From: an uncultured beta proteobacterium
GTDB taxonomy: Bacteria; Pseudomonadota; Gammaproteobacteria; Burkholderiales; Burkholderiaceae_C
DNA: 64,000 nucleotides
Reading direction: 5' to 3'
NCBI GenBank assembly: GCA_903960915.1
Contig: CAJCCO010000037.1
Coordinates: 1-64,000, forward strand
Shown: positions 1 to 64,000 of the stretch, one piece after another
How the letters are laid out: each line of letters opens with the position of its first letter
Position numbering within the stretch: position 1 is the stretch's first letter
Translations under genes and position numbers: made by a program
Notes under the pieces: generated by a model
Told to the model about the DNA's origin: nothing
Database searches by the model: none
Seen by the model: the letters and a program-made list of their open reading frames with translations, nothing else

Positions 1-901
<901 letters not shown>

Positions 902-913
902 CTACCCAGCAGA

Positions 914-1171
914 TTATGCCGAGGTAACGCTCACCGTATGCTTGTTGAGCGCACCCTTGATGGCGAACGACACGTGGCCGTCAGTCAATGCAAACAGGGT
1001 GTGGTCTTTGCCGATACCGACATTGGTACCGGGATGGAACTTGGTGCCGCGTTGACGAACAATGATCGCGCCAGCGCTGATCACTTCACCACCGAATTTT
1101 TTAACACCGAGCATTTTGGGCTTCGAATCGCGCCCATTTCGCGTAGAGCCGCCGCCTTTTTTCTGTGCCAT
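914..1171 (-). CDS. rpmA: 50S ribosomal protein bL27
   Basis: Ribosomal protein bL27, whose N terminus reaches toward the peptidyl transferase centre. The 85-residue length is normal. The sequence starts [16 protein letters not shown], the lysine/glycine-rich tail typical of non-Firmicute L27, with no cleavable extension. It contains the family signature around [20 protein letters not shown]. It lies 12 nt after rplU and is presumably co-transcribed with it. Confidence 0.98.
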
Positions 1172-1183
1172 GACCTGTGCCCT

Positions 1184-1495
1184 TTAAGCAGCAATAGCGC
1201 CGATCAGCAGTTCTGTGAACTGTTGACGATGCCCTTGACGTTTTTGGTAATGCTTACGACGGCGCATTTTAAAAATGCTGACCTTGTCGTGCTTGCCGTG
1301 AGAAAGTACTGTGACACTCACGGTTGCGCCGGACACCAAGGGAGTACCCACCTTAAGTTCAGCGCCGTTACCGACAGCCAGAACCTGGTCGAACACAATC
1401 TCTTGGCCTACGTCCGCAGCAATCTGTTCTACTTTAATTTTTTCGCCAGCAGCAACCCGATATTGCTTGCCACCGGTTTTTATGACCGCGTACAT
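1184..1495 (-). CDS. rplU: 50S ribosomal protein bL21
   Basis: Ribosomal protein bL21, a 23S rRNA-binding component of the large subunit. It has 103 residues, the normal length, and starts [20 protein letters not shown]. The C-terminal signature [20 protein letters not shown] binds rRNA. A GAGG Shine-Dalgarno lies 6 nt before the ATG. It is the first gene of the rplU-rpmA-obgE unit, divergent from ispB, with a candidate promoter about 50 nt upstream. Confidence 0.98.
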
Positions 1496-1544
1496 GTTGA
1501 CCTCTTCAATTTAGCTCTGGGAACGGATTTTCACAGAGCCCGTC

Positions 1545-1573
1545 ACTATAGCACAGCAACTATCCCTTCGCAA
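1545..1573 (-). promoter_or_regulatory. candidate sigma70 promoter for rplU-rpmA-obgE
   Basis: On the minus strand, TTGCGA (-35, 1573-1568) and TATAGT (-10, 1550-1545) are separated by exactly 17 nt. The predicted start of transcription is near 1538, giving a leader of about 43 nt before the rplU ATG. Assigned by eye. Confidence 0.5.
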
Positions 1574-1611
1574 ATGTGAACCAAACCGACTCCGCCACTT
1601 GGCGGACTTTC

Positions 1612-1617
1612 TATAAT
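1612..1617 (+). promoter_or_regulatory. candidate -10 box for ispB
   Basis: A perfect TATAAT lies 25 nt before the TTG start of ispB, in the divergent region with rplU. No good -35 hexamer sits at the normal distance, so either an activator is needed or the match is by chance. Confidence 0.35.
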
Positions 1618-1642
1618 TCTTCAACACAACCGGTTATTTGTC

Positions 1643-2626
1643 TTGCAAGCTACATCACCCAACCCAGAGCCTCTTTTATCAATCATCGCGCAGGACATGC
1701 GTGCGGTTGATCAGGTTATTGCGGCACGTCTTGAAACGAGCGTCCCCTTAATTGGCGAGGTTTCTCGCTACATCATCTCTGCGGGGGGCAAGCGTTTGCG
1801 CCCGGCGCTGCTCTTGTTGACGTGCGGGGCCCTGGGGTACCAGGGCGCTCAAAGGTTTAACCTGGCTGCCGTCGTGGAATTTATCCACACAGCCACCCTG
1901 CTCCATGATGACGTGGTGGACGACTCAACCCTGCGACGTGGCAATGCCACTGCCAATGAAGCTTTTGGCAACCCGGCCAGTGTGTTGGTTGGCGACTTCC
2001 TGTATTCCCGCGCTTTTCAGATGATGGTGGACGCACAAAATATGCGCATCATGCAGATATTGGCCAACGCCACCAATGTGATAGCCGAAGGCGAAGTCAT
2101 GCAACTCATGAACACCCACAACGCGGCACTTGATGAGGCTGGGTATTTACAGGTGATTCGCTCGAAAACGGCTCAATTATTTGAAGCTAGCGCTCAGGTA
2201 GGCGCCATTCTGGCGGGCAGCACGCCGGAGCAGGAATCAGCATGCGCCGACTACGGGCAAGCCCTGGGCACGGCTTTTCAGGTCATTGATGACGTGCTCG
2301 ATTACGCGGGCAATTCAGAGCTCATGGGAAAAAACCTGGGGGATGACCTGCGTGAAGGCAAAACCACCCTGCCGCTGATTGTGGCCATGCAGCGTGGCTC
2401 TTTGGAAGAACAAAACCTGATCAAAACCGCCATTGAGACCGGTGACAACAACAAGTTGGGCGACATTCTGAAAATCGTTAACTCAACTGGTGCGCTTGAT
2501 ATTGCAAGAAAAGCCGCTGACCTGGAGGCACAACGTGCCATTACCGCCGCACAAAAACTACCCGCGGGACCGTACACGGCATGCTTGATTGAGCTGGCCT
2601 CCCAACTGCTTGCGCGTCAATCCTGA
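1643..2626 (+). CDS. ispB: octaprenyl diphosphate synthase (trans-polyprenyl synthase)
   Basis: Elongates farnesyl diphosphate with isopentenyl diphosphate to make the C40 side chain of ubiquinone. It is a 327-residue class I polyprenyl synthase. The first aspartate-rich motif is HDDVVDD near residues 87-93, preceded by GGKRLRP, and the second is VIDDVLDY near residue 214. The start chosen is TTG at 1643; the next in-frame ATG (DMRAVDQ, about 1697) would remove a stretch that looks conserved. It is divergent from rplU, its usual neighbour in proteobacteria. The assignment is firm; the exact chain length is inferred from the family. Confidence 0.93.
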   Translation: MQATSPNPEPLLSIIAQDMRAVDQVIAARLETSVPLIGEVSRYIISAGGKRLRPALLLLTCGALGYQGAQRFNLAAVVEFIHTATLLHDDVVDDSTLRRGNATANEAFGNPASVLVGDFLYSRAFQMMVDAQNMRIMQILANATNVIAEGEVMQLMNTHNAALDEAGYLQVIRSKTAQLFEASAQVGAILAGSTPEQESACADYGQALGTAFQVIDDVLDYAGNSELMGKNLGDDLREGKTTLPLIVAMQRGSLEEQNLIKTAIETGDNNKLGDILKIVNSTGALDIARKAADLEAQRAITAAQKLPAGPYTACLIELASQLLARQS

Positions 2627-2690
2627 AAGCATTGCTCGAACTTAATCGGCCTTGACGGCTGGAAAAGCGGGGCTTTGCCAACCAGCGCCA

Positions 2691-3260
2691 TCAAGTGAAC
2701 CAGGATTTGTTGTAGGTCTTATTTGCCTGACCAGAAACGCCAGACATCAGAAACTTGATGAAATAAAGCACCAACAGGGTGCCCAGCAGATCGCCGATAG
2801 CCATCACCACCGTACTTTGCACAAAACTCTCGGTTTCCCCCCGCAAAGTGAGCCACAGCTGATGCATCACAGGACTCACCACCGCAAAGACCAAAGCAAT
2901 TTTCAACAAGGCGGACGCTGACAAATCCTGCAAGTTGGGGTCCATATTGAACTTCTGAATGCAAATTTTTCTGGCGCACCAAGGAGCAAAGCCTGAAATA
3001 AAACCTAAACCCGAAATAGTTACCAAATCTTTATTGAAATAATAAAGATACGCAATCATCAGGGTTGCCAGTCCTACACTGATAGCCCCGATATTGATAA
3101 ACACCAATACAAAGACCAACCTCAAGCCACTGGGCAGATAAAGCCAGGATACGCCCCCCGAGAAGTCGAGAGAAGAGAAGAAATAATCGTTAAGTCTAAA
3201 TAATAAAAAATATGCAATGGTTAGCAAAAAGATAACGCTAAAGGTTTTTATCATTTTCAT
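2691..3260 (-). CDS. small integral membrane protein, MASE1-like
   Basis: A 189-residue hydrophobic protein with about five predicted membrane segments, including the N-terminal MIKTFSVIFLLTIAYFLLF and helices near residues 50-70, 120-140 and 150-170. The stretch WLYLPSGLRLVFVLVF resembles the start of MASE1-type sensory membrane domains, but no GGDEF, EAL or kinase domain follows. Small stand-alone proteins of this type are known in Burkholderiales; function unknown. The first two thirds are clearly more A+T-rich than the neighbours (Ile, Phe, Tyr and Asn codons), which with the adjacent tRNA and hns gene could reflect transfer. Confidence 0.7.
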   Translation of the reverse strand: MKMIKTFSVIFLLTIAYFLLFRLNDYFFSSLDFSGGVSWLYLPSGLRLVFVLVFINIGAISVGLATLMIAYLYYFNKDLVTISGLGFISGFAPWCARKICIQKFNMDPNLQDLSASALLKIALVFAVVSPVMHQLWLTLRGETESFVQSTVVMAIGDLLGTLLVLYFIKFLMSGVSGQANKTYNKSWFT

Positions 3261-3412
3261 CCGTCGTATTTTGGCTTTTGAGCGCGTGACTTTTAATACC
3301 CATTTATATGTATTTCGTTGTCTATTCGCCTGAATCTATGTCAAGTGGACTCAATGCCTCTTAGCCGGGGCGCCGGTTCAGCCCCCGCAGCTAATACGCT
3401 TCAAAAGCGACA

Positions 3413-3489
3413 CGGGGTGTAGCTTAGCCTGGTAGAGCGCTACGTTCGGGACGTAGAGGCCGGAGGTTCGAATCCTCTCACCCCGACCA
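3413..3489 (+). tRNA. tRNA-Pro (anticodon CGG)
   Basis: Full cloverleaf of 77 nt. The acceptor stem is CGGGGTG/CACCCCG and the anticodon arm is CTACG-TTCGGGA-CGTAG, giving anticodon CGG. The T arm is GGAGG-TTCGAAT-CCTCT (last pair G-T), and CCA is encoded. It reads proline codon CCG, common in this GC-rich genome. Confidence 0.97.
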
Positions 3490-3690
3490 TTTTGGCCTGC
3501 ACAGGACCTCTCGGCCTACCAATTTCACATGCACTACCCAATTATATGTAGTGACCGCAAATACCCCTTCCGCCTCAACACGCTGCTTGAATACTGATTT
3601 AAGTAATTTTTAATATTTATACACAAAAACTATATCTATCTTTAATTTTTATGTACAATTCCATCACCATAAACCAACCATTGAAATAAT
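3490..3690 (+). other. A+T-rich intergenic region upstream of hns
   Basis: About 200 nt with no plausible gene. The second half (roughly 3585-3680) is strikingly A+T-rich with runs of T and A, the type of curved DNA that H-NS proteins bind, so autoregulation is plausible. No clear -35/-10 pair can be chosen by eye. No repeat of the tRNA-Pro 3' end, as an integrated element would leave, was found here. Confidence 0.4.
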
Positions 3691-3984
3691 ATGTCTTCAA
3701 TCAAAGATCTTCTCGCACAAATAGCCACTCTTGAAAGCCAAGTGGCTGAAGTCAGAAAAAAAGAAGTTGGCGATGCTATTTCTAAAGTGCGCGCCCTTGT
3801 CGAAGAATATGAGCTGTCCCCCTCAGATGTTTTTCCAGGCGGAAAAAGCAAAACAGGGCCTAAGAAGACAAGCAAGGTTGCCGCTAAATACAAAGACCCC
3901 ATTTCTGGCTCCACTTGGAGTGGTCGGGGTATTGCTCCCAAATGGCTAAGCGGTAAGAACAAGGCTGATTACCTCATCGCCTGA
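3691..3984 (+). CDS. H-NS family nucleoid-associated protein
   Basis: A 97-residue H-NS-type protein of the betaproteobacterial class. Residues 1-45 form an oligomerisation coiled coil (LLAQIATLESQVAEVRKKEV). A lysine-rich linker is followed by the DNA-binding domain YKDPISGSTWSGRGIAPKWL; the W-S-G-RG-P-W pattern is the H-NS signature. Expected role is silencing of A+T-rich, often foreign, DNA. It has a strong terminator immediately downstream and A+T-rich DNA upstream, so it looks monocistronic. It occupies the place just before pilC where related genomes commonly carry pilB. Confidence 0.93.
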   Translation: MSSIKDLLAQIATLESQVAEVRKKEVGDAISKVRALVEEYELSPSDVFPGGKSKTGPKKTSKVAAKYKDPISGSTWSGRGIAPKWLSGKNKADYLIA

Positions 3985-4000
3985 TTACCCCCCGTATGAC

Positions 4001-4030
4001 AAAAAGCCCACTAGTCTAGTGGGCTTTTTT
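4001..4030 (+). terminator. rho-independent terminator of hns
   Basis: A near-perfect palindrome, AAAAAGCCCACTA / TAGTGGGCTTTTT, with a 4-nt loop, ends in six T. It begins 16 nt after the hns stop. The A-run on the other side could make it bidirectional, but no minus-strand gene ends here. Confidence 0.9.
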
Positions 4031-4152
4031 ATTGGCGAATCCTTTTTGTCGTTATGGCGGCATGAGCGCGCATTCGGCAAAGCAGGCTTTCCTGCTTAAA
4101 CTACGAGACATAAGGCCATTCATAAAAGGCCCTGTTTAGGGAGTGCATCAAT

Positions 4153-5385
4153 ATGGCGACTGTCACGTCAAAAAAAACCGAGGAATTTACGCTCAATTGG
4201 GAGGGTAAAAACCGAGCCGGACGGTTGTTGCGGGGGGCGATCAAGGCAACATCCAATGCACAAGCCGCCGCAGCATTGCGTCGGCAGGGTATCGCCCTCA
4301 CCAAGCTTGAAAAGCGCCGTGCCGGCTTCATGGCCATAAGGTCAGGTAAAGCCATCAAACCCAAAGACCTCATCGTATTCACCAAACAAATGGCGGTCAT
4401 GCTGAAGGCTGGTGTACCTTTATTGCAAGGACTAGAGATTGTGGTGCGCGGCAATTCGAACGCGAATGTCAGCCGGCTGGTGGGCGATATAAAAACCGAT
4501 ATTGAAACGGGTACCCTGCTGAGTGCCGCCTTCAGAAAATACCCGCTGTACTTCGACAATTTCTATTGCAGTTTGATTGAGGCTGGTGAATCCGCAGGTA
4601 TTCTCGACCAAATGCTGGAGCGACTTGCACTTTATATGGCGACCACTGAAGCCATCAAATCAAAAATAAAATCCGCCTTGACCTACCCTGTCTCCGTTCT
4701 GACCGTGGCATTTGTCGTGATTGCAGTCATTATGATTTTTGTCGTACCGGCATTCAGAGAAGTTTTCTCCAGCTTTGGCGCTGACTTACCCGCCCCCACC
4801 CTGCTTGTGATCGCCATCAGTGAATTTTTAATGGCTTATTGGTGGCTGCTTATTGGCGGCATGGGCGGTGGGCTTTTCTATTTGTCCTACCAATTAAAGC
4901 GCAGCATCAAACTTCAAAACACGATGGACACCATGTTGTTGCGCCTGCCCCTGTTTGGCGCCATCGTTGCAAAGGCCTGTGTTGCGCGATGGACGCGAAC
5001 GCTCTCAACCATGTTTGCTGCTGGCGTACCCTTGGTGGAGGCGCTGCAATGCGTGGGGGGTGCTGCCGGCAACTCGGTATTTGCCCGGGCTACTACCCGC
5101 ATCCAGCAGGATGTCTCCATGGGTATGGCGTTGACCGATGCCATGAAAAACACCAAACTCTTCCCACCTATGGTGCTGCAAATGTGCCTGGTGGGTGAGG
5201 AGTCAGGCTCCATAGACCATATGCTTGGCAAAGCCGCCGACTTTTATGAGTTGGAGGTAGACGACATGGTGGCCGGTATTTCAACCCTGGTGGAGCCGCT
5301 TTTCATGGTGGTGTTGGGCACCTTGATTGGCGGTATCGTTGTGGCTATGTATATGCCTATTTTCAAAATTGGACAGGTGTTTTGA
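4153..5385 (+). CDS. pilC: type IV pilus inner-membrane platform protein PilC
   Basis: Polytopic platform protein of the type IV pilus machine, which couples the assembly ATPases to pilin insertion. It has 410 residues, the normal length. Two tandem GspF/T2SF domains (about residues 75-200 and 275-400) carry the paired signatures FTKQMAVMLKAGVPLLQGLE and WTRTLSTMFAAGVPLVEALQ. There are three membrane segments, the last near the C terminus (VVLGTLIGGIVVAMYMPIF). GGAG lies upstream of the ATG. Its stop overlaps the pilD start as ATGA. The pilB ATPase gene usually found immediately upstream is not present. Confidence 0.95.
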   Translation: MATVTSKKTEEFTLNWEGKNRAGRLLRGAIKATSNAQAAAALRRQGIALTKLEKRRAGFMAIRSGKAIKPKDLIVFTKQMAVMLKAGVPLLQGLEIVVRGNSNANVSRLVGDIKTDIETGTLLSAAFRKYPLYFDNFYCSLIEAGESAGILDQMLERLALYMATTEAIKSKIKSALTYPVSVLTVAFVVIAVIMIFVVPAFREVFSSFGADLPAPTLLVIAISEFLMAYWWLLIGGMGGGLFYLSYQLKRSIKLQNTMDTMLLRLPLFGAIVAKACVARWTRTLSTMFAAGVPLVEALQCVGGAAGNSVFARATTRIQQDVSMGMALTDAMKNTKLFPPMVLQMCLVGEESGSIDHMLGKAADFYELEVDDMVAGISTLVEPLFMVVLGTLIGGIVVAMYMPIFKIGQVF

Positions 5386-6227
5386 TGTTTAATTTTCAAG
5401 GGTTGGAACCCGCCTTGCTTGGCCTAATAGGCTTGTTGATAGGCAGCTTTCTCAATGTTGTGGTGTACCGACTGCCGCGCATGCTTGAAGCCCAGTGGCG
5501 CCAGGACAGCGAGGACACGTCCAAGGACATCAGCCCTGAGGCGGTGCCTTTCAATTTAAGCGTGCCACGCTCGCACTGTCCTCATTGCCAGCACAACATT
5601 GCTTGGCACCAGAACATTCCCGTGCTGAGCTATGTCTGGCTGCGCGGCCAATGCGCGTCCTGCCGGGCGCCTATTGCCATGCGCTACCCGCTGGTGGAAC
5701 TGGCTACCGGCGCCCTCTTTGCCGCTTGCACCTGGCACTGGGGATTAAATGCTTCTGGACTGGCCTGGTGCGGCTTCAGCGCCGCGCTGCTGGTGCTGGC
5801 GCTGATTGACTGGGACACCACCCTCTTGCCCGATGACATCACCCTGCCCCTGCTATGGGCGGGTTTAATAGCCAGCGCCTGGCAGTTGACGGGCACCGAC
5901 TTGCACTCGGCACTGTGGGGTGCCGTCGCAGGCTACCTGTTGTTGTGGAGCGTCTACTGGCTGTTTAAACTGGTCACAGGCAAAGAAGGAATGGGCTATG
6001 GCGACTTCAAGCTATTGGCCGCTCTGGGCGCCTGGTTGGGCTGGCAGGCTTTGATCCCCTTGATTTTGATGGCCTCTATTTTGGGCGCTGTCGTTGGAAT
6101 TGCAATGAAACTCTCTACTGGATTACGGCCAGGCGGCTATGTGCCCTTTGGCCCGTTTTTGGCCATTGCCGGCATGAGCTCCCTGGCGTTTGGCCCGGCT
6201 TCCATGCTGGCTTGGCTGGGCTTCTAA
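5382..6227 (+). CDS. pilD: type IV prepilin peptidase / N-methyltransferase PilD
   Basis: Inner-membrane aspartic protease that cleaves the short prepilin leader and methylates the new N terminus. It has 281 residues. The cytoplasmic loop carries the four cysteines of the full-length bifunctional class (Cys66, Cys69, Cys91, Cys94). The two catalytic aspartates are in LIDWDTTLLPDD (Asp143) and GMGYGDFK (Asp208). Several hydrophobic helices follow the Cys4 loop. It is translationally coupled to pilC (ATGA) and directly abuts coaE. Confidence 0.96.
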   Translation: MMFNFQGLEPALLGLIGLLIGSFLNVVVYRLPRMLEAQWRQDSEDTSKDISPEAVPFNLSVPRSHCPHCQHNIAWHQNIPVLSYVWLRGQCASCRAPIAMRYPLVELATGALFAACTWHWGLNASGLAWCGFSAALLVLALIDWDTTLLPDDITLPLLWAGLIASAWQLTGTDLHSALWGAVAGYLLLWSVYWLFKLVTGKEGMGYGDFKLLAALGAWLGWQALIPLILMASILGAVVGIAMKLSTGLRPGGYVPFGPFLAIAGMSSLAFGPASMLAWLGF

Positions 6228-6854
6228 ATGATGGCGCAGCACGTCCGACTTGGTCTCACCGGCGGCATTGGCAGCGGTAAAAGCACCGTGGCGCAGATGT
6301 TGGTCAAACTCGGCGCCGGCTTGGTGGATGCCGACGCCATTGCCCGTGAAGTGACAGCGCCTGGCGGCTTGGCCATTGCCGAAGTTGCCCGCAGTTTTGG
6401 GCCAGACTTCATTACCCCAGAAGGCGCCATGGACCGCGACAAAATGCGCGCACTGGCTTACCAAGACCCGGCCGCACGCCAGCGTCTGGAAGCCATCATT
6501 CATCCCCTGGTGGGCAGGGAAGTTAAAAACCGCACCGAACTTGCCATTCGCCAGGGCAGAACCTGCGTGGTCTTTGATATTCCCTTGCTGGTTGAATCTC
6601 GCACCTGGCGCCAGCAGCTAGACCACGTGCTGGTGGTCGATTGCACGCCCGAGGTTCAAATCACCCGGGTCATGGCGCGCAGCCAGCTCAGCCGTCCCGA
6701 GGTGGAGAAAATCATGGCCGTCCAGGCGACACGGCAACGCCGCCTGAGCGCCGCAGACAGCATCATCTTCAATGACACACTGTCGCTGCTGGAATTAGCC
6801 ACCGAAGTCCATCAACTGGGTGAGCGCTTCGGGCTATCATCCGGGATCATTTAG
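6228..6854 (+). CDS. coaE: dephospho-CoA kinase
   Basis: Last step of coenzyme A synthesis: phosphorylates the 3' hydroxyl of dephospho-CoA with ATP. It has 208 residues with P-loop LGLTGGIGSGKST at 8-20, the conserved LVDADAIARE that follows, the CoA-binding region IIHPLVG and RQRRLSAAD near residue 165. Its ATG follows the pilD stop without a gap. The pilD-coaE-zapD-yacG order is common in proteobacteria. Confidence 0.96.
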   Translation: MMAQHVRLGLTGGIGSGKSTVAQMLVKLGAGLVDADAIAREVTAPGGLAIAEVARSFGPDFITPEGAMDRDKMRALAYQDPAARQRLEAIIHPLVGREVKNRTELAIRQGRTCVVFDIPLLVESRTWRQQLDHVLVVDCTPEVQITRVMARSQLSRPEVEKIMAVQATRQRRLSAADSIIFNDTLSLLELATEVHQLGERFGLSSGII

Positions 6855-6873
6855 GCCTACAAAGAACAACCGC

Positions 6874-7629
6874 GTGATTCTTTACGAATACCCTTTCAAC
6901 GAGCGCATCCGTACCTATTTACGTCTGGAGAACCTCTTTCTTCGTTTGACGGAACTGGTTCTGCGCGAGCAGGCGCTGGACCACCACTACGCCCTGACCA
7001 CCATTTTCGAGATCATGGACGTGGGTGCGCGGGCCGACCTCAAGTCCGACGTACTCAAAGACCTAGACAAGCAAAAATCTATTCTTGACGGTTACCGCGG
7101 CAACCCGGCCATCGCTGAAGGTGTGCTTGATCAGGTCATCAACCAAATCGATCGCTGCTTTCAAGCCTTGAACAGCCTGCCGGGCAAAGTGGGGCAACCG
7201 CTCACTGAAAACGACTGGCTGATGAGTATTCGCAGCCGTGTGGGCATTCCGGGTGGCACCTGTGAGTTTGACCTGCCGGCCTATTACGCCTGGCAGCACA
7301 AGAGTGGCGACCAGCGCCGCCGCGACCTGGCGCACTGGGTCTCCTGGCTGATGCCGCTGGCAGACTCGATTCATGTGTTGCTCAAGCTGCTGCGCGACTC
7401 CGGCGCCCCGCAAAAAGTCATGGCGGTGGGTGGCCAGTTTCAGCAAAATTTGCCTCAAGGCCGGTCTTTTCAGTTGCTGCGCCTCACCTTGGAGGCCTCC
7501 CGCGGCCTCATTCCAGAAATCAGCGGCAACCGGTTGATGGTGTCCATTCGCCTCATGCGCCAGGGCGAGGACGACCGCTTGCACCCCAGCAGCGAGGACG
7601 CCGCGTTTGAAATGACCTTGTGCTCATGA
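6874..7629 (+). CDS. zapD: cell division protein ZapD
   Basis: FtsZ-associated protein that cross-links FtsZ filaments at the division ring. The start chosen is GTG at 6874, giving MILYEYPFNERIRTYLRLE, which matches the family N terminus; upstream codons would overlap coaE. The product has 251 residues, the normal length. It is mostly helical in the first half, with the conserved PGGTCEFDLPAYYAW segment in the middle. It overlaps yacG by 4 nt (ATGA). Confidence 0.93.
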   Translation: MILYEYPFNERIRTYLRLENLFLRLTELVLREQALDHHYALTTIFEIMDVGARADLKSDVLKDLDKQKSILDGYRGNPAIAEGVLDQVINQIDRCFQALNSLPGKVGQPLTENDWLMSIRSRVGIPGGTCEFDLPAYYAWQHKSGDQRRRDLAHWVSWLMPLADSIHVLLKLLRDSGAPQKVMAVGGQFQQNLPQGRSFQLLRLTLEASRGLIPEISGNRLMVSIRLMRQGEDDRLHPSSEDAAFEMTLCS

Positions 7630-7847
7630 GCCCTGAAGACACACCCGTCACCCTGAAGCCCAAGCTTGTCAGCTGCCCGTCCTGTGGCGGGGAGAGCATT
7701 TACGCCCTCTCCAACCCCTTTCGTCCGTTTTGCAGTGATCGGTGTAAAAACATGGACTTTGGCGCATGGGCCAGTGAAAACTTTCGCATGGCAGCCAACG
7801 TCGCTCCGGAAGACCTGCTGACCGACGACGCCGCGCCTTTGCAATAA
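7626..7847 (+). CDS. yacG: DNA gyrase inhibitor YacG (zinc-binding)
   Basis: Small zinc protein of the family shown in E. coli to bind GyrB and inhibit gyrase. It has 73 residues. The zinc ligands are the CPSCGG pair and the CSDRCKNMDFGAWA motif, which is diagnostic. The ATG at 7626 overlaps the zapD stop. The N-terminal 13 residues are a little longer than in E. coli. Last gene of the pilC-pilD-coaE-zapD-yacG run, convergent with the Nudix gene. Confidence 0.93.
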   Translation: MSPEDTPVTLKPKLVSCPSCGGESIYALSNPFRPFCSDRCKNMDFGAWASENFRMAANVAPEDLLTDDAAPLQ

Positions 7848-7881
7848 GCGCCAACCCAGGCGTCAAGTGCGCTGAATGCAC

Positions 7882-8358
7882 TCAGCCCTGATGGGTCTGC
7901 CCCTGAAAACTTAGTTCTTGCGCCAGCCACTGCAATACCGGCACGGTGCCGGGCAACACCGGTGCCACCTGCACTGGCAAGGTTTGCCAGGCGAAAGACT
8001 GGGCCTCTCGCATCTGTAACTCGCCGCGCCAGTCAAACACCTTGCAAAAATTTAAGCGCACCAGGGCGTGGGGGTAGTCCACCATTTCCACTTTCCAGGG
8101 CTGCGCAGCCCCGATGGTGATACCCAATTCTTCGTGCAGCTCGCGCGCCAGGGCTTGAGCCACCGTTTCACCCGCCTCCAGCTTGCCGCCCGGGAACTCC
8201 CAGTAACCGGCGTAGACCTTGCCCAGCGGGCGTGAGGTCAGTAAAAAGTGACCATGGGCGTCAATCAGCACGCCGACGGCCACCTCAACCACGGCTCTCT
8301 TTGCCCCGCCCTCGCGCGGCAATTGGGCGTCAGCCATCAACGGGGGTTGGCTCGTCAC
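7882..8358 (-). CDS. Nudix hydrolase, MutT-like
   Basis: Nudix-family pyrophosphohydrolase of 158 residues, probably an 8-oxo-dGTP diphosphatase. The Nudix box occupies residues 58-80 (GKLEAGETVAQALARELHEE then LGI) and fits GX5EX7REXXEEXGU fully. The preceding AGYWEFPGG is typical of MutT. An N-terminal stretch of about 20 residues precedes the fold, so Met8 is an alternative start. It lies 3 nt after the DUF815 ATPase gene, the common arrangement in Burkholderiales. Confidence 0.85.
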   Translation of the reverse strand: MTSQPPLMADAQLPREGGAKRAVVEVAVGVLIDAHGHFLLTSRPLGKVYAGYWEFPGGKLEAGETVAQALARELHEELGITIGAAQPWKVEMVDYPHALVRLNFCKVFDWRGELQMREAQSFAWQTLPVQVAPVLPGTVPVLQWLAQELSFQGQTHQG

Positions 8359-8361
8359 TGC

Positions 8362-9240
8362 TTAGGCACGGGTTGCATGCTTGCCGGCATAGTCGCGGGC
8401 AAATTGGTAGGCAATGCGGCCACTGCGCGAGCCACGCTCCAGTGCCCACACCAGAGAGGGCTGGCGGGCTGCGGCAATAGCTTCAGGGGTCACGCCAAAG
8501 GAGTCCAGCCACTGTGCCACGATGGTCAGGTATTCGTCCTGGGTGAAGGGGTAGAAGCTGACCCACAGGCCAAAACGCTCAGAGAGGGAAATTTTCTCCT
8601 CCACGCCCTCGCCCGGGTGCACTTCGCCGTCTTCCGTGTGGGTGTAGGTGAGGTTTTCCTTCATGTACTCGGGCAGCAAATGGCGCCGGTTGCTGGTGGC
8701 GTAAATCAGCACATTGGGGGCTGCCGCAGCCACCGAGCCGTCCAGCACGGACTTGAGCGCCTTGTAGCCGGGCTCGCCGTCATCAAAGCTCAGGTCATCG
8801 CAAAAGACAATGAATTTTTCGGGCCGCTCGGACACCACATCCACAATGTCCGCCAAGTCCACCAGATCGGCCTTGTCCACCTCAATCAGGCGCAAGCCCT
8901 GCGCGGCATATTCGTTCAGGCAAGCGCGAATCAGCGACGACTTGCCGGTACCGCGAGCGCCCGTGAGCAGCACGTTGTTGGCGGGTTGGCCGTTGACAAA
9001 CTGAAGCGTGTTGAGGCGAATTTTTTCCTTTTGCGGGTCTACCTCTTTCAGGTCGGCCAGGCGCATGGCGCCCACGTGGCGCACCGGCTCCAGGTTGGCA
9101 TGGCCCGAGCTGCGCTTGCGGTAGCGGTAAGCAATGGCGGCGCCCCAGTCCGGCGCCGTCAGGGGCTGGGGCAGCACCGATTCAATGCGACTGATGAGTT
9201 GCTCGGCGCGCACCAGCAGGTGCTCAAATTTATCGTTCAT
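8362..9240 (-). CDS. DUF815-family AAA ATPase
   Basis: A 292-residue AAA-type ATPase of the DUF815 family. The Walker A is GARGTGKSS (94-102) and a Walker B-like [18 protein letters not shown] stretch follows. A conserved RRHLLPEYM segment and a C-terminal lid complete the fold. The start at 9240 ([14 protein letters not shown]) was chosen because it forms an ATGA overlap with argJ. Role unknown; it sits between argJ and a Nudix gene, as in many betaproteobacteria. Confidence 0.85.
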
Positions 9241-10466
9241 GAGCGGTAATCTGCGTTGATGGTGACGTAGTCGTGGCTCAGGTCGCAGGTCCAAACCGTG
9301 TCTTGCGCCTGACCTCGGCCCAGCACCACGCGCACCGTGATCTCGCTTTGCTTCATGACCCGCTGGCCGTCTTCTTCGCGATAAGCCGGATTGCGCCCCC
9401 CCTTCACGGCCACGTGCACATCGTCCAGGTACAAATCGATACCGGCTTGGTCCAGGTCATCAATGCCGGCGTAGCCCACGGCGGCCAGAATGCGACCGAG
9501 GTTGGGGTCGCTGGCAAAAAACGCGGTTTTCACCAAGGGCGAGTGGGCAATGGCGTAGGCCACCTGGCGGCATTCAGCCGCCGACTTGCCGCCTTCTACC
9601 TGGATGCTGATGAACTTGGTGGCGCCTTCACCGTCACGCACAATGGCCTGGGCCAGTTGGCGGGCCACGCCCAGCATGGCCGCTTTCAAGGCCTGCCCGT
9701 CAGCGCTGTCGAGAGAGTCAATGGGCGCATGCGCGGCCTTGTTGGTGGCTACCAGCACGAAAGAGTCGTTGGTCGAGGTGTCGCCGTCAACCGTCACGCG
9801 GTTGAAAGAGCCTTCAGCCAGCTCGCGGGCGAGCTGCTGCATCAGCGTCTGGCTGACGCAGGCATCGGTGGCCATGAAGCCCAGCATGGTCGCCATGTTG
9901 GGACGAATCATGCCCGCCCCCTTGCTGATGCCGGTGATGCTGACCAAGGCGCCACCGATCTTCACTTGCGCGCCAAAGGCTTTGGCGATGGTGTCGGTGG
10001 TCATGATGGCCTCGGCCGCGCGCAGCCAATGGTCTTCACGGGCATCGGCCAGCGCGGCATCGAGCCCGGCCTCAATACGGTCCACGGGCAGGGGCTCCAT
10101 GATCACGCCGGTGGAAAAAGGCAGTACTTGCTCTGGCGAGATCGCGAGTTTGCCCGCCAACGCCTCGCAGGTGCGCTGCGCCCGCGCCAAGCCCTCCTGG
10201 CCGGTGCCGGCATTGGCGTTGCCGGTGTTGATGAGCATGGCGCGCACGCCAGCACCACTGGCCAGGTGGGTGCGGCAGACTTGCACAGGTGCGGCACAAA
10301 ACCGGTTCTGCGTGAACACGCCCGAAACCGAGGCGCCTGCGTCCAGCAAAAACACCGTCAAATCTTTGCGATTAGCCTTGCGGATACCGGCTTCTGTGAT
10401 ACCGATACGAACGCCGGCGATGGGAAACAGCTCAGACGGGTTCGGGGCGGGCAGGTTAACGGGCAT
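9237..10466 (-). CDS. argJ: bifunctional ornithine acetyltransferase / N-acetylglutamate synthase ArgJ
   Basis: Transfers acetyl from N-acetylornithine to glutamate (arginine acetyl cycle) and, in the bifunctional class, also uses acetyl-CoA. It has 409 residues. The self-cleavage site lies in [16 protein letters not shown], between Ala192 and the nucleophile Thr193, producing alpha and beta chains. The oxyanion segment FSTGVIMEP (117-125) is present. Whether it is mono- or bifunctional cannot be told from sequence by eye. Overlaps the downstream ATPase gene by 4 nt. Confidence 0.96.
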
Positions 10467-10549
10467 ATTTTTCCTTCAGATGAATACCGGATTATCCGAA
10501 AATTCATCCGCAGCTTTTTGGGCCTGGAAATAGGGCTGAAACCTGGGGG

Positions 10550-11554
10550 CTACTTGTGGTGGCTCAGCGCGTTGCTGACCAGTTTGGAGGTGATGTCCAC
10601 AATCTGGATCATGCGGTCGTAGGCCATGCGGGTGGGGCCAATCACACCCAGCGTGCCCACCACCTGGCCGTCCACCTCATACGGGGCGCTGACAATGGAG
10701 AGGTCTTCAAACGGCACCACCTGGCTTTCACCGCCAATAAAGATGCGCACACCCTCGGCCTGCCCGGCCACATCAAGCAGACGCATGAGCTGGGCTTTTT
10801 GCTCAAACAAATCAAAGGCACGGCGCAGATGGCCCATGTCGTTGGAAAAATCGGTCACGGCGAGCAAATTGCGTTCGCCAGAGATCACCACCTCGTCCTG
10901 GGTCTCGGAGATGGCTTCTGAACTGGCCACCACCGCCGCCTGCATCAGGCTGGCAATTTCAGAGCGCAGCGACTCCACCTCGTTTTTAAGCCGCTCACGC
11001 ACCTGCTCAATGGCCAAGCCCACGTAGTGGCTGTTGAGGTAATTGGCCGCTTCCACCAGCTGCGCCTGGGTGTAATCCACCTCGGTGAAGATGACGCGGT
11101 TTTGCACGTCGCCTTCAGGCGAGACGATGATCACCAGCAGGCGGCGCTCGGACAAACGCAGAAACTCAATGTGTCTGAACACCGAGGAGCGGCGTGGGGC
11201 AATCACCACGCCCACAAACTGGGACAGGCTTGACAGCAGGTTGGCGGCGTTGGAGATGACTTTTTGCGGTTGATCTGGTGCCAGCCGGTGCGCGGCAAAC
11301 TGGCCTTGGTGCACGGTCAGCATGGTGTCTACAAAAAGGCGGTAACCGCGCGCGGTAGGAATGCGGCCGGCCGAGGTGTGGGGACTGGCAATCAAGCCCA
11401 ACTCTTCCAGGTCGGACATGACGTTGCGAATGGTGGCGGGCGACAGCTCCAGGCCAGAGGCCCTGGAAAGCGTGCGTGATCCCACCGGTTGCCCATCGGC
11501 GATATAGCGCTCAACCAACGCTTTCAACAACAACTTGGCACGGTCATCCAGCAT
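10550..11554 (-). CDS. hrcA: heat-inducible transcription repressor HrcA
   Basis: Repressor that binds the CIRCE operator and is folded by GroEL, linking chaperone supply to repression. It has 334 residues. The N-terminal winged helix contains [19 protein letters not shown] and [17 protein letters not shown], the HrcA signature; a GAF-like dimer domain follows (IFIGGES near residue 265). It is divergent from nadK with only 28 nt between starts. No CIRCE lies in front of hrcA itself, but a perfect one precedes rpoH at 51549-51575. Confidence 0.96.
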
Positions 11555-11582
11555 GTGGGCATTTTAGTGATGTAATTTGCAA

Positions 11583-12500
11583 ATGAAGTCCAAATTTCGG
11601 CAAGTGGCGTTGATAGGCAAATACCTGACGGTGGCATCGGGCGCGTCTGGCGCTTCCTCACGCCACGCGCTGGAGGACATTGCGCACTTTTTGCACGACC
11701 AGGGCTGCGAAGTTATTTTCGAGCATGACACGGCCCACAACATGGGCATTCACGGCTACCCCATGCTGGATATAGCGGCTATTGGCAAGGAATGCGACTT
11801 GTGCCTGGTGGTGGGGGGTGACGGCACCATGCTGGGCATGGGGCGCCAGTTGGCGCCGTATGGCGTGCCCTTGATTGGCATCAACCAGGGGCGACTGGGT
11901 TTCATCACCGACATCCGCTTTGAAGACTTCAAAACCGCCCTGGCCCCCATGTTGCGCGGCGAGTTTGAAGAAGACCACCGCAGCCTGATACATGCCAGCG
12001 TGATGCGGGACGGGCGCTGCGTGTTTGACGCCCAGGCCATGAATGACGTGGTGGTGAACCGTGGCGCCACCTCCGGCATGGTGGAGTTGCGGGTCAAAGT
12101 GGACGGTCGCTTTGTGTCCAACCAGCGCGCCGACGGCCTGATCATTGCCACACCCACGGGTTCCACCGCCTACGCTTTGTCCGCCGGCGGGCCGCTCATT
12201 CACCCGTCCATCCCCGGCTGGGTGCTGGTGCCTATTGCACCGCATACCTTGTCCAACCGGCCCATCGTGCTCTCCAATGAGGCCGAAATCACCATCGAAA
12301 TCGTAGCCGGGCGTGATGCCAGCGCCAACTTTGACATGCAGTCGCTCGCCTCCTTGCTGCACGGCGACCAGATTGTGGTGACCCGCTCCAAACACCATGT
12401 GCGCTTTTTGCACCCCAAAGGCTGGTCTTACTTTGACACCCTGCGGCAAAAAATGCACTGGAACGAAGGCGTGGTAGGCGAAGGGACCCTCAAACCGTGA
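11583..12500 (+). CDS. nadK: NAD kinase
   Basis: ATP-dependent phosphorylation of NAD to NADP. It has 305 residues. GGDGT occupies 78-82 (Asp80 catalytic), with [16 protein letters not shown] and a glycine-rich C-terminal region. The ATG at 11583 ([14 protein letters not shown]) fits the family better than the TTG six bases upstream. The loop after the first strand carries an in-frame 9-nt duplication encoding ASG-ASG-ASS (residues 18-25). It overlaps recN by 4 nt (GTGA). Confidence 0.95.
11634..11657 (+). repeat. in-frame 9-nt tandem repeat in nadK
   Basis: GCATCGGGC, GCGTCTGGC and GCTTCC, about 2.7 copies of a 9-nt unit encoding ASG-ASG-AS in a surface loop of NadK. One of several in-frame repeats in the window. 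Confidence 0.6.
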
Positions 12501-14152
12501 GCCTCAAACGCATTGTCCTGCGCGACTTTGTCATCGTGCGCGAGCTGGAGCTGGACCTGCAAACCGGCTTTTCAGTCCTGACCGGAGAAACCGGCGCCGG
12601 CAAATCCATTCTGATAGATGCCTTGCAACTGGTCACCGGCGGACGCGCCGATGTCGGCACCCTGCGTGAAGGTGCCACGCGCACCGACGTCAGCGCTGAA
12701 TTCGACAATTCCAGCGCCGTCTCAGCCTGGCTGGAGCAAGCAGGTTTTGAAACAGGTGACGCGCTTTTGCTGCGCCGCACCGTAGACAGCCAGGGTAAAA
12801 GTCGCGCCTGGATCAACGGCAGCCCGGCCACTGCCACGCAATTGCGTGAACTCGGCGAGCAACTGCTCGATATCCACGGCCAGCACGCCTGGCAAAGCCT
12901 CACGCGCGCAGAGGCCGTGCGGGGTTTGCTTGATGCTTACGCCGGTGTCTCCACCAGCCAGCTCACCACTTGCTGGCACGGCTGGCGGCAAGCGCAAGCC
13001 GACCTGGCGCAGGCCCAAAACGCCCAAGCCACGCTGCAAAATGAACGCGAACGCCTGCTTTGGCAAATTGGCGAGGTCGACAAACTGGCACCCCAGGCGG
13101 GCGAGTGGGACGAACTCAACACCGAGCACGCCCGGTTGTCCAACGCGCAGGCGCTGCTCGATGCGGCCCAGGGTGCGCTGCTGGCGCTTGATGACGACGA
13201 ACACAACGCCCTGCGCGCGCTGCACCAGGCCAGCCAGTTGCTGCAACAGCAAGTGCAGCACGAGCCGCAGTTCCAGGAACTGGGCGATTTGCTGAACTCC
13301 AGCCTTCTTCAAGTGCAAGACGCCGTGCACACCCTGCGAAGCTACCAGCGCAACACCGAACTCGATCCCCAGCGCCTGAGCCAGCTCGATGAGCGCATGG
13401 CCCTGTGGCTGTCGCTGGCCCGTCGCTACAAACGCAGCCCGCAAGAGTTGCCCGACTTGCTGGCCAGTTGGCAGCAAGGCTTGCAGCAGCTCGATGCAGC
13501 CGCCAACCTGAGCGCCTTGCAGGCACGAGAAACTGCTGCACACAACGCCTACTTGCGCGAAGCCCAACAGATTTCCAAGGCGCGGCACAAGGCAGCGCCC
13601 CTGCTGGCGGCTACCGTGACCCAAGCCATGCAAGGCTTGGGCATGCAGGGCGGACAATTTGAAGTGGCTATTCAGACAAGCGCTCAGCCCATGCAAAGCG
13701 GCCTGGAAGAGGTTCATTTTTTGGTGGCTGGGCACGCGGGCAGCACGCCGCGCCTGGTCCACAAAGTGGCCTCGGGCGGTGAGCTGTCGCGTATGGCGCT
13801 GGCTATCGCCGTGACCACCAGCCAGCTCGGCACCGCGCAGACCCTGATTTTTGACGAGGTGGACGCTGGCATAGGCGGGGCTGTGGCCGACACCGTGGGC
13901 CGGCTGATGAAGCAACTCGGCCAAGACCGCCAGGTGCTGGCCGTCACGCACCTGCCCCAGGTGGCGGCCTGCGCCGACCACCATTTGGTGGTGGCCAAAC
14001 AACGCCAGGGCCAGACCACAGAAAGCTCGGTCAGCACCGTGCTGGGCGAGCAGCGTGTGACCGAAGTGGCGCGCATGCTGGGAGGCGAGCGGCTCTCGGG
14101 CACCACCCTGGCCCATGCGCGTGAAATGCTGCAGATCCGAGAGACGCCCTAA
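12497..14152 (+). CDS. recN: DNA repair protein RecN
   Basis: SMC-like ATPase for double-strand break repair. It has 551 residues. Walker A is TGETGAGKS at 29-37. A long coiled-coil region rich in Gln and Ala covers about 170-380. The C-terminal head carries the ABC signature [11 protein letters not shown] and Walker [14 protein letters not shown]. The start is GTG at 12497, overlapping the nadK stop. The nadK-recN pairing downstream of hrcA is conserved in Burkholderiales. Confidence 0.95.
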
Positions 14153-14208
14153 CTGCAAGTGCAACGGCAATTGCAACCACCACGACAACCACAAACACCC
14201 ACCCCAGC

Positions 14209-15141
14209 ATGACCCAAGACCACGCCGGCGAAGGCCCCCAGGAAGCCGCCAAGGAGCCCCACAAGGACATGCAAATGGTGCTGATCACCGGCATGTCCGG
14301 CTCGGGCAAATCGGTGGCGCTGCATGCGCTGGAAGACGCCGGTTTTTACTGCGTGGACAACTTGCCGCCAGAACTCCTGCTGCCCTTTGTGGCGCTGGAG
14401 CAAGAGCACCAAGCCAGCCGCGTGGCGATTGCGATGGATGTGCGCAGCGCCAAATCGCTGCCCCTGGTGCCACTGCAACTCGCCGCCCTGCGTCAACAGG
14501 GCGTGCAAGTCGAATCGCTGTTTCTCGATGCCACCACCGGCACACTGGTGCGCCGCTTCTCGGAAACCCGGCGCAAACACCCGCTGTCGCAGTCGGGTTT
14601 TGTCGTCGAATCGGCCCAGGATCAGCGCCGCGATCTGGTGCAGTCTATTGAGCTGGAGCGCGAGTTGTTGCTCGACCTGCGGGAAAACGCCCATGTGATT
14701 GACACCAGCATCATCCGCCCCTCGCAGCTACAAGGTCAGGTGAAAGACCTGATTTCGGCCACGACCGAGCAGATGACCCTGGTGTTCGAGTCCTTCGCCT
14801 TCAAGCGCGGCGTGCCCGGCAACGCCGACTATGTGTTTGACGTTCGCATGCTCCCCAACCCGCACTACGAACCAACTCTGCGCCCCTTAACCGGGCGCGA
14901 TGCCCCGGTGGTGCAATTTTTGAAAGAGCAACCGGGCGTGCAGCAAATGCTGGGCAACATTCAGCAGTTTCTGAACCTGTGGCTGGATGCACTGGCCAAA
15001 GACCACCGCAGCTACGTCACGGTGGCCATTGGGTGTACCGGTGGACAGCACCGCTCGGTTTACCTGGTGGAAGAGCTGGTGAAGCTGTACAGCGACCAAT
15101 GGGTCACCTTGAAGCGTCACCGCGAGCTTGATGGCGTCTGA
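14209..15141 (+). CDS. rapZ: RNase adapter protein RapZ
   Basis: P-loop protein that in E. coli presents the small RNA GlmZ to RNase E and so tunes glucosamine-6-phosphate synthase. The annotated frame gives 310 residues, but the first 20 are poorly conserved. ATG at 14269 or 14275 is likelier, because AAGGA at 14263-14267 sits 7 nt before the latter and the family begins close to [12 protein letters not shown]. The P-loop GMSGSGKS is at 28-35 and YCVDNLP follows. The C-terminal [15 protein letters not shown] is diagnostic. The hprK gene often found directly upstream in betaproteobacteria is absent. Confidence 0.93.
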
Positions 15142-15166
15142 GACTGGCGCACACGCTTAAACAGAC

Positions 15167-16249
15167 TTACAGGGTCTCTTGCGCCATGAGCTTCCTGACC
15201 GGCGCAGGCAGCCCCAGGCCGGGCCAGGCCTGTGCCGCTATCCAGCCCCCAGAAATCCCGGACAGTCCAGACAACTCAGACAGTTCAGGTAAATCAGCCA
15301 GACCCGAAGCAGACACCTTGAGCTGCACCGGGTGCAGGTGCAAGTCTTTGTGGGTCAGCACGTGGGTAAAAACCTCCAGGTCGCGCAGCTGGCTTAGGTA
15401 AGGCGTTGGCAGCGCGGTGTGCAAAGCCGCCAGACTGTCGAAGAGCGGAAAACAGTAAAGCCCTGCCCAGACCCCGGGCGTAGGCCGCTTGCTAAGCCAG
15501 ACCTGGCCATCGTCAGTACGTGCCCACAGCAGCCAGAGGGACTGGGCACTGCGCTTGAGCTTGCGGGTTTTGACCGGGAATTTTTCTGGCGTGCCTTGGC
15601 GATGGGCCGCGCAGTCCGTGGCCAGCGGACACTCGCTACAACGGGGTTTTTTGCTGGTGCACAGCGTCGCCCCCAGGTCCATCACGCCCTGGGTGTAGCG
15701 CGGCATGGCAGTGGTGAGCTGCTGCAGCGGCAGCAAACGCGTCGCCTCGTCCCACAGCGTGCGCTCGTTGCGGCTCAAGGCCAGGTCGTGCTCGAACCCC
15801 AGAAAGCGCGTCAACACCCGCTTGACGTTGCCGTCCAAAATGGCCACCCGTTCAAAAAAACACAGCGAAGCAATGGCCGCCGCCGTGGAACGGCCAATAC
15901 CAGGCAAGGTTTGCAGTAGTTCGGCTGAGCGCGGGAAGGCGCCTCCATGGTGCGCCATGACCTGGCACGCGCACTGGTGCAGGTTGCGGGCGCGGCTGTA
16001 GTAACCCAGCCCGCTCCACAGGCCCAGCACATCGTCCAGCGGCGCCGCAGCCAGGGCAGCCACATTGGGAAAGCGCTGCAAAAAGCGGGGAAAGTATTCC
16101 AGCACCGTACTGACCTGGGTCTGCTGCAGCATGATCTCGGAGAGCCAGACGCGGTAGGGGTCGTGGGTGTTTTGCCAAGGCAAATCATGCCGGCCATAGC
16201 GCGCCTGCCAGTCCACCACCCGGGTGGCCAAGTCTGGCGCCTGGTTCAT
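15167..16249 (-). CDS. mutY: adenine DNA glycosylase MutY
   Basis: Removes adenine mispaired with 8-oxoguanine and so works with MutM and MutT. The start at 16249 (MNQAPDLATRVVDW) has an AAGGTAA Shine-Dalgarno; an ATG 18 nt upstream has none. The product has 360 residues. Catalytic Glu38 is in LSEIMLQQTQV and Asp139 in ILDGNVKR. The [4Fe-4S] cysteines are 197, 204, 207 and 213 (C-X6-C-X2-C-X5-C). A NUDIX-like 8-oxoG recognition domain follows. Near the C terminus an ELSELSGLSGISGG stretch is encoded by 9-nt repeats. Confidence 0.96.
   Translation of the reverse strand: MNQAPDLATRVVDWQARYGRHDLPWQNTHDPYRVWLSEIMLQQTQVSTVLEYFPRFLQRFPNVAALAAAPLDDVLGLWSGLGYYSRARNLHQCACQVMAHHGGAFPRSAELLQTLPGIGRSTAAAIASLCFFERVAILDGNVKRVLTRFLGFEHDLALSRNERTLWDEATRLLPLQQLTTAMPRYTQGVMDLGATLCTSKKPRCSECPLATDCAAHRQGTPEKFPVKTRKLKRSAQSLWLLWARTDDGQVWLSKRPTPGVWAGLYCFPLFDSLAALHTALPTPYLSQLRDLEVFTHVLTHKDLHLHPVQLKVSASGLADLPELSELSGLSGISGGWIAAQAWPGLGLPAPVRKLMAQETL
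15261..15296 (+). repeat. in-frame 9-nt tandem repeat in mutY
   Basis: Four degenerate copies (GACAGTCCA, GACAACTCA, GACAGTTCA, GGTAAATCA on the plus strand) encoding LSG-type triplets near the MutY C terminus. The period keeps the reading frame. Confidence 0.65.
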
Positions 16250-16328
16250 ATTGCTTACCTTCGTCATGGTTTCTCAGATCCGTGAATATTTTGAAATCAG
16301 TCGCCCGAAATAGGCCTGGGCCAGTGAC

Positions 16329-17144
16329 TCAGGGCTTTTGGCACTGGGGACAGAAAAAAGTGGAGCGCTGACCCTGCCGAATGGATTTGATCGGTGTGCC
16401 GCACACCCGGCACGGCTCGCCTTCGCGTCCGTAGACCATGGCTTCAAGCTGAAAGTAGCCATTCTCCCCATTGGTGCTGGAGAAATCCCGCAGGGTGCTG
16501 CCGCCTTTGGCCACGGCCCGGGCCAGCACCTCGCGAATCGCCGCGTGCAGCTTGAGCGCACGCGGGCGGCTGACCCGCATCGCGCTGACGGTAGGGCGAA
16601 TACCGGCCATGAACAGCGCCTCAGACGCATAGATATTGCCCACGCCCACCACCACATCGCCCGCCAACAGCACTTGCTTGATAGCGGCTTTTCGCAGTTT
16701 CAAGCCGGCGTGAAAACGCGCAAAGTCAAAATCGTCCGACAAAGGCTCCATTCCCAGCTTGCCCAGCAGCTTGCGCGCCTGCGGGGCGTTCTCGCTGTCG
16801 GCATAGACCACGGCGCCAAAACGGCGCGGGTCGTGCAGGCGCAAAGTGCCACGGGTGGTGACCATCTCAAAGTGATCGTGCACGCCCGCTGGCGGCAAAC
16901 GGCTGGCAAAGCTCAAACTGCCCGACATGCCCAGGTGCAAGAGCAACATGCCCCGGTCCAGGTCGATCAACAAGTATTTGCCACGGCGGCGCACCGCCAG
17001 TATGCGGCGACCCTGCAAGTCGTCGGGGTCGCAGCCCAGAGGCCAACGCAAGGCTTTGCCCATTTGGACCGAGAGCACCTGGGCATCGGCAATATGGTTG
17101 GCGAAACTCAGTCGCGTTACTTCAACTTCGGGTAATTCAGGCAT
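16329..17144 (-). CDS. mutM: formamidopyrimidine-DNA glycosylase MutM (Fpg)
   Basis: Bifunctional glycosylase/AP lyase removing 8-oxoguanine and formamidopyrimidines. It has 271 residues. MPELPEVEV gives the catalytic Pro and Glu after Met removal. Lys56 is in RRRGKYLL. The H2TH region includes [11 protein letters not shown], and the zinc finger is CRVCGTPI...CPQC at the C terminus. Divergent from the TPR-protein gene; lies just upstream of mutY on the same strand, so both guanine-oxidation glycosylases are together. Confidence 0.97.
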
Positions 17145-17183
17145 GGGACTTCATTTGAGACTGGCATGGATTATTATGATCTG

Positions 17184-18920
17184 ATGATTCGCTTCAAACC
17201 TCTTCTCATCCTTGTGGCCTTGCTTGGCGCCATGGCTGCTAATGCCCAAAGCAGCACGACAGCGGACGAGCCCAGCCCCAGCTCCGCCATGGACGGAGAG
17301 CTTTTTTACCAACTGTTAATCGGTGAACTCAACGCCCGCGGTGGTGAGCCCGGCGCCGGCTTTGCCCTGATTTTGGACGCCGCCCGAAAAACCAATGACC
17401 CCCGGCTGTTTCAGCGCGCCGTAGACATCGCCTTGCAGTCACGCTCCGGCGATTCAGCCCTGATGGCCGCGCGCGCCTGGCGACAAGCCATCCCGGCCTC
17501 CCGTGAAGCCAACCGTTTTGTGCTTCAAATCTTGATCGGTTTGAACCGGCTGAACGAAACGCTGGAGCCCCTGAAGCGAGAGATTGCCAGTTACGAACCC
17601 AAAGAGCGGGCTGCGGGCATTGCCAACCTGCCGCGGTACTTTGCGCGCGCCACCGACAAGAAACTGGCAGCCAGCGTGGTTGAACAAGCGCTCGCTGACC
17701 ACCTGAATGCGCCGGGCGTCCAGGTGACGGCCTGGACCACGCTGGGCGTCATGCGCACCGCGGCCAATGACCTCAATGGCGCGGTGGAGGCCGCCCGCAA
17801 GGCGCTGGCCCTGGACCCCAAGGCCGAAACGCCCGCACTTCTGGTCCTGTCTCTGATGAGCCCGTCCCTGCCGCAAGCCGAAGCCTTGGTGAAAAAATAC
17901 CTGGAAGGCAAAGCAAGCCCCGAGGTGCGTATGGAATATGCGCGCCAGTTACTGGGCACCCAGCGCTACGCCGAATCTGACACGCAATTGCAACTCGTCA
18001 CCAGCGACAAACCCGACCTGGCCGATGCCTGGCTGCTGCGCGGCGTGCTGGAGTTGCAGGACAACAAACTGGCTACCGCCGAACGCTCGCTCAAGCGCTA
18101 CCTTGAACTGGTGCTGCCCAAGCGCAATGCCGCCAATAGAGCCGAAACCAGCCGGAGCCTGGCGCAGGCTTACCTTAGCCTGGCGCAAATCGCAGAACAG
18201 CGCAAGGACTGGGTTGAGGCCGATGGCTGGCTCAAACGCATCGACAGCGCGGAGGACCGACTGGCGACACAAATGCGCCGGGCCACCCTGCTGGCGCGAC
18301 AAGGCAAGACCGACGAAGCCCGCAAACTCATTCGCAGCCAGGCTGAAAAATCCCCTGCAGAGGCCCGGCTCAAACTCAGCACCGAGGTGCAAGTACTGCG
18401 CGAAAACAAGCAGTACAAGACCGCCTATGACTTGCTGACAGACGCTGCCAGTCGCACCCCCAATGACATGGATTTGGTCTACGACCTGGCCATGGTGGCT
18501 GAAAAAATGGGCAATCTGGAAGACATGGAGCGCTTGCTGAAAAAGGTCATCGCCGCCAAGCCCGACTACCAGCACGCTTACAACGCCCTCGGGTTCTCCC
18601 TGGCCGAGCGCAATGTGCGCCTGACCGAAGCCCGGCAACTGATCGTCAAAGCGCTGGAACTCGCGCCCAATGACCCCTTTATCACTGACAGCCTGGGCTG
18701 GGTGGAGTTCAGAAGCGGCAACCTGGCCGAAGCCTTGAAAATACTGCAGGGCGCTTACAAAGCCCGTCCGGATGCTGAAATTGCGGCCCACCTGGGTGAG
18801 GTTTTATGGGCCATGGGCAAACGTGACCAGGCGGTGCTGATCTGGAAAGAGGGCGTCAAGCTCAACAGCGACAACGAGACCCTGCTGGAAACACTCAAAC
18901 GCTTGCAAGTGAAGTTGTAA
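17184..18920 (+). CDS. exported tetratricopeptide-repeat protein
   Basis: A 578-residue protein with an N-terminal signal peptide (MIRFKPLLILVALLGAMAANAQS), so the start was set at 17184 rather than 18 nt earlier. The rest is helical TPR/Sel1-like repeats, for example near residues 195-230 and 425-560 (AYNALGFSLAERNVRLTEAR, ITDSLGWVEFRSGNLAEALK). It is predicted to be periplasmic and to mediate protein interactions. It is directly upstream of lolB (stop and start adjacent), an arrangement conserved in Burkholderiales that suggests a link to envelope lipoprotein traffic. Specific function unknown. Confidence 0.85.
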   Translation: MIRFKPLLILVALLGAMAANAQSSTTADEPSPSSAMDGELFYQLLIGELNARGGEPGAGFALILDAARKTNDPRLFQRAVDIALQSRSGDSALMAARAWRQAIPASREANRFVLQILIGLNRLNETLEPLKREIASYEPKERAAGIANLPRYFARATDKKLAASVVEQALADHLNAPGVQVTAWTTLGVMRTAANDLNGAVEAARKALALDPKAETPALLVLSLMSPSLPQAEALVKKYLEGKASPEVRMEYARQLLGTQRYAESDTQLQLVTSDKPDLADAWLLRGVLELQDNKLATAERSLKRYLELVLPKRNAANRAETSRSLAQAYLSLAQIAEQRKDWVEADGWLKRIDSAEDRLATQMRRATLLARQGKTDEARKLIRSQAEKSPAEARLKLSTEVQVLRENKQYKTAYDLLTDAASRTPNDMDLVYDLAMVAEKMGNLEDMERLLKKVIAAKPDYQHAYNALGFSLAERNVRLTEARQLIVKALELAPNDPFITDSLGWVEFRSGNLAEALKILQGAYKARPDAEIAAHLGEVLWAMGKRDQAVLIWKEGVKLNSDNETLLETLKRLQVKL

Positions 18921-19414
18921 TGCGGCGGTTTCTGCCCATCGCCAGCTGGCTTGCCGTGGTTCTGCTCAGCTCCGGCTGCGCCTTCTTGCAGCCAACGCCT
19001 CCCCCAGAACTGGCTACCACCCAGCTGTGGCGTGGGCGCTTGGTACTGCGGGTGGATTCGCCCCAGCCCCAATCGTTTGCCAGCGCCTTTGAACTGTCTG
19101 GTAACGCTGGTGCGGGTGAACTCACCCTCACCACGCCTTGGGGCACCACGGTGGCCAAGCTCAATTGGTCCGACCAGGCTGCCACCTTGCGCACCCCAAC
19201 AGATACCCGCAGCTACGCCTCTTTTGACGAGATGATTGTCCAAGTCCTGGGCTCCGAAATTCCGGTCAATGCGCTGTTCTCATGGCTCAAGGGCCAGCCG
19301 GTCAGCGCCTCCGGTTGGCAGGCTGACCTCTCGGACCTTGCGGCGGGCCGTATTACCGCCAAAAGAACCCAACCTGCCCCTTTGGCAGAATTACGCCTCA
19401 CGCTGGAACCCTAA
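18920..19414 (+). CDS. lolB: outer-membrane lipoprotein insertase LolB
   Basis: Lipoprotein that accepts lipoproteins from LolA and inserts them into the outer membrane. Lipobox LSSGC with Cys20 after a short hydrophobic signal. At 164 residues it is shorter than E. coli LolB (about 200), as is usual in this group. The beta-rich core includes LWRGRLVLRV and ELTLTTPWGTTVAKLNW. It lies between the TPR gene and ispE, the classical lolB-ispE-prs order. Confidence 0.9.
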   Translation: MRRFLPIASWLAVVLLSSGCAFLQPTPPPELATTQLWRGRLVLRVDSPQPQSFASAFELSGNAGAGELTLTTPWGTTVAKLNWSDQAATLRTPTDTRSYASFDEMIVQVLGSEIPVNALFSWLKGQPVSASGWQADLSDLAAGRITAKRTQPAPLAELRLTLEP

Positions 19415-19433
19415 GCCACGGCGTGTACCCCTT

Positions 19434-20297
19434 ATGCGATCCATTTACGACGTCAGTGCCCCCGCCAAGCTCAATCTGTTTTTACACATCACGGGGCGGC
19501 GTAGTGACGGCTACCACCTGTTGCAATCAGCCTTCATGTTGATTGACTGGTTTGATACCCTGCATTTTGATTTGCGCCCAGACGGCGGCTTGAGCCGTGA
19601 AGACCTGAGCACGCCATTGCCAAGCGACGATCTGGTGCTGCGCGCAGCCCGTGCCCTGCAAGCGGCCAGCCAGTGCCCCCTGGGCGCCCACATTGGCATA
19701 GAAAAACGAATTCCTGCCCAAGCCGGCATGGGCGGCGGTTCTTCAGATGCTGCCGCTACCCTGCTGGCCTTGAATCGGCTGTGGAAACTTGATTTTTCGC
19801 TGGAACGGCTCATCCACATCGGACTTCAATTGGGTGCTGACGTGCCCTTTTTTCTGGGCGGTCGCAACGCCTGGGTGGAAGGCATCGGTGAAAAAATGAC
19901 GCCCATCGACCTGCCGCCGGGCCAATTTTTGGTGCTCAAACCCGATGAAGGGCTGGAAACCCGGCTGATTTTTTCAGATCCCGGCCTCAAAAGGGACAGC
20001 GAGACTGCTATACTTTCAGGCTTCGCGGCAAACGCATTCGACTTCGGTCGTAATGATTTACAGGTAGTTGCCCAGAAGTTATGTCCCGGCGTCACGCAGG
20101 CTCTTTTATGGTTTGCCTCGCAGGGATTGACAGGTCGAATGACTGGTTCTGGAAGCGCTGTGTTTGCCCGAGTGCTGCATGAAGTTGATTTAGCAAGCGT
20201 TCCGCGTACTTGTGAGGTCAAGTTGTGCAACAACTTGGAAGCTCACCCTCTGTTGGGATGGGCCAAAAGTAAAGGTGTATCGGTGGATAGCTTATAG
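19434..20297 (+). CDS. ispE: 4-diphosphocytidyl-2-C-methyl-D-erythritol kinase
   Basis: Fourth enzyme of the MEP isoprenoid pathway; a GHMP-family kinase. The start at 19434 gives MRSIYDVSAPAKLNLFLHIT; longer frames run into lolB. The product has 287 residues. The ATP-binding loop IPAQAGMGGGSSDAAA covers 93-108, and GADVPFFL and a C-terminal GSGSAVFA follow. It is followed by tRNA-Gln and prs, as in many proteobacteria. Confidence 0.96.
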   Translation: MRSIYDVSAPAKLNLFLHITGRRSDGYHLLQSAFMLIDWFDTLHFDLRPDGGLSREDLSTPLPSDDLVLRAARALQAASQCPLGAHIGIEKRIPAQAGMGGGSSDAAATLLALNRLWKLDFSLERLIHIGLQLGADVPFFLGGRNAWVEGIGEKMTPIDLPPGQFLVLKPDEGLETRLIFSDPGLKRDSETAILSGFAANAFDFGRNDLQVVAQKLCPGVTQALLWFASQGLTGRMTGSGSAVFARVLHEVDLASVPRTCEVKLCNNLEAHPLLGWAKSKGVSVDSL

Positions 20298-20311
20298 CTG
20301 TCAACCCGTGT

Positions 20312-20388
20312 AGGGGAGTCGCCAAGTTGGTTAAGGCACTGGATTTTGATTCCAGCATGCGAAGGTTCGAATCCTTCTTCCCCTGCCA
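20312..20388 (+). tRNA. tRNA-Gln (anticodon TTG)
   Basis: A 77-nt cloverleaf. Acceptor AGGGGAG/TTCCCCT (last pair G-T); anticodon arm CTGGA-TTTTGAT-TCCAG gives TTG; T arm GAAGG-TTCGAAT-CCTTC; CCA encoded. Its place between ispE and prs is the conserved one. Confidence 0.96.
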
Positions 20389-20457
20389 AATTTTAAATTG
20401 ATGACCTGACGACAGGCCATCATCAAGCGCAAACGACACTCAATTGCTGGGATACTG

Positions 20458-21435
20458 ATGCAGGCTGCTCCAACCCCTGATTTCATGGTTTTTACCGGCA
20501 ATGCCAATCCTGGCATGGCGGCAGACATTGCGCATCACTTGAACATTTCTGTAGGCGCGGCCACCGTAGGGCGCTTTTCCGACGGTGAAGTGACCGTTGA
20601 AATCAATCAAAACGTGCGTGCCCGCGATGTGTTCGTGGTTCAAAGCACTTGCGCACCCACCAATGAAAACCTGATGGAACTGCTCATCATGGTGGACGCC
20701 CTCAAGCGCGCCTCCGCCGAGCGCATCAGTGCGGTGATTCCCTATTTCGGCTATGCGCGGCAAGACCGCCGTCCACGCTCCAGCCGTGTGCCTATCACCG
20801 CCAAAGTGGTGGCCAACATGCTGCAAGCTGTGGGCGTAGCCCGCGTGCTCACCATGGACTTGCATGCCGACCAGATTCAGGGCTTTTTTGATATCCCGGT
20901 AGACAACATTTACGCCTCCCCCGTGCTGCTGGGCGACCTGCGTCAAAAAAACTACGAAGACCTGATTGTGGTGTCGCCCGATGTGGGCGGCGTGGTACGT
21001 GCCCGCGCGCTGGCCAAGCAACTCGGTTGCGATCTGGCCATCATCGACAAACGCCGGCCCAAGGCCAACGTCAGCGAAGTCATGCACGTTATTGGCGAGA
21101 TTGAAGGCCGCAACTGCGTGATCATGGACGACATGATTGATACCGCCGGCACCCTGGTCAAAGCGGCTGAAGTGCTCAAAGCCCGCGGCGCAAAAAAAGT
21201 CTACGCCTATTGCACGCACCCCATTTTTTCCGGCCCAGCCATCGAACGCATCACCCAGGGCGATGCGCTCGATGAGGTGGTCGTGACCAACACGATTCCC
21301 CTGAGCGCCGCCGCTGCGGCCTGCCGGAAGATTCGTCAGTTGACCGTGGCCCCCTTGATCGCTGAAACCATTCAGCGCATTGCCAAGGGCGAGTCGGTCA
21401 TGAGTTTGTTCTCGGATCAAGAAAATCTTTTTTGA
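20458..21435 (+). CDS. prs: ribose-phosphate pyrophosphokinase
   Basis: Makes PRPP from ribose 5-phosphate and ATP, feeding purine, pyrimidine, His, Trp and NAD synthesis. It has 325 residues, about nine more at the N terminus than E. coli Prs. The ATP and ribose-phosphate motifs are intact: [23 protein letters not shown] and the PRPP signature [14 protein letters not shown] hairpin with a T-run lies between it and rplY. Confidence 0.97.
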
Positions 21436-21447
21436 TCTGGGCAAAAG

Positions 21448-21486
21448 TGGGCTCTGGCGCATGTACTTGCGCTCAGGGCTTTTTTA
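21448..21486 (+). terminator. hairpin and T-run between prs and rplY
   Basis: GGGCTCTGGCGC pairs with GCGCTCAGGGCT (twelve pairs, three of them G-T) around an 8-nt loop, followed by TTTTTT. It is either a terminator of prs or a partial attenuator before rplY. Confidence 0.7.
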
Positions 21487-21531
21487 AATCGGAGCAGCAC
21501 TGGTCGCGGTGCGCTCTTTCAGGAGTTAATT

Positions 21532-22209
21532 ATGAAATTTGTCGCTTTTGAGCGCTCCAAGCAGGGTACGGGTGCGAGCCGCCGTCTCCGCATCACCGGC
21601 CGCACGCCCGGTATCGTCTACGGTGGTGCTGCCCAGCCTCACCTGATCGAACTCGATCACAATGCCCTGTGGCATGCCTTGAAAAAAGAAGCCTTTCACG
21701 CCACCGTGCTTGACATGGAAATCGACGGTAAGGAAAGCAAAGTCCTGCTGCGCGATGTGCAAATGCACCCCTTCAAACAACTGGTGCTGCACATTGACTT
21801 CCAGCGCGTTGACGCCACCACCCGCCTGCACATGAAAGTGCCACTGCATTACAGCGGTGACGAGAATTCTCCTGCGGTCAAATCCGAAGGTTGCATTGCC
21901 AACCACGTGATCACCGAACTCGATGTGTTGTGCCTGCCTTCCGATCTGCCCGAATTCATCGCGGTCGACCTGAGCAACCTGAAAAAAGGTGCTTCCCTGC
22001 ACCTGGCCGACATCACTCTGCCAAAAGGCGTGAGCGCGGTCACCCATGGTGGCAACAAGAACCCTGTGCTCGTGTCCGTGGTGGTCATTGCCTCAGCAGA
22101 AGCAGCCCCCGCTGCCGACGCAGCTGCCGCCCCAGCTGGAAAAGCGGGTGGCAAGCCAGCCGCCAAGGCCGCCGCCAAACCAGCCGCCAAGCCTGCCGCC
22201 AAGAAGTAA
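21532..22209 (+). CDS. rplY: 50S ribosomal protein bL25, CTC (long) form
   Basis: 5S rRNA-binding ribosomal protein of the long TL5/CTC type, 225 residues. The N-terminal L25 domain (about 1-95) includes [15 protein letters not shown]. The C-terminal beta domain follows, with [19 protein letters not shown]. It ends in a basic Ala/Pro/Lys tail built from four 12-nt units. A GGAG Shine-Dalgarno lies before the ATG. The prs-rplY-pth order is conserved and rplY has its own terminator. Confidence 0.96.
22156..22203 (+). repeat. in-frame 12-nt tandem repeat (PAAK tail of bL25)
   Basis: Four 12-nt units encoding [16 protein letters not shown] at the bL25 C terminus, with only third-base and one Pro/Ala difference. 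Basic Ala-rich tails are common in this protein. Confidence 0.8.
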
Positions 22210-22216
22210 TTCCCAA

Positions 22217-22268
22217 GCGACTGATCGACTGCAAGACGTTTGCAAAACAATTGCAAGACGACTGCAAA
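22217..22268 (+). repeat. degenerate repeat after rplY
   Basis: The rplY-pth junction repeats CGACTG and TTGCAA(G/A)AC words (CGACTG-AT-CGACTGCAAGACG, then TTGCAAGACGACTGC). No gene. It is followed directly by the rplY terminator. Confidence 0.45.
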
Positions 22269-22271
22269 ATG

Positions 22272-22298
22272 TGGCCCACTTCGGTGGGCCATTTTTTT
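22272..22298 (+). terminator. rho-independent terminator of rplY
   Basis: TGGCCCAC-TTCG-GTGGGCCA is an 8-bp stem with a stable TTCG tetraloop, followed by seven T. Lies about 25 nt before pth. Confidence 0.9.
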
Positions 22299-22323
22299 GC
22301 CCGCTTGCCCGGATAATTAACAC

Positions 22324-23010
22324 ATGATCAAACTGCTTGTGGGGCTGTGCAACCCCGGCCCGGACTATGAAGACACCCGCCACAACGCCGGCTTGTGGTG
22401 GCTGGAGGCTGTGGCCCGCACCCTCAACGCCCGTTTGGTCATGGACAAGGGCTACCACGGCCTGGTGGCACGCACCACCGTCAACGGACAAAACGTCTGG
22501 CTGCTGGCGCCGCAAACCTATATGAACCTGAGCGGGAAATCGGTGGCGGCCCTGGCCCGGTTTTTCAAGGTTTTGCCGCAAGAAATTCTGGTGGCGCATG
22601 ACGAACTCGACATCGCCCCGGGCGACGCCAAGCTCAAACTCGGTGGCAGCCACGCCGGCCACAACGGCCTGCGCGACATACACGCCCAACTCGGCAGTGC
22701 CGACTACTGGCGCCTCAAGCTGGGCATAGGCCACCCGGGCGACAAAGCCGAAGTGGCCAACTGGGTGCTGAAAAAACCCTCACTTGACCACCGTATTGCC
22801 ATTGACCAAAGTATTGACCGCGCCGTCAAAGCACTGCCCCATCTGTTGGCCGGTGACATGGACAAAGCCATGCTGCTGATCCACACCAGCAAACCGGCCC
22901 GGCCCAAAACGCCCAGGCCCGCCCCCATTCCAAACATCCACCCCAACGTCAACACCACCCCCGAAACTCAAGCCCCAGAAGCACCCAAACCAGATAGCAT
23001 CAAGCCTTGA
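22324..23010 (+). CDS. pth: peptidyl-tRNA hydrolase
   Basis: Releases tRNA from prematurely dropped peptidyl-tRNA. Catalytic His20 is in [14 protein letters not shown], with Asn21 beside it. YMNLSGKSV and [10 protein letters not shown] carry the other conserved residues, and [12 protein letters not shown] follows. At 228 residues it is about 30 longer than E. coli Pth; the extra C-terminal part is Pro/Thr/Ala-rich and probably disordered. Confidence 0.96.
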
Positions 23011-23048
23011 TCAAGACTTGAAAAAAGCAGTTATCAGGGAGTAAGCGC

Positions 23049-23459
23049 ATGCGCAGTTTGATACAGGGCGTGATTTTTTTCGCCGCCACCGGTTCGTTCG
23101 CCTCCGGCCACAGCGGCGAGCTGGTCTACAAATGCGCCAACCACTACAGCCAGCAACCCTGCCCCGGCGGTGTGGTGCTTGATGTGGGCGACCCCCGCAG
23201 CCAGGACGAAAAACAGCAAGCAGAACGGCGTATTCGGCAAGAAGACAAAACAGCACAGACGCTGGAAAAAACCCGCTTGCTCAAAGAAAAGAAGCGGCCC
23301 AACCCCTACAAACTGCCGCTAGATACCGGGTTAGAAGGGCAAGATACTGGGCCGCAGGAGGTGGCCTCTAGCCCTCATGTCAGGCCGGCCACCAAGCCAG
23401 ACTGGTTCAAGGCCCAGTCGCCCACCGAGGTCAAAAAAGCCGGTAAGGCCAAGCCCTGA
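23049..23459 (+). CDS. small exported protein, DUF4124-like
   Basis: A 136-residue protein with a probable signal peptide (MRSLIQGVIFFAATGSFASG). After it, ELVYKCANHYSQQPCPGG resembles the DUF4124 pattern (YKC near the mature N terminus and a second Cys), seen in many small periplasmic betaproteobacterial proteins. The middle is charged and helical (RRIRQEDKTAQTLEKTRLLK) and the C terminus is low complexity. Probably the last gene transcribed with pth. Function unknown. Confidence 0.6.
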   Translation: MRSLIQGVIFFAATGSFASGHSGELVYKCANHYSQQPCPGGVVLDVGDPRSQDEKQQAERRIRQEDKTAQTLEKTRLLKEKKRPNPYKLPLDTGLEGQDTGPQEVASSPHVRPATKPDWFKAQSPTEVKKAGKAKP

Positions 23460-23486
23460 GCCCAACTGGCCATGCGGGCACGCCCC

Positions 23487-23759
<273 letters not shown>

Positions 23760-23955
23760 TTACCATCCGCCACCATGTCAAAACAATTCATGTTGAAACT
23801 CATGTCAGGGATTATCGGCGTTCCAGCCCGATCCCGCCTCATATCCGCGTTGGCAACACGCCTATTACCCAGCCCTTGCGCCCACCCCTGATGCGTTGCG
23901 CTTGCCCGCCCCCAGTCGGCTTGGCCGGTTTGGCCTTCACGCGCTGAGCCCTGCC

Positions 23956-24906
23956 ATGCGTCGGTTTCTCTTGCAACGTTTGCTGACCCTCCTGCTCACC
24001 CTGCTGGGCGCCACCGTGGTGGTGTTCCTGATGCTAGACCTGTTGCCTGGCGATGCCGCCCAGATGATGATGGGCCCCGACGCCTCGCCCCAAGCCGTGC
24101 AGGCCATGGCCAGCAAGCTCGGGCTAGACCGCCCGCCACTGGAGCGTTACGGCCACTGGCTGGGCGGTTTGCTGGTGGGTGACTGGGGCATGAGCCACGC
24201 TTACAGCAGCCCCGTGCTTGACCTGGTTATCGAGCGCCTGGCGCTCACCGTGCCGCTGGCCGTGCTGGCCATGACGCTGACCACCGTACTGGCCCTGGCC
24301 GCCGGTATGTACGCCGCCTCGCACCACAACCGCCTGGGCGATACAGGGCTGATGGGCCTGGCCCAACTCGGTATTGCCGTGCCCAACTTCTGGTTTGCCA
24401 TTCTGTTGATTTTGCTGTTCTCCGTTCACCTCCAATGGCTGCCCGCAGGCGGCTTTCCCGGCTGGGGTGAAGACGTGCTGGGCTCGCTGCAATCGCTGCT
24501 GTTGCCGGCACTGGCGCTGGCGGTGGTGCAAGCCGCCATTCTGGCGCGCATCACACGCTCGGCTGTGCTGGACGTGCTGCAAGAAGACTTTGTGCGCACC
24601 GCCCGGGCCAAGGGCCTGTCACGCCGCGCCACCCTGTGGCGCCATGTGCTGCGCAACGCCATGGTTCCCATCCTGACCGTGATGGGTTTGCAATTTGCCA
24701 ACCTGCTGGCGGGCACCATCGTGGTTGAAAACGTGTTTTACCTGCCCGGCCTGGGGCGGCTGATTTTTCAGGCCATTGCCAACCGCGACCTGATCGTGGT
24801 GCGCAACTGTGTTTTATTGCTCGCTGCCCTGGTCATCGTGGTTAATTTTTTGGTGGACGTGCTCTATGCCGTGGTGGACCCGCGTGTGAAAGCTGCCCGG
24901 CCATGA
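23956..24906 (+). CDS. peptide/nickel-type ABC transporter permease (DppB-like)
   Basis: Inner-membrane permease of the DppB/OppB class, 316 residues. The start is ATG 23956 (MRRFLLQRLLTLLLTLLGA); a TTG 60 nt upstream would only add a non-conserved leader. About six membrane segments. The cytoplasmic coupling loop is DFVRTARAKGLSRRATLWRH, which is diagnostic for the binding-protein-dependent family. First gene of a five-gene importer; stop overlaps the next start (ATGA). Confidence 0.92.
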   Translation: MRRFLLQRLLTLLLTLLGATVVVFLMLDLLPGDAAQMMMGPDASPQAVQAMASKLGLDRPPLERYGHWLGGLLVGDWGMSHAYSSPVLDLVIERLALTVPLAVLAMTLTTVLALAAGMYAASHHNRLGDTGLMGLAQLGIAVPNFWFAILLILLFSVHLQWLPAGGFPGWGEDVLGSLQSLLLPALALAVVQAAILARITRSAVLDVLQEDFVRTARAKGLSRRATLWRHVLRNAMVPILTVMGLQFANLLAGTIVVENVFYLPGLGRLIFQAIANRDLIVVRNCVLLLAALVIVVNFLVDVLYAVVDPRVKAARP

Positions 24907-25766
24907 CAGGCGCCTTGAAAGCCCCCCAGCCTGTGTACTTCTGGTCACGGGCCCGCCAACACCGCAGTTTTGTCCTTGGCCTGAGCCTGACGGCGCTGGT
25001 GCTGCTGGCGGCCACGCTGTCCTGGTTCTGGACGCCGTGGTCACCCTATGAGATTGACATGGCGGCCAAACTGCAAACGCCCAACTGGCACCACTGGCTG
25101 GGCACCGACCCCTTTGGACGCGACGTCAGCGCCATGTTGCTGGTGGGCGCGCGGCACTCCATCGCAGTCGGCTTGGTGGCGGTGACGCTGGGGCTGGTCA
25201 CGGGCAGCGCACTGGGCCTGTGGGCAGCGGCGCGTGGCGGTTGGCCAGAAGAGCTGATCATGCGGCTGACCGACTTCACCTTCGCCTTTCCTGCCGTGCT
25301 CTCGGCCATCATGATGACCGCTGTCTTTGGCGCCGGCATGCTCAACGCCATGGTGGCTATTGGCATTTTCAACATTCCGGTGTTTGCGCGCATCACCCGG
25401 GGCTCGGCCCAGGCCATATGGTCGCGCGACTATGTGCTGGCCGCCCGCGCCTGTGGCAAAGGCCCGTGGCGCATCACGCTGGACCACGTGCTGCCCAACC
25501 TGCAGTCGCTGTTGATTGTGCAGGTCACCATCCAGTTCGCCCTGGCGATTCTGGCCGAAGCCGCGCTGTCTTACTTAGGGCTGGGCACCCAGGCACCGCA
25601 ACCGTCCTGGGGCCGCATGCTGGCCGAAGCCCAAACCCTGATGTTCCAGGCCCCGCTGCTGGCGGTATTCCCTGGACTGGCCATTGCGCTGACCGTGCTC
25701 GGCCTGAACCTGATAGGCGACGGCCTGCGTGACCTGCTGGACCCGCGCCTGGTGCGCCAACGCTAA
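24903..25766 (+). CDS. peptide/nickel-type ABC transporter permease (DppC-like)
   Basis: Second permease of the importer, 287 residues, DppC/OppC class. The extracytoplasmic HWLGTDPFGRDVSAMLLVGAR motif is characteristic. The coupling loop reads DYVLAARACGKGPWRITLDH, and AEAALSYLGLGTQAPQPSWG follows near the C terminus. Six membrane segments expected. It partners the upstream DppB-like protein. Confidence 0.92.
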   Translation: MTGALKAPQPVYFWSRARQHRSFVLGLSLTALVLLAATLSWFWTPWSPYEIDMAAKLQTPNWHHWLGTDPFGRDVSAMLLVGARHSIAVGLVAVTLGLVTGSALGLWAAARGGWPEELIMRLTDFTFAFPAVLSAIMMTAVFGAGMLNAMVAIGIFNIPVFARITRGSAQAIWSRDYVLAARACGKGPWRITLDHVLPNLQSLLIVQVTIQFALAILAEAALSYLGLGTQAPQPSWGRMLAEAQTLMFQAPLLAVFPGLAIALTVLGLNLIGDGLRDLLDPRLVRQR

Positions 25767-25801
25767 TTCACGCCGCTTCAAGCACCAACGTACCAACCCC
25801 C

Positions 25802-26812
25802 ATGGCCCTGCTCGACGTCAAGCACCTCAGCGTGCAGCTGCAAACCCGCCAGGGACCCGCCACGGCCGTGCGCGACCTCAGCTTCACGCTGGCGCGCGGC
25901 CAGACGCTGGGGCTGGTGGGTGAGTCGGGCTGCGGGAAATCTTTGACGGCGCTGGCGCTGATGGGCTTGTTGCCAGACAACGCACAAGTCAGCGGCAGCA
26001 TTCGCTTTGACCAGCAGGAGCTGGTGGGCCTGGCCGATACCCAGCTGCAAGACCTGCGCGGCAACCGTGTGGGCATGGTGTTTCAAGAACCCATGACCGC
26101 GCTGAACCCGGTGCAAACCATCGGCCAGCAGGTGGCCGAACCACTGCGTCTGCACCGCCGTCTGGCTGCAGTCCCCGCCCGGCGCCAAGCCATTGCCTTG
26201 TTGGAGCGGGTTGGCATTGCCGACGCCGCACGCCGGGTCGACGCCTACCCCCACCAATTCTCCGGCGGCCAACGCCAGCGCATCACCATCGCCATGGCCC
26301 TGGCTTGTGAGCCCGATCTGCTGATTGCCGACGAACCCACCACCGCGCTGGACGTGACCCTGCAAGCGCAAATCCTCGACCTGATCGCCAGCCTGGTGGA
26401 AGAACGCGGCATGGCGCTGCTGCTGATCTCGCACGACCTGGGTGTGATTGCCCAAAACGCCCAGCGCATGCTGGTGATGTACGGCGGCAGCGTGGTGGAA
26501 AGCGGCCCCACCGACAGCGTGTTTGCGCAACGCGTGCACCCCTACACGCGTGGTCTGTTCAATGCCCGCCCCCAGCTGGGCACCCCGCGTGGACAAAGGC
26601 TGCACACCATTCCCGGCCAGGTGCCGGAACTGCTGCAACTGCCTGCAGGTTGCGCCTTTCATGACCGCTGCGCTTGGGCCGAACCGGCCTGCACCCAGAC
26701 CCGCCCCAGCTTGCGCGACTGTGGCTCGGCACAAGCCGGACACAAAGCCGGACACCCGACCGAACACCAGGCCAGTTGCCTGCGGCAAGACCAATTACCC
26801 CCCCAGCCATGA
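25802..26812 (+). CDS. ABC transporter ATP-binding protein (DppD-like)
   Basis: First ATPase of the importer, 336 residues. Walker A GESGCGKS at 40-47, Q-loop [10 protein letters not shown], signature SGGQRQRI, Walker [13 protein letters not shown]. The C-terminal oligopeptide-type domain has the cysteine cluster [14 protein letters not shown], which in DppD/OppD relatives binds iron-sulfur. A 12-nt repeat encodes [12 protein letters not shown] near the end. Overlaps the next gene as ATGA. Confidence 0.92.
26732..26767 (+). repeat. in-frame 12-nt tandem repeat in the DppD-like gene
   Basis: Three 12-nt units encoding QAGH, KAGH and PTEH; the first two differ at one base. Located in the non-conserved C-terminal tail. 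Confidence 0.7.
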
Positions 26813-27819
26813 CGCCCCAGCCCGACCTGCTGCACCTGCACAAACTCACACGCAGTTACACGCTGGCGCGTGAGCACCTGTGGGCCGCGCCGCCCGTGGT
26901 GCACGCTTTGCAGGGCGTGAATCTGCGCATGACGGCAGGCCGGCACCTGGGCGTGGTGGGCGAGTCGGGCTCGGGCAAGTCCACCCTGGCGCGGCTGGTG
27001 ATGGCGCTCGAGCCCCCAAGCTCAGGCAGCGTCGAATTCATGGGGCAAAACCTCCACCAGCTCTCGCCTGCTGCCCTGCGCAGCGCCCGGCGCGACTTTC
27101 AAATGGTGTTTCAAGACCCTTATGGCTCGCTGGACCCGCGCCAGACCGTGCTGAAGATCGTGACCGAGCCCTTGTCCATGCTGCCCCCCAGCAGCGCCGC
27201 CGAGCAACGCGCACAAGCCGCCGACATGCTGCAGGCGGTGGGCTTGCGTGCCAGCGACCTCGACAAGTTTCCCCATGAGTTCTCCGGCGGCCAGCGCCAG
27301 CGGGTTGCCATGGCCCGCGCCCTCATCACCCGCCCCCGGTTGGTGGTGGCCGACGAGCCGGTCAGCGCGCTCGATGTCTCGGTTCAAGCCCAGGTGCTCA
27401 ACCTGATGCAAGACCTGGCGCAGCAACTCGGCCTGACCTACCTGCTCATCAGCCATGACCTGGCCGTGGTGAACCATATGTGCGATGAAGTGGCGGTCAT
27501 TTACCAGGGCCGCATCGTCGAACAAGGCTCGCCCGACACCCTGTTTAAAAACGCTGCCCACCCCTACACCCGCGCCCTGCTGGCCGCCGTGCCACAGATT
27601 TTTCCGAGGCCCACGCCCGGCCAGCGTCGCCGAAGCGCCCCGCTCAGTCCACGCGTCATGCCTGCGGGCACGGCAGCCACTGCCTGCCCCTATGCACCCA
27701 ATTGCCCTCAGGCCACTTCAGTTTGTGATGAAATGCGCCCCAATCTGACCGCTGTAGCAGCCAAGCACTGGGTTGCTTGCCACTTCAGCACCGACCACCT
27801 CAACGGAGCCTCCCCATGA
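26809..27819 (+). CDS. ABC transporter ATP-binding protein (DppF-like)
   Basis: Second ATPase, 336 residues, starting at ATG 26809 ([19 protein letters not shown]), which overlaps the stop of the previous gene. Walker A GESGSGKST at 51-59, Q-loop FQDPYGSLDPRQT, signature SGGQRQRV, Walker B LVVADEPVSALD. It is followed by an oligopeptide-type C-terminal domain with CPYAPNCPQATSVC cysteines. Pairs with the DppD-like ATPase. Confidence 0.92.
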   Translation: MTPQPDLLHLHKLTRSYTLAREHLWAAPPVVHALQGVNLRMTAGRHLGVVGESGSGKSTLARLVMALEPPSSGSVEFMGQNLHQLSPAALRSARRDFQMVFQDPYGSLDPRQTVLKIVTEPLSMLPPSSAAEQRAQAADMLQAVGLRASDLDKFPHEFSGGQRQRVAMARALITRPRLVVADEPVSALDVSVQAQVLNLMQDLAQQLGLTYLLISHDLAVVNHMCDEVAVIYQGRIVEQGSPDTLFKNAAHPYTRALLAAVPQIFPRPTPGQRRRSAPLSPRVMPAGTAATACPYAPNCPQATSVCDEMRPNLTAVAAKHWVACHFSTDHLNGASP

Positions 27820-29318
27820 TCCATCGCCGCCACCTTCTGAGTCGTGCCGCCACCAGCGCCGCCCTGGCCAGCCTGCCCACGCTGCCCCTGGCCGCCTTGG
27901 CACAAGTCAAAAAAGACAGCGTCACCTTGGCCATGACCCTGGAGCCCACCGGGCTGGACCCCACCAGCGGCGCAGCCTCCGCCATTGCCGAGGTCACGCT
28001 CTACAACATTTATGAAACGCTGACCAAGATCAACAGCGACGGCAGCGTCACCCCGCTGCTGGCCCAAAGCTGGGAAGTCTCGCCCGACCTCAAAACCTAC
28101 ACCTTCAAGCTGCGCCCAGGCGTCAAGTTTCAAAATGGCGAACCGTGCAATGCCCAGGCGGTGAAGTTTTCCTTTGAGCGCGCTGCTGCCGAGAAAAGCA
28201 CCAACAAAGACAAGCGCACCTTTGCCAGCATGGAGCGCGTGGCCGTCATCGACGATCTCACCGTGGTGATTCTGAACAAGGCGCTGGACCCCGACTTTCT
28301 GTTCCTCATGGGCCAGGCCACGGCCATCATCGTCGAGCCCAAAAGCGCCGACAGCAACGCCACACAACCCGTGGGCACCGGCCCCTTCCAGCTCTCTGCC
28401 TGGAACAAGGGCGCCTCGGTCGCCCTGAGCAAATGGCCCGGCTACCGCGCCGCCTCCAGCATCAAGCTCAACAAAGCCACCTTTCGCTTCATCAGCGACC
28501 CGGCGGCGCAGGTGGCGGCCTTGCTGGCCGGCGATGTGGATGCGTTCGTGCGCGTCACGCCCCGCAGCGTGGCGCAGTTCAAGGCCAACCCCAAATTCCA
28601 GGTGCTGGTGAGCGGCTCGCGGGCCAAAACCATTCTGGCCATCAACAACAAGAAAAAACCGCTCGATGACGTGCGCGTGCGCCGCGCCATTGCCGCGGCC
28701 ATTGACCGCAAGGCCGTCATCGAAGGCGGCGCTGACGGCTACGGCCAGCCCATCGGCAGCCACTACGTTCCCGGCGCCTTTGGCTATGTGGACACCACCG
28801 GCATCAACCCCTACAACCCCGAGAAAGCCAAAGCCCTGCTGGCCGAGGCCGGTATCAAAACGCCGCTGGAGCTGAGCCTGAAACTGCCGCCCGCGCCCTA
28901 CGCCCGCCAGGGGGGAGAGGTGATTGCCGCGCAACTCGCCAAGGTCGGCATTGTGGTGAAGATTGAAAACGTGGAATGGGCGCAGTGGCTCAGCGGCACC
29001 TACACCAACAAGAACTACGACCTGACCATCATCTCGCACGTGGAACCATTTGATCTGGGCAACTACGCCAAACCCGGCTACTACTGGGGCTACGAGTCAG
29101 CCAAGTTCAACGCGCTGTTTGACAAAATACAAAACTCGCCCCGGGCCGCCGAGCGCGCCAAGCTACTGGGCGAGGCGCAGCGCCTGCTGGCCAATGATGC
29201 GGCGAACGCCTTTTTGTACCAACCGCAGTGGGTCAGCGTGGCCCACAAAAACCTCAAGGGTTTGTGGAAAGACATGCCGATATTTGTGAACGATTTGTCT
29301 GCCCTGTCATGGGGCTGA
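27816..29318 (+). CDS. peptide/nickel-type ABC substrate-binding protein (family 5)
   Basis: Periplasmic family 5 binding protein, 500 residues, last in the importer operon (ATGA overlap, GGAG 8 nt before the start). The N terminus MIHRRHLLSRAATSAALASL has a twin-arginine-like motif, so export could be by Tat or Sec. The family signature is near residues 60-100 (LAQSWEVSPDLKTYTFKLRPG, VKFQNGEP). Substrate cannot be read from sequence; peptides are the default for this family, nickel or glutathione are possible. Confidence 0.9.
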   Translation: MIHRRHLLSRAATSAALASLPTLPLAALAQVKKDSVTLAMTLEPTGLDPTSGAASAIAEVTLYNIYETLTKINSDGSVTPLLAQSWEVSPDLKTYTFKLRPGVKFQNGEPCNAQAVKFSFERAAAEKSTNKDKRTFASMERVAVIDDLTVVILNKALDPDFLFLMGQATAIIVEPKSADSNATQPVGTGPFQLSAWNKGASVALSKWPGYRAASSIKLNKATFRFISDPAAQVAALLAGDVDAFVRVTPRSVAQFKANPKFQVLVSGSRAKTILAINNKKKPLDDVRVRRAIAAAIDRKAVIEGGADGYGQPIGSHYVPGAFGYVDTTGINPYNPEKAKALLAEAGIKTPLELSLKLPPAPYARQGGEVIAAQLAKVGIVVKIENVEWAQWLSGTYTNKNYDLTIISHVEPFDLGNYAKPGYYWGYESAKFNALFDKIQNSPRAAERAKLLGEAQRLLANDAANAFLYQPQWVSVAHKNLKGLWKDMPIFVNDLSALSWG

Positions 29319-29357
29319 ACTGGGTCTGAAGGGGCCGCTAACACCTCCAACCCTGGC

Positions 29358-29385
29358 AAGCCGCTCAGTTCGCTGAGCGGCTTTT
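29358..29385 (+). terminator. terminator of the importer operon, overlapping the end of coaD
   Basis: AAGCCGCTCAG-TTCG-CTGAGCGGCTTTT, an 11-bp stem with TTCG loop and a short T-run on the plus strand. On the minus strand the T-run is missing. The hairpin overlaps the last codons of the convergent coaD gene. Confidence 0.8.
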
Positions 29386-29865
29386 CAATTTGTCGGCCAA
29401 GCGTTGTCCCACCTCGGGCGAGACAAATTGCGCCACGTCACCGCCCAGCGTGGAGATTTCCCGCACGTAAGTGCTGGAGAGAAATTGGTACTGGCTGCTG
29501 GGCGTCATGAACACCGTTTCCACATCGGCCATCAGGCTGCGGTTCATACCGGCGAGTTGGTACTCGTAGTCAAAATCGGTGGCAGAGCGCAAGCCCCGCA
29601 CCATCACGCGGGCACCGTGGGCCAGCACAAAGTCACGCATCAGCCCCGAGAAGCTGGCCACCTGCACCTGCGGGTAAGCCTGCATGGCCTGGCCCACCAT
29701 GGCCATGCGCTCGTCCAGGGTGAACAGGGTTTTTTTATGGTGGCCAGCGGCCACCGCCACGATGACACGGTCAAACAGACCGGTGGCGCGGCGCAGCAAG
29801 TCTTCATGCCCGAGGGTGATCGGGTCAAATGTGCCGGGGTAAACAGCAATCACATCCTGGGCCAT
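29365..29865 (-). CDS. coaD: phosphopantetheine adenylyltransferase
   Basis: Penultimate step of CoA synthesis: 4'-phosphopantetheine plus ATP to dephospho-CoA. It has 166 residues. The nucleotidyltransferase motif is YPGTFDPITLGHEDLL (TxGH, His20 near the N terminus) and the second signature is SSTYVREIS near residue 130. It lies downstream of rsmD on the same strand, a conserved pairing. Its last codons form a terminator for the opposing operon. Confidence 0.97.
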   Translation of the reverse strand: MAQDVIAVYPGTFDPITLGHEDLLRRATGLFDRVIVAVAAGHHKKTLFTLDERMAMVGQAMQAYPQVQVASFSGLMRDFVLAHGARVMVRGLRSATDFDYEYQLAGMNRSLMADVETVFMTPSSQYQFLSSTYVREISTLGGDVAQFVSPEVGQRLADKLKSRSAN

Positions 29866-29885
29866 GGGTCATCTCCGGGTTTCGG

Positions 29886-29909
29886 GTCGGGGTCACACGT
29901 CGGGGTCAC
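29886..29909 (+). repeat. 11-nt direct repeat upstream of coaD
   Basis: GTCGGGGTCAC occurs twice with a period of 13 nt in the leader between rsmD and coaD. No gene or known operator recognised. Confidence 0.55.
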
Positions 29910-29995
29910 GTGTCTGGTCAAGTGAGGGGTACGGGTGTCTTGCGGCGAATTATGCAGTCCTGGCGTGGACGCCATGAATCGCCATAAATCACCAT

Positions 29996-30625
29996 TTAAG
30001 CGGGCGGGAGCCGATTCAGCAAATGGGCATGCACGGCGCCTGCCTTCAGGTGGCGGTGCACCTGCAAGCCGCATTCAAGCAACTGCGCATCGGTCCACTT
30101 CACCGGCGCCTCCAGGTAGACAAATCCACTCAGAGACACGGCGCGCCCCGCCGCCTGCAAGGCGGGCGCAAAGTGCTGCGAATCAAACGGCGGGTCAATA
30201 AAGATGACGTCCATGCTGGCCGGGTCAAGCTGCTTGAGGGCCGCCACACCGTCGCCACGCACCATGTGCACCGCCGCGGCCTTCAGCTGGGTCTGGATGC
30301 GCTGGAGTTGCAGCACCAACTGCGCGTCGTGCTCCACCAGACGCACCTCTTTGGCACCGCGCGAAGCGGCCTCAAAACCCAGTACGCCGGTGCCAGCAAA
30401 AGCATCCATGCAACGCCAGCCCGTCAGGTCCTGGCCCAGCCAGTTGAACAAAGTCTCGCGCACGCGGTCAGGCGTGGGGCGCAGGCCAGGCTTGTCGGCC
30501 ACCGCCAGTTTGGTGCGCTTCCACAAGCCACCAATAATGCGCACCTCATGCGACTGCACAAGCTTAGGCCGGCGTGGCCGGGGCGGTCGGTTGTCAGGCC
30601 GGGCGGTATTTTTTCCAGGTTTCAT
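29996..30625 (-). CDS. rsmD: 16S rRNA (guanine-966-N2)-methyltransferase RsmD
   Basis: SAM-dependent methylation of G966 of 16S rRNA. It has 209 residues. The N-terminal HEVRIIGGLWKRTKL is followed by RPTPDRVRETLFNWL, the SAM motif FAGTG (76-80) and catalytic DPPF at 144-147. The first 25 residues are Pro/Arg-rich and non-conserved, so a later start is possible. In related genomes the M16 peptidase genes lie directly upstream; here about 3.3 kb of other genes intervene. Confidence 0.94.
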   Translation of the reverse strand: MKPGKNTARPDNRPPRPRRPKLVQSHEVRIIGGLWKRTKLAVADKPGLRPTPDRVRETLFNWLGQDLTGWRCMDAFAGTGVLGFEAASRGAKEVRLVEHDAQLVLQLQRIQTQLKAAAVHMVRGDGVAALKQLDPASMDVIFIDPPFDSQHFAPALQAAGRAVSLSGFVYLEAPVKWTDAQLLECGLQVHRHLKAGAVHAHLLNRLPPA

Positions 30626-30848
30626 CAGCGGGGGTTTTCATGGGAGAGTGATGGGGCATTATCCCCACGCCCAGCGCAGGCTAAGTACCAGGCAGTGGGC
30701 TGCCTGGAAAACGCCCCTCAGATCGAGGTTGGGCGGGTATGGACTGCCAAGGATTTCAAGCTGGATTTTGCAGGACCTACCAGCAGATCCATTGTTCAAA
30801 GCTGAAGATTGACCTGTATGACGCGGGAGGCACATAAAGAGCCAAAGC

Positions 30849-30877
30849 TTGACGTCGCGTCCTCGAACGATTACATT
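30849..30877 (+). promoter_or_regulatory. candidate promoter of the toxin-antitoxin pair
   Basis: TTGACG (30849-30854) and TACATT (30872-30877) with a 17-nt spacer. The toxin ATG is at 30884, so transcription from this promoter would start at or next to the start codon (leaderless). A weaker alternative is TTGACC at 30809 with CATAAA 18 nt on. Confidence 0.45.
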
Positions 30878-30883
30878 TCAAAA

Positions 30884-31189
30884 ATGTTCACCATCAAACC
30901 ATTACCCGAATTTGATGCGTGGCTAGAAAGCCTGAAAGATAGGCAAACGCAATTCCGTTTGTTACGTCGACTCGAAAAAGCGCAACGCGGTTTATTGGGC
31001 GATGTTGCCGCGCTGGGGGACAGCATTTTTGAGATGCGTGAGTTTTTTGGTCCGGGGTGGCGTATGTATTACTTCCAGCACAAAGACACCATCATTGTCA
31101 TGCTCGGCGGGGGTGACAAGTCTTCCCAAAGTAGCGATATCGCCAAAGCGAAGGCCCTCGCCGCCAACTTGAAAGAGATTAATCCATGA
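30884..31189 (+). CDS. RelE/HigB-type toxin of a toxin-antitoxin pair
   Basis: A 101-residue addiction-module killer protein of the RelE superfamily, the group found upstream of HI1420-like antidotes. MFTIKPLPEFDAWLESLKDR at the start and IFEMREFFGPGWRMYYFQHK in the middle are characteristic; RelE relatives cut mRNA on the ribosome. The start at 30884 was chosen by family; codons upstream in frame are not conserved. Toxin gene first, overlapping the antitoxin by ATGA. Confidence 0.9.
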   Translation: MFTIKPLPEFDAWLESLKDRQTQFRLLRRLEKAQRGLLGDVAALGDSIFEMREFFGPGWRMYYFQHKDTIIVMLGGGDKSSQSSDIAKAKALAANLKEINP

Positions 31190-31488
31190 GCAAAATCATC
31201 CATGTGAACGACTTACCTGTTTTCGATATAGCGCAGTACATCAAGACCGATGCTGACGTGGCAGAGTACCTTCGCCAAGTTCTGGAAGAAGGCGACTCAG
31301 GTGAACTCGCAGCTGCCTTGGGACACATCGCCAAGGCGCGAGGTATGACAGAAATTGCCAAGGCCAGCGGCATCAAACGAGAGGCGCTCTATAAAGCATT
31401 GCGCCCAAATTCACAGCCACGGCTTGACACCGTCCTGCGCGTTTGCAAGGCCCTGGGTGTAAAAATTACGGCCACTGTGGCTGATTGA
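31186..31488 (+). CDS. HTH antitoxin (HI1420-like addiction module antidote)
   Basis: A 100-residue antidote. The N-terminal part DLPVFDIAQYIKTDADVAEY binds the toxin in this family. The C-terminal helix-turn-helix is MTEIAKASGIKREALYKAL followed by LDTVLRVCKALGVKI, expected to bind the operon's own promoter. It overlaps the toxin gene by 4 nt. No other copy in the window. Confidence 0.9.
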   Translation: MSKIIHVNDLPVFDIAQYIKTDADVAEYLRQVLEEGDSGELAAALGHIAKARGMTEIAKASGIKREALYKALRPNSQPRLDTVLRVCKALGVKITATVAD

Positions 31489-31570
31489 CGTTATTCAAAT
31501 GCACGCAACACGCTCGCTACGCTCTCGGGCTTAAAAATTCCGCACGGTGGTCTAGATTAAATCCCTCGCC

Positions 31571-33085
31571 TCAAGGCTTGGGAAAGCGGGCGCGGCGTTC
31601 TAGGTCGTCTAGGTCCATGTGGTTGCGCATGTACTGCTCGCTGGCGTCCACCATGGGCTGGTGGTCCCAGGAGGTGAGTTTGCCTTGCGACAGGGCAGCC
31701 GCCACAAAGCGGCGGCGGCGCTGGCTGGCCAGTACCTGGGCGTGCAGCGCGGCAATGTCCCAGCGCTGCGCCACTTCAGCCACAAAGGCTTCGCGCAGAG
31801 CTTGGTGGGCAGGCGAATCGGCCAGGTTGACCCGCTCCTGCGGGTCTTGCGCCACGTTGAAGAGCAGCTGCGGGTCTTTCTGGGAATAGATGAACTTGTA
31901 GTCACCCCGGCGAATCATAAACAGCGGCGTGTTGGTGCCCTCGGCCATGTACTCGCCAATCACTTCGTCATGGCCGGCTTGCCCGTTCAAATGCGGCAAC
32001 AGTGAGCGGCCGTCCAGCGTCAGCGAGGCGTCCAGCGTGCCGCCGGCCAGCGCCACAAAAGTGGGCAGCAGGTCGATGGTGGACACGCTGCTGGCCACCC
32101 GGTGGGCGGCAAAGCGGCCGGGTGCGTGGATCACCATGGGCACGCGCGCGGCCATCTCAAACCAGTGCATCTTGTACCAAAGGCCGCGCTCGCCCAGCAT
32201 GTCGCCGTGGTCGCCGGAGAACACGATGATGGTGTCGTCGCCCAAGCCGCAGTCATTCAGGGTTTTGACCAGCGCACCAATCTTGGCGTCGATGTAGCTG
32301 CAGGCGCCGTAGTAGGCGCGCCGGGCGCGCAACACGGCTTCGGGCGGCATGGTTTTGCCCCACAGGTCAATCACCTTGAGCAGGCGCTGCGCGTGCGGGT
32401 CTTGCGCGTCTTGCGCCAATTCATGGCGCGGCATGCGCACGTCTTCGTCGCGGTACAAGCTCCAGAATTCGTCGGGGATGGTGTAGGGGTCGTGCGGGTG
32501 CGTCATGGACACGGTCAGGCAAAACGGCTGCCCAGGGGTGTTGCGCACATGGTCGTACAGGTACTGGCGGGCCTTGAACACCACCTCTTCGTCAAAGTCG
32601 ATTTGGTTGGTGCGCACGCAGGGGCCGGCTTGCAGCACGGAGGACATGTTGTGGTACCAGCTGGGGCGCACGTCGGGCTCGTCCCAGTTCACCGCCCAGC
32701 CGTAATCGGCCGGGTAAATGTCACTGGTCAAACGCTCTTCATAGCCGTGCAACTGGTCGGGGCCACAAAAATGCATCTTGCCCGAAAGCGCCGTGCGGTA
32801 GCCCAAACGGCGCAGGTAATGGGCGTAGGTGGGCACATCGGCCGGAAAGTCAGCGGCATTGTCAAAGCCACCAATTTTGGACGGCAACTGCCCACTCACC
32901 AGGCTGAAACGCGAGGGCGCGCACAGCGGGCTGTTGCAATAGGCCGAGTCAAACACCACACCGTTTTTAGCCAGTGCGCTCAGGTGCGGCATCTGAATCG
33001 GAGAGCTGGGGTCGTGCAGCGGCAGCAGCGGCGCGGCCATCTGGTCGGCCATGATGAACAAAATATTGGGACGGCGATCAGACAT
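31571..33085 (-). CDS. betC: choline-sulfatase
   Basis: Type I sulfatase hydrolysing choline-O-sulfate to choline and sulfate. It has 504 residues. The formylglycine site is Cys55 in CAPSR (55-59), with metal-binding Asp14 in IMADQM. GYRTALSGKMHFCGPDQLHG and the SDIYPADYGW stretch, plus a C-terminal choline-sulfatase domain (WDHQPMVDASEQYMRNHMDL), separate BetC from arylsulfatases. No betA, betB or choline transporter gene lies near, so the product choline must be handled elsewhere. Expected cytoplasmic: no signal peptide. Confidence 0.9.
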   Translation of the reverse strand: MSDRRPNILFIMADQMAAPLLPLHDPSSPIQMPHLSALAKNGVVFDSAYCNSPLCAPSRFSLVSGQLPSKIGGFDNAADFPADVPTYAHYLRRLGYRTALSGKMHFCGPDQLHGYEERLTSDIYPADYGWAVNWDEPDVRPSWYHNMSSVLQAGPCVRTNQIDFDEEVVFKARQYLYDHVRNTPGQPFCLTVSMTHPHDPYTIPDEFWSLYRDEDVRMPRHELAQDAQDPHAQRLLKVIDLWGKTMPPEAVLRARRAYYGACSYIDAKIGALVKTLNDCGLGDDTIIVFSGDHGDMLGERGLWYKMHWFEMAARVPMVIHAPGRFAAHRVASSVSTIDLLPTFVALAGGTLDASLTLDGRSLLPHLNGQAGHDEVIGEYMAEGTNTPLFMIRRGDYKFIYSQKDPQLLFNVAQDPQERVNLADSPAHQALREAFVAEVAQRWDIAALHAQVLASQRRRRFVAAALSQGKLTSWDHQPMVDASEQYMRNHMDLDDLERRARFPKP

Positions 33086-33173
33086 GAAAATTTCCTGGTC
33101 TAAGGGGTGGGCGGCGCGTATTGTCGCCGCACTCTTGCGCAGCCGGGCGAGGCACGGCCTTGGCCTTACACCC

Positions 33174-33197
33174 CGTCTTTCACCTCGTCTTACACCG
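33174..33197 (+). repeat. 12-nt tandem repeat at the 3' end of the GST gene
   Basis: CGTCTTTCACCT and CGTCTTACACCG, two adjacent 12-nt units matching at 10 of 12 bases, straddling the GST stop codon. Confidence 0.5.
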
Positions 33198-33885
33198 CCG
33201 CCTGTTCAGGGTACTGCGGCGCGGTGAGAAAGGCGCCGCCAATGCCCTCTTGTGCGCAGGCCTGTTGCAAGGCCTGGCGGCCTTGCAAGGCATGTAACAG
33301 CGCGTTGAGCTGGGGCAGCCCAGCCAGCACGCCAGGGGCCAGCGTGTCGCCGCGCGGGTAGATCTGCACCCAGCGGGCGCAAACGCCCAGGTACAAATCA
33401 CACACCGTGAGTTCGTGGCCCAGCAGCCAGGGGCCACCGTGGCCGGCGATCTCGTCATTGAGCAAGGCAAAGTGCCGCGCCACACGCGCGTGCAAGCCAG
33501 CACGCAATGCGGGCAGGGCCGCCGGGTCGGACAAATAGCTTTCGCTGTAAAACAGCCCGCGCAAATCGGCATGCAAGGTGTTGGACAGGTAAAACAACCA
33601 CTTCAAAAAGCGCCCGCGCTGGGCGTCGTCGGTAGGTGCCAGGGCGTTGTTGCGCTCGCTCAGGTGCAACAAAATGGCCGCCGTTTCAAACAGCGGTTGG
33701 TCTTGCAACGGGTCTATCAGCACCGGCAGCAAGCCCTGCGGGTTGAGCGCCAGAAAGCTGCCGCTGCGCTGCTCGCCCATGCGGCGGTCTACCAGCACCG
33801 CCTCAAATGGCAGCTTCATCTCCAGGAGTGCCATGCGAATCACCAGGTTGGCGCTGTCGGGCGAGTAGTGCAGGGTGTAGGACAT
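33190..33885 (-). CDS. glutathione S-transferase family protein
   Basis: A 231-residue GST. The N-terminal thioredoxin-like domain starts MSYTLHYSPDSANLVIRMAL; the Ser in YSPDSAN is the probable catalytic residue. NPQGLLPVLID and FETAAILLHLSER give the cis-Pro and the Glu-Thr/Ser glutathione-binding pair. The C-terminal all-helical domain includes HELTVCDLYLGV. Substrate unknown. It sits between the M16 genes and betC. Confidence 0.88.
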   Translation of the reverse strand: MSYTLHYSPDSANLVIRMALLEMKLPFEAVLVDRRMGEQRSGSFLALNPQGLLPVLIDPLQDQPLFETAAILLHLSERNNALAPTDDAQRGRFLKWLFYLSNTLHADLRGLFYSESYLSDPAALPALRAGLHARVARHFALLNDEIAGHGGPWLLGHELTVCDLYLGVCARWVQIYPRGDTLAPGVLAGLPQLNALLHALQGRQALQQACAQEGIGGAFLTAPQYPEQAAV

Positions 33886-33915
33886 AGATGCCTGAAAAAA
33901 AACGCTATAAAAATC

Positions 33916-35271
33916 TCAAGGTGCCGGAGCGCCCAACACCACGGTCACCAGACGGTCTGGCTGCAGCACGCGCGCAAAGGCGGCTTTGATGTCGGTCAGT
34001 GTCAGGCGGTTGACCTGGTCGGTCCAGGTGTCCAGGTAGTTCAGCGGCAAGCCGTTCCAGGCAATATTGGCCACGTTGTCCAGCAGTTTGCGGTTGCTGT
34101 CCAGGCGCAGCGCAAAGCCGCCGGTGAGGTTGTCTTTGGCGGCTTTAAGCTCCTCAGCGCTGGGGCCGTTGGTCACAAAATCGGCCAGCACCTGGCGCGA
34201 CACCTGCACCGCCTGGGCCGCCTGATCAGGCCGGGTCTGCAAACCCAGGGTGAAGGCCCCGGCATGCAGGCCGGGCGAGAAATAGCTGTAAACGCTGTAG
34301 CTCAGGCCACGCTTTTCGCGCACCTCCTGCGTCAGGCGCGACACAAAGCCGCCACCGCCCAAAATGTAATTGCCCACGGTGAAGGCAAAAAAATCGGGGT
34401 CGTTGCGCTTGAAGCCGGGCTGGCCCATCAGCACGTGCGCTTGCGCTGAATCAAAGGGCAAGGCCAGCGTGGCGGGCGCCTGCAAGGGTGCCACCTCCGG
34501 CACATTGGCCAAGGCGGGGCAAGCGGCTGGCGCCTGCGCCACCAAGCGGGCCAGCAAGCGGGTCACCAGCGCATCGGCTTCTGCACGGTTGAGCGCACCC
34601 ACCAGCGACACACGGGCCCGGCACGGCAGCACCAACTGGCGGTAATAGCGCTGCATGTCGGCCACCTCAATGCGCGCCAGCATGGCCCCGGTGGTCTCGT
34701 AGCCATACGGATGCTCTCCGTAAACCGTGCGGCGGAAGGCGCGGCTGGCCTGGGTGGCAGGCCGGGTATCGGCCTCCTTCAGGCTGGCTTGCCACTGCGC
34801 GCGTTCACGCGTCCAGACCTCAGCGGGAAAAGCGGGGTCGGCCAGTTGGCGGCTGGCCAGTTGCACGGCTTGGTCGAGCAAGTCCGGGTAGGTCAGGCTG
34901 CGCAGCGAGAAGCTCAGCCGGTCGCTACCGGCGCTGGCGCCAAACGAGGCGCCCAGATCAGCCCAGGCCTCGCCCAGGGCGTTTTCATCCAGCGCAGCAG
35001 CAGCGCCGCTGGCGCGCACGCCTTTGCCGGCCATGGACGCGCTGGCACTGGCCAGACCGGCTTGCAGTGCGGGGTCGCGCCGGCTGCCGGCGTCAAAGTC
35101 GATTTGCACATCGAGCATGGGAATGGCCGGGCTTTGCACCAGAAATACCTGGGCACCCGAGGGCTGCGTCCAGTGCGCAATGGGCAGCGCGGCCAGGGCA
35201 GTTTGCAGGCTCAGTGCGCCCGTGGTCAGCGCCAGGAACAGAAATTTAATGGCTGGGTTGAAGGGGTTCAT
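33916..35271 (-). CDS. M16 peptidase family protein, probably non-catalytic partner
   Basis: A 451-residue M16-family protein with signal peptide (MNPFNPAIKFLFLALTTGALSLQTALA). The start at 35271 was set by the signal peptide; longer frames run into the upstream gene. The place of the zinc motif HxxEH is taken by LASASASMAGKG, so catalytic residues are missing. The second-half substrate motif FVSRLTQEVREKRGLSYSVY (R...Y pair) is intact. This is the pattern of PqqL/MPP-type heterodimers in which one subunit is inactive; the active subunit is the next gene upstream. Confidence 0.9.
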   Translation of the reverse strand: MNPFNPAIKFLFLALTTGALSLQTALAALPIAHWTQPSGAQVFLVQSPAIPMLDVQIDFDAGSRRDPALQAGLASASASMAGKGVRASGAAAALDENALGEAWADLGASFGASAGSDRLSFSLRSLTYPDLLDQAVQLASRQLADPAFPAEVWTRERAQWQASLKEADTRPATQASRAFRRTVYGEHPYGYETTGAMLARIEVADMQRYYRQLVLPCRARVSLVGALNRAEADALVTRLLARLVAQAPAACPALANVPEVAPLQAPATLALPFDSAQAHVLMGQPGFKRNDPDFFAFTVGNYILGGGGFVSRLTQEVREKRGLSYSVYSYFSPGLHAGAFTLGLQTRPDQAAQAVQVSRQVLADFVTNGPSAEELKAAKDNLTGGFALRLDSNRKLLDNVANIAWNGLPLNYLDTWTDQVNRLTLTDIKAAFARVLQPDRLVTVVLGAPAP

Positions 35272-35284
35272 GGGAATGGGTCCT

Positions 35285-36757
35285 TCAATGCCGCGCGCCG
35301 GCCAGAGGCTGGCGCGGCGTGCGGTTTTTTTGCGGTGGCTGCGGTTGCAGCACGGCCACGGTGAGTTGGTCGTCGCCAAAGTACTTGGCCGCCACGGCCT
35401 GCACCTGGGCGGCGGTGACAGCCCGCAGGCGGGCCACCAGCTGGGCCGAGGCGTCCACCGGCAAGCCCTGAATCCATTGGCTGCCCAACTCACGCGCCTG
35501 GTTGAAGACCGAGTCGAGTTTGTACACCTGGCTGGCCACCCACTGCGTTTTCACGCGGTTGAGTTCAGCCTCGGTCACGCCTTGCGTGGCCACCCGTTGA
35601 ATCTGCTCGCGCAGCGCCTGCTCCACCTGCTCGGCCGTTTTGCCTTTGGCGGGCACGGCGTCGAGCATGAAGAGCTGCGGGCCACGGCCCCACAGGCCGT
35701 TGTAGGCACCCGCGCTGTCGGCCACCGGCTGCTCGCCCTGGGTCAGGGCGCGTTCCAACCGGGCCCCGCTGTAGCCATCCAGCACGGCGGCCAGAACGGT
35801 CAGGGCCAGGGCATCGGTGTCTTCGGCCTGGTTGCCACTGAGCGACTTCAGACCCGGCACCTTGAAGGCCAGGCTGACATAGGTTTGTTCGGCCGGGGCC
35901 TTGAACGCCAGGCGTTTGATGCCGGCTTGCACCGGCTCAGTTTGCGGCTTGCGGGCCGGCACAGCGCGGGCTGGCAGGCTGCCGTAGTAGGTGTCGGCCA
36001 GGGCACGCACCTGGGCCGGGTCGACATCGCCAGCCACCACCACCACGGCGTTGGCCGGCACATACCAGCGCTGGTAAAAAGCCCGCGCGTCGTCAGGCGT
36101 CATGGCTTGCAGGTCGGCCATCCAGCCCACCACCGGGCGGCGGTAGGGCGAAGCCACAAACACACTGGCACTGAGGGCTTCGTACATGAGCGCCCGGGGG
36201 TTGTCTTCGGTGCGCAGGCGGCGCTCTTCTTTCACCACTTCAAGCTCTTTGGCAAACTCCTCGTCGCTCCACTGGTTGTGGGCAAAGCGGTCGGCTTCCA
36301 GCTTCATCACGTCGGCCAACCTGTGCGCTGGAATTTGCTGGTAATAGCCGGTGAAATCTTTGCTGGTGAAGGCATTTTCCTGGCCGCCCAGCGCCGCCAC
36401 CCGGCGCGAAAACTCGCCAGGTTTGAGATTTGGCGTGCCTTTGAACATCATGTGCTCGAGCACATGGGCCACGCCGCTGGTGCCGTCCACCTCGTCCATG
36501 GCGCCTACCCGAACCCACAGCATGTGAACCGCAGTGGGGGCACGGTGGTCGGGCTTGACGATCAGCGTCATGCCGTTGGCGAGGGTGAATTGCGCCACCG
36601 CTGGGGGCGGCACCTGGGCCTGCAGGCTTGACGCGGTGACGCCCAAAAGGCCCAAAAAGCCCAGAACGCAGAGCAGACGCCGGGCGGTGCGGGTGAAGAA
36701 ATGGGGGGTGTGGCGTGCAAAGCGCCAGGTCCAGCGCAAGGAGGTAGGGTGTTTCAT
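35285..36757 (-). CDS. M16 zinc peptidase, catalytic
   Basis: A 490-residue M16 metallopeptidase with an N-terminal hydrophobic export segment (LLCVLGFLGLLGVTASSLQA). Inverted zinc motif H98-VL-E101-H102 in VAHVLEHMMFKG, with the distal glutamate in EVVKEERR (177/178). Two M16 halves are present (RWYVPANAVVVVAGDV between them). It probably degrades small peptides or leader sequences in the periplasm with the downstream inactive homologue. Divergent from ftsY with 29 nt between starts, the conserved layout. Confidence 0.93.
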   Translation of the reverse strand: MKHPTSLRWTWRFARHTPHFFTRTARRLLCVLGFLGLLGVTASSLQAQVPPPAVAQFTLANGMTLIVKPDHRAPTAVHMLWVRVGAMDEVDGTSGVAHVLEHMMFKGTPNLKPGEFSRRVAALGGQENAFTSKDFTGYYQQIPAHRLADVMKLEADRFAHNQWSDEEFAKELEVVKEERRLRTEDNPRALMYEALSASVFVASPYRRPVVGWMADLQAMTPDDARAFYQRWYVPANAVVVVAGDVDPAQVRALADTYYGSLPARAVPARKPQTEPVQAGIKRLAFKAPAEQTYVSLAFKVPGLKSLSGNQAEDTDALALTVLAAVLDGYSGARLERALTQGEQPVADSAGAYNGLWGRGPQLFMLDAVPAKGKTAEQVEQALREQIQRVATQGVTEAELNRVKTQWVASQVYKLDSVFNQARELGSQWIQGLPVDASAQLVARLRAVTAAQVQAVAAKYFGDDQLTVAVLQPQPPQKNRTPRQPLAGARH

Positions 36758-36786
36758 AGAATGATGTGATTCTAAGAAGCCGCCAA

Positions 36787-37908
36787 ATGTTCAGTTTTTT
36801 CAAAAAGAAATCCCCCGCTGTCCCAACTGCCCCCCTTTCCCCACCTGTTGAGGTGGCTGCTCGGGTGGCTCCAGCTATTCCTGGCACCGTTGCGCCGGCG
36901 GCGGTCCCCCAGTCAGCGGCACCGGTTGCAGCACCGGCAGCACCACCGGCCGCAGCACCCGAACGCAAAAGCTGGTTGAGCAAACTCAAGGCCGGCCTGC
37001 AAAAGACCGGCGCCAGCATTGCCACCGTATTTACCGGCACCCGCATTGACGAGGCGCTGTACGAAGACCTCGAAGCCGCCCTGCTGATGGCGGACACCGG
37101 CGTCAAAGCTACTGAGCACCTGCTGGAAGACCTGAAGCGGCGCGTCAAAGAGGCCAAGGCCACCGAGCCGGCGGCGGTCAAGCAGTTGCTGGTTGAATCG
37201 CTCACCGCCTTGCTGTTACCGCTGGAGAAACCACTGGTGATTGGCCAGCACAAGCCCACCGTGGTCATGGTGGCCGGGGTCAACGGCGCAGGCAAAACCA
37301 CCTCCATTGGCAAACTGACCCAACACCTGGCCAACGCGGGCTCCAGCGTGTTGCTGGCCGCGGCCGACACCTTTCGCGCCGCTGCGCGTGAGCAGCTCAG
37401 CGTTTGGGCCGACCGCACGCTGGTAGATATCGTCAGCCAGGAGGGCGGCGACCCGGCCGCGGTGAGTTTTGACGCGGTCACCGCTGGGCGTGCCCGTGGC
37501 CGCGACGTGGTGCTGGTAGACACCGCCGGGCGTTTGCCCACGCAACTGCACTTGATGGAAGAGCTGAAAAAAATCAAACGGGTGATTCAAAAAGCCGGTG
37601 GCAGTGCAGCCGAAGTAACTGGAGCAACTGGCGTAAACGGCGCCACCGACCTTCCGCCGCACGAGGTGCTGTTGGTGATTGACGGCAACACCGGGCAAAA
37701 CGCCTTGTCGCAAGTTAAGGCCTTTGACGACGCGCTGCAACTCACCGGCCTGATCGTCACCAAGCTCGACGGCACCGCCAAAGGGGGCGTGCTGGCAGCG
37801 ATTGCGCGCGAGCGCCCGGTGCCGGTGTATTTCATTGGGGTGGGCGAACAGCTCGCCGACCTGGAAACCTTCAACGCCCGCGAATTTGCGCAGGCGCTGC
37901 TCTCTTGA
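36787..37908 (+). CDS. ftsY: signal recognition particle receptor FtsY
   Basis: SRP receptor GTPase that docks translating ribosomes at the membrane. The start at 36787 (MFSFFKKKS, basic membrane-binding N terminus) gives 373 residues. A Pro/Ala-rich linker of about 55 residues precedes the NG domain. G1 is GVNGAGKTT (164-172), then DTAGRLPTQ and TKLDGTAKGG. Between LKKIKRVIQK and PHEVLLVIDGN there is an extra run VTGATGVNGATD made by 9-nt repeats. Confidence 0.96.
   Translation: MFSFFKKKSPAVPTAPLSPPVEVAARVAPAIPGTVAPAAVPQSAAPVAAPAAPPAAAPERKSWLSKLKAGLQKTGASIATVFTGTRIDEALYEDLEAALLMADTGVKATEHLLEDLKRRVKEAKATEPAAVKQLLVESLTALLLPLEKPLVIGQHKPTVVMVAGVNGAGKTTSIGKLTQHLANAGSSVLLAAADTFRAAAREQLSVWADRTLVDIVSQEGGDPAAVSFDAVTAGRARGRDVVLVDTAGRLPTQLHLMEELKKIKRVIQKAGGSAAEVTGATGVNGATDLPPHEVLLVIDGNTGQNALSQVKAFDDALQLTGLIVTKLDGTAKGGVLAAIARERPVPVYFIGVGEQLADLETFNAREFAQALLS
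37615..37650 (+). repeat. in-frame 9-nt tandem repeat in ftsY
   Basis: GTAACTGGA, GCAACTGGC, GTAAACGGC, GCCACCGAC: four degenerate units encoding VTG-ATG-VNG-ATD, an insertion in the FtsY G domain near residues 277-288. Confidence 0.75.
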
Positions 37909-37918
37909 GACGCCTTTC

Positions 37919-39124
37919 ATGCCAACTGACCTGACACGCCGCCAATTACTCACCCTGGCCCTGGGCAGTGCCGGTCTGGCCGGCCCGGTGCTGGCACAAA
38001 GCCCTGACTGGGCCGCCCTTGAAGCCAAGGCACGCGGCCAAACCGTGTACTTCAATGCCTGGGCCGGTAGCCCCATCATCAACGCCTATGTGCAATGGGC
38101 TGGCCAAGAGGTTCAACAACGGTTTGGCATCACGCTTGAACACGTCAAGATCAGCGACGCCGCCGAGGTGGTCAAACGCGTGCGCAGCGAAAAAGCGGCC
38201 GGCAAACTCAGCGGTGGCAGCGTGGACATGGTGTGGATCAACGGCGAAAACTTCCTGGCCATGAAACGCGAACAACTGCTGTTTGGCCCGTTTGCCGAGC
38301 GCCTGCCCAGTTTTGCCGCGGTGGACGTGCTGGGCAAACCCACCACCCGCCTGGACTTCAGCGAACCCGTGGAGGGAATGGAGGCGCCTTGGGGCATGGC
38401 CCAGCTGACCTTTTTTGCCGATAAAAAACGCGTGCCCCAAGCCCCCCTGAGCCTGCAGGCGCTGCTGGCCTTCGCCCGAGCCAACCCCGGGCGCGTGAGC
38501 TACCCGCGCCCGCCAGATTTTCATGGCACCACGTTTCTCAAGCAGGCGCTGCTGGAGCTCAACACCGAGCGCAGTGCCTTGTACCGACCCGTCACGCCCG
38601 ACGCTTTGGCCCGGGCCAGCGCGCCGCTGTGGGCTTTTCTGGACGCGCTGCACCCGCAGCTGTGGCGCGCCGGGCGGCAGTTTCCCAACAACGCCTCTGC
38701 CGTGCGCCAAATGATGGCCGACGGCGAGTTGCTGCTGGCCCTGACCTTCAACCCCAACGAAGCCGCCAACGAAATTGCCGCCAAGCGTTTGCCGGCCAGC
38801 GTCTACAGTTTTCAGTTCAGTGCAGGCACCGTAGGCAACACCCACTTTTTGGCCATTCCCTTCAACACCAGCGCCAAGGAAGGCGCCCAGGTGGTGATCA
38901 ATTTCTTGATGAGCCCGCAGGCGCAAGCACGCAAAGCCGATATCACCCACTGGGGCGACCCCACCGTGCTGGCCATGGACAAGTTGGTCCCGGCCGAGCG
39001 CGCCCGATTTGCCAGCGGCAGTCTGCCCGGCCAACTCGACAAAACAGCCCCCGCGCTGCCTGAGCCCCACGGCTCCTGGGTAGACCCGCTGGAAAAAGAA
39101 TGGGCCCGCCGCTACGGCATCTGA
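37919..39124 (+). CDS. ynjB: YnjB-family ABC transporter substrate-binding protein
   Basis: A 401-residue periplasmic binding protein of the YnjB family. The N terminus MPTDLTRRQLLTLALGSAG has a twin-arginine motif followed by a hydrophobic stretch ending LAQ. The mature part opens with GQTVYFNAWAGSPIINAYVQ, typical of YnjB, and later has VDMVWINGENF. Its cognate permease and ATPase (ynjC, ynjD) are 3.3 kb downstream; three other genes intervene. Substrate unknown in the family; thiamine-like compounds have been guessed. The start at 37919 is 10 nt after ftsY. Confidence 0.87.
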   Translation: MPTDLTRRQLLTLALGSAGLAGPVLAQSPDWAALEAKARGQTVYFNAWAGSPIINAYVQWAGQEVQQRFGITLEHVKISDAAEVVKRVRSEKAAGKLSGGSVDMVWINGENFLAMKREQLLFGPFAERLPSFAAVDVLGKPTTRLDFSEPVEGMEAPWGMAQLTFFADKKRVPQAPLSLQALLAFARANPGRVSYPRPPDFHGTTFLKQALLELNTERSALYRPVTPDALARASAPLWAFLDALHPQLWRAGRQFPNNASAVRQMMADGELLLALTFNPNEAANEIAAKRLPASVYSFQFSAGTVGNTHFLAIPFNTSAKEGAQVVINFLMSPQAQARKADITHWGDPTVLAMDKLVPAERARFASGSLPGQLDKTAPALPEPHGSWVDPLEKEWARRYGI

Positions 39125-39133
39125 CGTCTCACT

Positions 39134-39159
39134 TTGACTGTTCCCATTGACTATTCCCG
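39134..39159 (+). repeat. 13-nt tandem repeat between ynjB and the next gene
   Basis: TTGACTGTTCCCA and TTGACTATTCCCG, adjacent units matching at 11 of 13 bases, followed by a third partial TTCCCA. No gene. Confidence 0.65.
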
Positions 39160-39184
39160 TTCCCACACCCCAAAGAGTCGCCCC

Positions 39185-40297
39185 ATGAAAAGAACCCTGC
39201 CCATCCTGAAAACGCTGGCCGCTTTGTTGTTGATGGGTTTGGCGTACCTGCTGCTGTGGCCGGTACCCATTCAGCCGGTGGCATGGACCGCGCCCCAGGC
39301 GCCGGGTTACACCGGGGTGCACACGGTCAACACCAAACTTTCCGCACTGCAAATGATTGACCTCAAGGGCGAAGAAGGCCCCGAGCACATTGTGGTTGGG
39401 CCCGACGGCAAGCTCTACACCACCGTGAGCAGCGGCAATATTTTGCGCATGAACCCCGACGGCAGCGCCCAGGAAGTGTTTGCCAACACCGGCGGACGCG
39501 TGCTGGGTTTTGACTTTGACGCCCAAGGCCACCTGATTGCAGCCGACGCTGTCAAAGGCCTGTTGTCCATCAGCCCAGCGCGTGAGGTACGGGTGCTGAC
39601 CGACAAGGTCAACGGCGACCCCATTCGCTACGCCGACGCTGTGGTGGTGGCTAAAAACGGCAAGCTGTATTTCAGCGATGCCTCCACCCGCTTTGCCCCC
39701 AAGGACTGGGGCGGCACCTTTGAGGCCAGCATTCTGGACATTCTGGAGCAGTCGTCTACCGGCCGCATTCTCGAATTTGACCCCGCCACCCAAACCACCC
39801 GCGTACTCGCCACCGGCCTGAGTTTTGCCAACGGCGTGGCGCTCAACCAAAGCGAGACCAGCCTGTTTGTCAACGAGACCGGCAAGTACCGGGTCTGGAA
39901 GCTCGATGTCACCGCGCAAAACCTGAATCTGATGGCCGCCCCGACGCCCCAGGGCGCCAAGCTGCTGTTTGACAATTTGCCGGGCTACCCCGACAACCTG
40001 ATGCGGGGGCGCGACGGCAAAATATGGCTCGGTTTTGCCAAGCCGCGCAACGCCACCATTGACAACTTCGCCGACAAGCCCTGGCTGCGCGCCCTCACGC
40101 TGCGTTTGCCTCGCGCCCTGTGGCCCATTCCCAAAGCCTACGGCCATGTGATGGCCTTTACCGAAGATGGCCAGGTCGTGGCGGACCTGCAAGACCCGAG
40201 TGGCGCCTACCCCGAAACCACCGCAGTGACCGAAACCGCTGACCGGCTCTACATCCAGAGCCTGCACGCCAAAGGCCTGGGCTGGTTGCCGCGCTGA
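39185..40297 (+). CDS. SMP-30/strictosidine-synthase-like beta-propeller protein
   Basis: A 370-residue protein with one N-terminal membrane anchor (LPILKTLAALLLMGLAYLLL), so the start is at 39185. The remainder is a six-bladed propeller of the APMAP/strictosidine synthase-like group: GPEHIVVGPDGKLYT, YFSDASTRFAPKDWGG, FANGVALNQSE and LPGYPDNLMRGRDGKIWLG are typical. Members often act as lactonases or arylesterases; the activity here cannot be assigned. It lies between ynjB and the esterase gene. Confidence 0.85.
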   Translation: MKRTLPILKTLAALLLMGLAYLLLWPVPIQPVAWTAPQAPGYTGVHTVNTKLSALQMIDLKGEEGPEHIVVGPDGKLYTTVSSGNILRMNPDGSAQEVFANTGGRVLGFDFDAQGHLIAADAVKGLLSISPAREVRVLTDKVNGDPIRYADAVVVAKNGKLYFSDASTRFAPKDWGGTFEASILDILEQSSTGRILEFDPATQTTRVLATGLSFANGVALNQSETSLFVNETGKYRVWKLDVTAQNLNLMAAPTPQGAKLLFDNLPGYPDNLMRGRDGKIWLGFAKPRNATIDNFADKPWLRALTLRLPRALWPIPKAYGHVMAFTEDGQVVADLQDPSGAYPETTAVTETADRLYIQSLHAKGLGWLPR

Positions 40298-40324
40298 GCC
40301 TCAACGCCGCAAAAGGCGCTTCGT

Positions 40325-40347
40325 CGCTGCAGCGCTGCAGCGCTGCG
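40325..40347 (+). repeat. 8-nt tandem repeat upstream of the esterase gene
   Basis: CGCTGCAG, CGCTGCAG, CGCTGCG: nearly three copies of an 8-nt unit, 35 nt before the esterase start. It is self-complementary, so it could fold. Confidence 0.7.
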
Positions 40348-40381
40348 CATTCTGAGTTTTACTTCTTCTGTGAGCCTAGCC

Positions 40382-41107
40382 ATGACACCGCCCTCCTCCT
40401 CCTCCTCCTCCTCTTCTTCTTCCTCCACCTTGCTGCCCCGCGTTGAAATAGAAAGCGCGCCCCACCCCACGGCGGCAGTGATCTGGCTGCACGGTCTGGG
40501 CGCCGACGGCCACGACTTTGCCGCCCTGGTGCCCGAGCTGGACTTGCGCGGCTGTCCGCCCATCCGCTTTGTGTTTCCGCACGCGCCGCAGATGCCGGTC
40601 ACCGTCAATGGCGGCTATGTCATGCCCGCCTGGTACGACATTCTGGGCACCGACCTGGTGAGCCGTCAGGACGCAGCTGGCATTGGCCACTCGGCCCGGG
40701 CCATCAGCGCGCTGGTGGCGCATGAGGTGGCGCGCGGCATTGACTACCGCCACATCGTGCTGGCCGGTTTTTCGCAAGGCTGCGCCATGGCGCTTCACAC
40801 CGGCCTGCGCTTGCCGCACACGCTGGCGGGTGTCATGGCGCTGTCGGGCTACCTGCCGCTGGCCGACACCCTGGCCGCAGAGCGCCACCCCGCCAACGCG
40901 CACACGCCCATTTTCATGGCCCACGGAACACAAGACCCGGTGGTGCTCCCGGCGCGCGGCGAGGCCTCGCGCCAACTGCTCACCTCGCTGGGTTACGCCG
41001 TGCAATGGCACAGCTACCCCATGGGCCACAGCGTGCACCCACAAGAGGTGGCCGATGTCTCGGCGTTCTTGCAACGCGTGCTCGGGCCAGGCCAAGAGGG
41101 CGCCTGA
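40382..41107 (+). CDS. carboxylesterase / phospholipase family hydrolase
   Basis: Alpha/beta hydrolase of the Abhydrolase_2 (EstB-like) group, 241 residues from ATG 40382. Catalytic Ser131 is in GFSQG, Asp in GTQDPVV and His in MGHSVHP. The oxyanion segment is IWLHGLGADGHDF. The N terminus is unusual: MTPP then eleven serines encoded by TCC/TCT triplets, before the conserved fold. Soluble short-chain ester hydrolase by family. Its stop lies 1 nt before the GTG start of the Hsp70 gene. Confidence 0.88.
   Translation: MTPPSSSSSSSSSSSTLLPRVEIESAPHPTAAVIWLHGLGADGHDFAALVPELDLRGCPPIRFVFPHAPQMPVTVNGGYVMPAWYDILGTDLVSRQDAAGIGHSARAISALVAHEVARGIDYRHIVLAGFSQGCAMALHTGLRLPHTLAGVMALSGYLPLADTLAAERHPANAHTPIFMAHGTQDPVVLPARGEASRQLLTSLGYAVQWHSYPMGHSVHPQEVADVSAFLQRVLGPGQEGA
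40394..40426 (+). repeat. TCC/TCT triplet run encoding polyserine
   Basis: Eleven serine codons in order: six TCC, three TCT, two TCC. A triplet microsatellite at the extreme N terminus; length changes would alter the tail but not the frame. Confidence 0.9.
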
Positions 41108-41108
41108 A

Positions 41109-42407
41109 GTGCCCACGGGACAAATAGCGCCCCGCCTGGTGCTGGGCATTGACTTTGGCACCTCCAACTCGGCGGCAGCCGCGGTAGATGCCAGCGGCCA
41201 GTTGCGCGTGATGCCGCTGGAGGCAGACCGGGCCGCCATGCCCACCGCCCTTTTCTTTTGCCACGAGACCCAGCAAACCTTTTATGGCAGCCAGGCCATG
41301 CAGGCTTACCTGGGCGGCACCGAGGGGCGCTTGATGCGCGCCATCAAAAGCCTGCTGGGCAGTGCCCTTATGGACGAGCAAACGGTGGTCAACGGCCAGG
41401 CCATCTCATTTTTTGACATCGTGGTGCTGTTCTTCAAAGCCCTCAAGGCGCGCAGCGAAGCCGCGCTGGGGCATGAGATCTCGCACGCCACACTGGGCCG
41501 CCCGGTGCATTTTGTGGACGACGATGCCAAGCGTGACGCGCTGGCCCAGGCCACGCTGGGGCGCGCGGCGCAAGCGGCTGGCTTTGCGCACATTGCCTTC
41601 GAGCTTGAACCCATTGCCGCCGCCTTTGACTACGAGCAACGCGTGCGCCAAGAAACCACCGCGCTGGTGGTGGACATGGGCGGTGGCACCTCAGACTTCA
41701 CCGTGATACGGCTGGGCCCAAAGCGGCGCCAGCAGGCCGACCGGCGCAGCGACATTTTGGCCACGACTGGCGTGCACCTGGGCGGCACCGACTTTGACCG
41801 CCTGCTGAACCTAGACCACGTGATGCCGCTGCTGGGCTACGGCCACATCGGCAAAGAAGGCCGCGCCGTGCCCAACAGCCTGTTTTTTGAACTCTCCACC
41901 TGGCACCTGATTCACCACGCCTACACGCGTAAAAGCCTGCACTTTGCCCGCGAACTGTGGACGTCCTACGCCGACCTGAGCCTGCACGCCCGGCTGATGG
42001 ATGTGCTGGAAAACCGCGACGGGCACCGTCTGCTAGCCGCCGTGGAGGCCGCCAAGATTGCGTGCTCGGAATCGCAGGGCAGCGCGGCCATTGACCTGCA
42101 CTTTTTGAAAGCTGCGCAGGCCTCCGGTATCAACGGCCATGCCGAACCCACCATCACCGCCCCGGGCATGGCCGCCACCCTGGGCCAGGCGTTGGCGCAG
42201 GTAGTGAAGTGCGCGCGCCAGTGCGTACAAGACGCCGGCCTGGCCACGGTGGATGTGGTGTACCTCACGGGCGGCTCCTCGGTCCTGCAGCCGCTGAGAG
42301 AGGCCATGCAAGCGGCCTACCCGCAGGCCGAGCTGGTGCAGGGCGACCGCTTTGGCGGCGTGGCCGCGGGCTTGGCCTGGGCGGGTTTTCATGCCCAGCG
42401 GAACTGA
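41109..42407 (+). CDS. yegD: Hsp70-family protein, YegD-like
   Basis: A 432-residue actin-fold ATPase of the YegD branch of Hsp70. The N terminus LVLGIDFGTSNSAAAAVDAS is the phosphate-1 loop, ALVVDMGGGTSDFTVI phosphate-2, and YLTGGSSVLQPLREAM the adenosine motif. The substrate-binding lid of DnaK is missing, as in YegD. Start GTG at 41109, one base after the esterase stop, and the gene ends 3 nt before ynjC, so translation is probably coupled to both. Role unknown. Confidence 0.85.
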   Translation: MPTGQIAPRLVLGIDFGTSNSAAAAVDASGQLRVMPLEADRAAMPTALFFCHETQQTFYGSQAMQAYLGGTEGRLMRAIKSLLGSALMDEQTVVNGQAISFFDIVVLFFKALKARSEAALGHEISHATLGRPVHFVDDDAKRDALAQATLGRAAQAAGFAHIAFELEPIAAAFDYEQRVRQETTALVVDMGGGTSDFTVIRLGPKRRQQADRRSDILATTGVHLGGTDFDRLLNLDHVMPLLGYGHIGKEGRAVPNSLFFELSTWHLIHHAYTRKSLHFARELWTSYADLSLHARLMDVLENRDGHRLLAAVEAAKIACSESQGSAAIDLHFLKAAQASGINGHAEPTITAPGMAATLGQALAQVVKCARQCVQDAGLATVDVVYLTGGSSVLQPLREAMQAAYPQAELVQGDRFGGVAAGLAWAGFHAQRN

Positions 42408-42410
42408 GCC

Positions 42411-44129
42411 ATGCACCGGACAGACCGCGTAGGCGCCCTGTTGCTGCTCGCAGCCATGGGCGTGCCGATGGGCTGGGCCACCTGGGCCGCGTTGGCGCAA
42501 GCTTTCAACCCCAGCGCCTGGCGTGACCTGCAGGCCGACCCGCAAACCTGGCCCGCACTGCTGCTGTCCTTGCAAACCGGCCTGCTGGCCAGTGCTTTGT
42601 CGGTGCTGCTGACGGCCTGGATTTTGTCGCGTAGTTTTCCTGGTCCCTTGTGGGCACGGCTGGTAAAAAGTTTGGGGCCCATGCTGGCCGTCCCGCATGC
42701 CGCCTGGGCTATTGGCCTGGCGTTTTTGATGGCGCCCAGCGGCTGGCTGCTGCGCGCCTTCTCGCCCTGGGCCACCGGCTTGGAGGCGCCGCCGCCCTGG
42801 CCCACGACACAAGACCCCTGGGGCCTGGGCCTGACGCTGGCACTGGTGACCAAGGAGGTGCCGTTTTTGCTCTGGGCCGCCACCACGCAGCTGCAACGCC
42901 CGGACGTGGCCCTGCGCCTGAGCCGCGAGCTGCTGCAGGCCCGCACCCTGGGCTACGCGCCGCAGACGGCCTGGTGGCACGTGGTCTGGCCCCAGCTGCT
43001 GGCGCGGCTGCATTGGCCCATGCTGGCGGTACTGGCCTATAGCCTGACCGTGGTGGACATGGCGCTGGTGATTGGCCCAACCTCCCCCCCCACTTTGGCC
43101 GTGCTGGCCTGGCACTGGCTGCAAGATGCCGACCTGGCGCAAAACGCCCAGGGTGCCGTGGCGGCCTGGCTGTTGGCCGCTATGGTGGCGGGGTCATTGG
43201 CGCTGGCGTTGTTGGCCGCGCAACTGCTGCGCCGCGTACCGGCTTGGCGCGCGCACCGCACCCTGGGCCACAGAGGCGCCCAGCGACCCACTCACCCATC
43301 ACGGCAATCTCGCAACAAAACGAACAGCAGCTGGGCCGCGCTGGTGGGCCTGTATGCGCTGGTGATGCTGGCCATGGCCGTGGGCAGCGTGGCGGGACTG
43401 TGGCCTTTTCCGGCGCTGTGGCCAGAACAACTGAGTTGGGCCGCCTGGGCATCAGTGGCCACCAGCCTGGACACGCTTTACACCACGCTCTTTTTGGGCC
43501 TGGCCAGTGCCGGGGTGGCGCTGCTGTGGTCGCTGGCCTGGCTGGAGTGGGCGCCACCGCGCTGGGACGCAGCCTTACGCCGGCTGGTTTACCTGCCGCT
43601 GGTGCTGCCCCCGGTGCTGTGGGTGGTGGGCGTGCACGGCCTGACCTTGCACTGGGGACTGGACAGCCACTGGAGCGGGCTGTGGCTGGCGCACACCCTG
43701 GCGACCCTGCCCTATGTGCTGATTGCGCTGAGCCCGGCCTACACCGGTTTTGACCCGCGCCTGGCCCAAGTGGCGGCCTCGCTGGGGCAAAGCCGGTTGG
43801 TGTTTTTATGGCGTGTGAAATGGCCTTTGCTGCGCGCCGCACTGGCCGCCAGTTTTGCCGTGGGCTTTGCCGTTAGCGTGACGCAGTACCTGCCCACCCT
43901 GTTTATTGGCGGTGGCCGCTACGCCACCTTGACAACCGAGGCCGTCACGCTGGCCGCTGGCGCCCAGCGCTCGCTGACCTCGGCCTACGCCTGGCTGCAG
44001 TGGCTGCTGCCGGTGCTCTTGTTTGCGCTGGCAGCCCGGCTGGGCCTGGCACGGCGTTTCATCAGCACCGCTCAACCTGAAAGCAGAACAAACAAACAAA
44101 ACAAGACAGACAGGACAATGACGCCATGA
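42411..44129 (+). CDS. ynjC: YnjC-family ABC transporter permease, fused double domain
   Basis: A 572-residue permease with two binding-protein-dependent transport domains in one chain, about twelve membrane segments. The first coupling loop region is near REL-LQARTLGYAPQTAWWHV, the second near AQVAASLGQSRLVFLWRVKW. The length and duplicated layout match YnjC. The C-terminal tail (RTNKQNKTDRT) is encoded by an AACA/ACAG-rich run. Partners: ynjB (substrate binding) and ynjD (ATPase), whose start overlaps the ynjC stop as ATGA. Confidence 0.87.
   Translation: MHRTDRVGALLLLAAMGVPMGWATWAALAQAFNPSAWRDLQADPQTWPALLLSLQTGLLASALSVLLTAWILSRSFPGPLWARLVKSLGPMLAVPHAAWAIGLAFLMAPSGWLLRAFSPWATGLEAPPPWPTTQDPWGLGLTLALVTKEVPFLLWAATTQLQRPDVALRLSRELLQARTLGYAPQTAWWHVVWPQLLARLHWPMLAVLAYSLTVVDMALVIGPTSPPTLAVLAWHWLQDADLAQNAQGAVAAWLLAAMVAGSLALALLAAQLLRRVPAWRAHRTLGHRGAQRPTHPSRQSRNKTNSSWAALVGLYALVMLAMAVGSVAGLWPFPALWPEQLSWAAWASVATSLDTLYTTLFLGLASAGVALLWSLAWLEWAPPRWDAALRRLVYLPLVLPPVLWVVGVHGLTLHWGLDSHWSGLWLAHTLATLPYVLIALSPAYTGFDPRLAQVAASLGQSRLVFLWRVKWPLLRAALAASFAVGFAVSVTQYLPTLFIGGGRYATLTTEAVTLAAGAQRSLTSAYAWLQWLLPVLLFALAARLGLARRFISTAQPESRTNKQNKTDRTMTP
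44085..44117 (+). repeat. AACA-rich low-complexity run at the end of ynjC
   Basis: AGAACAAACAAACAAAAC then AAGACAGACAGGAC: 4-nt AAAC and ACAG repeats covering the last codons of ynjC and leading into ynjD. Confidence 0.6.
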
Positions 44130-44758
44130 GTCTGGACATTACCCTGCACCGACTGGCCACGCGCCAGGGTCACACCCTGCTGCACGCCCTGCAGCTGCGG
44201 GTGCCTGCGGGCGTCATCCACACGGTGATGGGCGAGAGTGGCTCGGGCAAGTCCAGCCTGCTCAGCGCGGTCTGCGGCACCTTGCCCGAGGGCCTGGTGT
44301 TTGAGGGCGAAATCAGTTTGCAAGGACGGCGCATTGAGCAGTTGCCCACCGAGCAGCGGCGCGTGGGTTTGCTGTTTCAAGACGACTTGTTGTTTGCCCA
44401 CATGACTGTGCGCGAGAACCTGCTGTTTGCCGTGCCGGCAGGCCCGCGCGCAGAACGCGAGGCCCAGGTCAGCGCCGGGCTGGACAGCCTGGAGATGCGC
44501 GACTTTGCCAATGCAGACCCGGCCACGCTGTCAGGCGGGCAACGCACCCGGGTGGCCCTGTTGCGTGCCCTGTTGGCGCGCCCGCAAGCCTTGCTGCTTG
44601 ACGAGCCGTTTGCCAAACTTGACGCCGCGCTGCGCGAGCGCATGCGCCACTGGGTGTTTGCGCTGGCGCGCCAGCAAGGCATGCCGGTGCTGCTGGTGAC
44701 GCACGATGCCGCAGATGTGGCCGATGCGGCACACTTGACCCATCTACACACCGTTTAA
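44126..44758 (+). CDS. ynjD: YnjD-family ABC transporter ATP-binding protein
   Basis: A 210-residue ABC ATPase. Walker A GESGSGKSS, Q-loop LFQDDLLFAHMTV, signature LSGGQRTRVALLRAL, Walker B ALLLDEPFAKLD and switch VTHDAAD are all intact. It has no accessory C-terminal domain, as in YnjD. Start overlaps the ynjC stop. Energises the YnjBC importer. Confidence 0.9.
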   Translation: MSLDITLHRLATRQGHTLLHALQLRVPAGVIHTVMGESGSGKSSLLSAVCGTLPEGLVFEGEISLQGRRIEQLPTEQRRVGLLFQDDLLFAHMTVRENLLFAVPAGPRAEREAQVSAGLDSLEMRDFANADPATLSGGQRTRVALLRALLARPQALLLDEPFAKLDAALRERMRHWVFALARQQGMPVLLVTHDAADVADAAHLTHLHTV

Positions 44759-44780
44759 GCCCGCTGCCTGCCTCGCCACG

Positions 44781-44800
44781 CTTCACCTCACTTCACCTCA
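44781..44800 (+). repeat. perfect 10-nt tandem repeat upstream of ynjF
   Basis: CTTCACCTCA occurs twice without a gap, 25 nt before the ynjF start, followed by further CA-rich sequence. Confidence 0.75.
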
Positions 44801-44824
44801 CACGCACTCAACGCACCGCACACC

Positions 44825-45451
44825 ATGCTTGACCGCTTTGCCACCGCCCTGCTGCGCCCCGCTGTGACGGCTGGCGCGCGCGGCTTGGTACGCGCCGGCG
44901 TGGGCGCCAATACCGTCACACTGGCGGGCTTTGCGCTGGGGCTGTGCGCGGCGTGGCTCATTGCCCAGGAGCACTACCTGGAGGGCGCGCTGGTCATCCT
45001 GTTGTCGCGGCTGTGCGACGCGCTGGACGGCGCGGTGGCGCGCCTCACCCAACCCAGTGATGCCGGGGGCTTTCTCGATATTGCGCTGGACTTTTTGTTT
45101 TACGCCAGCATTCCCCTGGCCTTTGCCTGGGCCGACCCGGTGGCTAACGCCTTGCCCGCTGCGGTGCTGCTGGCGGCCTTCATGGGCACCAGCACCAGTT
45201 TTCTGGCGTTTGCCGTGCTGGCGGCCAAGCGCGGCATGGTCAACACCCAGTACCCCGACAAAGCGTTTTACTTTTTGGGCGGCATGACCGAGGCCACCGA
45301 GACCCTGGCCTTCTTTGTGGCCATGTGTATTTGGCCCGAGGCGTTTAGTGGTCTGGCCTACTGGTTTGCTGCGCTGTGCGGCTTCACGGTGCTCACGCGC
45401 CTTTGGTGGGGCTGGCAGACCTTGCGCGCTGACCCGCAGAACCTGCCCTAG
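44825..45451 (+). CDS. ynjF: CDP-alcohol phosphatidyltransferase family protein, YnjF-like
   Basis: A 208-residue membrane enzyme with the CDP-alcohol transferase motif DALDGAVARLTQPSDAGGFL followed by DIALD, fitting DG-x2-AR-x8-G-x3-D-x3-D. About five membrane helices. It would transfer a phosphatidyl group or similar from a CDP-linked donor to an alcohol; donor and acceptor are unknown for YnjF. In E. coli ynjF also follows ynjBCD(E), so the assignment rests on motif and order. Confidence 0.87.
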   Translation: MLDRFATALLRPAVTAGARGLVRAGVGANTVTLAGFALGLCAAWLIAQEHYLEGALVILLSRLCDALDGAVARLTQPSDAGGFLDIALDFLFYASIPLAFAWADPVANALPAAVLLAAFMGTSTSFLAFAVLAAKRGMVNTQYPDKAFYFLGGMTEATETLAFFVAMCIWPEAFSGLAYWFAALCGFTVLTRLWWGWQTLRADPQNLP

Positions 45452-45468
45452 GCCGGCATCCATCCACC

Positions 45469-47664
45469 ATGAAAAAATTTAAACCCGTCATTGCTCTGCT
45501 GCTTCTGGGCCTGCTGCTGGGTGCCTGGGTGGCACTGGACGCCGGCCGCTACCTGAGCCTGGACTACCTGCAACAAAGCCATACCGAGTTCGCCCGTCTG
45601 TACGCGCTGCACCCAGCCAGCGTGCTGGGGGCCTACCTGGCGCTGTACGTGCTGGTGTGCGCGCTGTCGCTACCCGGCGCCACCTTGCTAACGCTGGCTG
45701 GTGGTGCGGTGTTTGGCTTGTGGTGGGGCACGTTGGTGGTGTCGTTTGCCTCCAGCCTGGGGGCCACGCTGGCTTTTCTGGTGGCGCGCCATGTGCTGCG
45801 CGACAGCCTGGAGGCCCGCTTTGGCGCGCGCCTGGCCGAGTTCAACCAGGGCGTGGCACGCCAGGGCGCCTTGTACCTGTTCACCCTGCGCCTGGTGCCC
45901 CTGGTGCCGTTTTTCATCGTCAACCTGGGCATGGGTTTGACCCGCATGCGCACCCGCACCTTTTATGGCGTGAGCCAACTCGGCATGCTGGCCGGCACGC
46001 TGGTGTATGTGAACGCGGGCACGCAACTGGGCCGCCTCTCCAGCTTGCAAGCTATTTTGAGCCCCGCCCTGTTGGGCTCCTTCGTGCTGCTGGCCAGTTT
46101 CCCCTGGCTGGCGCGGCAAGGCCTGGGCTGGGTGCAACAGCGCCGGCTTTACGCCCGCTGGCAAGCCCAGAAGCCGCGCCGCTTTGACCGCAACCTGATC
46201 GTCATAGGCGCTGGCGCGGGCGGTCTGGTGTCGGCCTATATTGCTGCGGCGGTGAAGGCCCGGGTGACGCTGGTGGAAATGGGCGCCATGGGCGGCGACT
46301 GCCTGAACTATGGCTGCGTGCCCAGCAAGGCGCTGATTAAAAGCGCGCGGCTGGCGCACCAGATGCGCCACGGCGCACGCTATGGCCTGAGCGATACCGA
46401 GCCGGTGTTCCCTTTCAAAAACGTGATGCAGCGGGTGCAAGCCACGATTGCCGCCATTGCGCCACACGACAGCGTGGCGCGCTACACCGGCTTGGGCGTG
46501 GAAGTGCTGCAAGGCCATGCCCGGCTCATCAACCCCTGGACGGTGGAGATTACCGCCCCCGCCGTGGCCGGGCAAAGCGCACCGTCGGTGCAACGCCTGA
46601 GCAGCCGCGCCATTGTGCTGGCCACGGGCGCGCGCCCTTTGCTGCCGCCTTTCCTGAAAGACGCACAAGCCCAGGGCTTTAACGTGCTGACCAGCGACAC
46701 GCTGTGGCAGCACCTGGGCCAGCTTGAGACGCCCCCGCAGCGCCTGCTGGTGCTGGGCGGCGGCCCCATTGGTTGCGAGCTGGCGCAAAGCCTGGCGCGA
46801 CTGGGCGCGCAGGTGACCGTGCTGGAACAGGCGCCGCGCCTGTTGCTGCGCGAGGACGAAGACGTGAGCGCTCTGGTGCAAGACGCGCTGCAACAAGACG
46901 GTGTGCGGGTGCTGACCGGCCACACCGCGCTGCAGTGCGAACGTGACGCCGACGGCCACCCGCAACTGCGGGTGCAGCACCAGGGGCAAACGCTGCACCT
47001 GGGCTTTGAAACCCTGCTGTGCGCACTGGGACGCGAGGCCCGGCTGACCGGCCTGGGTCTGGAAGAACTGGGCATTCCCTGCGAGCGCACCGTCACCACC
47101 AACGCCTACCTGGAAACGTTGTACCCCAATATCTACGCCGCCGGTGACGTGGCAGGCCCCGAGCAGTTCACCCATGTGGCGGCGCACCAGGCCTGGTACG
47201 CCACGGTCAACGCGCTGTTTGGTGGCGTCAAGAAATTCAAGGTGGACACGCGCGTGCTACCGCGCACCACCTTCACCGACCCCGAGGTGGCGCGCGTGGG
47301 CTTGAACGAAACACAGGCGCGCGCGCAACAGGTGGCCTTTGAGGTCAGCCGCTTTGAATTGGCCGAGCTGGACCGGGCCATTGCCGACAGCGACACGCAA
47401 GGCTTTGTCAAAGTGCTGACGCGCCCGGGCAGCGACCAAATTTTGGGCGTGACACTGGTAGGCCGCCACGCCGGGGACCTGCTGGCCGAGTATGTGCTGG
47501 CCATGAAACACGGCCTGGGCCTGAACAAAATATTGGGCACGGTGCACAGCTACCCCACACTGGCCGAGGCCAACAAATACGCCGCCGGCGTGTGGAAGCG
47601 CGCCCACCAGCCTGAGCGGTTGCTGCGCTGGGCCAGGCGCTACCATGACTGGCGCCGGGGCTAA
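45469..47664 (+). CDS. fusion of a TVP38/DedA-like membrane domain and a flavin-disulfide reductase
   Basis: A 731-residue two-domain protein. Residues 1 to about 225 are a polytopic VTT/TVP38 (SNARE-associated Golgi) domain, with LALYVLVCALSLPGATLLTL and LRLVPLVPFFIVNLGMGLT. From about 240 on it is a class I pyridine nucleotide-disulfide oxidoreductase. The FAD loop is VIGAGAGGLVSAYIAA and the redox-active disulfide is Cys278/Cys283 in GGDCLNYGCVPSK. An NAD(P)H loop LVLGGGPIGCELAQSL and a dimer-interface HSYPTLAE dyad follow. Closest by motif to mercuric reductase/lipoamide dehydrogenase, without an N-terminal metal-binding domain. Substrate unknown. Confidence 0.9.
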   Translation: MKKFKPVIALLLLGLLLGAWVALDAGRYLSLDYLQQSHTEFARLYALHPASVLGAYLALYVLVCALSLPGATLLTLAGGAVFGLWWGTLVVSFASSLGATLAFLVARHVLRDSLEARFGARLAEFNQGVARQGALYLFTLRLVPLVPFFIVNLGMGLTRMRTRTFYGVSQLGMLAGTLVYVNAGTQLGRLSSLQAILSPALLGSFVLLASFPWLARQGLGWVQQRRLYARWQAQKPRRFDRNLIVIGAGAGGLVSAYIAAAVKARVTLVEMGAMGGDCLNYGCVPSKALIKSARLAHQMRHGARYGLSDTEPVFPFKNVMQRVQATIAAIAPHDSVARYTGLGVEVLQGHARLINPWTVEITAPAVAGQSAPSVQRLSSRAIVLATGARPLLPPFLKDAQAQGFNVLTSDTLWQHLGQLETPPQRLLVLGGGPIGCELAQSLARLGAQVTVLEQAPRLLLREDEDVSALVQDALQQDGVRVLTGHTALQCERDADGHPQLRVQHQGQTLHLGFETLLCALGREARLTGLGLEELGIPCERTVTTNAYLETLYPNIYAAGDVAGPEQFTHVAAHQAWYATVNALFGGVKKFKVDTRVLPRTTFTDPEVARVGLNETQARAQQVAFEVSRFELAELDRAIADSDTQGFVKVLTRPGSDQILGVTLVGRHAGDLLAEYVLAMKHGLGLNKILGTVHSYPTLAEANKYAAGVWKRAHQPERLLRWARRYHDWRRG

Positions 47665-47688
47665 GCCCTGGCCATTAGCCAACCATTT

Positions 47689-47721
47689 GCCACTAACTAG
47701 CCACCGACTAGCCACTGACCT
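47689..47721 (+). repeat. 11-nt tandem repeat, three copies
   Basis: GCCACTAACTA, GCCACCGACTA, GCCACTGACCT: three adjacent 11-nt units between the fusion gene and the DUF3047 gene. Related words (GCCATTAGCCA) occur just before. Confidence 0.75.
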
Positions 47722-47747
47722 GAACCCAAGCGCCCAAGTTCCTGCCT

Positions 47748-48554
47748 ATGCTTCATCTCGCCTCATTTTTTCGCCGCTGGTTTGTTCGGTCCTGCTGCTC
47801 TGTTGCGGAGTGGCGGCGCGCCCTGGCCGGCCTGTGCGCCGGCCTGCTGCTGGCAGGCGCGCAGGCGCAAAGCCTGCTCGCACCGCTGGTCAGTGCCAGT
47901 ACAAGTGCGGCCGCCTCGGTACCCGGCGAACCCTGGCGCGTGGTGGGCGTGGGCAAAGACAGCATTGCCGCGACGCGCTTTGACCTGGTGGCGCTGGACG
48001 GCGCCCCCGTGTTGCGCCTGCGCACCGAGCGCTCGTATGCCAATTTAGTGCATGACTTGCCGGCACTGCGCCTGGCACCCAACGCGGTGCTGCGCTGGCG
48101 CTGGCGCCTGGACCAGGGCCTGCCACTGGCCGACCTGCGGCGTAAAAGTGGTGACGATTCGCCCCTCAAAGTCTGCGCCCTGTTTGACTTGCCGGCTTCA
48201 CAACTCAGTTGGGGCGAACGCAGCCTGCTGCTGCTGGCGCGCAGCCTGAGCAAAGAAACCCTGCCGGGCGCCACCCTGTGCTACATCTGGGACACGCAAC
48301 TGCCCGAAGGCACGGTACTCGCCAACGCCTACAGCCAGCGGGTGCGCTACCTGGTGCTCAACGGGGCCAACGCACCGCTCAAGCAATGGGCCAGCCACGA
48401 GCGCCGTCTGAGCGCTGATTTTTTGCAAGCTTTTGGCCACGAGTCGCGCAGCGTGCCGCCGCTGGTGGCGGTGCTGGTGGGGGCCGATGCGGACAACACC
48501 GGGGGCAGCAGCCTGGCTTACGCCAGTGACCTGGTCTTGATCAACACGCCATAA
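47748..48554 (+). CDS. exported DUF3047 protein
   Basis: A 268-residue protein with a long signal segment (WRRALAGLCAGLLLAGAQAQ, cleavage near residue 41). The mature part fits the DUF3047 family: LRTERSYANLVHDLP, LRWRWRLDQGLPLADLR, KSGDDSPLKVCALFDLP and AYASDLVLI near the end. The fold resembles carbohydrate-binding beta sandwiches; function unknown. It lies 10 nt before the SelD-partner oxidoreductase and is probably co-transcribed with it. Confidence 0.82.
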   Translation: MLHLASFFRRWFVRSCCSVAEWRRALAGLCAGLLLAGAQAQSLLAPLVSASTSAAASVPGEPWRVVGVGKDSIAATRFDLVALDGAPVLRLRTERSYANLVHDLPALRLAPNAVLRWRWRLDQGLPLADLRRKSGDDSPLKVCALFDLPASQLSWGERSLLLLARSLSKETLPGATLCYIWDTQLPEGTVLANAYSQRVRYLVLNGANAPLKQWASHERRLSADFLQAFGHESRSVPPLVAVLVGADADNTGGSSLAYASDLVLINTP

Positions 48555-48564
48555 GGAGCACGCC

Positions 48565-49701
48565 ATGACCGGTCTGATGAAAGGCGCCATGCAGTCGCAC
48601 AAACACCTGGTGCTGCTGGGCGCAGGGCATGCGCACGTGCACTTGCTGGCGCAGGCCACGCGCCAGTCTTTCAACGGTGCGCGCGTGACGCTGGTGGCGC
48701 CGTTTGCGCGGCAGCTGTATTCGGGCATGGTGCCGGGCTTTGTGGCGGGCCATTACGCCTTGGACGACTGCGTGATTGCGCTGGCGCCGCTGCTGGAAAA
48801 AAACGGCATCCGCTGGCTGCAACAAAGCGTGACCGCCCTGGACGCCCAAAAGCGGCGGCTGCGCCTGGACGATGGTACGGATCTGGCCTACGACTGGCTC
48901 TCGGTCAACACCGGGCCAGTGCAAGACCGGCAGCTGCTGGAAACCAGCCTGCCCGGCGTGCGCGAACACGGTCTGTTTGTGCGCCCGATTGAAGCGTTTT
49001 GCCACCTCTGGCCGCAGGTGCTGGCGCTCGCAGCGCAACGCACGCTGCGCCTGGCCGTCATAGGCGGCGGCGCGGCGGGCCTTGAGCTGGTGATGGCGGT
49101 GCGCCAGCGCCTGCCCACGGCCTCGGTGACGCTGATTGCGGGTGAAGCCGGCTTGGGCACCAACTACCCCGATGGGGTGCAGCAGCGCCTTCGCTCGGCC
49201 TTGAAGGCGCGGCGCATCACGGTCTTGAACGAACGCGCCACCGCCTTGCACGCTGGTGAAATTGAGCTGGGCAACGGGGCGCGTCTGCTGTGCGATGTGC
49301 CTCTGGTGGCCACCGGTGCGCAGGCCCCGGCCTGGCTGCAGGGCAGCGACCTGGCGCTGGACGCGCAGGGTTTTATCGCGGTGGACGCCTGCCTGCGCTC
49401 TACCAACCACCCCGAGGTGCTGGCCGCAGGCGACGTGAGCGCTCGCCAGGACCGTCCCCTGGCGCGCAGCGGTGTGTATGCCGTGCGCGCCGGCCCGGCG
49501 CTGGCGCGCAACCTGGAAGCCCTGGTGGCCGGTCAACCCTTGCGCGAGCACCAACCACCCATCCACACGCTGAACCTGCTGTCCTGTGGCGACCAGCATG
49601 CCATTGCCACTTGGGGCAAGTTCAGCGCACAAGGGCGCTGGGTGTGGTGGTTCAAAGACTGGATAGACCGCTCGTTTGTGCAGCGCTTTCGCCGCCACTG
49701 A
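48565..49701 (+). CDS. pyridine nucleotide-disulfide oxidoreductase family protein (SelD-partner type)
   Basis: A 378-residue FAD/NAD(P)H protein of the NADH dehydrogenase-2-like fold. FAD loop LVLLGAGHAHVHLL; NAD loop LAVIGGGAAGLELVMAV; ATG(A/G)D-like segments VATGAQAPAWL and VLAAGDVSARQDRPLA. This matches the subfamily that in many bacteria is fused to the N terminus of SelD or encoded beside it, and here selD lies 0.6 kb away. AGGAG 7 nt before the ATG fixes the start. The proposed role in selenium reduction or delivery is inference. Confidence 0.83.
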   Translation: MTGLMKGAMQSHKHLVLLGAGHAHVHLLAQATRQSFNGARVTLVAPFARQLYSGMVPGFVAGHYALDDCVIALAPLLEKNGIRWLQQSVTALDAQKRRLRLDDGTDLAYDWLSVNTGPVQDRQLLETSLPGVREHGLFVRPIEAFCHLWPQVLALAAQRTLRLAVIGGGAAGLELVMAVRQRLPTASVTLIAGEAGLGTNYPDGVQQRLRSALKARRITVLNERATALHAGEIELGNGARLLCDVPLVATGAQAPAWLQGSDLALDAQGFIAVDACLRSTNHPEVLAAGDVSARQDRPLARSGVYAVRAGPALARNLEALVAGQPLREHQPPIHTLNLLSCGDQHAIATWGKFSAQGRWVWWFKDWIDRSFVQRFRRH

Positions 49702-49857
49702 AGGCGGCTGTCGCCTACTTGATGGCGGGGCGCAGGCTGTTAACGCTACCATCACCAAACCTTGAATTTCCGCACCCGCCGCGCCAGTTGCATTCCCTTA
49801 ACCTGGCGCACCCTTGATCACCACCTACCGGCCCCCTTCGGGCACAGAAAGAACCCC

Positions 49858-50250
49858 ATGACGATTGCCAATTACTGTGTGCTGGCCGCTTGTTTGCTGC
49901 CTACCTTGACCGCCGGCCTGGCCAAAGCCGGCAGCGCGAAACAGCCCCTGCGTGAAGGCGGTTACGACAACCGCAGCCCACGGGAATGGGCCGCGCGCCT
50001 GGGCGGCTGGAAGGCGCGCGCCATTGCGGCACAAAACAACGGCTTTGAGGCCCTGCCGCTGTTCATTGCAGCCGTCCTGCTGGCACAGCAAGCCCAGGCT
50101 GACCAGGCCCGCATTGACCTGCTGGCCATGACCTTTATTGCCCTGCGCCTGGCCTATGTGGCGTCTTACCTGATGAACCTGGGTACAGTGCGCACGCTGA
50201 TCTGGACAGCTGCCGTGGCCAGCAACATCGCGCTGCTGCTGATGGCGTGA
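49858..50250 (+). CDS. MAPEG family membrane protein
   Basis: A 130-residue protein with four membrane helices, starting at ATG 49858 (MTIANYCVLAACLLPTLTAG). The segment RAIAAQNNGFEALPLFIAAV corresponds to the MAPEG glutathione-binding signature. MAPEG enzymes act on lipophilic substrates with glutathione, but many bacterial members are uncharacterised. It is convergent with selD, with a pentanucleotide repeat between them. Confidence 0.85.
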   Translation: MTIANYCVLAACLLPTLTAGLAKAGSAKQPLREGGYDNRSPREWAARLGGWKARAIAAQNNGFEALPLFIAAVLLAQQAQADQARIDLLAMTFIALRLAYVASYLMNLGTVRTLIWTAAVASNIALLLMA

Positions 50251-50263
50251 TGAGAATGGCCGA

Positions 50264-50320
50264 GGCTTGGCTTGGCTTAATTGGCTTGGCTTGGCTTGGC
50301 TTGGCTTGTCTTAACTTGAC
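50264..50320 (+). repeat. pentanucleotide GGCTT repeat between the MAPEG gene and selD
   Basis: Three GGCTT units, a four-base AATT interruption, five more GGCTT, then degenerate GTCTT, AACTT, GACTT. It ends exactly at the selD stop codon. It lies between convergent genes, so any terminator would have to include it; no hairpin is evident. Confidence 0.92.
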
Positions 50321-51415
50321 TTAAAGCAGCACCAGCTTGGCGCCCGCGCTGGCGGGCACGATCTGGCCCATGTCGCGCGCATCGTCAAAGCCGTGTTGTT
50401 TGAAGATGGCCAGCACCGCCTGCACGGCCTCTGGCGCACATGACACCAGCAAGCCGCCGCTGGTTTGCGGGTCGCTCAGCAAGGCCTGGTCGACGGCAGA
50501 AAAACGGGTGGGCAGACTGATCTCATGGCCGTAACCGGCCCAATTGCGCCCAGACGCGCCGGTCACCATGCCCTGCGCGGCCAACTCCCGCACCCCGCTG
50601 AGCAAGGGCACCTGGTCCCAGTTCACCTGTACCGTACAGCCCGCGCCGCGCGCTATTTCCAGCGCGTGGCCCGCCAGGCCAAAGCCAGTCACATCGGTTA
50701 GCGCGTGCACGCCGTCCAGTGCCGCCAGCTCAGGGCCGGGGGTGTTGAGTTGGGTGGTGACGCGAATCATCTGGGCGTAGCCCGCCGCGTCGAGTTTTTC
50801 TTTTTTCAGCGCCGCCGACAAGATGCCCACGCCCAGCGGTTTGCCCAGAATCAGGCGGTCGCCCACGCGCGCATCGGCATTGCGCTTGACGCGTTTGGGG
50901 TGCACCAGACCCAAGGCCACCAGACCATAAATGGGCTCCACCGAGTCGATGGTGTGGCCCCCGGCAATCGGAATGCCCGCCGCGCGGCAAACCGAAGCGC
51001 CACCTTCCAAAATCTTGCCAATGGTCTCGGTGGACAGCACATTGATGGGCATGCCCACCAGCGCCAGCGCCATGATGGGTGTGCCCCCCGTGGCGTAGAC
51101 GTCGGAGATGGCGTTGGTGGCGGCAATGCGGCCAAAGTCAAACGGGTCGTCCACGATGGGCATGAAGAAGTCGGTGGTGGCAATCAGCGCCTGCTCGTCG
51201 TTGAGCTTGTAGACGGCTGCGTCGTCCGCCGTCTCAATGCCCACCATCAATTCCTTGGGAATGGGCATGGCAGGCATGCCTTTCAAAATGTCTGACAACA
51301 CGCCCGGAGCAATCTTGCAGCCACAGCCGCCGCCGTGGGACAGGCTGGTGAGGCGGGGTTGGCTTAGGGCCGTGGCGCCCGTTGAAAGGGCAGCGCTGGA
51401 AGTTGTAGTGCTCAT
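50321..51415 (-). CDS. selD: selenide, water dikinase (selenophosphate synthase)
   Basis: Makes selenophosphate from selenide and ATP, the selenium donor for selenocysteine and 2-selenouridine. It has 364 residues from ATG 51415. The active-site loop is LSHGGGCGCKIAPGVL, with Cys31 (equivalent to E. coli Cys17) and Lys34, so this is the cysteine form, not a selenoprotein. ATP and metal residues are in TADDAAVY, TTDFFMPIVDDPFDFG and AGGHTIDSVEPIYG. No selA, selB, selC or mnmH is in the window. Divergent from rpoH. Confidence 0.95.
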   Translation of the reverse strand: MSTTTSSAALSTGATALSQPRLTSLSHGGGCGCKIAPGVLSDILKGMPAMPIPKELMVGIETADDAAVYKLNDEQALIATTDFFMPIVDDPFDFGRIAATNAISDVYATGGTPIMALALVGMPINVLSTETIGKILEGGASVCRAAGIPIAGGHTIDSVEPIYGLVALGLVHPKRVKRNADARVGDRLILGKPLGVGILSAALKKEKLDAAGYAQMIRVTTQLNTPGPELAALDGVHALTDVTGFGLAGHALEIARGAGCTVQVNWDQVPLLSGVRELAAQGMVTGASGRNWAGYGHEISLPTRFSAVDQALLSDPQTSGGLLVSCAPEAVQAVLAIFKQHGFDDARDMGQIVPASAGAKLVLL

Positions 51416-51548
51416 AAGCTTTTGTAGTTTGGGGGGTGTCTTGCTGGGGTGCGCCATTATCCGCAAACGCGTAAACGTACTAACCCGCCTGCTTCAGCGG
51501 CTGCGCCTGACAAATATCAATAACTATGAACGGGATTGAACTTATGTC

Positions 51549-51575
51549 TTAGCACTCTCTCTTACCGAGTGCTAA
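51549..51575 (+). promoter_or_regulatory. perfect CIRCE operator (HrcA site) upstream of rpoH
   Basis: TTAGCACTC, nine spacer bases, GAGTGCTAA: the full CIRCE consensus with no mismatch, ending 31 nt before the rpoH ATG. TAATAT (51573-51578) overlaps its right end and could be a -10 box, and TTGAAC lies at 51536. Binding by HrcA (gene at 10550-11554) should repress rpoH. Confidence 0.96.
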
Positions 51576-51606
51576 TATTGCGGTCATGACGAAAAGGAGT
51601 TCTGGT

Positions 51607-52548
51607 ATGACGACTCAAACAGGCGTTTCAGGGGCCGTGCTGACGGTGGCTAACCCTTGGTCCTTGGTGCCCCCGCTGGGCAATTTGGAGGCCTATATCT
51701 CGGCGGCTAACCGCCTGCCGATGCTCACCCTGGAAGAAGAACAGGCGTTTTCCCGCAAGTTTCGGGCAGACAACGACCTGGACGCCGCCGGAAAACTGGT
51801 CTTGTCCCACCTGCGCCTGGTGGTGTCGGTGGCGCGCCAGTACCTGGGCTATGGCCTGCCGCACGGAGATTTGATTCAGGAAGGCAATGTGGGCCTGATG
51901 AAGGCGGTCAAGCGTTTCGACCCAGACCAGGGCGTGCGCCTGGTGAGCTACGCCATGCACTGGATCAAAGCCGAGATTCATGAATATATTTTGAAAAACT
52001 GGCGCATGGTGAAGGTGGCCACGACCAAGTCACAGCGCAAACTGTTTTTCAACCTGCGCTCCATGAAGCAGCGTTACAAGTCTGAAGATGCAGCGGCAGA
52101 TGCCGGTACGCACCGCGAAACCTTGAATGAAACACAGATCAACGCCATGGCGCGTGAGCTCAAGGTCAAGCGCGAAGAGGTGATTGAGATGGAAACCCGT
52201 TTGTCGGGGGGCGATGTGATGCTCGACCCCGGTTCGTCAGACGATGGCGAAGACGCGTTTGGCCCGATTGCCTACCTCACCGATGCCAACCACGAGCCCA
52301 CGGCCATGCTTGAAGCGCGTGAGCGCGACGTGCTGGCCAGCGACGGCATTGCGACGGCGCTTGATGCGCTGGACGACCGCAGCCGGCGCATTGTGGAAGA
52401 GCGCTGGCTCAAGGTCAACGACGACAACTCAGGCGGCATGACCCTGCATGACCTGGCGGCCGAGTACGGTGTCAGCGCCGAGCGCATTCGCCAGATTGAA
52501 GTGGCAGCGATGAAGAAGATGAAAAAGGCGCTGGCAGAATTTGCCTGA
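51607..52548 (+). CDS. rpoH: heat-shock sigma factor RpoH (sigma 32)
   Basis: RNA polymerase sigma factor for heat-shock genes. The product has 313 residues from ATG 51607, which has AAGGAG 8 nt upstream. Region 1.2/2 includes NLEAYISAANRLPMLTLEEE and DLIQEGNVGLMKAVKRFDP; region 2.4 HWIKAEIHEYILKNWRMVKV; the RpoH box lies in TTKSQRKLFFNLRS; region 4 ends YGVSAERIRQIEVAAMKKM. A perfect CIRCE sits in its leader, and a terminator follows it. Confidence 0.97.
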   Translation: MTTQTGVSGAVLTVANPWSLVPPLGNLEAYISAANRLPMLTLEEEQAFSRKFRADNDLDAAGKLVLSHLRLVVSVARQYLGYGLPHGDLIQEGNVGLMKAVKRFDPDQGVRLVSYAMHWIKAEIHEYILKNWRMVKVATTKSQRKLFFNLRSMKQRYKSEDAAADAGTHRETLNETQINAMARELKVKREEVIEMETRLSGGDVMLDPGSSDDGEDAFGPIAYLTDANHEPTAMLEARERDVLASDGIATALDALDDRSRRIVEERWLKVNDDNSGGMTLHDLAAEYGVSAERIRQIEVAAMKKMKKALAEFA

Positions 52549-52588
52549 AGTTCATCCGCTTCAAAGCCGAGCTCCGGCTTGATTCACA

Positions 52589-52625
52589 ATGCCCCTGCTG
52601 CCTTGCGCTGTCAGGGGCATTTTTA
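52589..52625 (+). terminator. rho-independent terminator of rpoH
   Basis: ATGCCCCTG pairs with CAGGGGCAT around a 14-nt loop, followed by TTTTA. Lies 40 nt after the rpoH stop and just before the Bug receptor gene. Confidence 0.8.
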
Positions 52626-52640
52626 CGAAGGAAAGTACCC

Positions 52641-53618
52641 ATGTCAAAGTTGTTTCCAAGGGCTGCCGTTTGGTTGACGGCCTGCGCCCTGTCCTTCAGC
52701 GTTTTCGGCCAAACAAGTACCGCCTGGCCGACTAAGACGGTGCAGATCGTGGTGGGGTTTCCGGCCGGTTCATCCCCCGACCTGACCGCGCGCACCCTGG
52801 CTGAGCCTTTGTCCAAGGCGCTGGGGCAGCCGGTGCTGGTGGTCAACAAGGTGGGCGCCGGGGGCAATATTGGTGCCGATTTTGTAGCCAAGGCCACCGA
52901 TGAGCACACCATCGGTTTGATGATCAACGGCAACATGACGATTGCCAAGTTGCTCAACCCTGCCCTGCCTTATGACCCACTCAAAGACCTGGCGCCGATC
53001 AGCCTGGTGGGGGTGTCGCCGCTGGTGTTAACAGCGCCACTGGGTGCGCCTGGTGTGACGGCCAAAGAATTTTTTCAAGCAGCAGCGCAGGCCGGTGACA
53101 AGTGGAGCTACGGCACACCGGGCGTGGGCACGGTGGGCCATATCGGCATGGAACTGCTCAAAAGCAAAACCGGCATCAACCCGGTGCATGTGCCCTACCC
53201 CGGCTACCCACAGGTGGCCAATGCCATGCTGGGCGGGCAGTTGCAGTTGTCCATGTTGCCGCCGGCCTTGGCCCTGGCGCAAATCAGCGGTGGCAAGTTG
53301 CGCGCCATTGGCGTGACCTCCAACGCCCGCAGCGCGCTGGTGCCCGACCTGCCCAGCATGGCAGAGGCCGGGGTGGCTGACTTCAACCTGGAAATCTGGA
53401 ACGCCGTGGCGGCGCCCCGTTCTATGCCGCCTGCGGTGGTGGCCAAACTGTCCGCGCTGATCAGTGAGATTGCCCGCTCGCCCGAGATCAAGCAAAAACT
53501 GTTGCAGCAAGGCTGGCAAGTGGTGGGCTCCACCGCCGAAGGCTTGGCCAGCCGCGTGAAGCTCGATACGGCCCAACTCGGCGCCATCATCAGCCAGCGC
53601 GCGATCAAAGTGGAGTAA
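52641..53618 (+). CDS. tripartite tricarboxylate transporter receptor (Bug family)
   Basis: A 325-residue periplasmic solute-binding protein with signal peptide (AAVWLTACALSFSVFGQ). Bug-family signatures: WPTKTVQIVVGFPAGSSPDL, ALGQPVLVVNKVGAGGNIGA, and YGTPGVGTVGHIGMELL. Such proteins are hugely expanded in Burkholderiales and usually bind carboxylates or other small acids; many work without linked TctA/TctB, as here. GAAGGAAAG precedes the ATG. Confidence 0.9.
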   Translation: MSKLFPRAAVWLTACALSFSVFGQTSTAWPTKTVQIVVGFPAGSSPDLTARTLAEPLSKALGQPVLVVNKVGAGGNIGADFVAKATDEHTIGLMINGNMTIAKLLNPALPYDPLKDLAPISLVGVSPLVLTAPLGAPGVTAKEFFQAAAQAGDKWSYGTPGVGTVGHIGMELLKSKTGINPVHVPYPGYPQVANAMLGGQLQLSMLPPALALAQISGGKLRAIGVTSNARSALVPDLPSMAEAGVADFNLEIWNAVAAPRSMPPAVVAKLSALISEIARSPEIKQKLLQQGWQVVGSTAEGLASRVKLDTAQLGAIISQRAIKVE

Positions 53619-53650
53619 GCCCTGTGCCCGGGGGCGCTGGCAGGTCTGGC

Positions 53651-53680
53651 GAAAAAGGCGGGGAAAGGCTGAGAAAGGCG
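53651..53680 (+). repeat. 10-nt tandem repeat, three copies
   Basis: GAAAAAGGCG, GGGAAAGGCT, GAGAAAGGCG: three adjacent 10-nt units in the short gap between the convergent Bug receptor and SCO genes. No clear terminator is present in this gap. Confidence 0.7.
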
Positions 53681-53692
53681 GTTTCTTGCGGC

Positions 53693-54292
53693 TTACTGCA
53701 GCAGCAGCTTGATGTCGGCCGCCAATGCCGGGGCGCCGGTGCCGTAGCGCGTGTACAAACGCAGCTTGCCCTGGGTGTCGTAAACGTAGCTACCCGCTGA
53801 ATGGTCCATGGTGTAACTGGTGGCGGTTTTCCCGTCGACCTTTTTGTAATACACCTTGTAGTCCTTGGCGATGGCTTCGAGCTTGTCAGGCGTGGTGTAG
53901 AGCGCTAAAAAGCTGGGGTCGAAGTTGGTCATATAGGCCTTGAGAACTTCAGGCGTGTCACGGGCTGGGTCTACCGTGACGAACAGGCCTTGCAGGCGCT
54001 CGCCGTCTTTGCCCAGCAGGCGTTTGACCTCGGCCAACTCAGCCATGGAGGTGGGGCAGACGTCGGGGCATTGCGTGTAGCCAAAGAACAGCACCACCAC
54101 CTTGCCGGCAAAGTCCTTGATGCTGCGGGCCTGACCGTTGTGGTCGGTCATGGTGAAGTCCAGCGCGTAGTCGGCGCCGGTCAGGTCTATCGACACAAAG
54201 TTCAGCTTTTTCTCGGAGCAGGCCAGCAGCCCAGCGCTGCCGGCCAGCAGCGACCAGCGGGCGAGGGACTGAAGGGCCTGGCGTTTGTTCAT
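53693..54292 (-). CDS. SCO1/SenC-family copper chaperone lipoprotein
   Basis: Thioredoxin-fold copper chaperone that helps load CuA of cytochrome oxidase subunit II. It has 199 residues from ATG 54292. Lipobox LLAC with Cys25 predicts a lipid-anchored periplasmic protein. Copper ligands are Cys75 and Cys79 in TQCPDVCPTS, with the distal His in TMDHSAGSYVYD. Last gene of the oxidase assembly run. Confidence 0.94.
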   Translation of the reverse strand: MNKRQALQSLARWSLLAGSAGLLACSEKKLNFVSIDLTGADYALDFTMTDHNGQARSIKDFAGKVVVLFFGYTQCPDVCPTSMAELAEVKRLLGKDGERLQGLFVTVDPARDTPEVLKAYMTNFDPSFLALYTTPDKLEAIAKDYKVYYKKVDGKTATSYTMDHSAGSYVYDTQGKLRLYTRYGTGAPALAADIKLLLQ

Positions 54293-54299
54293 GCCGGTT

Positions 54300-55202
54300 T
54301 TATAAAACATAGTGGTCTACCAGCAAGGCGGCAAACAGCACGCTGAGGTGAATGAGCGAGAAGCGGAAAGTTCGGCGCGCCAGCTCGTCCGAGTAGTGGC
54401 GCCACAGCTGAAAACCGTAGCCACAAAATCCAATACTCAGGATGACGGCAACCACCAGGTACAGCCAGGAACTCATGCCGTAGACATAGGGCAGCAGACA
54501 GGCAGCAAACAGGATGATGGTGTAGAGCAGTATTTGCAGCCGGGTGAAGGCATTGCCATGGGTCACGGGCAGCATGGGCAGGCCGGATTTGCGATAGTCC
54601 TCCACGCGGTACAGGGCCAGCGCCCAGAAGTGAGGCGGCGTCCACAAGAAAATAATCAAGAACAAAATCAGCGGCTCGGGGCCGACGTTGCCGGCCATGG
54701 CCGCCCAGCCCAGCACCGGTGGCATGGCGCCAGAGGCACCGCCAATCACGATGTTCTGCGGCGTGCGCGGCTTGAGAATGACGGTGTAGATCACGGCGTA
54801 GCCCACAAAGGTGGCAAAGGTCAGCCACATGGTTAGCGGATTAACCCAGACGTACAGCAACACCGAGCCCAGCGTGCACAAAATGGCTGAGAACAGCAGG
54901 GTTTGCCAATCGGCCAGTTCGCCTTTGGCGGTGGGGCGCCAGGCCGTGCGTTTCATCTTGGCGTCAATGCCTTTTTCGACTATGCAGTTGAACGCTGCAG
55001 CGGCGGCGGCCACCAGCCAGATGCCCAGGCAGGCCAGCAAGGCCAACCGTATCTCGGCCATGTTGGGCACGCCCGGCACGGCCAGCACCATGCCAATGAG
55101 CGCGCAAAACACAATGAGCTGGATAACGCGGGGCTTGGTCAGCGCATGAAACTGCCGAAACACGGACAGGGGCGTGGAAGCGGGAAGGGATTGGGCACTC
55201 AT
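54300..55202 (-). CDS. ctaB: protoheme IX farnesyltransferase (heme O synthase)
   Basis: Membrane prenyltransferase converting heme B to heme O. It has 300 residues with about eight or nine membrane helices. [19 protein letters not shown] is the conserved N-D-x-x-x-D-x-x-M-x-R-T-x-x-R-P motif. [18 protein letters not shown] and [14 protein letters not shown] follow. Overlaps ctaA by 4 nt, so heme O and heme A synthesis are coupled. Confidence 0.96.
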
Positions 55203-56362
55203 GCAGGCGGTCTCGGGTCGGAAAGTTTCGGAACAAAAGGCGGTGCCGTCTGGCTGGCGGCCAGCGCCCAGACCATCACCAGCACCAGGGCGGCCGCGCC
55301 CCCGGTATGTAAAACAGCAGCCAGCAGCGGCCAGCCCAGCACCACGTTACTCAGGCCAGTGGCCAATTGCAAGGCGGTTAAAAAGGCCAGCCAGCGCGAG
55401 TGCATGCGCAAGGGGCGCACGCGGTTGAGTTGCCAGGCTAGCGCACCCAACAACAGCAGCACCACAAAGGCCATCAAGCGGTGGGTCCAATGGATGGCGG
55501 TGAGAGCGGCAAAACTGATGTGCTCGCCCTGACCGGTCAGGCCCAGGCCGCGCCACAGTTCAAAGCCCTGGGTGAAGTTCATGGCCGGCCACCAGCTGTT
55601 TTGGCAGGTGGGAAAGTCCGAGCAGGCCAACACCGCGTAATTGGTGCTAACCCAGCCACCCAGCGCGACTTGCACGGCCAACAACAGCAGCACCAGCCAA
55701 AGGAAAACACGCAAGCCCGGCGTCAAATCCACAGGCGCACGCTGTGCGGTGCGCAGGCTTGTGCGTGCCGCCTGCACGCCCAACATGGCCAGCAACACCA
55801 GTCCCCCCATGAGGTGCAGGGTCACGATGGCCGGGAACAATTTCATGGTGACCGTCAGCGCACCAAACGCACCCTGCACACAGACCCAGAACAAGGTCAG
55901 CAGTGGCCACCAGGGCGCATCGGCGGGGTCACGCACATCGGCTTTCCGCCAGCGCCGCCAACTGCCCACGGCCAGCACCAGAATGAGCACGCCAACGCTG
56001 GTGGCCAGGTAGCGGTGAATCATTTCAATCCAGGCTTTGCCATGGGTGACCGGGCCCGTGGGCATGGCGTCCTGCGCGCTTGCAATGGCGGCTGAAGCAC
56101 CCAAAGGGCTGGCGCTCCCGTAGCAGCCAGGCCAGTCGGGGCAGCCCAGGCCAGAGTCCGTCAGGCGGGTAAAGGCACCAAACAAGATCAGGTCGAAGGT
56201 TAGAAACAGCGTGAGCAGGGTCAGCGCCTGGTGACGGCGCAAAGGCGTGGCCGCTTTATTGCGCCACGCCACCCAGGCTAAGGGCAACAGCGCCATCAGC
56301 AAGCCCAAACCCATCACGCGCAGCAAGGGCGAGGCATCCAGAAAATCAAACACGGCCATCAT
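55199..56362 (-). CDS. ctaA: heme A synthase
   Basis: Oxidises the C8 methyl of heme O to make heme A. It has 387 residues and eight predicted membrane segments. [20 protein letters not shown] contains the family Cys and GxxGxx motif, and [15 protein letters not shown] and [16 protein letters not shown] carry heme-ligand histidines. Start at 56362 (ATGATG doublet; 56359 equally possible). Upstream codons in frame are not conserved. Confidence 0.95.
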
Positions 56363-56375
56363 GGTTAGGGTGCTG

Positions 56376-57134
56376 TCAAGGCTTGGGCTTGAGCTCGCGC
56401 CCGGGCTGGTCCCAGAAAGCCGAGGCACGCAGCAGACGCTCCAGGTCGCGCTTGGCCTGTGCGGCACCGTTGCGGTTCAGCGCGGCCGGAAAGCGCATCA
56501 TCCAGTTGCCCATCGGGTCAACCACATACAGATGCTCGGAGAGTTGGTGACCGGCGGCCGGTGAGAGCCAGTTGTTCAGCACGGCGGGCGGCAGGCGCAA
56601 AACGGTGGCGCCTTTGAGGGCGGGCTGGAGGGCATCAGGCACAGGCGCATCGTCGGCCAGCAACCAGACCCAATCCAGGCGGTCTTTTTCTTTGCCCAGG
56701 CTTTCGCGCATCTGGCGTTGCAAGTACAGGTGCTCGCTGCACAGTTTGTCGCAAGCGGCCGCACCCACGCTGACCAGCAGCCACTGGCCGCGCAGCGCTT
56801 GCAGCGCCATAGATGTGCCGTCGAGGGTGACGGCACGGGCATCGGGCAAGGGCCGCTGGGGGGTTATCAACTCGCCAAAGTTGCGCCGCCCTTCTGGCCG
56901 GACCACGTAATAGGTGATGTAAGAAGCCACCACCGGTGCCGCACACACCAAAAACACCATCAACATTTTCCAGCGGCCCATGCCAGTGCGCTGCTCAGCG
57001 GTGGGCAGGGTTTGCTCGGGTGCCGGCATGGCGTGCACCGTCAGACCCAGTGCGTGGTCAGCAGAAGGCGCTGCAGGAACAGACTTAGCGGCGCCGGGGG
57101 AAGATGAATCGTCTAACAATTTGAAACCAGACAT
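56376..57134 (-). CDS. membrane-anchored thioredoxin-fold protein of the oxidase cluster
   Basis: A 252-residue protein with one membrane segment (MLMVFLVCAAPVVASYITYYVV) and a periplasmic domain resembling SCO proteins. GQWLLVSVGAAACDKLCSEH has a CxxxC pair in the copper-binding position, but the distal His is not obvious. Conserved beside ctaA and surf1 in Burkholderiales; presumed assembly role. The start at 57134 (MSGFKLL) overlaps surf1 by 50 nt. A later start at 57032 would avoid this but has no better ribosome site. Confidence 0.8.
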   Translation of the reverse strand: MSGFKLLDDSSSPGAAKSVPAAPSADHALGLTVHAMPAPEQTLPTAEQRTGMGRWKMLMVFLVCAAPVVASYITYYVVRPEGRRNFGELITPQRPLPDARAVTLDGTSMALQALRGQWLLVSVGAAACDKLCSEHLYLQRQMRESLGKEKDRLDWVWLLADDAPVPDALQPALKGATVLRLPPAVLNNWLSPAAGHQLSEHLYVVDPMGNWMMRFPAALNRNGAAQAKRDLERLLRASAFWDQPGRELKPKP

Positions 57135-57807
57135 AAAGAATTGCAATCAAGCCACTCAGTGCAAACCACTGAAAGGCATAGCCGTAGTGTTTGTCAACGC
57201 CGGAGCCCAGCACCGGCCACTCGCGCAACAGGCCCTCAGAGAGGGCGCCCGTTTGCTGCACAGATACATTCAAGAGCGGCACACCGGTCTCAGCCTTGAA
57301 ACTGGCCAGGTCGATATTTTGCCGGATGAGGCCCTCGCTCGAGCTACCGAGTTCGTATAACTTGGACGGGGGCGGGACAATGCGGCCTTCCAGAGTCACC
57401 ACACCCGCCGGGGTCTCAACCTGGGGGGTCGCATTGCGGTCCAAAAAATTACGCGCCAGCCAGCCCCGCTGCACCAGCACGACAGCCGCCTCACCTTCGA
57501 GTTGCAAGGGCGTCACCACGTAGTAACCCACCTTGCCATTCATCTGCCGGTTGTCAAGCAAGACCGTGTGCTGCCCCAGCCACTGCCCGCGTAACAGCAC
57601 TCGGCGGTGCACATCGCGCAGGGCATCCGGTGCTGCGAGTAGCGCAGGCGCCTCAAGACGGGCCAGTTGGCCCTGGGCCTCTGTGCTGCTCTGCAAGGCC
57701 TGCTTTTGGGCAGCCCGGCCCAACTGCCAACGCCCCAGGCTCAGCGTGACGAAAATAGACAGCAGCGCGACAGCCGTGATCAGGCCAAACTTCCAGCGTG
57801 CGTTCAC
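57085..57807 (-). CDS. SURF1-family cytochrome oxidase assembly protein
   Basis: A 240-residue SURF1 protein, implicated in heme A insertion into subunit I. The first transmembrane helix is at the N terminus (FGLITAVALLSIFVTLSLGRWQLGR, which includes the LGxWQL signature) and the second at the C terminus (YAFQWFALSGLIAILYVWF). The central loop has the G-Y-Y-V-V-T-P and LVQRGWL motifs. It starts 15 nt from the divergent DUF2909 gene. Confidence 0.94.
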   Translation of the reverse strand: MNARWKFGLITAVALLSIFVTLSLGRWQLGRAAQKQALQSSTEAQGQLARLEAPALLAAPDALRDVHRRVLLRGQWLGQHTVLLDNRQMNGKVGYYVVTPLQLEGEAAVVLVQRGWLARNFLDRNATPQVETPAGVVTLEGRIVPPPSKLYELGSSSEGLIRQNIDLASFKAETGVPLLNVSVQQTGALSEGLLREWPVLGSGVDKHYGYAFQWFALSGLIAILYVWFQIVRRFIFPRRR

Positions 57808-57822
57808 GAGATAATCCTATCT

Positions 57823-58032
57823 ATGAAATATTTAGTCATCACTGCGTTTGTCGCGATTGTCGCTAGTCTTGGAACAGCCATGTTCTTCATGATGAAATCC
57901 GGCGCCAAGGGCAACAAAATGGCCGTCGCCCTGGCCATGCGGGTGGGTCTGTCCATTGTGCTGTTCCTGTCCGTTTTGCTGGCCTGGAAGCTGGGCTACT
58001 TGCATCCCACAGGCATTGGGGCTGGCCAATAA
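57823..58032 (+). CDS. DUF2909 twin-transmembrane protein
   Basis: A 69-residue protein with two membrane helices (LVITAFVAIVASLGTAMFF and VGLSIVLFLSVLLAWKLGYL) joined by a short basic loop, ending HPTGIGAGQ. This is the small DUF2909 protein regularly encoded opposite the oxidase genes in Burkholderiales. Its position between surf1 and ctaE suggests a link to oxidase assembly; function unknown. Confidence 0.85.
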   Translation: MKYLVITAFVAIVASLGTAMFFMMKSGAKGNKMAVALAMRVGLSIVLFLSVLLAWKLGYLHPTGIGAGQ

Positions 58033-58057
58033 AGGTCACGACACTCAGAATGGAAAA

Positions 58058-58084
58058 AGGCACCGCTAGCGGTGCCTTATTTTC
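58058..58084. terminator. bidirectional terminator between DUF2909 gene and ctaE
   Basis: AAGGCACCGC-T-AGCGGTGCCTT stem of about ten pairs, with TATTTT on the plus side and a run of T on the minus side (from GAAAAAGG). Fits both convergent genes. Confidence 0.85.
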
Positions 58085-58111
58085 GCCCGGCCCAATAGAC
58101 CGAGAGCTTGC

Positions 58112-58993
58112 TTACATCCAATAAACCAGGACGTAGAGGCCCAGCCACACCACGTCCACAAAGTGCCAGTACCAGGCGGCACCTTCAAAGCCGAAGTGGT
58201 GGTCAGCCGAGAAATGGCCTTTTTGCAATCGCAGGGTGATGAACAACAGCATCAGCATGCCCACAAAAACGTGGAAGCCGTGGAAACCCGTGAGCATGAA
58301 GAAGGTGGAACCATACACGCCAGATGTCAACTTGAGGTTGAGATCATGGTAAGCGTGGTAGTACTCGTAACCCTGCACAACCAGGAACACGATACCCAGC
58401 AGCACAGTGAGCCACATGAAAGTCAAGGTTTTGCTGCGGTTGCCAACAAGCAGGGCGTGGTGAGCAATCGTCAGGGTGACGCCTGAAGTCAACAACAAAG
58501 CCGTGTTGATGGTGGGCAACCAGAACGGGGTCATGGTGGTGAAGGGCTCAACAATGCCAGCGGGTGAGGCCGTGACACCGGCAGCCAGGCTGGGCCAGAC
58601 GGCTTTGAAGTCGGGCCACAACAGCGCGTTTTCAAGACTTCCCAACGCGGGCACCGAGTGCGAACGGGCCCACCACAAGGCGGTGAAGAAGGCGCCGAAA
58701 AACATCACCTCGGAGAAGATGAACCAGCTCATGCTCCAGCGGAAGGATAAATCAATCTTTCGGCTGTACTGACCGCTTTCGCTCTCGCCCACAGCCTCGC
58801 TGAACCACTGGTACAACACCCCCAAGAACCAGACCATACCAAAGGCCAGCGCGTATTTGCCCCAACTCGAGCCATTGATCCACTGGCCGGCGCCAAGGAT
58901 GACAAAAAACAGACCCAGTGCCGCCATCGCGGGATGCCGGGAGGGCTGGGGTACAAAGTAGTAAGGTGTTGTGCCGTGTGCTGTTGAACTCAT
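58112..58993 (-). CDS. ctaE: cytochrome c oxidase subunit III
   Basis: Seven-helix subunit III of the aa3-type oxidase, 293 residues. Conserved segments: FRWSMSWFIFSEVMFFGAFF with the buried Glu, LTSGVTLTIAHHALLVGNR, GSTFFMLTGFHGFHVFVGM and the end ADHHFGFEGAAWYWHFVDVV. Downstream of ctaG and DUF2970 on the same strand; ends at a terminator. Confidence 0.97.
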   Translation of the reverse strand: MSSTAHGTTPYYFVPQPSRHPAMAALGLFFVILGAGQWINGSSWGKYALAFGMVWFLGVLYQWFSEAVGESESGQYSRKIDLSFRWSMSWFIFSEVMFFGAFFTALWWARSHSVPALGSLENALLWPDFKAVWPSLAAGVTASPAGIVEPFTTMTPFWLPTINTALLLTSGVTLTIAHHALLVGNRSKTLTFMWLTVLLGIVFLVVQGYEYYHAYHDLNLKLTSGVYGSTFFMLTGFHGFHVFVGMLMLLFITLRLQKGHFSADHHFGFEGAAWYWHFVDVVWLGLYVLVYWM

Positions 58994-59047
58994 GTCAAAT
59001 CCATTCCTATCGATTCACTTCTATCTTGATCAGGTGCCAGGCGGGCC

Positions 59048-59266
59048 TTATTTGGCCACGACCCAATTCACCAGGACTACCAAACTAACTACCATCACTA
59101 TGGCTGCACCAATACCGACCACAATGATGTGAAAGGGGTTGACGCGGGCCATGTCTTCTACAGACTCGCTGTTTTTTCGAATACCCACAAAAGACCAGGC
59201 CACCACCTTGACGCTGCGCCAAAACGAGGCTTGTCGCACCGGCTTTTGAGACAACTCACCGCTCAT
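59048..59266 (-). CDS. DUF2970 small membrane protein
   Basis: A 72-residue protein with one C-terminal membrane helix (IIVVGIGAAIVMVVSLVVLV). The soluble part SFWRSVKVVAWSFVGIRK is typical of DUF2970. Always seen near the oxidase genes in this group; function unknown. Overlaps ctaG by 4 nt. Confidence 0.85.
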   Translation of the reverse strand: MSGELSQKPVRQASFWRSVKVVAWSFVGIRKNSESVEDMARVNPFHIIVVGIGAAIVMVVSLVVLVNWVVAK

Positions 59267-59853
59267 GCCGGCGCCTTGGTCTTAACCACTGCGGCGGCCA
59301 CCGGTGCTGCCGGCACCTTGCCACCCACTTCAAAGAAGGTGTACGACAAGGTAATGGTGGTGACATCTTTAGACAACTTGGGGTCAATCACAAAGACGAC
59401 AGGCCAGGCTTTTTTCTCACCCGGCTCGAGTGTGTACTGGTTAAAGCAGAAGCACTCCACCTTGTTGAAATAGGGGCTCGCCTGCTGTGGTGCATAGCTG
59501 GGTATTGCCTGCGCCGACATCTTGCGGTTCTGCATGTTCTGGAACTCGTACATCACTGTGGCCATTTGGCCAGGATGTACTTGCATGGAGCGCTTTTCGG
59601 GCTTGAATTCCCAAGGGCCGCGCGAGTTGGCGTCAAACTCGACCGTGATGGTGCGGCTCACATCCACTTGCGTGTTAGTTACATTCGATTTGGCACCCGG
59701 TATATCGCGCTCGCCAATGGCCAGCACGTTGATGCCAGTCATCTCGCAAATAGCGTTGTAGATGGGCACCAAGGCATAACCGAAGGCGAACATGCCAGCG
59801 GTTACCACCACCAGCTTGCGCACCATCCGAAAATTTTCAAGCCGAAGGTTCAT
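59263..59853 (-). CDS. ctaG: cytochrome c oxidase assembly protein CtaG (Cox11)
   Basis: Copper chaperone for the CuB centre of subunit I. It has 196 residues with a single N-terminal membrane anchor (LVVVTAGMFAFGYALVPIYN). The copper-binding motif is VECFCFNQ, with the following LEPGEKKAWPVVFVIDP signature and DVTTITLSYTFF. Two genes downstream of ctaD, the usual place. Confidence 0.96.
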   Translation of the reverse strand: MNLRLENFRMVRKLVVVTAGMFAFGYALVPIYNAICEMTGINVLAIGERDIPGAKSNVTNTQVDVSRTITVEFDANSRGPWEFKPEKRSMQVHPGQMATVMYEFQNMQNRKMSAQAIPSYAPQQASPYFNKVECFCFNQYTLEPGEKKAWPVVFVIDPKLSKDVTTITLSYTFFEVGGKVPAAPVAAAVVKTKAPA

Positions 59854-59856
59854 GGC

Positions 59857-59967
59857 CTATTTGCCCAGAACAATCATCTTGGCCATGAAGCCCACAAAAA
59901 ACACCAGCGCAACGGAGGCCAGGATCAACCCGGTCTTCAGATTAGATTTTTTTTGTTCAGGTGTCAT
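59857..59967 (-). CDS. 36-residue cytochrome oxidase small assembly protein
   Basis: A short frame of 37 codons between ctaD and ctaG, reading MTPEQKKSNLKTGLILASVA and ending MIVLGK. One membrane helix (LILASVALVFFVGFMAKMIV) after a polar, lysine-containing N terminus. Both gaps to its neighbours are very short (3 nt and 20 nt), which supports it as a real gene. Small proteins of this kind occur at this position in other Burkholderiales; presumed role in oxidase assembly. Confidence 0.8.
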   Translation of the reverse strand: MTPEQKKSNLKTGLILASVALVFFVGFMAKMIVLGK

Positions 59968-59987
59968 GGCGGCAATTCAGCTGGGTT

Positions 59988-61607
59988 TCAGGCAACAATT
60001 TTGTTGGCCGCCGCATTGAGCTTGGGCGGTGTTTCAAAGGTGTGGAAAGGGGCTGGCGATGGAACTTCCCACTCCAGACCTTCGGCACCTTCCCAAGGCT
60101 TTTGAGGGGCTTTTTCACCCTTGCCCATCATGGCGGGCAAGACGATGAAGAAGAAGAAATACACCTGGGCAATACCGAAGGCAAAACCGCCCACAGATGC
60201 CAGCGCATTGAAGTCTGCAAACTGCATGGGGTAATCAGCATAACGACGTGGCATACCCGCCAGACCCAAGAAGTGCATGGGGAAGAAGGTCACGTTGAAC
60301 GCAATCAGCGACCACCAGAAGTGGATCTTGCCGCGCGTTTCGTTGTACATCACACCGGTCCATTTAGGAGCCCAGTAGTAGTAACCAGCAAACATGGCGT
60401 ACAGCGAACCGGCCACCAGTACATAGTGGAAGTGAGCCACCACGTAGTAGGTGTCTTGAACCTGAATGTCAATCGGTGCCATGGCCAGAATCAGACCGGT
60501 GAAGCCACCCATGGTGAACACGAAAATGAAGCCCACAGCAAACAGCATGGGGGTCTCAAAGGTCATGGAACCTTGCCACATGGTGGCGATCCAGTTAAAA
60601 ATTTTCACGGCAGTCGGCACGGCAATCAGCATCGTGGCGTACATGAAGAACAACTGGCCAGTCACCGGCATACCGGTGGTGAACATGTGGTGTGCCCAGA
60701 CGATGAAGGACAGTATGGCAATACTGGAGGTGGCGTACACCATAGAGGCGTAACCAAACAGTTTCTTGCGGGCAAAAGCGGGCACGATCTGGCTGACGAT
60801 GCCGAAGGCCGGCAGAATCATGATGTAGACCTCGGGGTGACCGAAGAACCAGAAAATGTGCTGGTACATCACGGGGTCGCCGCCGCCTGCCGGGTTGAAG
60901 AACGAGGTACCAAAATGGCGGTCTGTCAGCGTCATGGTGATAGCACCGGCCAACACGGGCATCACAGCGATCAGCAGGTAGGCTGTGATGAGCCAGGTCC
61001 AGCAGAACATGGGCATTTTCATGAGCGTCATGCCGGGCGCGCGCATGTTCAAAATAGTCACGATGATGTTGATGGAGCCCATGATGGAGCTGGCACCCAA
61101 AATGTGCAGGGCAAAAATGCCGGCGTCCATGGACGGGCCTTGTTGCAGTGTCAGCGGCGCATACAGCGTCCAGCCTGCAGCAGGTGCGCCACCAGGCATA
61201 AAGAAGGAACTAACCAGCGTAGCCGCGGCAGGAATCATCAGCCAGAAGCTGAAGTTGTTCATGCGGGCAAACGCCATGTCAGCTGCGCCAATTTGCAGCG
61301 GAATCATCCAGTTAGCAAAACCCACAAAGCCCGGCATGATGGCGCCAAACACCATGATCAGACCGTGCATGGTGGTGAGCTGATTGAACAGCTCGGGATT
61401 CACCAGTTGCAAGCCTGGCTGAAACAGCTCGGCACGAATCAGCAAAGCCAAAACACCGCCAATCATCAGCATCGAGAAGCTGAACAGCAGGTACAAGGTA
61501 CCAATGTCTTTGTGGTTGGTTGCAAAAACCCAACGGCGCCAGCCCACAGGGGCGTGGTCGTGGTGATCGTCGTGGGCGTGATCGTGGTGGTCTAGAACGG
61601 CACTCAT
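59988..61607 (-). CDS. ctaD: cytochrome c oxidase subunit I (aa3 type)
   Basis: Catalytic subunit with low-spin heme a and the heme a3-CuB centre, 539 residues, twelve helices. [20 protein letters not shown] opens the family domain. CuB and cross-linked His-Tyr are in [20 protein letters not shown]; heme a3/a ligands are in [14 protein letters not shown]. The N terminus is His/Asp-rich ([14 protein letters not shown]). It follows ctaC in the operon ctaC-ctaD-small protein-ctaG-DUF2970-ctaE. Confidence 0.98.
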
Positions 61608-61642
61608 TCTGATTTCCTTCTCAATACTTTAATCTTGGCAAA

Positions 61643-62830
61643 TTATTTGCGGGCAGCCAGCACTTCAGCGGGCTGCACCAACTGGCCAGTCTTGTTGGAC
61701 CAGTTGTTTTTGGTGAAGGTGATGACAGCAGCAATATCGGTGTCACTCATTGATTTCCATGCAGGCATGGTCAAATTGTTTTGACCATTCAACAAAACCA
61801 TGATTTGTTTGGTTTTGTCGGCATCGAGCACCACGGCAGCACCGTCAAGTGCCTTGATCGGGCCGGCACCCTTGCCGCTGGCTTGGTGGCAGGCAGCACA
61901 GTTGGCGGCATACACTTTTTCACCGCGCTTGGACAGGTCTTCGGCGGTCCAGACTTTGGTTGGATCATCCGCTTTGGCAGCCATTTTTTTCTGCTCAGCG
62001 GCCACCCACAGGGCATAGTCTTCAGCCGACACCACTTTCACGTGGATAGGCATGTAGGCGTGCTCTTTGCCGCACAACTCGACGCACTGACCGTGGTAAT
62101 CACCAATCTTTTCGGCGCGAAACCAGGTGTCACGTACAAAGCCGGGAATAGCGTCTTGCTTGATACCAAACGAAGGCACCATGAAAGAGTGAATCACGTC
62201 GTTGGCCGTGGTGATGATGCGAACTTTCTTGTTCACGGGAACCACCATAGGATGGTCTACCTTGAGCAAATAGTCATCAACTGCTTCCCCTTTTTTAGGG
62301 CCGCCATCGTTGGACATCTGACGGTGCGCTGCATCCAGGGAGGAGATGAAACCAATGCCTTCGCCCTCGCCCTTGATGTAGTCGTAACCCCATTTCCACT
62401 GCATGCCTGTGACCTTGATGGTCAGGTCGGCGTTGGTGGTGTCTTTCATGGCAACGACCACCTTGGTGGCGGGCAAAGCCATCAAGATCACGATGATGAA
62501 AGGAACAATGGTCCAGATAATTTCGACCGTCACCGACTCGTGAAAGTTGGCGGCCTTGTGGCCAACCGACTTACGGTGTTTCCAGATGGAGTAAAACATC
62601 ACTGCAAACACTGCTACGAATATGACCGTGCACAAAATCAGCATGAACCAGTGAAGCCAGGCTTGCTCTTGGGCAATTTTGGTGACGGCTGGATGCAAAT
62701 TCAGTTGATTGACCGCCGGGCCGCCGGGTAAGTCATTGACCGCAAGGGCCGCCGTAAAAGCCACAGAACCAGCCCAGGCAAATGCTGCCAACCACACTGC
62801 TGCCAATTTATTGAAAATGCTCTTCATCAT
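61643..62830 (-). CDS. ctaC: cytochrome c oxidase subunit II with fused cytochrome c domain
   Basis: Subunit II, 395 residues from ATG 62830 (GTG at 62836 also possible). Signal segment, then two membrane helices (about 45-110). CuA ligands are in GQCVELCGKEHAYM. The C-terminal extension (from about residue 300) is a cytochrome c domain with heme motif CAACH and axial Met in NLTMPAWKSM, so this is a caa3-type arrangement. First gene of the oxidase operon. Confidence 0.97.
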   Translation of the reverse strand: MMKSIFNKLAAVWLAAFAWAGSVAFTAALAVNDLPGGPAVNQLNLHPAVTKIAQEQAWLHWFMLILCTVIFVAVFAVMFYSIWKHRKSVGHKAANFHESVTVEIIWTIVPFIIVILMALPATKVVVAMKDTTNADLTIKVTGMQWKWGYDYIKGEGEGIGFISSLDAAHRQMSNDGGPKKGEAVDDYLLKVDHPMVVPVNKKVRIITTANDVIHSFMVPSFGIKQDAIPGFVRDTWFRAEKIGDYHGQCVELCGKEHAYMPIHVKVVSAEDYALWVAAEQKKMAAKADDPTKVWTAEDLSKRGEKVYAANCAACHQASGKGAGPIKALDGAAVVLDADKTKQIMVLLNGQNNLTMPAWKSMSDTDIAAVITFTKNNWSNKTGQLVQPAEVLAARK

Positions 62831-62889
62831 GTTCACTTCTTCATAGCCTCAAAACTTAATCAATCTGACCCGACCTGCGCACCGGTCAT

Positions 62890-63357
62890 TCACAGGGTGC
62901 GCAATGCCATCCGAATTTCTTTTGCCAGCATGGGACGCAATTCAGGACGAACAAACCGCCCCACATTGATGGAGCGTCCCTGCCCCGAAACCTCAATCAA
63001 CGACCGCTCACCTCGCTTGGGCTCGATCCGAACCCACTCTTGGCGGAATTCGGTACGCTCAAGCTTGCCGGCTGTTTCCAGCTCCACCAGCAAATGCCCG
63101 TCTCGCAAAACAATGCGCTCACCGTCAGTGGCGTGGCGTGCATAAAGCAGAAACCCAGCACCCACAGCCACCAGTTCAAGCCAGGCAAATGGCAACACCA
63201 TCACGGCGCCTTGAAACCAGAACACGGTGCCAATACCCAAGGAAACGATGCACAAGGACAGGTAAAACCAGGCCAACTGGGCGGGAGAAATCGCACAGTT
63301 ACGTCGCAAGAACCATTGGATGCTCTGGTCTTGCACAGTGGCAAATCGAAAGTCCAT
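62890..63357 (-). CDS. DUF2244 membrane protein
   Basis: A 155-residue DUF2244 protein. Two adjacent membrane helices (LAWFYLSLCIVSLGIGTVFW and LPFAWLELVAVGAGFLLYAR) are followed by a beta-rich cytoplasmic domain (REWVRIEPKRG-like, then VSGQGRSINVGRF). Start set at 63357 (MDFRFATVQDQS). Commonly located just upstream of the oxidase operon in alpha- and betaproteobacteria; function unknown. Confidence 0.86.
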   Translation of the reverse strand: MDFRFATVQDQSIQWFLRRNCAISPAQLAWFYLSLCIVSLGIGTVFWFQGAVMVLPFAWLELVAVGAGFLLYARHATDGERIVLRDGHLLVELETAGKLERTEFRQEWVRIEPKRGERSLIEVSGQGRSINVGRFVRPELRPMLAKEIRMALRTL

Positions 63358-63490
63358 GTTAATCAAGCGCCATCTCTGGCATACACCATTTCTAACGGGT
63401 TACATACAGCGCAAACCCGCGCTGTACAAGCTGAATCGGGGCGATTGTAGCCCACACCTCCAGCGATGACTGACCTAGGCGCGATGGACT

Positions 63491-64000
63491 TCATGGCAGT
63501 GACGGGTAAGTCTTTGGCAGACTTAAAGTTTCCCGCATTTGTGCTAGCGACAACACCGTTTCAGGCTTCACTGACAGGCGCGGCTGGGGCTTGAAGGCGT
63601 GGCCGTAAATGATTTCAAAAGTCAGTTGCAAAGGACGCGCCTTCAATGCCTGGCGCAAGCTGGCCAGCCACTGGCGGCCCCTTAGGCCCGCAAATCGCTG
63701 AGGATGCAGGTTGCGCCCCAGGCCCCGTAACTCTTCGAGTAAGCGCTCTGGCGTCTCAAAAGTGAGCGTGATGCGCTCCATGTCCATCACGGGCTCGGCG
63801 AAACCTGCCGCCACCAGCATGTCGCCCCAGTCATGCATGTCGGTGAACTCATGCGAGGGTGCCGGCCAGCCCAAGGCCTGATACAGGTCACGCAATTCGC
63901 GCAAGGTATCTGGCCCCAGGCAGGAAAACATCACAAAACCCTCAACCGCCAGGGCACGGTGCCACTGGGCCATGAGTTGCTGCGGATCGGCCGCCATGTG
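63491..64000 (-). CDS. BioC-like malonyl-ACP O-methyltransferase, N-terminus cut by window edge
   Basis: The last 170 codons of a SAM-dependent methyltransferase; the frame is open to the right edge, so the SAM-binding part is missing. The visible part reads MFSCLGPDTLRELRDLY and FTDMHDWGDMLVAAGFAEPV, then TLTFETPERLLEELRGLG, which matches the C-terminal half of BioC. BioC methylates malonyl-ACP to begin pimelate synthesis for biotin. Other class I methyltransferases cannot be fully excluded. Confidence 0.78.
   Translation of the reverse strand, partial: HMAADPQQLMAQWHRALAVEGFVMFSCLGPDTLRELRDLYQALGWPAPSHEFTDMHDWGDMLVAAGFAEPVMDMERITLTFETPERLLEELRGLGRNLHPQRFAGLRGRQWLASLRQALKARPLQLTFEIIYGHAFKPQPRLSVKPETVLSLAQMRETLSLPKTYPSLP

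Follow-up and report, generated by a model that had tools for sequence, protein, structure and literature searches.

A conserved ynjBCD–ynjF redox-and-import operon beside selD, putatively associated with selenium or metalloid chemistry in proteobacteria

The window analysed here, a stretch of DNA of 64,000 nucleotides, carries a run of plus-strand genes from ynjB (37919..39124) to a flavoprotein gene ending at 49701, followed by a convergent selD (50321..51466, minus strand). Profile searches and ORF translations recovered, in place, all the genes that the first-pass annotation had named. The periplasmic solute-binding protein YnjB (SBP_bac_8; PF13416) scored 522 bits against NF008633 (cut-off 203), placing it in the YnjB subfamily. 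In many relatives, ynjB lies directly before ynjC; here it still precedes ynjC, but at a distance of 3.3 kb and with three further plus-strand genes in between. These encode a strictosidine-synthase-like protein (SSL_N/Str_synth domain match, 39134..40297), a carboxylesterase-like protein (40370..41107) and an Hsp70/YegD-like protein (41104..42407, start uncertain), the last two named from reading their translations only. The first of these adjoins ynjB in only some related loci and is probably a lineage-specific insertion outside the module; the esterase-like gene also occurs 3′ of ynjB in some Rhodoferax-like loci, and a gap of 3 bp separates the Hsp70-like gene from ynjC.

The permease gene ynjC (42411..44129) matches NCBIfam permease families, all below their cut-offs, and E. 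coli ynjC at 201 bits, and is overlapped by 4 bp by the ATPase gene ynjD (44126..44758; PF00005); binding protein, permease and ATPase are thus encoded together in the window. Downstream on the same strand follow a YnjF-like CDP-alcohol phosphatidyltransferase (44825..45451; PF01066; NF040950/NF045883 below cut-off; 178 bits to E. coli YnjF), a fusion of a VTT (TVP38/DedA-like) membrane domain to an FAD disulfide oxidoreductase (45469..47664; PF09335, PF07992 and PF02852), a DUF3047 protein (47748..48554; PF11249, 175 bits) and a 378-aa TIGR03169 'Nterm_to_SelD' flavoprotein (48565..49701; 332 bits, cut-off 310). A MAPEG-family membrane protein gene (49858..50250, plus strand; PF01124) starts 156 bp past the operon and had no match in the other loci mapped. 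A scan for operon signals returned 0 promoter-like sites against 1.6 expected in shuffles, and 22 terminator-like sites against 16.4 (sd 4.6), which is near chance.

The model of YnjB (pLDDT 92.5) has a solute-binding-protein fold according to a fold search. Its fold neighbours bind iron, metal-citrate, hexose phosphates, GABA or polyamines, and include STM0429 and P5PA, whose ligands we take to be 2-aminoethylphosphonate and pyridoxal phosphate; these ligands are too diverse for a substrate to be assigned from structure. YnjB does not belong to TIGR04553, a PhnD-like family of binding proteins for putative 'selenate' transporters, which is absent from its two NCBIfam matches, and phmmer at the limits used returned no solved homologue of YnjB or YnjF. 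The best NCBIfam matches of YnjF are archaetidylinositol and phosphatidylinositol phosphate synthases, all below the curated cut-off, and its translation contains the CDP-alcohol phosphatidyltransferase motif DxxDGxxAR...GxxxDxxxD. A table in one paper relates YnjB by homology to a polyamine binding protein (PMC9397018), and another paper calls YnjBCD uncharacterised (COG4134-4136; PMC9207381); among the best-ranked matches in the open-access literature, none dealt with the function of YnjBCD or with a ynj–flavoprotein operon.

The enzyme half of the fusion, previously labelled a flavin reductase, is instead a disulfide oxidoreductase of the lipoamide-dehydrogenase/glutathione-reductase type, with the motif GGDCLNYGCVPSK and the redox cysteine pair CLNYGC. 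Mercuric reductase (MerA) was rejected as an assignment (331 bits against a curated cut-off of 454). The VTT domain belongs to the DedA superfamily, which has relatives among lipid scramblases/flippases. The same domain architecture occurs in COG0398 DedA proteins fused to PF07992/PF02852, for which the excerpted source gives an association with aerobic metabolism and no function (PMC10127716); the title of one reference in that excerpt points to a probable DedA link to selenite resistance. The TIGR03169 protein of the window has an NDH-2/SQR/FSP1-like fold by fold search, and a survey of 79 TIGR03169 sequences revealed no conserved cysteine pair.

The genes ynjB, ynjC-ynjD-ynjF, the VTT–disulfide reductase fusion, DUF3047 and TIGR03169 form a single recurring operon that reaches well past close relatives, in several gene orders spread over beta- and gammaproteobacteria. 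One type reads ynjBCDF-fusion-(DUF547)-DUF3047-TIGR03169, DUF547 often accompanying DUF3047, and another, in Thiothrix (locus L180) and genome G291, reads TIGR03169-fusion-ynjBCDF. In locus L154, ynjBCD faces a TIGR03169-SelD fusion, as it does in L169, there with TIGR04282/04283 in between, while in L110 ynjF is followed by TIGR03169. The most widely kept core is ynjBCD-ynjF, with ynjF accompanying ynjB in 22 of the 37 named loci having adequate flanks (Alpha-, Beta- and Gammaproteobacteria) and also in E. coli.

Co-occurrence was counted in a family sample of 120 genomes from 120 genera, which are not phylogenetically independent, and in a class sample; the source genome (G000) and G049 belong to both. 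TIGR03169 was present in all 24 YnjB genomes of the family against 22 of the 96 others (46/120 overall). The class sample gave 7/8 against 23/221, and 5 of 6 against 18 of at least 156 when collapsed to families. The association held within SelD-positive genomes (24/24 vs 19/82, family; 7/7 vs 20/42, class). YnjB and TIGR03169 share a contig in 10 of the 24 family genomes and lie 7-29 kb apart in all ten, suggesting a proximity greater than chance; in the remaining 14 they are on different contigs.

SelD itself was found in 24/24 YnjB genomes of the family (82/96 others) and in 7/8 of the class sample (42/221 others). YnjB is not always accompanied by SelD, as genome G264 encodes YnjB with neither TIGR03169 nor SelD. 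Module genes also occur without SelD in G429 (listed as 100% complete; an ArsS-type operon with fusion and TIGR03169), in G373 and G387 and, within the family, in G153, G178 and G182. The window SelD scored 547 bits (NF002098/PRK00943) and retains the catalytic Cys17, Lys20 and Asp residues, but its gene is convergent to the operon and hence not part of it. The source genome carries mnmH on another contig (G000:C94:85078-85998, 355 bits), giving it the selenouridine trait, and the family genomes encode both selD and mnmH in 103 cases and neither in 12, with 5 of the 120 discordant. Together, these data explain selD by tRNA 2-selenouridine, making SelD unnecessary as a product step and removing it from the place at the end of the module that it had been given; a neighbouring selD alone proves little. 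The selenocysteine trait was ruled out, since selA had no match in the source genome at E<=1e-40 (assembly 98.8% complete); among the 24 YnjB genomes of the family, only G190 has selA.

The linkage of ynjBCD to selD, for which a refutation test had been set beforehand, was half upheld overall. Conserved linkage does extend well beyond close relatives, and fused TIGR03169-SelD genes are present in L139, L154 and L169, but among 80 named loci, only 37 of which have adequate flanks, none scored a separate selD at 10 kb or less from ynjB. Eight genomes carry ynjB and SelD on a single contig; the two are within about 30 kb of each other in six (G000, G049, G163, G212, G111 and G146), and on very large contigs of G190 and G157, selD is 0.9 and 4.5 Mb away. 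The wider suggestion of a selenium-related neighbourhood was confirmed in several relatives, which have TIGR03169-SelD fusions, SenA, SenB, SelD and/or TIGR04553-type genes nearby. SenA, SenB and/or TIGR04553-type genes lie near the core in G049, G163, G212, G111, G141, G209, G149 and G162, and five YnjB carriers (G111, G130, G209, G212 and G215) have a candidate TIGR04553-type selenium ABC transporter beside senA and/or senB, the TIGR04553-type assignments being by similarity to L216 proteins and profile-confirmed only in L216 and L219. The selenoneine cluster, described as SenA-SenB-SenC/SelD (PMC10891094), accompanies this core in several relatives, whereas the 64 kb window returned no match for SenA, SenB or TIGR04553-type genes and has neither SenA nor SenB beside SelD.

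TIGR03169 is often fused to SelD and, at least in this form, is demonstrably coupled to it. The fusion appears in excerpts of three papers as an NADH dehydrogenase-like domain on SelD (PMC2432076, PMC2398784, PMC4561486), the first of which proposes the fused COG1252 domain as reductant for a selenium compound. The fused SelD domains retain C17, K20, D51, D68 and D91 in 16/16 cases, and the fusions adjoin MnmH (L190, L191, L192 and L195) or SenB (L196, L197 and others); in G255 (L201), mnmH, selD and a standalone TIGR03169 gene lie in a row. The window copy is of the same flavoprotein family and lies 0.6 kb from selD; however, it lacks a SelD domain, is a separate gene on the opposite strand and groups with operon-type standalone forms rather than the fused clade in a quick tree with many open forks. 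Genomes with only standalone TIGR03169 are richer in SelD in the order sample (26/26 vs 45/70 others) and the class sample (6/9 vs 22/199) but not within the family (26/29 vs 63/74, p=0.75). Standalone TIGR03169 lies within 20 kb of selD in eight family genomes, the operon copy in only four of them (G000, G049, G149 and G162); the copy near selD is a second one in G101, G110 and G126 and the one beside ftsY in G114.

Our leading reading, tentative and at less than even probability, is that the locus is a conserved operon for redox chemistry and import at the membrane, mostly found in proteobacteria that use selenium, and putatively a selenium- or metalloid-associated redox module. The fusion enzyme, working at the membrane with NAD(P)H and its cysteine pair, would reduce a chalcogen or metalloid bound to a thiol; for selenium, the substrate would be a selenotrisulfide such as selenodiglutathione. 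TIGR03169, as an NDH-2-like NAD(P)H/FAD protein, may feed or protect the reduced product, which in selenium users would supply selenide to SelD, the selenophosphate then serving MnmH in the source genome. YnjBCD would import an organic solute, with no role proposed in selenium uptake, and YnjF may attach an imported alcohol to CDP-diacylglycerol. Counting against this reading are the uneven presence of SelD, the missing SelD enrichment of standalone TIGR03169 within the family, the distant selD of G157 and G190, the missing cysteine pair of TIGR03169, the position of the window TIGR03169 outside the fused clade and the lack of SenA, SenB and TIGR04553 in the window. The non-operon copies near selD in four of the eight family genomes weaken it further and make simple inherited synteny likelier.

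Rather unlikely, yet next in order, is head-group import coupled to phospholipid synthesis, in which YnjBCD would import a small, possibly phosphorylated alcohol, YnjF, acting like phosphatidylinositol-phosphate-type synthases, would join it to CDP-diacylglycerol, the VTT domain would move the lipid and the flavoproteins would protect or modify it, the selenium genes being neighbours for another reason. The wide retention of ynjBCD-ynjF is consistent with this, as are the hexose-phosphate binders among the structures resembling YnjB and the DedA/VTT genes found with ynjBCD in E. coli and as a fusion elsewhere. YnjF is nearest inositol-phosphate-type synthases by score, but reaches the curated cut-off of none of the synthases listed, and the disulfide reductase and the TIGR03169/SelD association would go unexplained.

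A new observation is that one core takes either ArsS or YnjB as its partner, almost never both. The 46 TIGR03169 genomes comprise one with ArsS and YnjB, 12 with ArsS only, 23 with YnjB only and 10 with neither, counts that ignore kinship, and TIGR03169 is present in 13/13 ArsS genomes of the family against 33/107 otherwise. The ArsS/TIGR04282/TIGR04283 'arsenosugar biosynthesis' operon has the fusion enzyme, DUF547, DUF3047 and TIGR03169 in common with the ynj type, ynjBCDF replacing ArsS in the window. This alternation, with the TIGR04283 or TIGR04282 relatives near ynj genes in L112 (G208), L123, L152, L169, G146 and G213, favours a core devoted to arsenosugar-type chemistry, to which ArsS/TIGR04282/TIGR04283 or YnjBCDF would supply a metalloid substrate. 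We regard such arsenic or metalloid handling as unlikely: 'arsenosugar' is the library name of TIGR04282/04283, the window module shows no arsenic gene and TIGR04167 had no match in the source genome at E<=1e-40.

Just as unlikely is that the genes stay together in the family of the window by common descent, with no shared pathway. The sample is largely of one family and the ftsY-ynjB adjacency is common to the window and several relatives, but the differing gene orders in other families and Gammaproteobacteria, together with class-wide co-occurrence at genome level, weaken this explanation.

The first-pass annotation had read the locus as a possible selenium module: selenium, as an oxyanion or in organoselenium form, would enter through YnjBCD, be reduced by the flavoenzymes and pass to SelD for activation. 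The SelD counts in YnjB genomes and the selenium genes near several relatives speak for this proposal, yet we consider it improbable. YnjB lies outside the TIGR04553 family and has fold neighbours of diverse ligands, G264 lacks SelD despite having YnjB, mnmH accounts for a selD that sits outside the operon, and in the five carriers with TIGR04553-type ABC genes beside sen genes YnjBCD would be redundant as a selenium importer. Moreover, excerpts on the E. coli genes list ydjXYZ-ynjABCD among FNR regulon members and assign ynjABCD to BaeR, with selenium unmentioned there (PMC3688515, PMC2731931). Least probable is an undescribed membrane pathway, formed by YnjBCD-YnjF, the VTT–disulfide reductase, DUF3047/DUF547 and TIGR03169, that would build a lipid or head group bearing a chalcogen or metalloid and keep it reduced. 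YnjBCD would import the head group in one branch, and ArsS with the TIGR04282/TIGR04283 transferases would make it in the other; YnjF would attach it, the VTT domain would move it and the flavoproteins would maintain it, selenium users drawing their selenium from SelD/SenB.

For YnjBCD of E. coli, the comparison provides testable partners (YnjF, the VTT-domain disulfide reductase, DUF3047 and TIGR03169). It also ties the transporter to TIGR03169 and SelD at the level of whole genomes and shows it alternating with ArsS operons. The result is a defined gene set for knock-outs, with selenium or metalloid membrane chemistry the first thing to test. The ydjXYZ-ynjABCD/ynjE/ynjF stretch of E. coli encodes related YnjB, YnjC, YnjD and YnjF but differs in lacking the VTT–disulfide reductase fusion, DUF3047 and TIGR03169, and in having a ferredoxin-type YdjY, an AhpD-like YnjA, a sulfurtransferase YnjE and separate DedA-family genes, ydjX and ydjZ, just upstream of ynjABCD. 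As annotated earlier, the E. coli ynj genes do share a region with selD, which lies six genes beyond ynjF and 5.6 kb from it, past nudG, ynjH, gdhA, ynjI and topB.

All nine features of this stretch that the first-pass annotation had read as a possible module for selenium uptake, reduction and activation were confirmed, coordinates included. ftsY is followed after 10 bp by ynjB, and three genes, strictosidine-synthase-like (SSL), esterase-like and Hsp70-like, separate ynjB from ynjC (window 37919-42411). About 11 consecutive serines, encoded by simple sequence, open the esterase-like ORF (40370-40450). By ORF coordinates, ynjC shares 4 bp with ynjD on the plus strand, and the plus-strand genes that follow are tightly spaced, with gaps of 66 bp (ynjD-ynjF), 17 bp (ynjF-fusion gene), 83 bp (fusion gene-DUF3047) and 10 bp (DUF3047-TIGR03169). 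The fusion gene (45469-47664) encodes a VTT membrane domain joined to an enzyme of the lipoamide-dehydrogenase type that contains a redox Cys pair; MerA identity was rejected, as the score lay under the MerA cut-off. A MAPEG gene lies 156 bp downstream of TIGR03169 (48565-49701), and selD (50321-51466, minus strand) is convergent, 70 bp beyond MAPEG. A gene read from its sequence as an RpoH-like heat-shock sigma factor (51586-52548) is divergent, about 120 bp off the selD start.

Neighbourhoods in relatives were read from fetched stretches and from 80 named YnjB loci (the best 80 of 582). The order ynjB-C-D-F-fusion-(DUF547)-DUF3047-TIGR03169 recurs, for example in genomes G173, G144, G157, G190 and G163, and in loci from Rhizobacter (L135), Rubrivivax (L145) and Piscinibacter (L151). 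Thiothrix eikelboomii (L180) and G291 show TIGR03169-fusion-ynjB-C-D-F, a TIGR03169-SelD fusion faces ynjBCD in Hydrogenophaga flava (L154) and L169, ynjF precedes TIGR03169 in L110, and the VTT fusion gene faces or diverges from the ynj genes in Rhodoferax-like and Tolumonas loci (L168, L174, L178 and L179). Flanks of 5 kb or more upstream and 9 kb or more downstream were available for 37 of these 80 named loci. Scored at thresholds set in this analysis, the 37 show ynjC in 29, ynjF in 22, the VTT fusion in 15 and TIGR03169 in 13; genes missing in the remaining loci may sit past the flank, since ynjB and ynjC are not adjacent in the window's lineage. Four Rhodoferax-like loci (L104, L108, L109 and L141) have no ynjC within 10 kb of ynjB. 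Most alphaproteobacterial loci among the best 80 of 582 carry ynjBCDF, two carry ynjB alone (L172 and L175), and the VTT fusion and TIGR03169 were absent from this group. E. coli has DedA-family ydjX and ydjZ upstream of ynjABCD.

In L155-L162 (Alphaproteobacteria and two loci labelled bacterium/Proteobacteria), ynjB is followed by ynjC and ynjF, again without VTT fusion or TIGR03169; names assigned by sequence reading place an ornithine-decarboxylase-like gene next after the ynjBCF genes in 8/8 and an FG-GAP/UnbV-like gene upstream of ynjB in L155, L158 and L160. Genome G302 (L188, L189) has two divergent ynjBCD copies, each with a DUF547 gene and a gene of about 800 aa, read as TonB-dependent-receptor-like, an arrangement suggestive of a cargo that is scarce or chelated.

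The association of YnjB with TIGR03169 envisaged in the first-pass annotation held up in counts. In the family sample (120 genomes, 120 genera, window's family; TIGR03169 threshold E<=1e-50), TIGR03169 was found in 46/120 and YnjB in 24/120, and all 24 YnjB genomes carried TIGR03169 (Fisher p=7e-13, kinship ignored). The two share a contig in 10 of the 24, 7-29 kb apart, and lie on separate contigs in 14. Across the class-wide sample of 229 genomes (YnjB in 8, TIGR03169 in 30, SelD in 49), TIGR03169 occurred in 7/8 genomes with YnjB versus 23/221 without; by family, the values were 5/6 versus 18 of at least 156, a lower bound taken from the family codes shown.

YnjB-type and ArsS-type loci have a core in common, made up of the fusion enzyme, DUF547, DUF3047 and TIGR03169. 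ArsS (TIGR04167) was present in 13/120 family genomes; TIGR03169 accompanies it in every one of them, YnjB in G140 alone. Kinship ignored, the 46 TIGR03169 genomes comprise 1 with ArsS and YnjB, 12 with ArsS only, 23 with YnjB only and 10 with neither. Given this near-exclusion and the common core, YnjB and ArsS seem to stand in for each other as partners of a single core. The exclusion is limited to ArsS, as TIGR04283 or TIGR04282 relatives occur near ynj genes in L112, L123, L152, L169, G146 and G213.

The confident predicted model of YnjB has nearest solved folds that include binders of iron, metal-citrate, hexose phosphate, GABA and polyamines, a spread too wide to single out a cargo and one that does not point to selenium. 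YnjF, which matches E. coli YnjF at 178 bits, is closest to inositol-phosphate-type synthases, below their cut-offs. With YnjB folds of such varied ligands and YnjF below the synthase cut-offs, we would favour a membrane redox module, selenium-associated in many hosts, whose reduction steps are suggested by enzyme class only. The module's parts are already known as families. The accessible text of PMC3688515 places E. coli ydjXYZ-ynjABCD in the FNR regulon and that of PMC2731931 places ynjABCD in the BaeR regulon, which fits redox and envelope stress equally well as selenium. In the portions available, PMC9207381 terms YnjBCD an uncharacterised transport system and PMC10127716 mentions a VTT-disulfide-reductase fusion; among the open-access PMC papers listed for our queries we found no account of the combined operon, its selenoneine-gene neighbourhood or the ArsS alternation.

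A dedicated selenium module would draw its support from the ties of TIGR03169 to SelD. TIGR03169 is SelD-fused in 17/46 family genomes (for G139 this is based on a reading frame that a contig end truncates), and C17, K20, D51, D68 and D91 of SelD (E. coli numbering) are all retained in 16/16 aligned fused sequences. The fusions adjoin MnmH in L190, L191, L192 and L195, and SenB in L196, L197 and family loci; where a fusion is the sole SelD match (15 family genomes), mnmH was matched in 15/15, some fragmentary. An NADH-dehydrogenase-like domain fused to SelD may reduce a selenium compound for it, according to the accessible part of PMC2432076, and such fusions also appear in those of PMC2398784 and PMC4561486. 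With fusions left out, lest one gene count twice, SelD accompanied standalone TIGR03169 in 26/26 genomes versus 45/70 without it in the order sample (G002 omitted, its match running into a contig end) and in 6/9 versus 22/199 in the class sample; the family sample gave no signal (26/29 versus 63/74). Standalone TIGR03169 lies within 20 kb of a separate selD in 8/26 family genomes having both; of the other 18, three share a contig at 65 kb to 4.5 Mb and 15 have them on different contigs. The nearby gene is the operon copy in four of the eight (the window's genome, G049, G149 and G162), a second copy in G101, G110 and G126, and a copy beside ftsY in G114. mnmH, selD and standalone TIGR03169 are consecutive in G255 (L201).

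Some relatives carry a larger, more or less complete island made up of SenA, SenB, TIGR04553-type ABC genes and SelD, the last either as its own gene or as a fusion. It lies near the core with ynjFDCB in G049, G163, G212 and G111, and near the ArsS version in G149 and G162; in G141 and G209 the core beside it has no YnjB or the stretch is truncated. No TIGR04553-type gene shows at this place in G049, and no TIGR04553-type binding protein in G163. SenA, SenB and TIGR04553 scored above cut-off in L216, SenA and TIGR04553 in L219 and SenA in L054, other such calls being by similarity to the L216 proteins. In L097 (G149, 1-17.9 kb) and L098 (G162), SelD-SenB-SenA-TIGR04553-type ABC genes adjoin TIGR03169-DUF3047-DUF547-VTT fusion and ArsS-TIGR04283-TIGR04282, bringing selenium and 'arsenosugar' gene sets together; SelD and SenB were seen in L097 only, as L098 begins within the ABC genes.

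Against a dedicated selenium module, none of the named loci (best 80 of 582) scored for a separate selD at 10 kb or less from ynjB. selD and mnmH occur both in 103, neither in 12 and discordantly in 5 of the 120 family genomes, and the window's genome has mnmH on another contig (C94) and no selA was found there; selD therefore has an ordinary reason to be present. In a quick tree, where L066 and L034 are labelled standalone because a locus or contig end cuts them, the window's TIGR03169 protein groups with operon-type standalone proteins, apart from the fused clade. Its predicted model has an NDH-2-, SQR- and FSP1-like fold, and the TIGR03169 sequences surveyed have no conserved cysteine pair. 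SelD is missing from G429, listed as 100% complete, whose ArsS-type operon includes the fusion and TIGR03169; from G373 and G387, which have TIGR03169; from the 85%-complete draft G182, which has the core; and from G264, which has YnjB without TIGR03169. G153 and G178 also lack SelD and have weaker TIGR03169 matches adjoining ftsY.

Such TIGR03169 relatives below the family cut-off lie beside or one gene off ftsY in L203 (G153), L204 (G178), L206 (G114) and L210 (G154); in the window, ftsY lies just ahead of ynjB. The SelD frames of G005, G012, G046, G055, G060 and G090 each contain a single in-frame TGA, which a SelD with selenocysteine would be expected to show.
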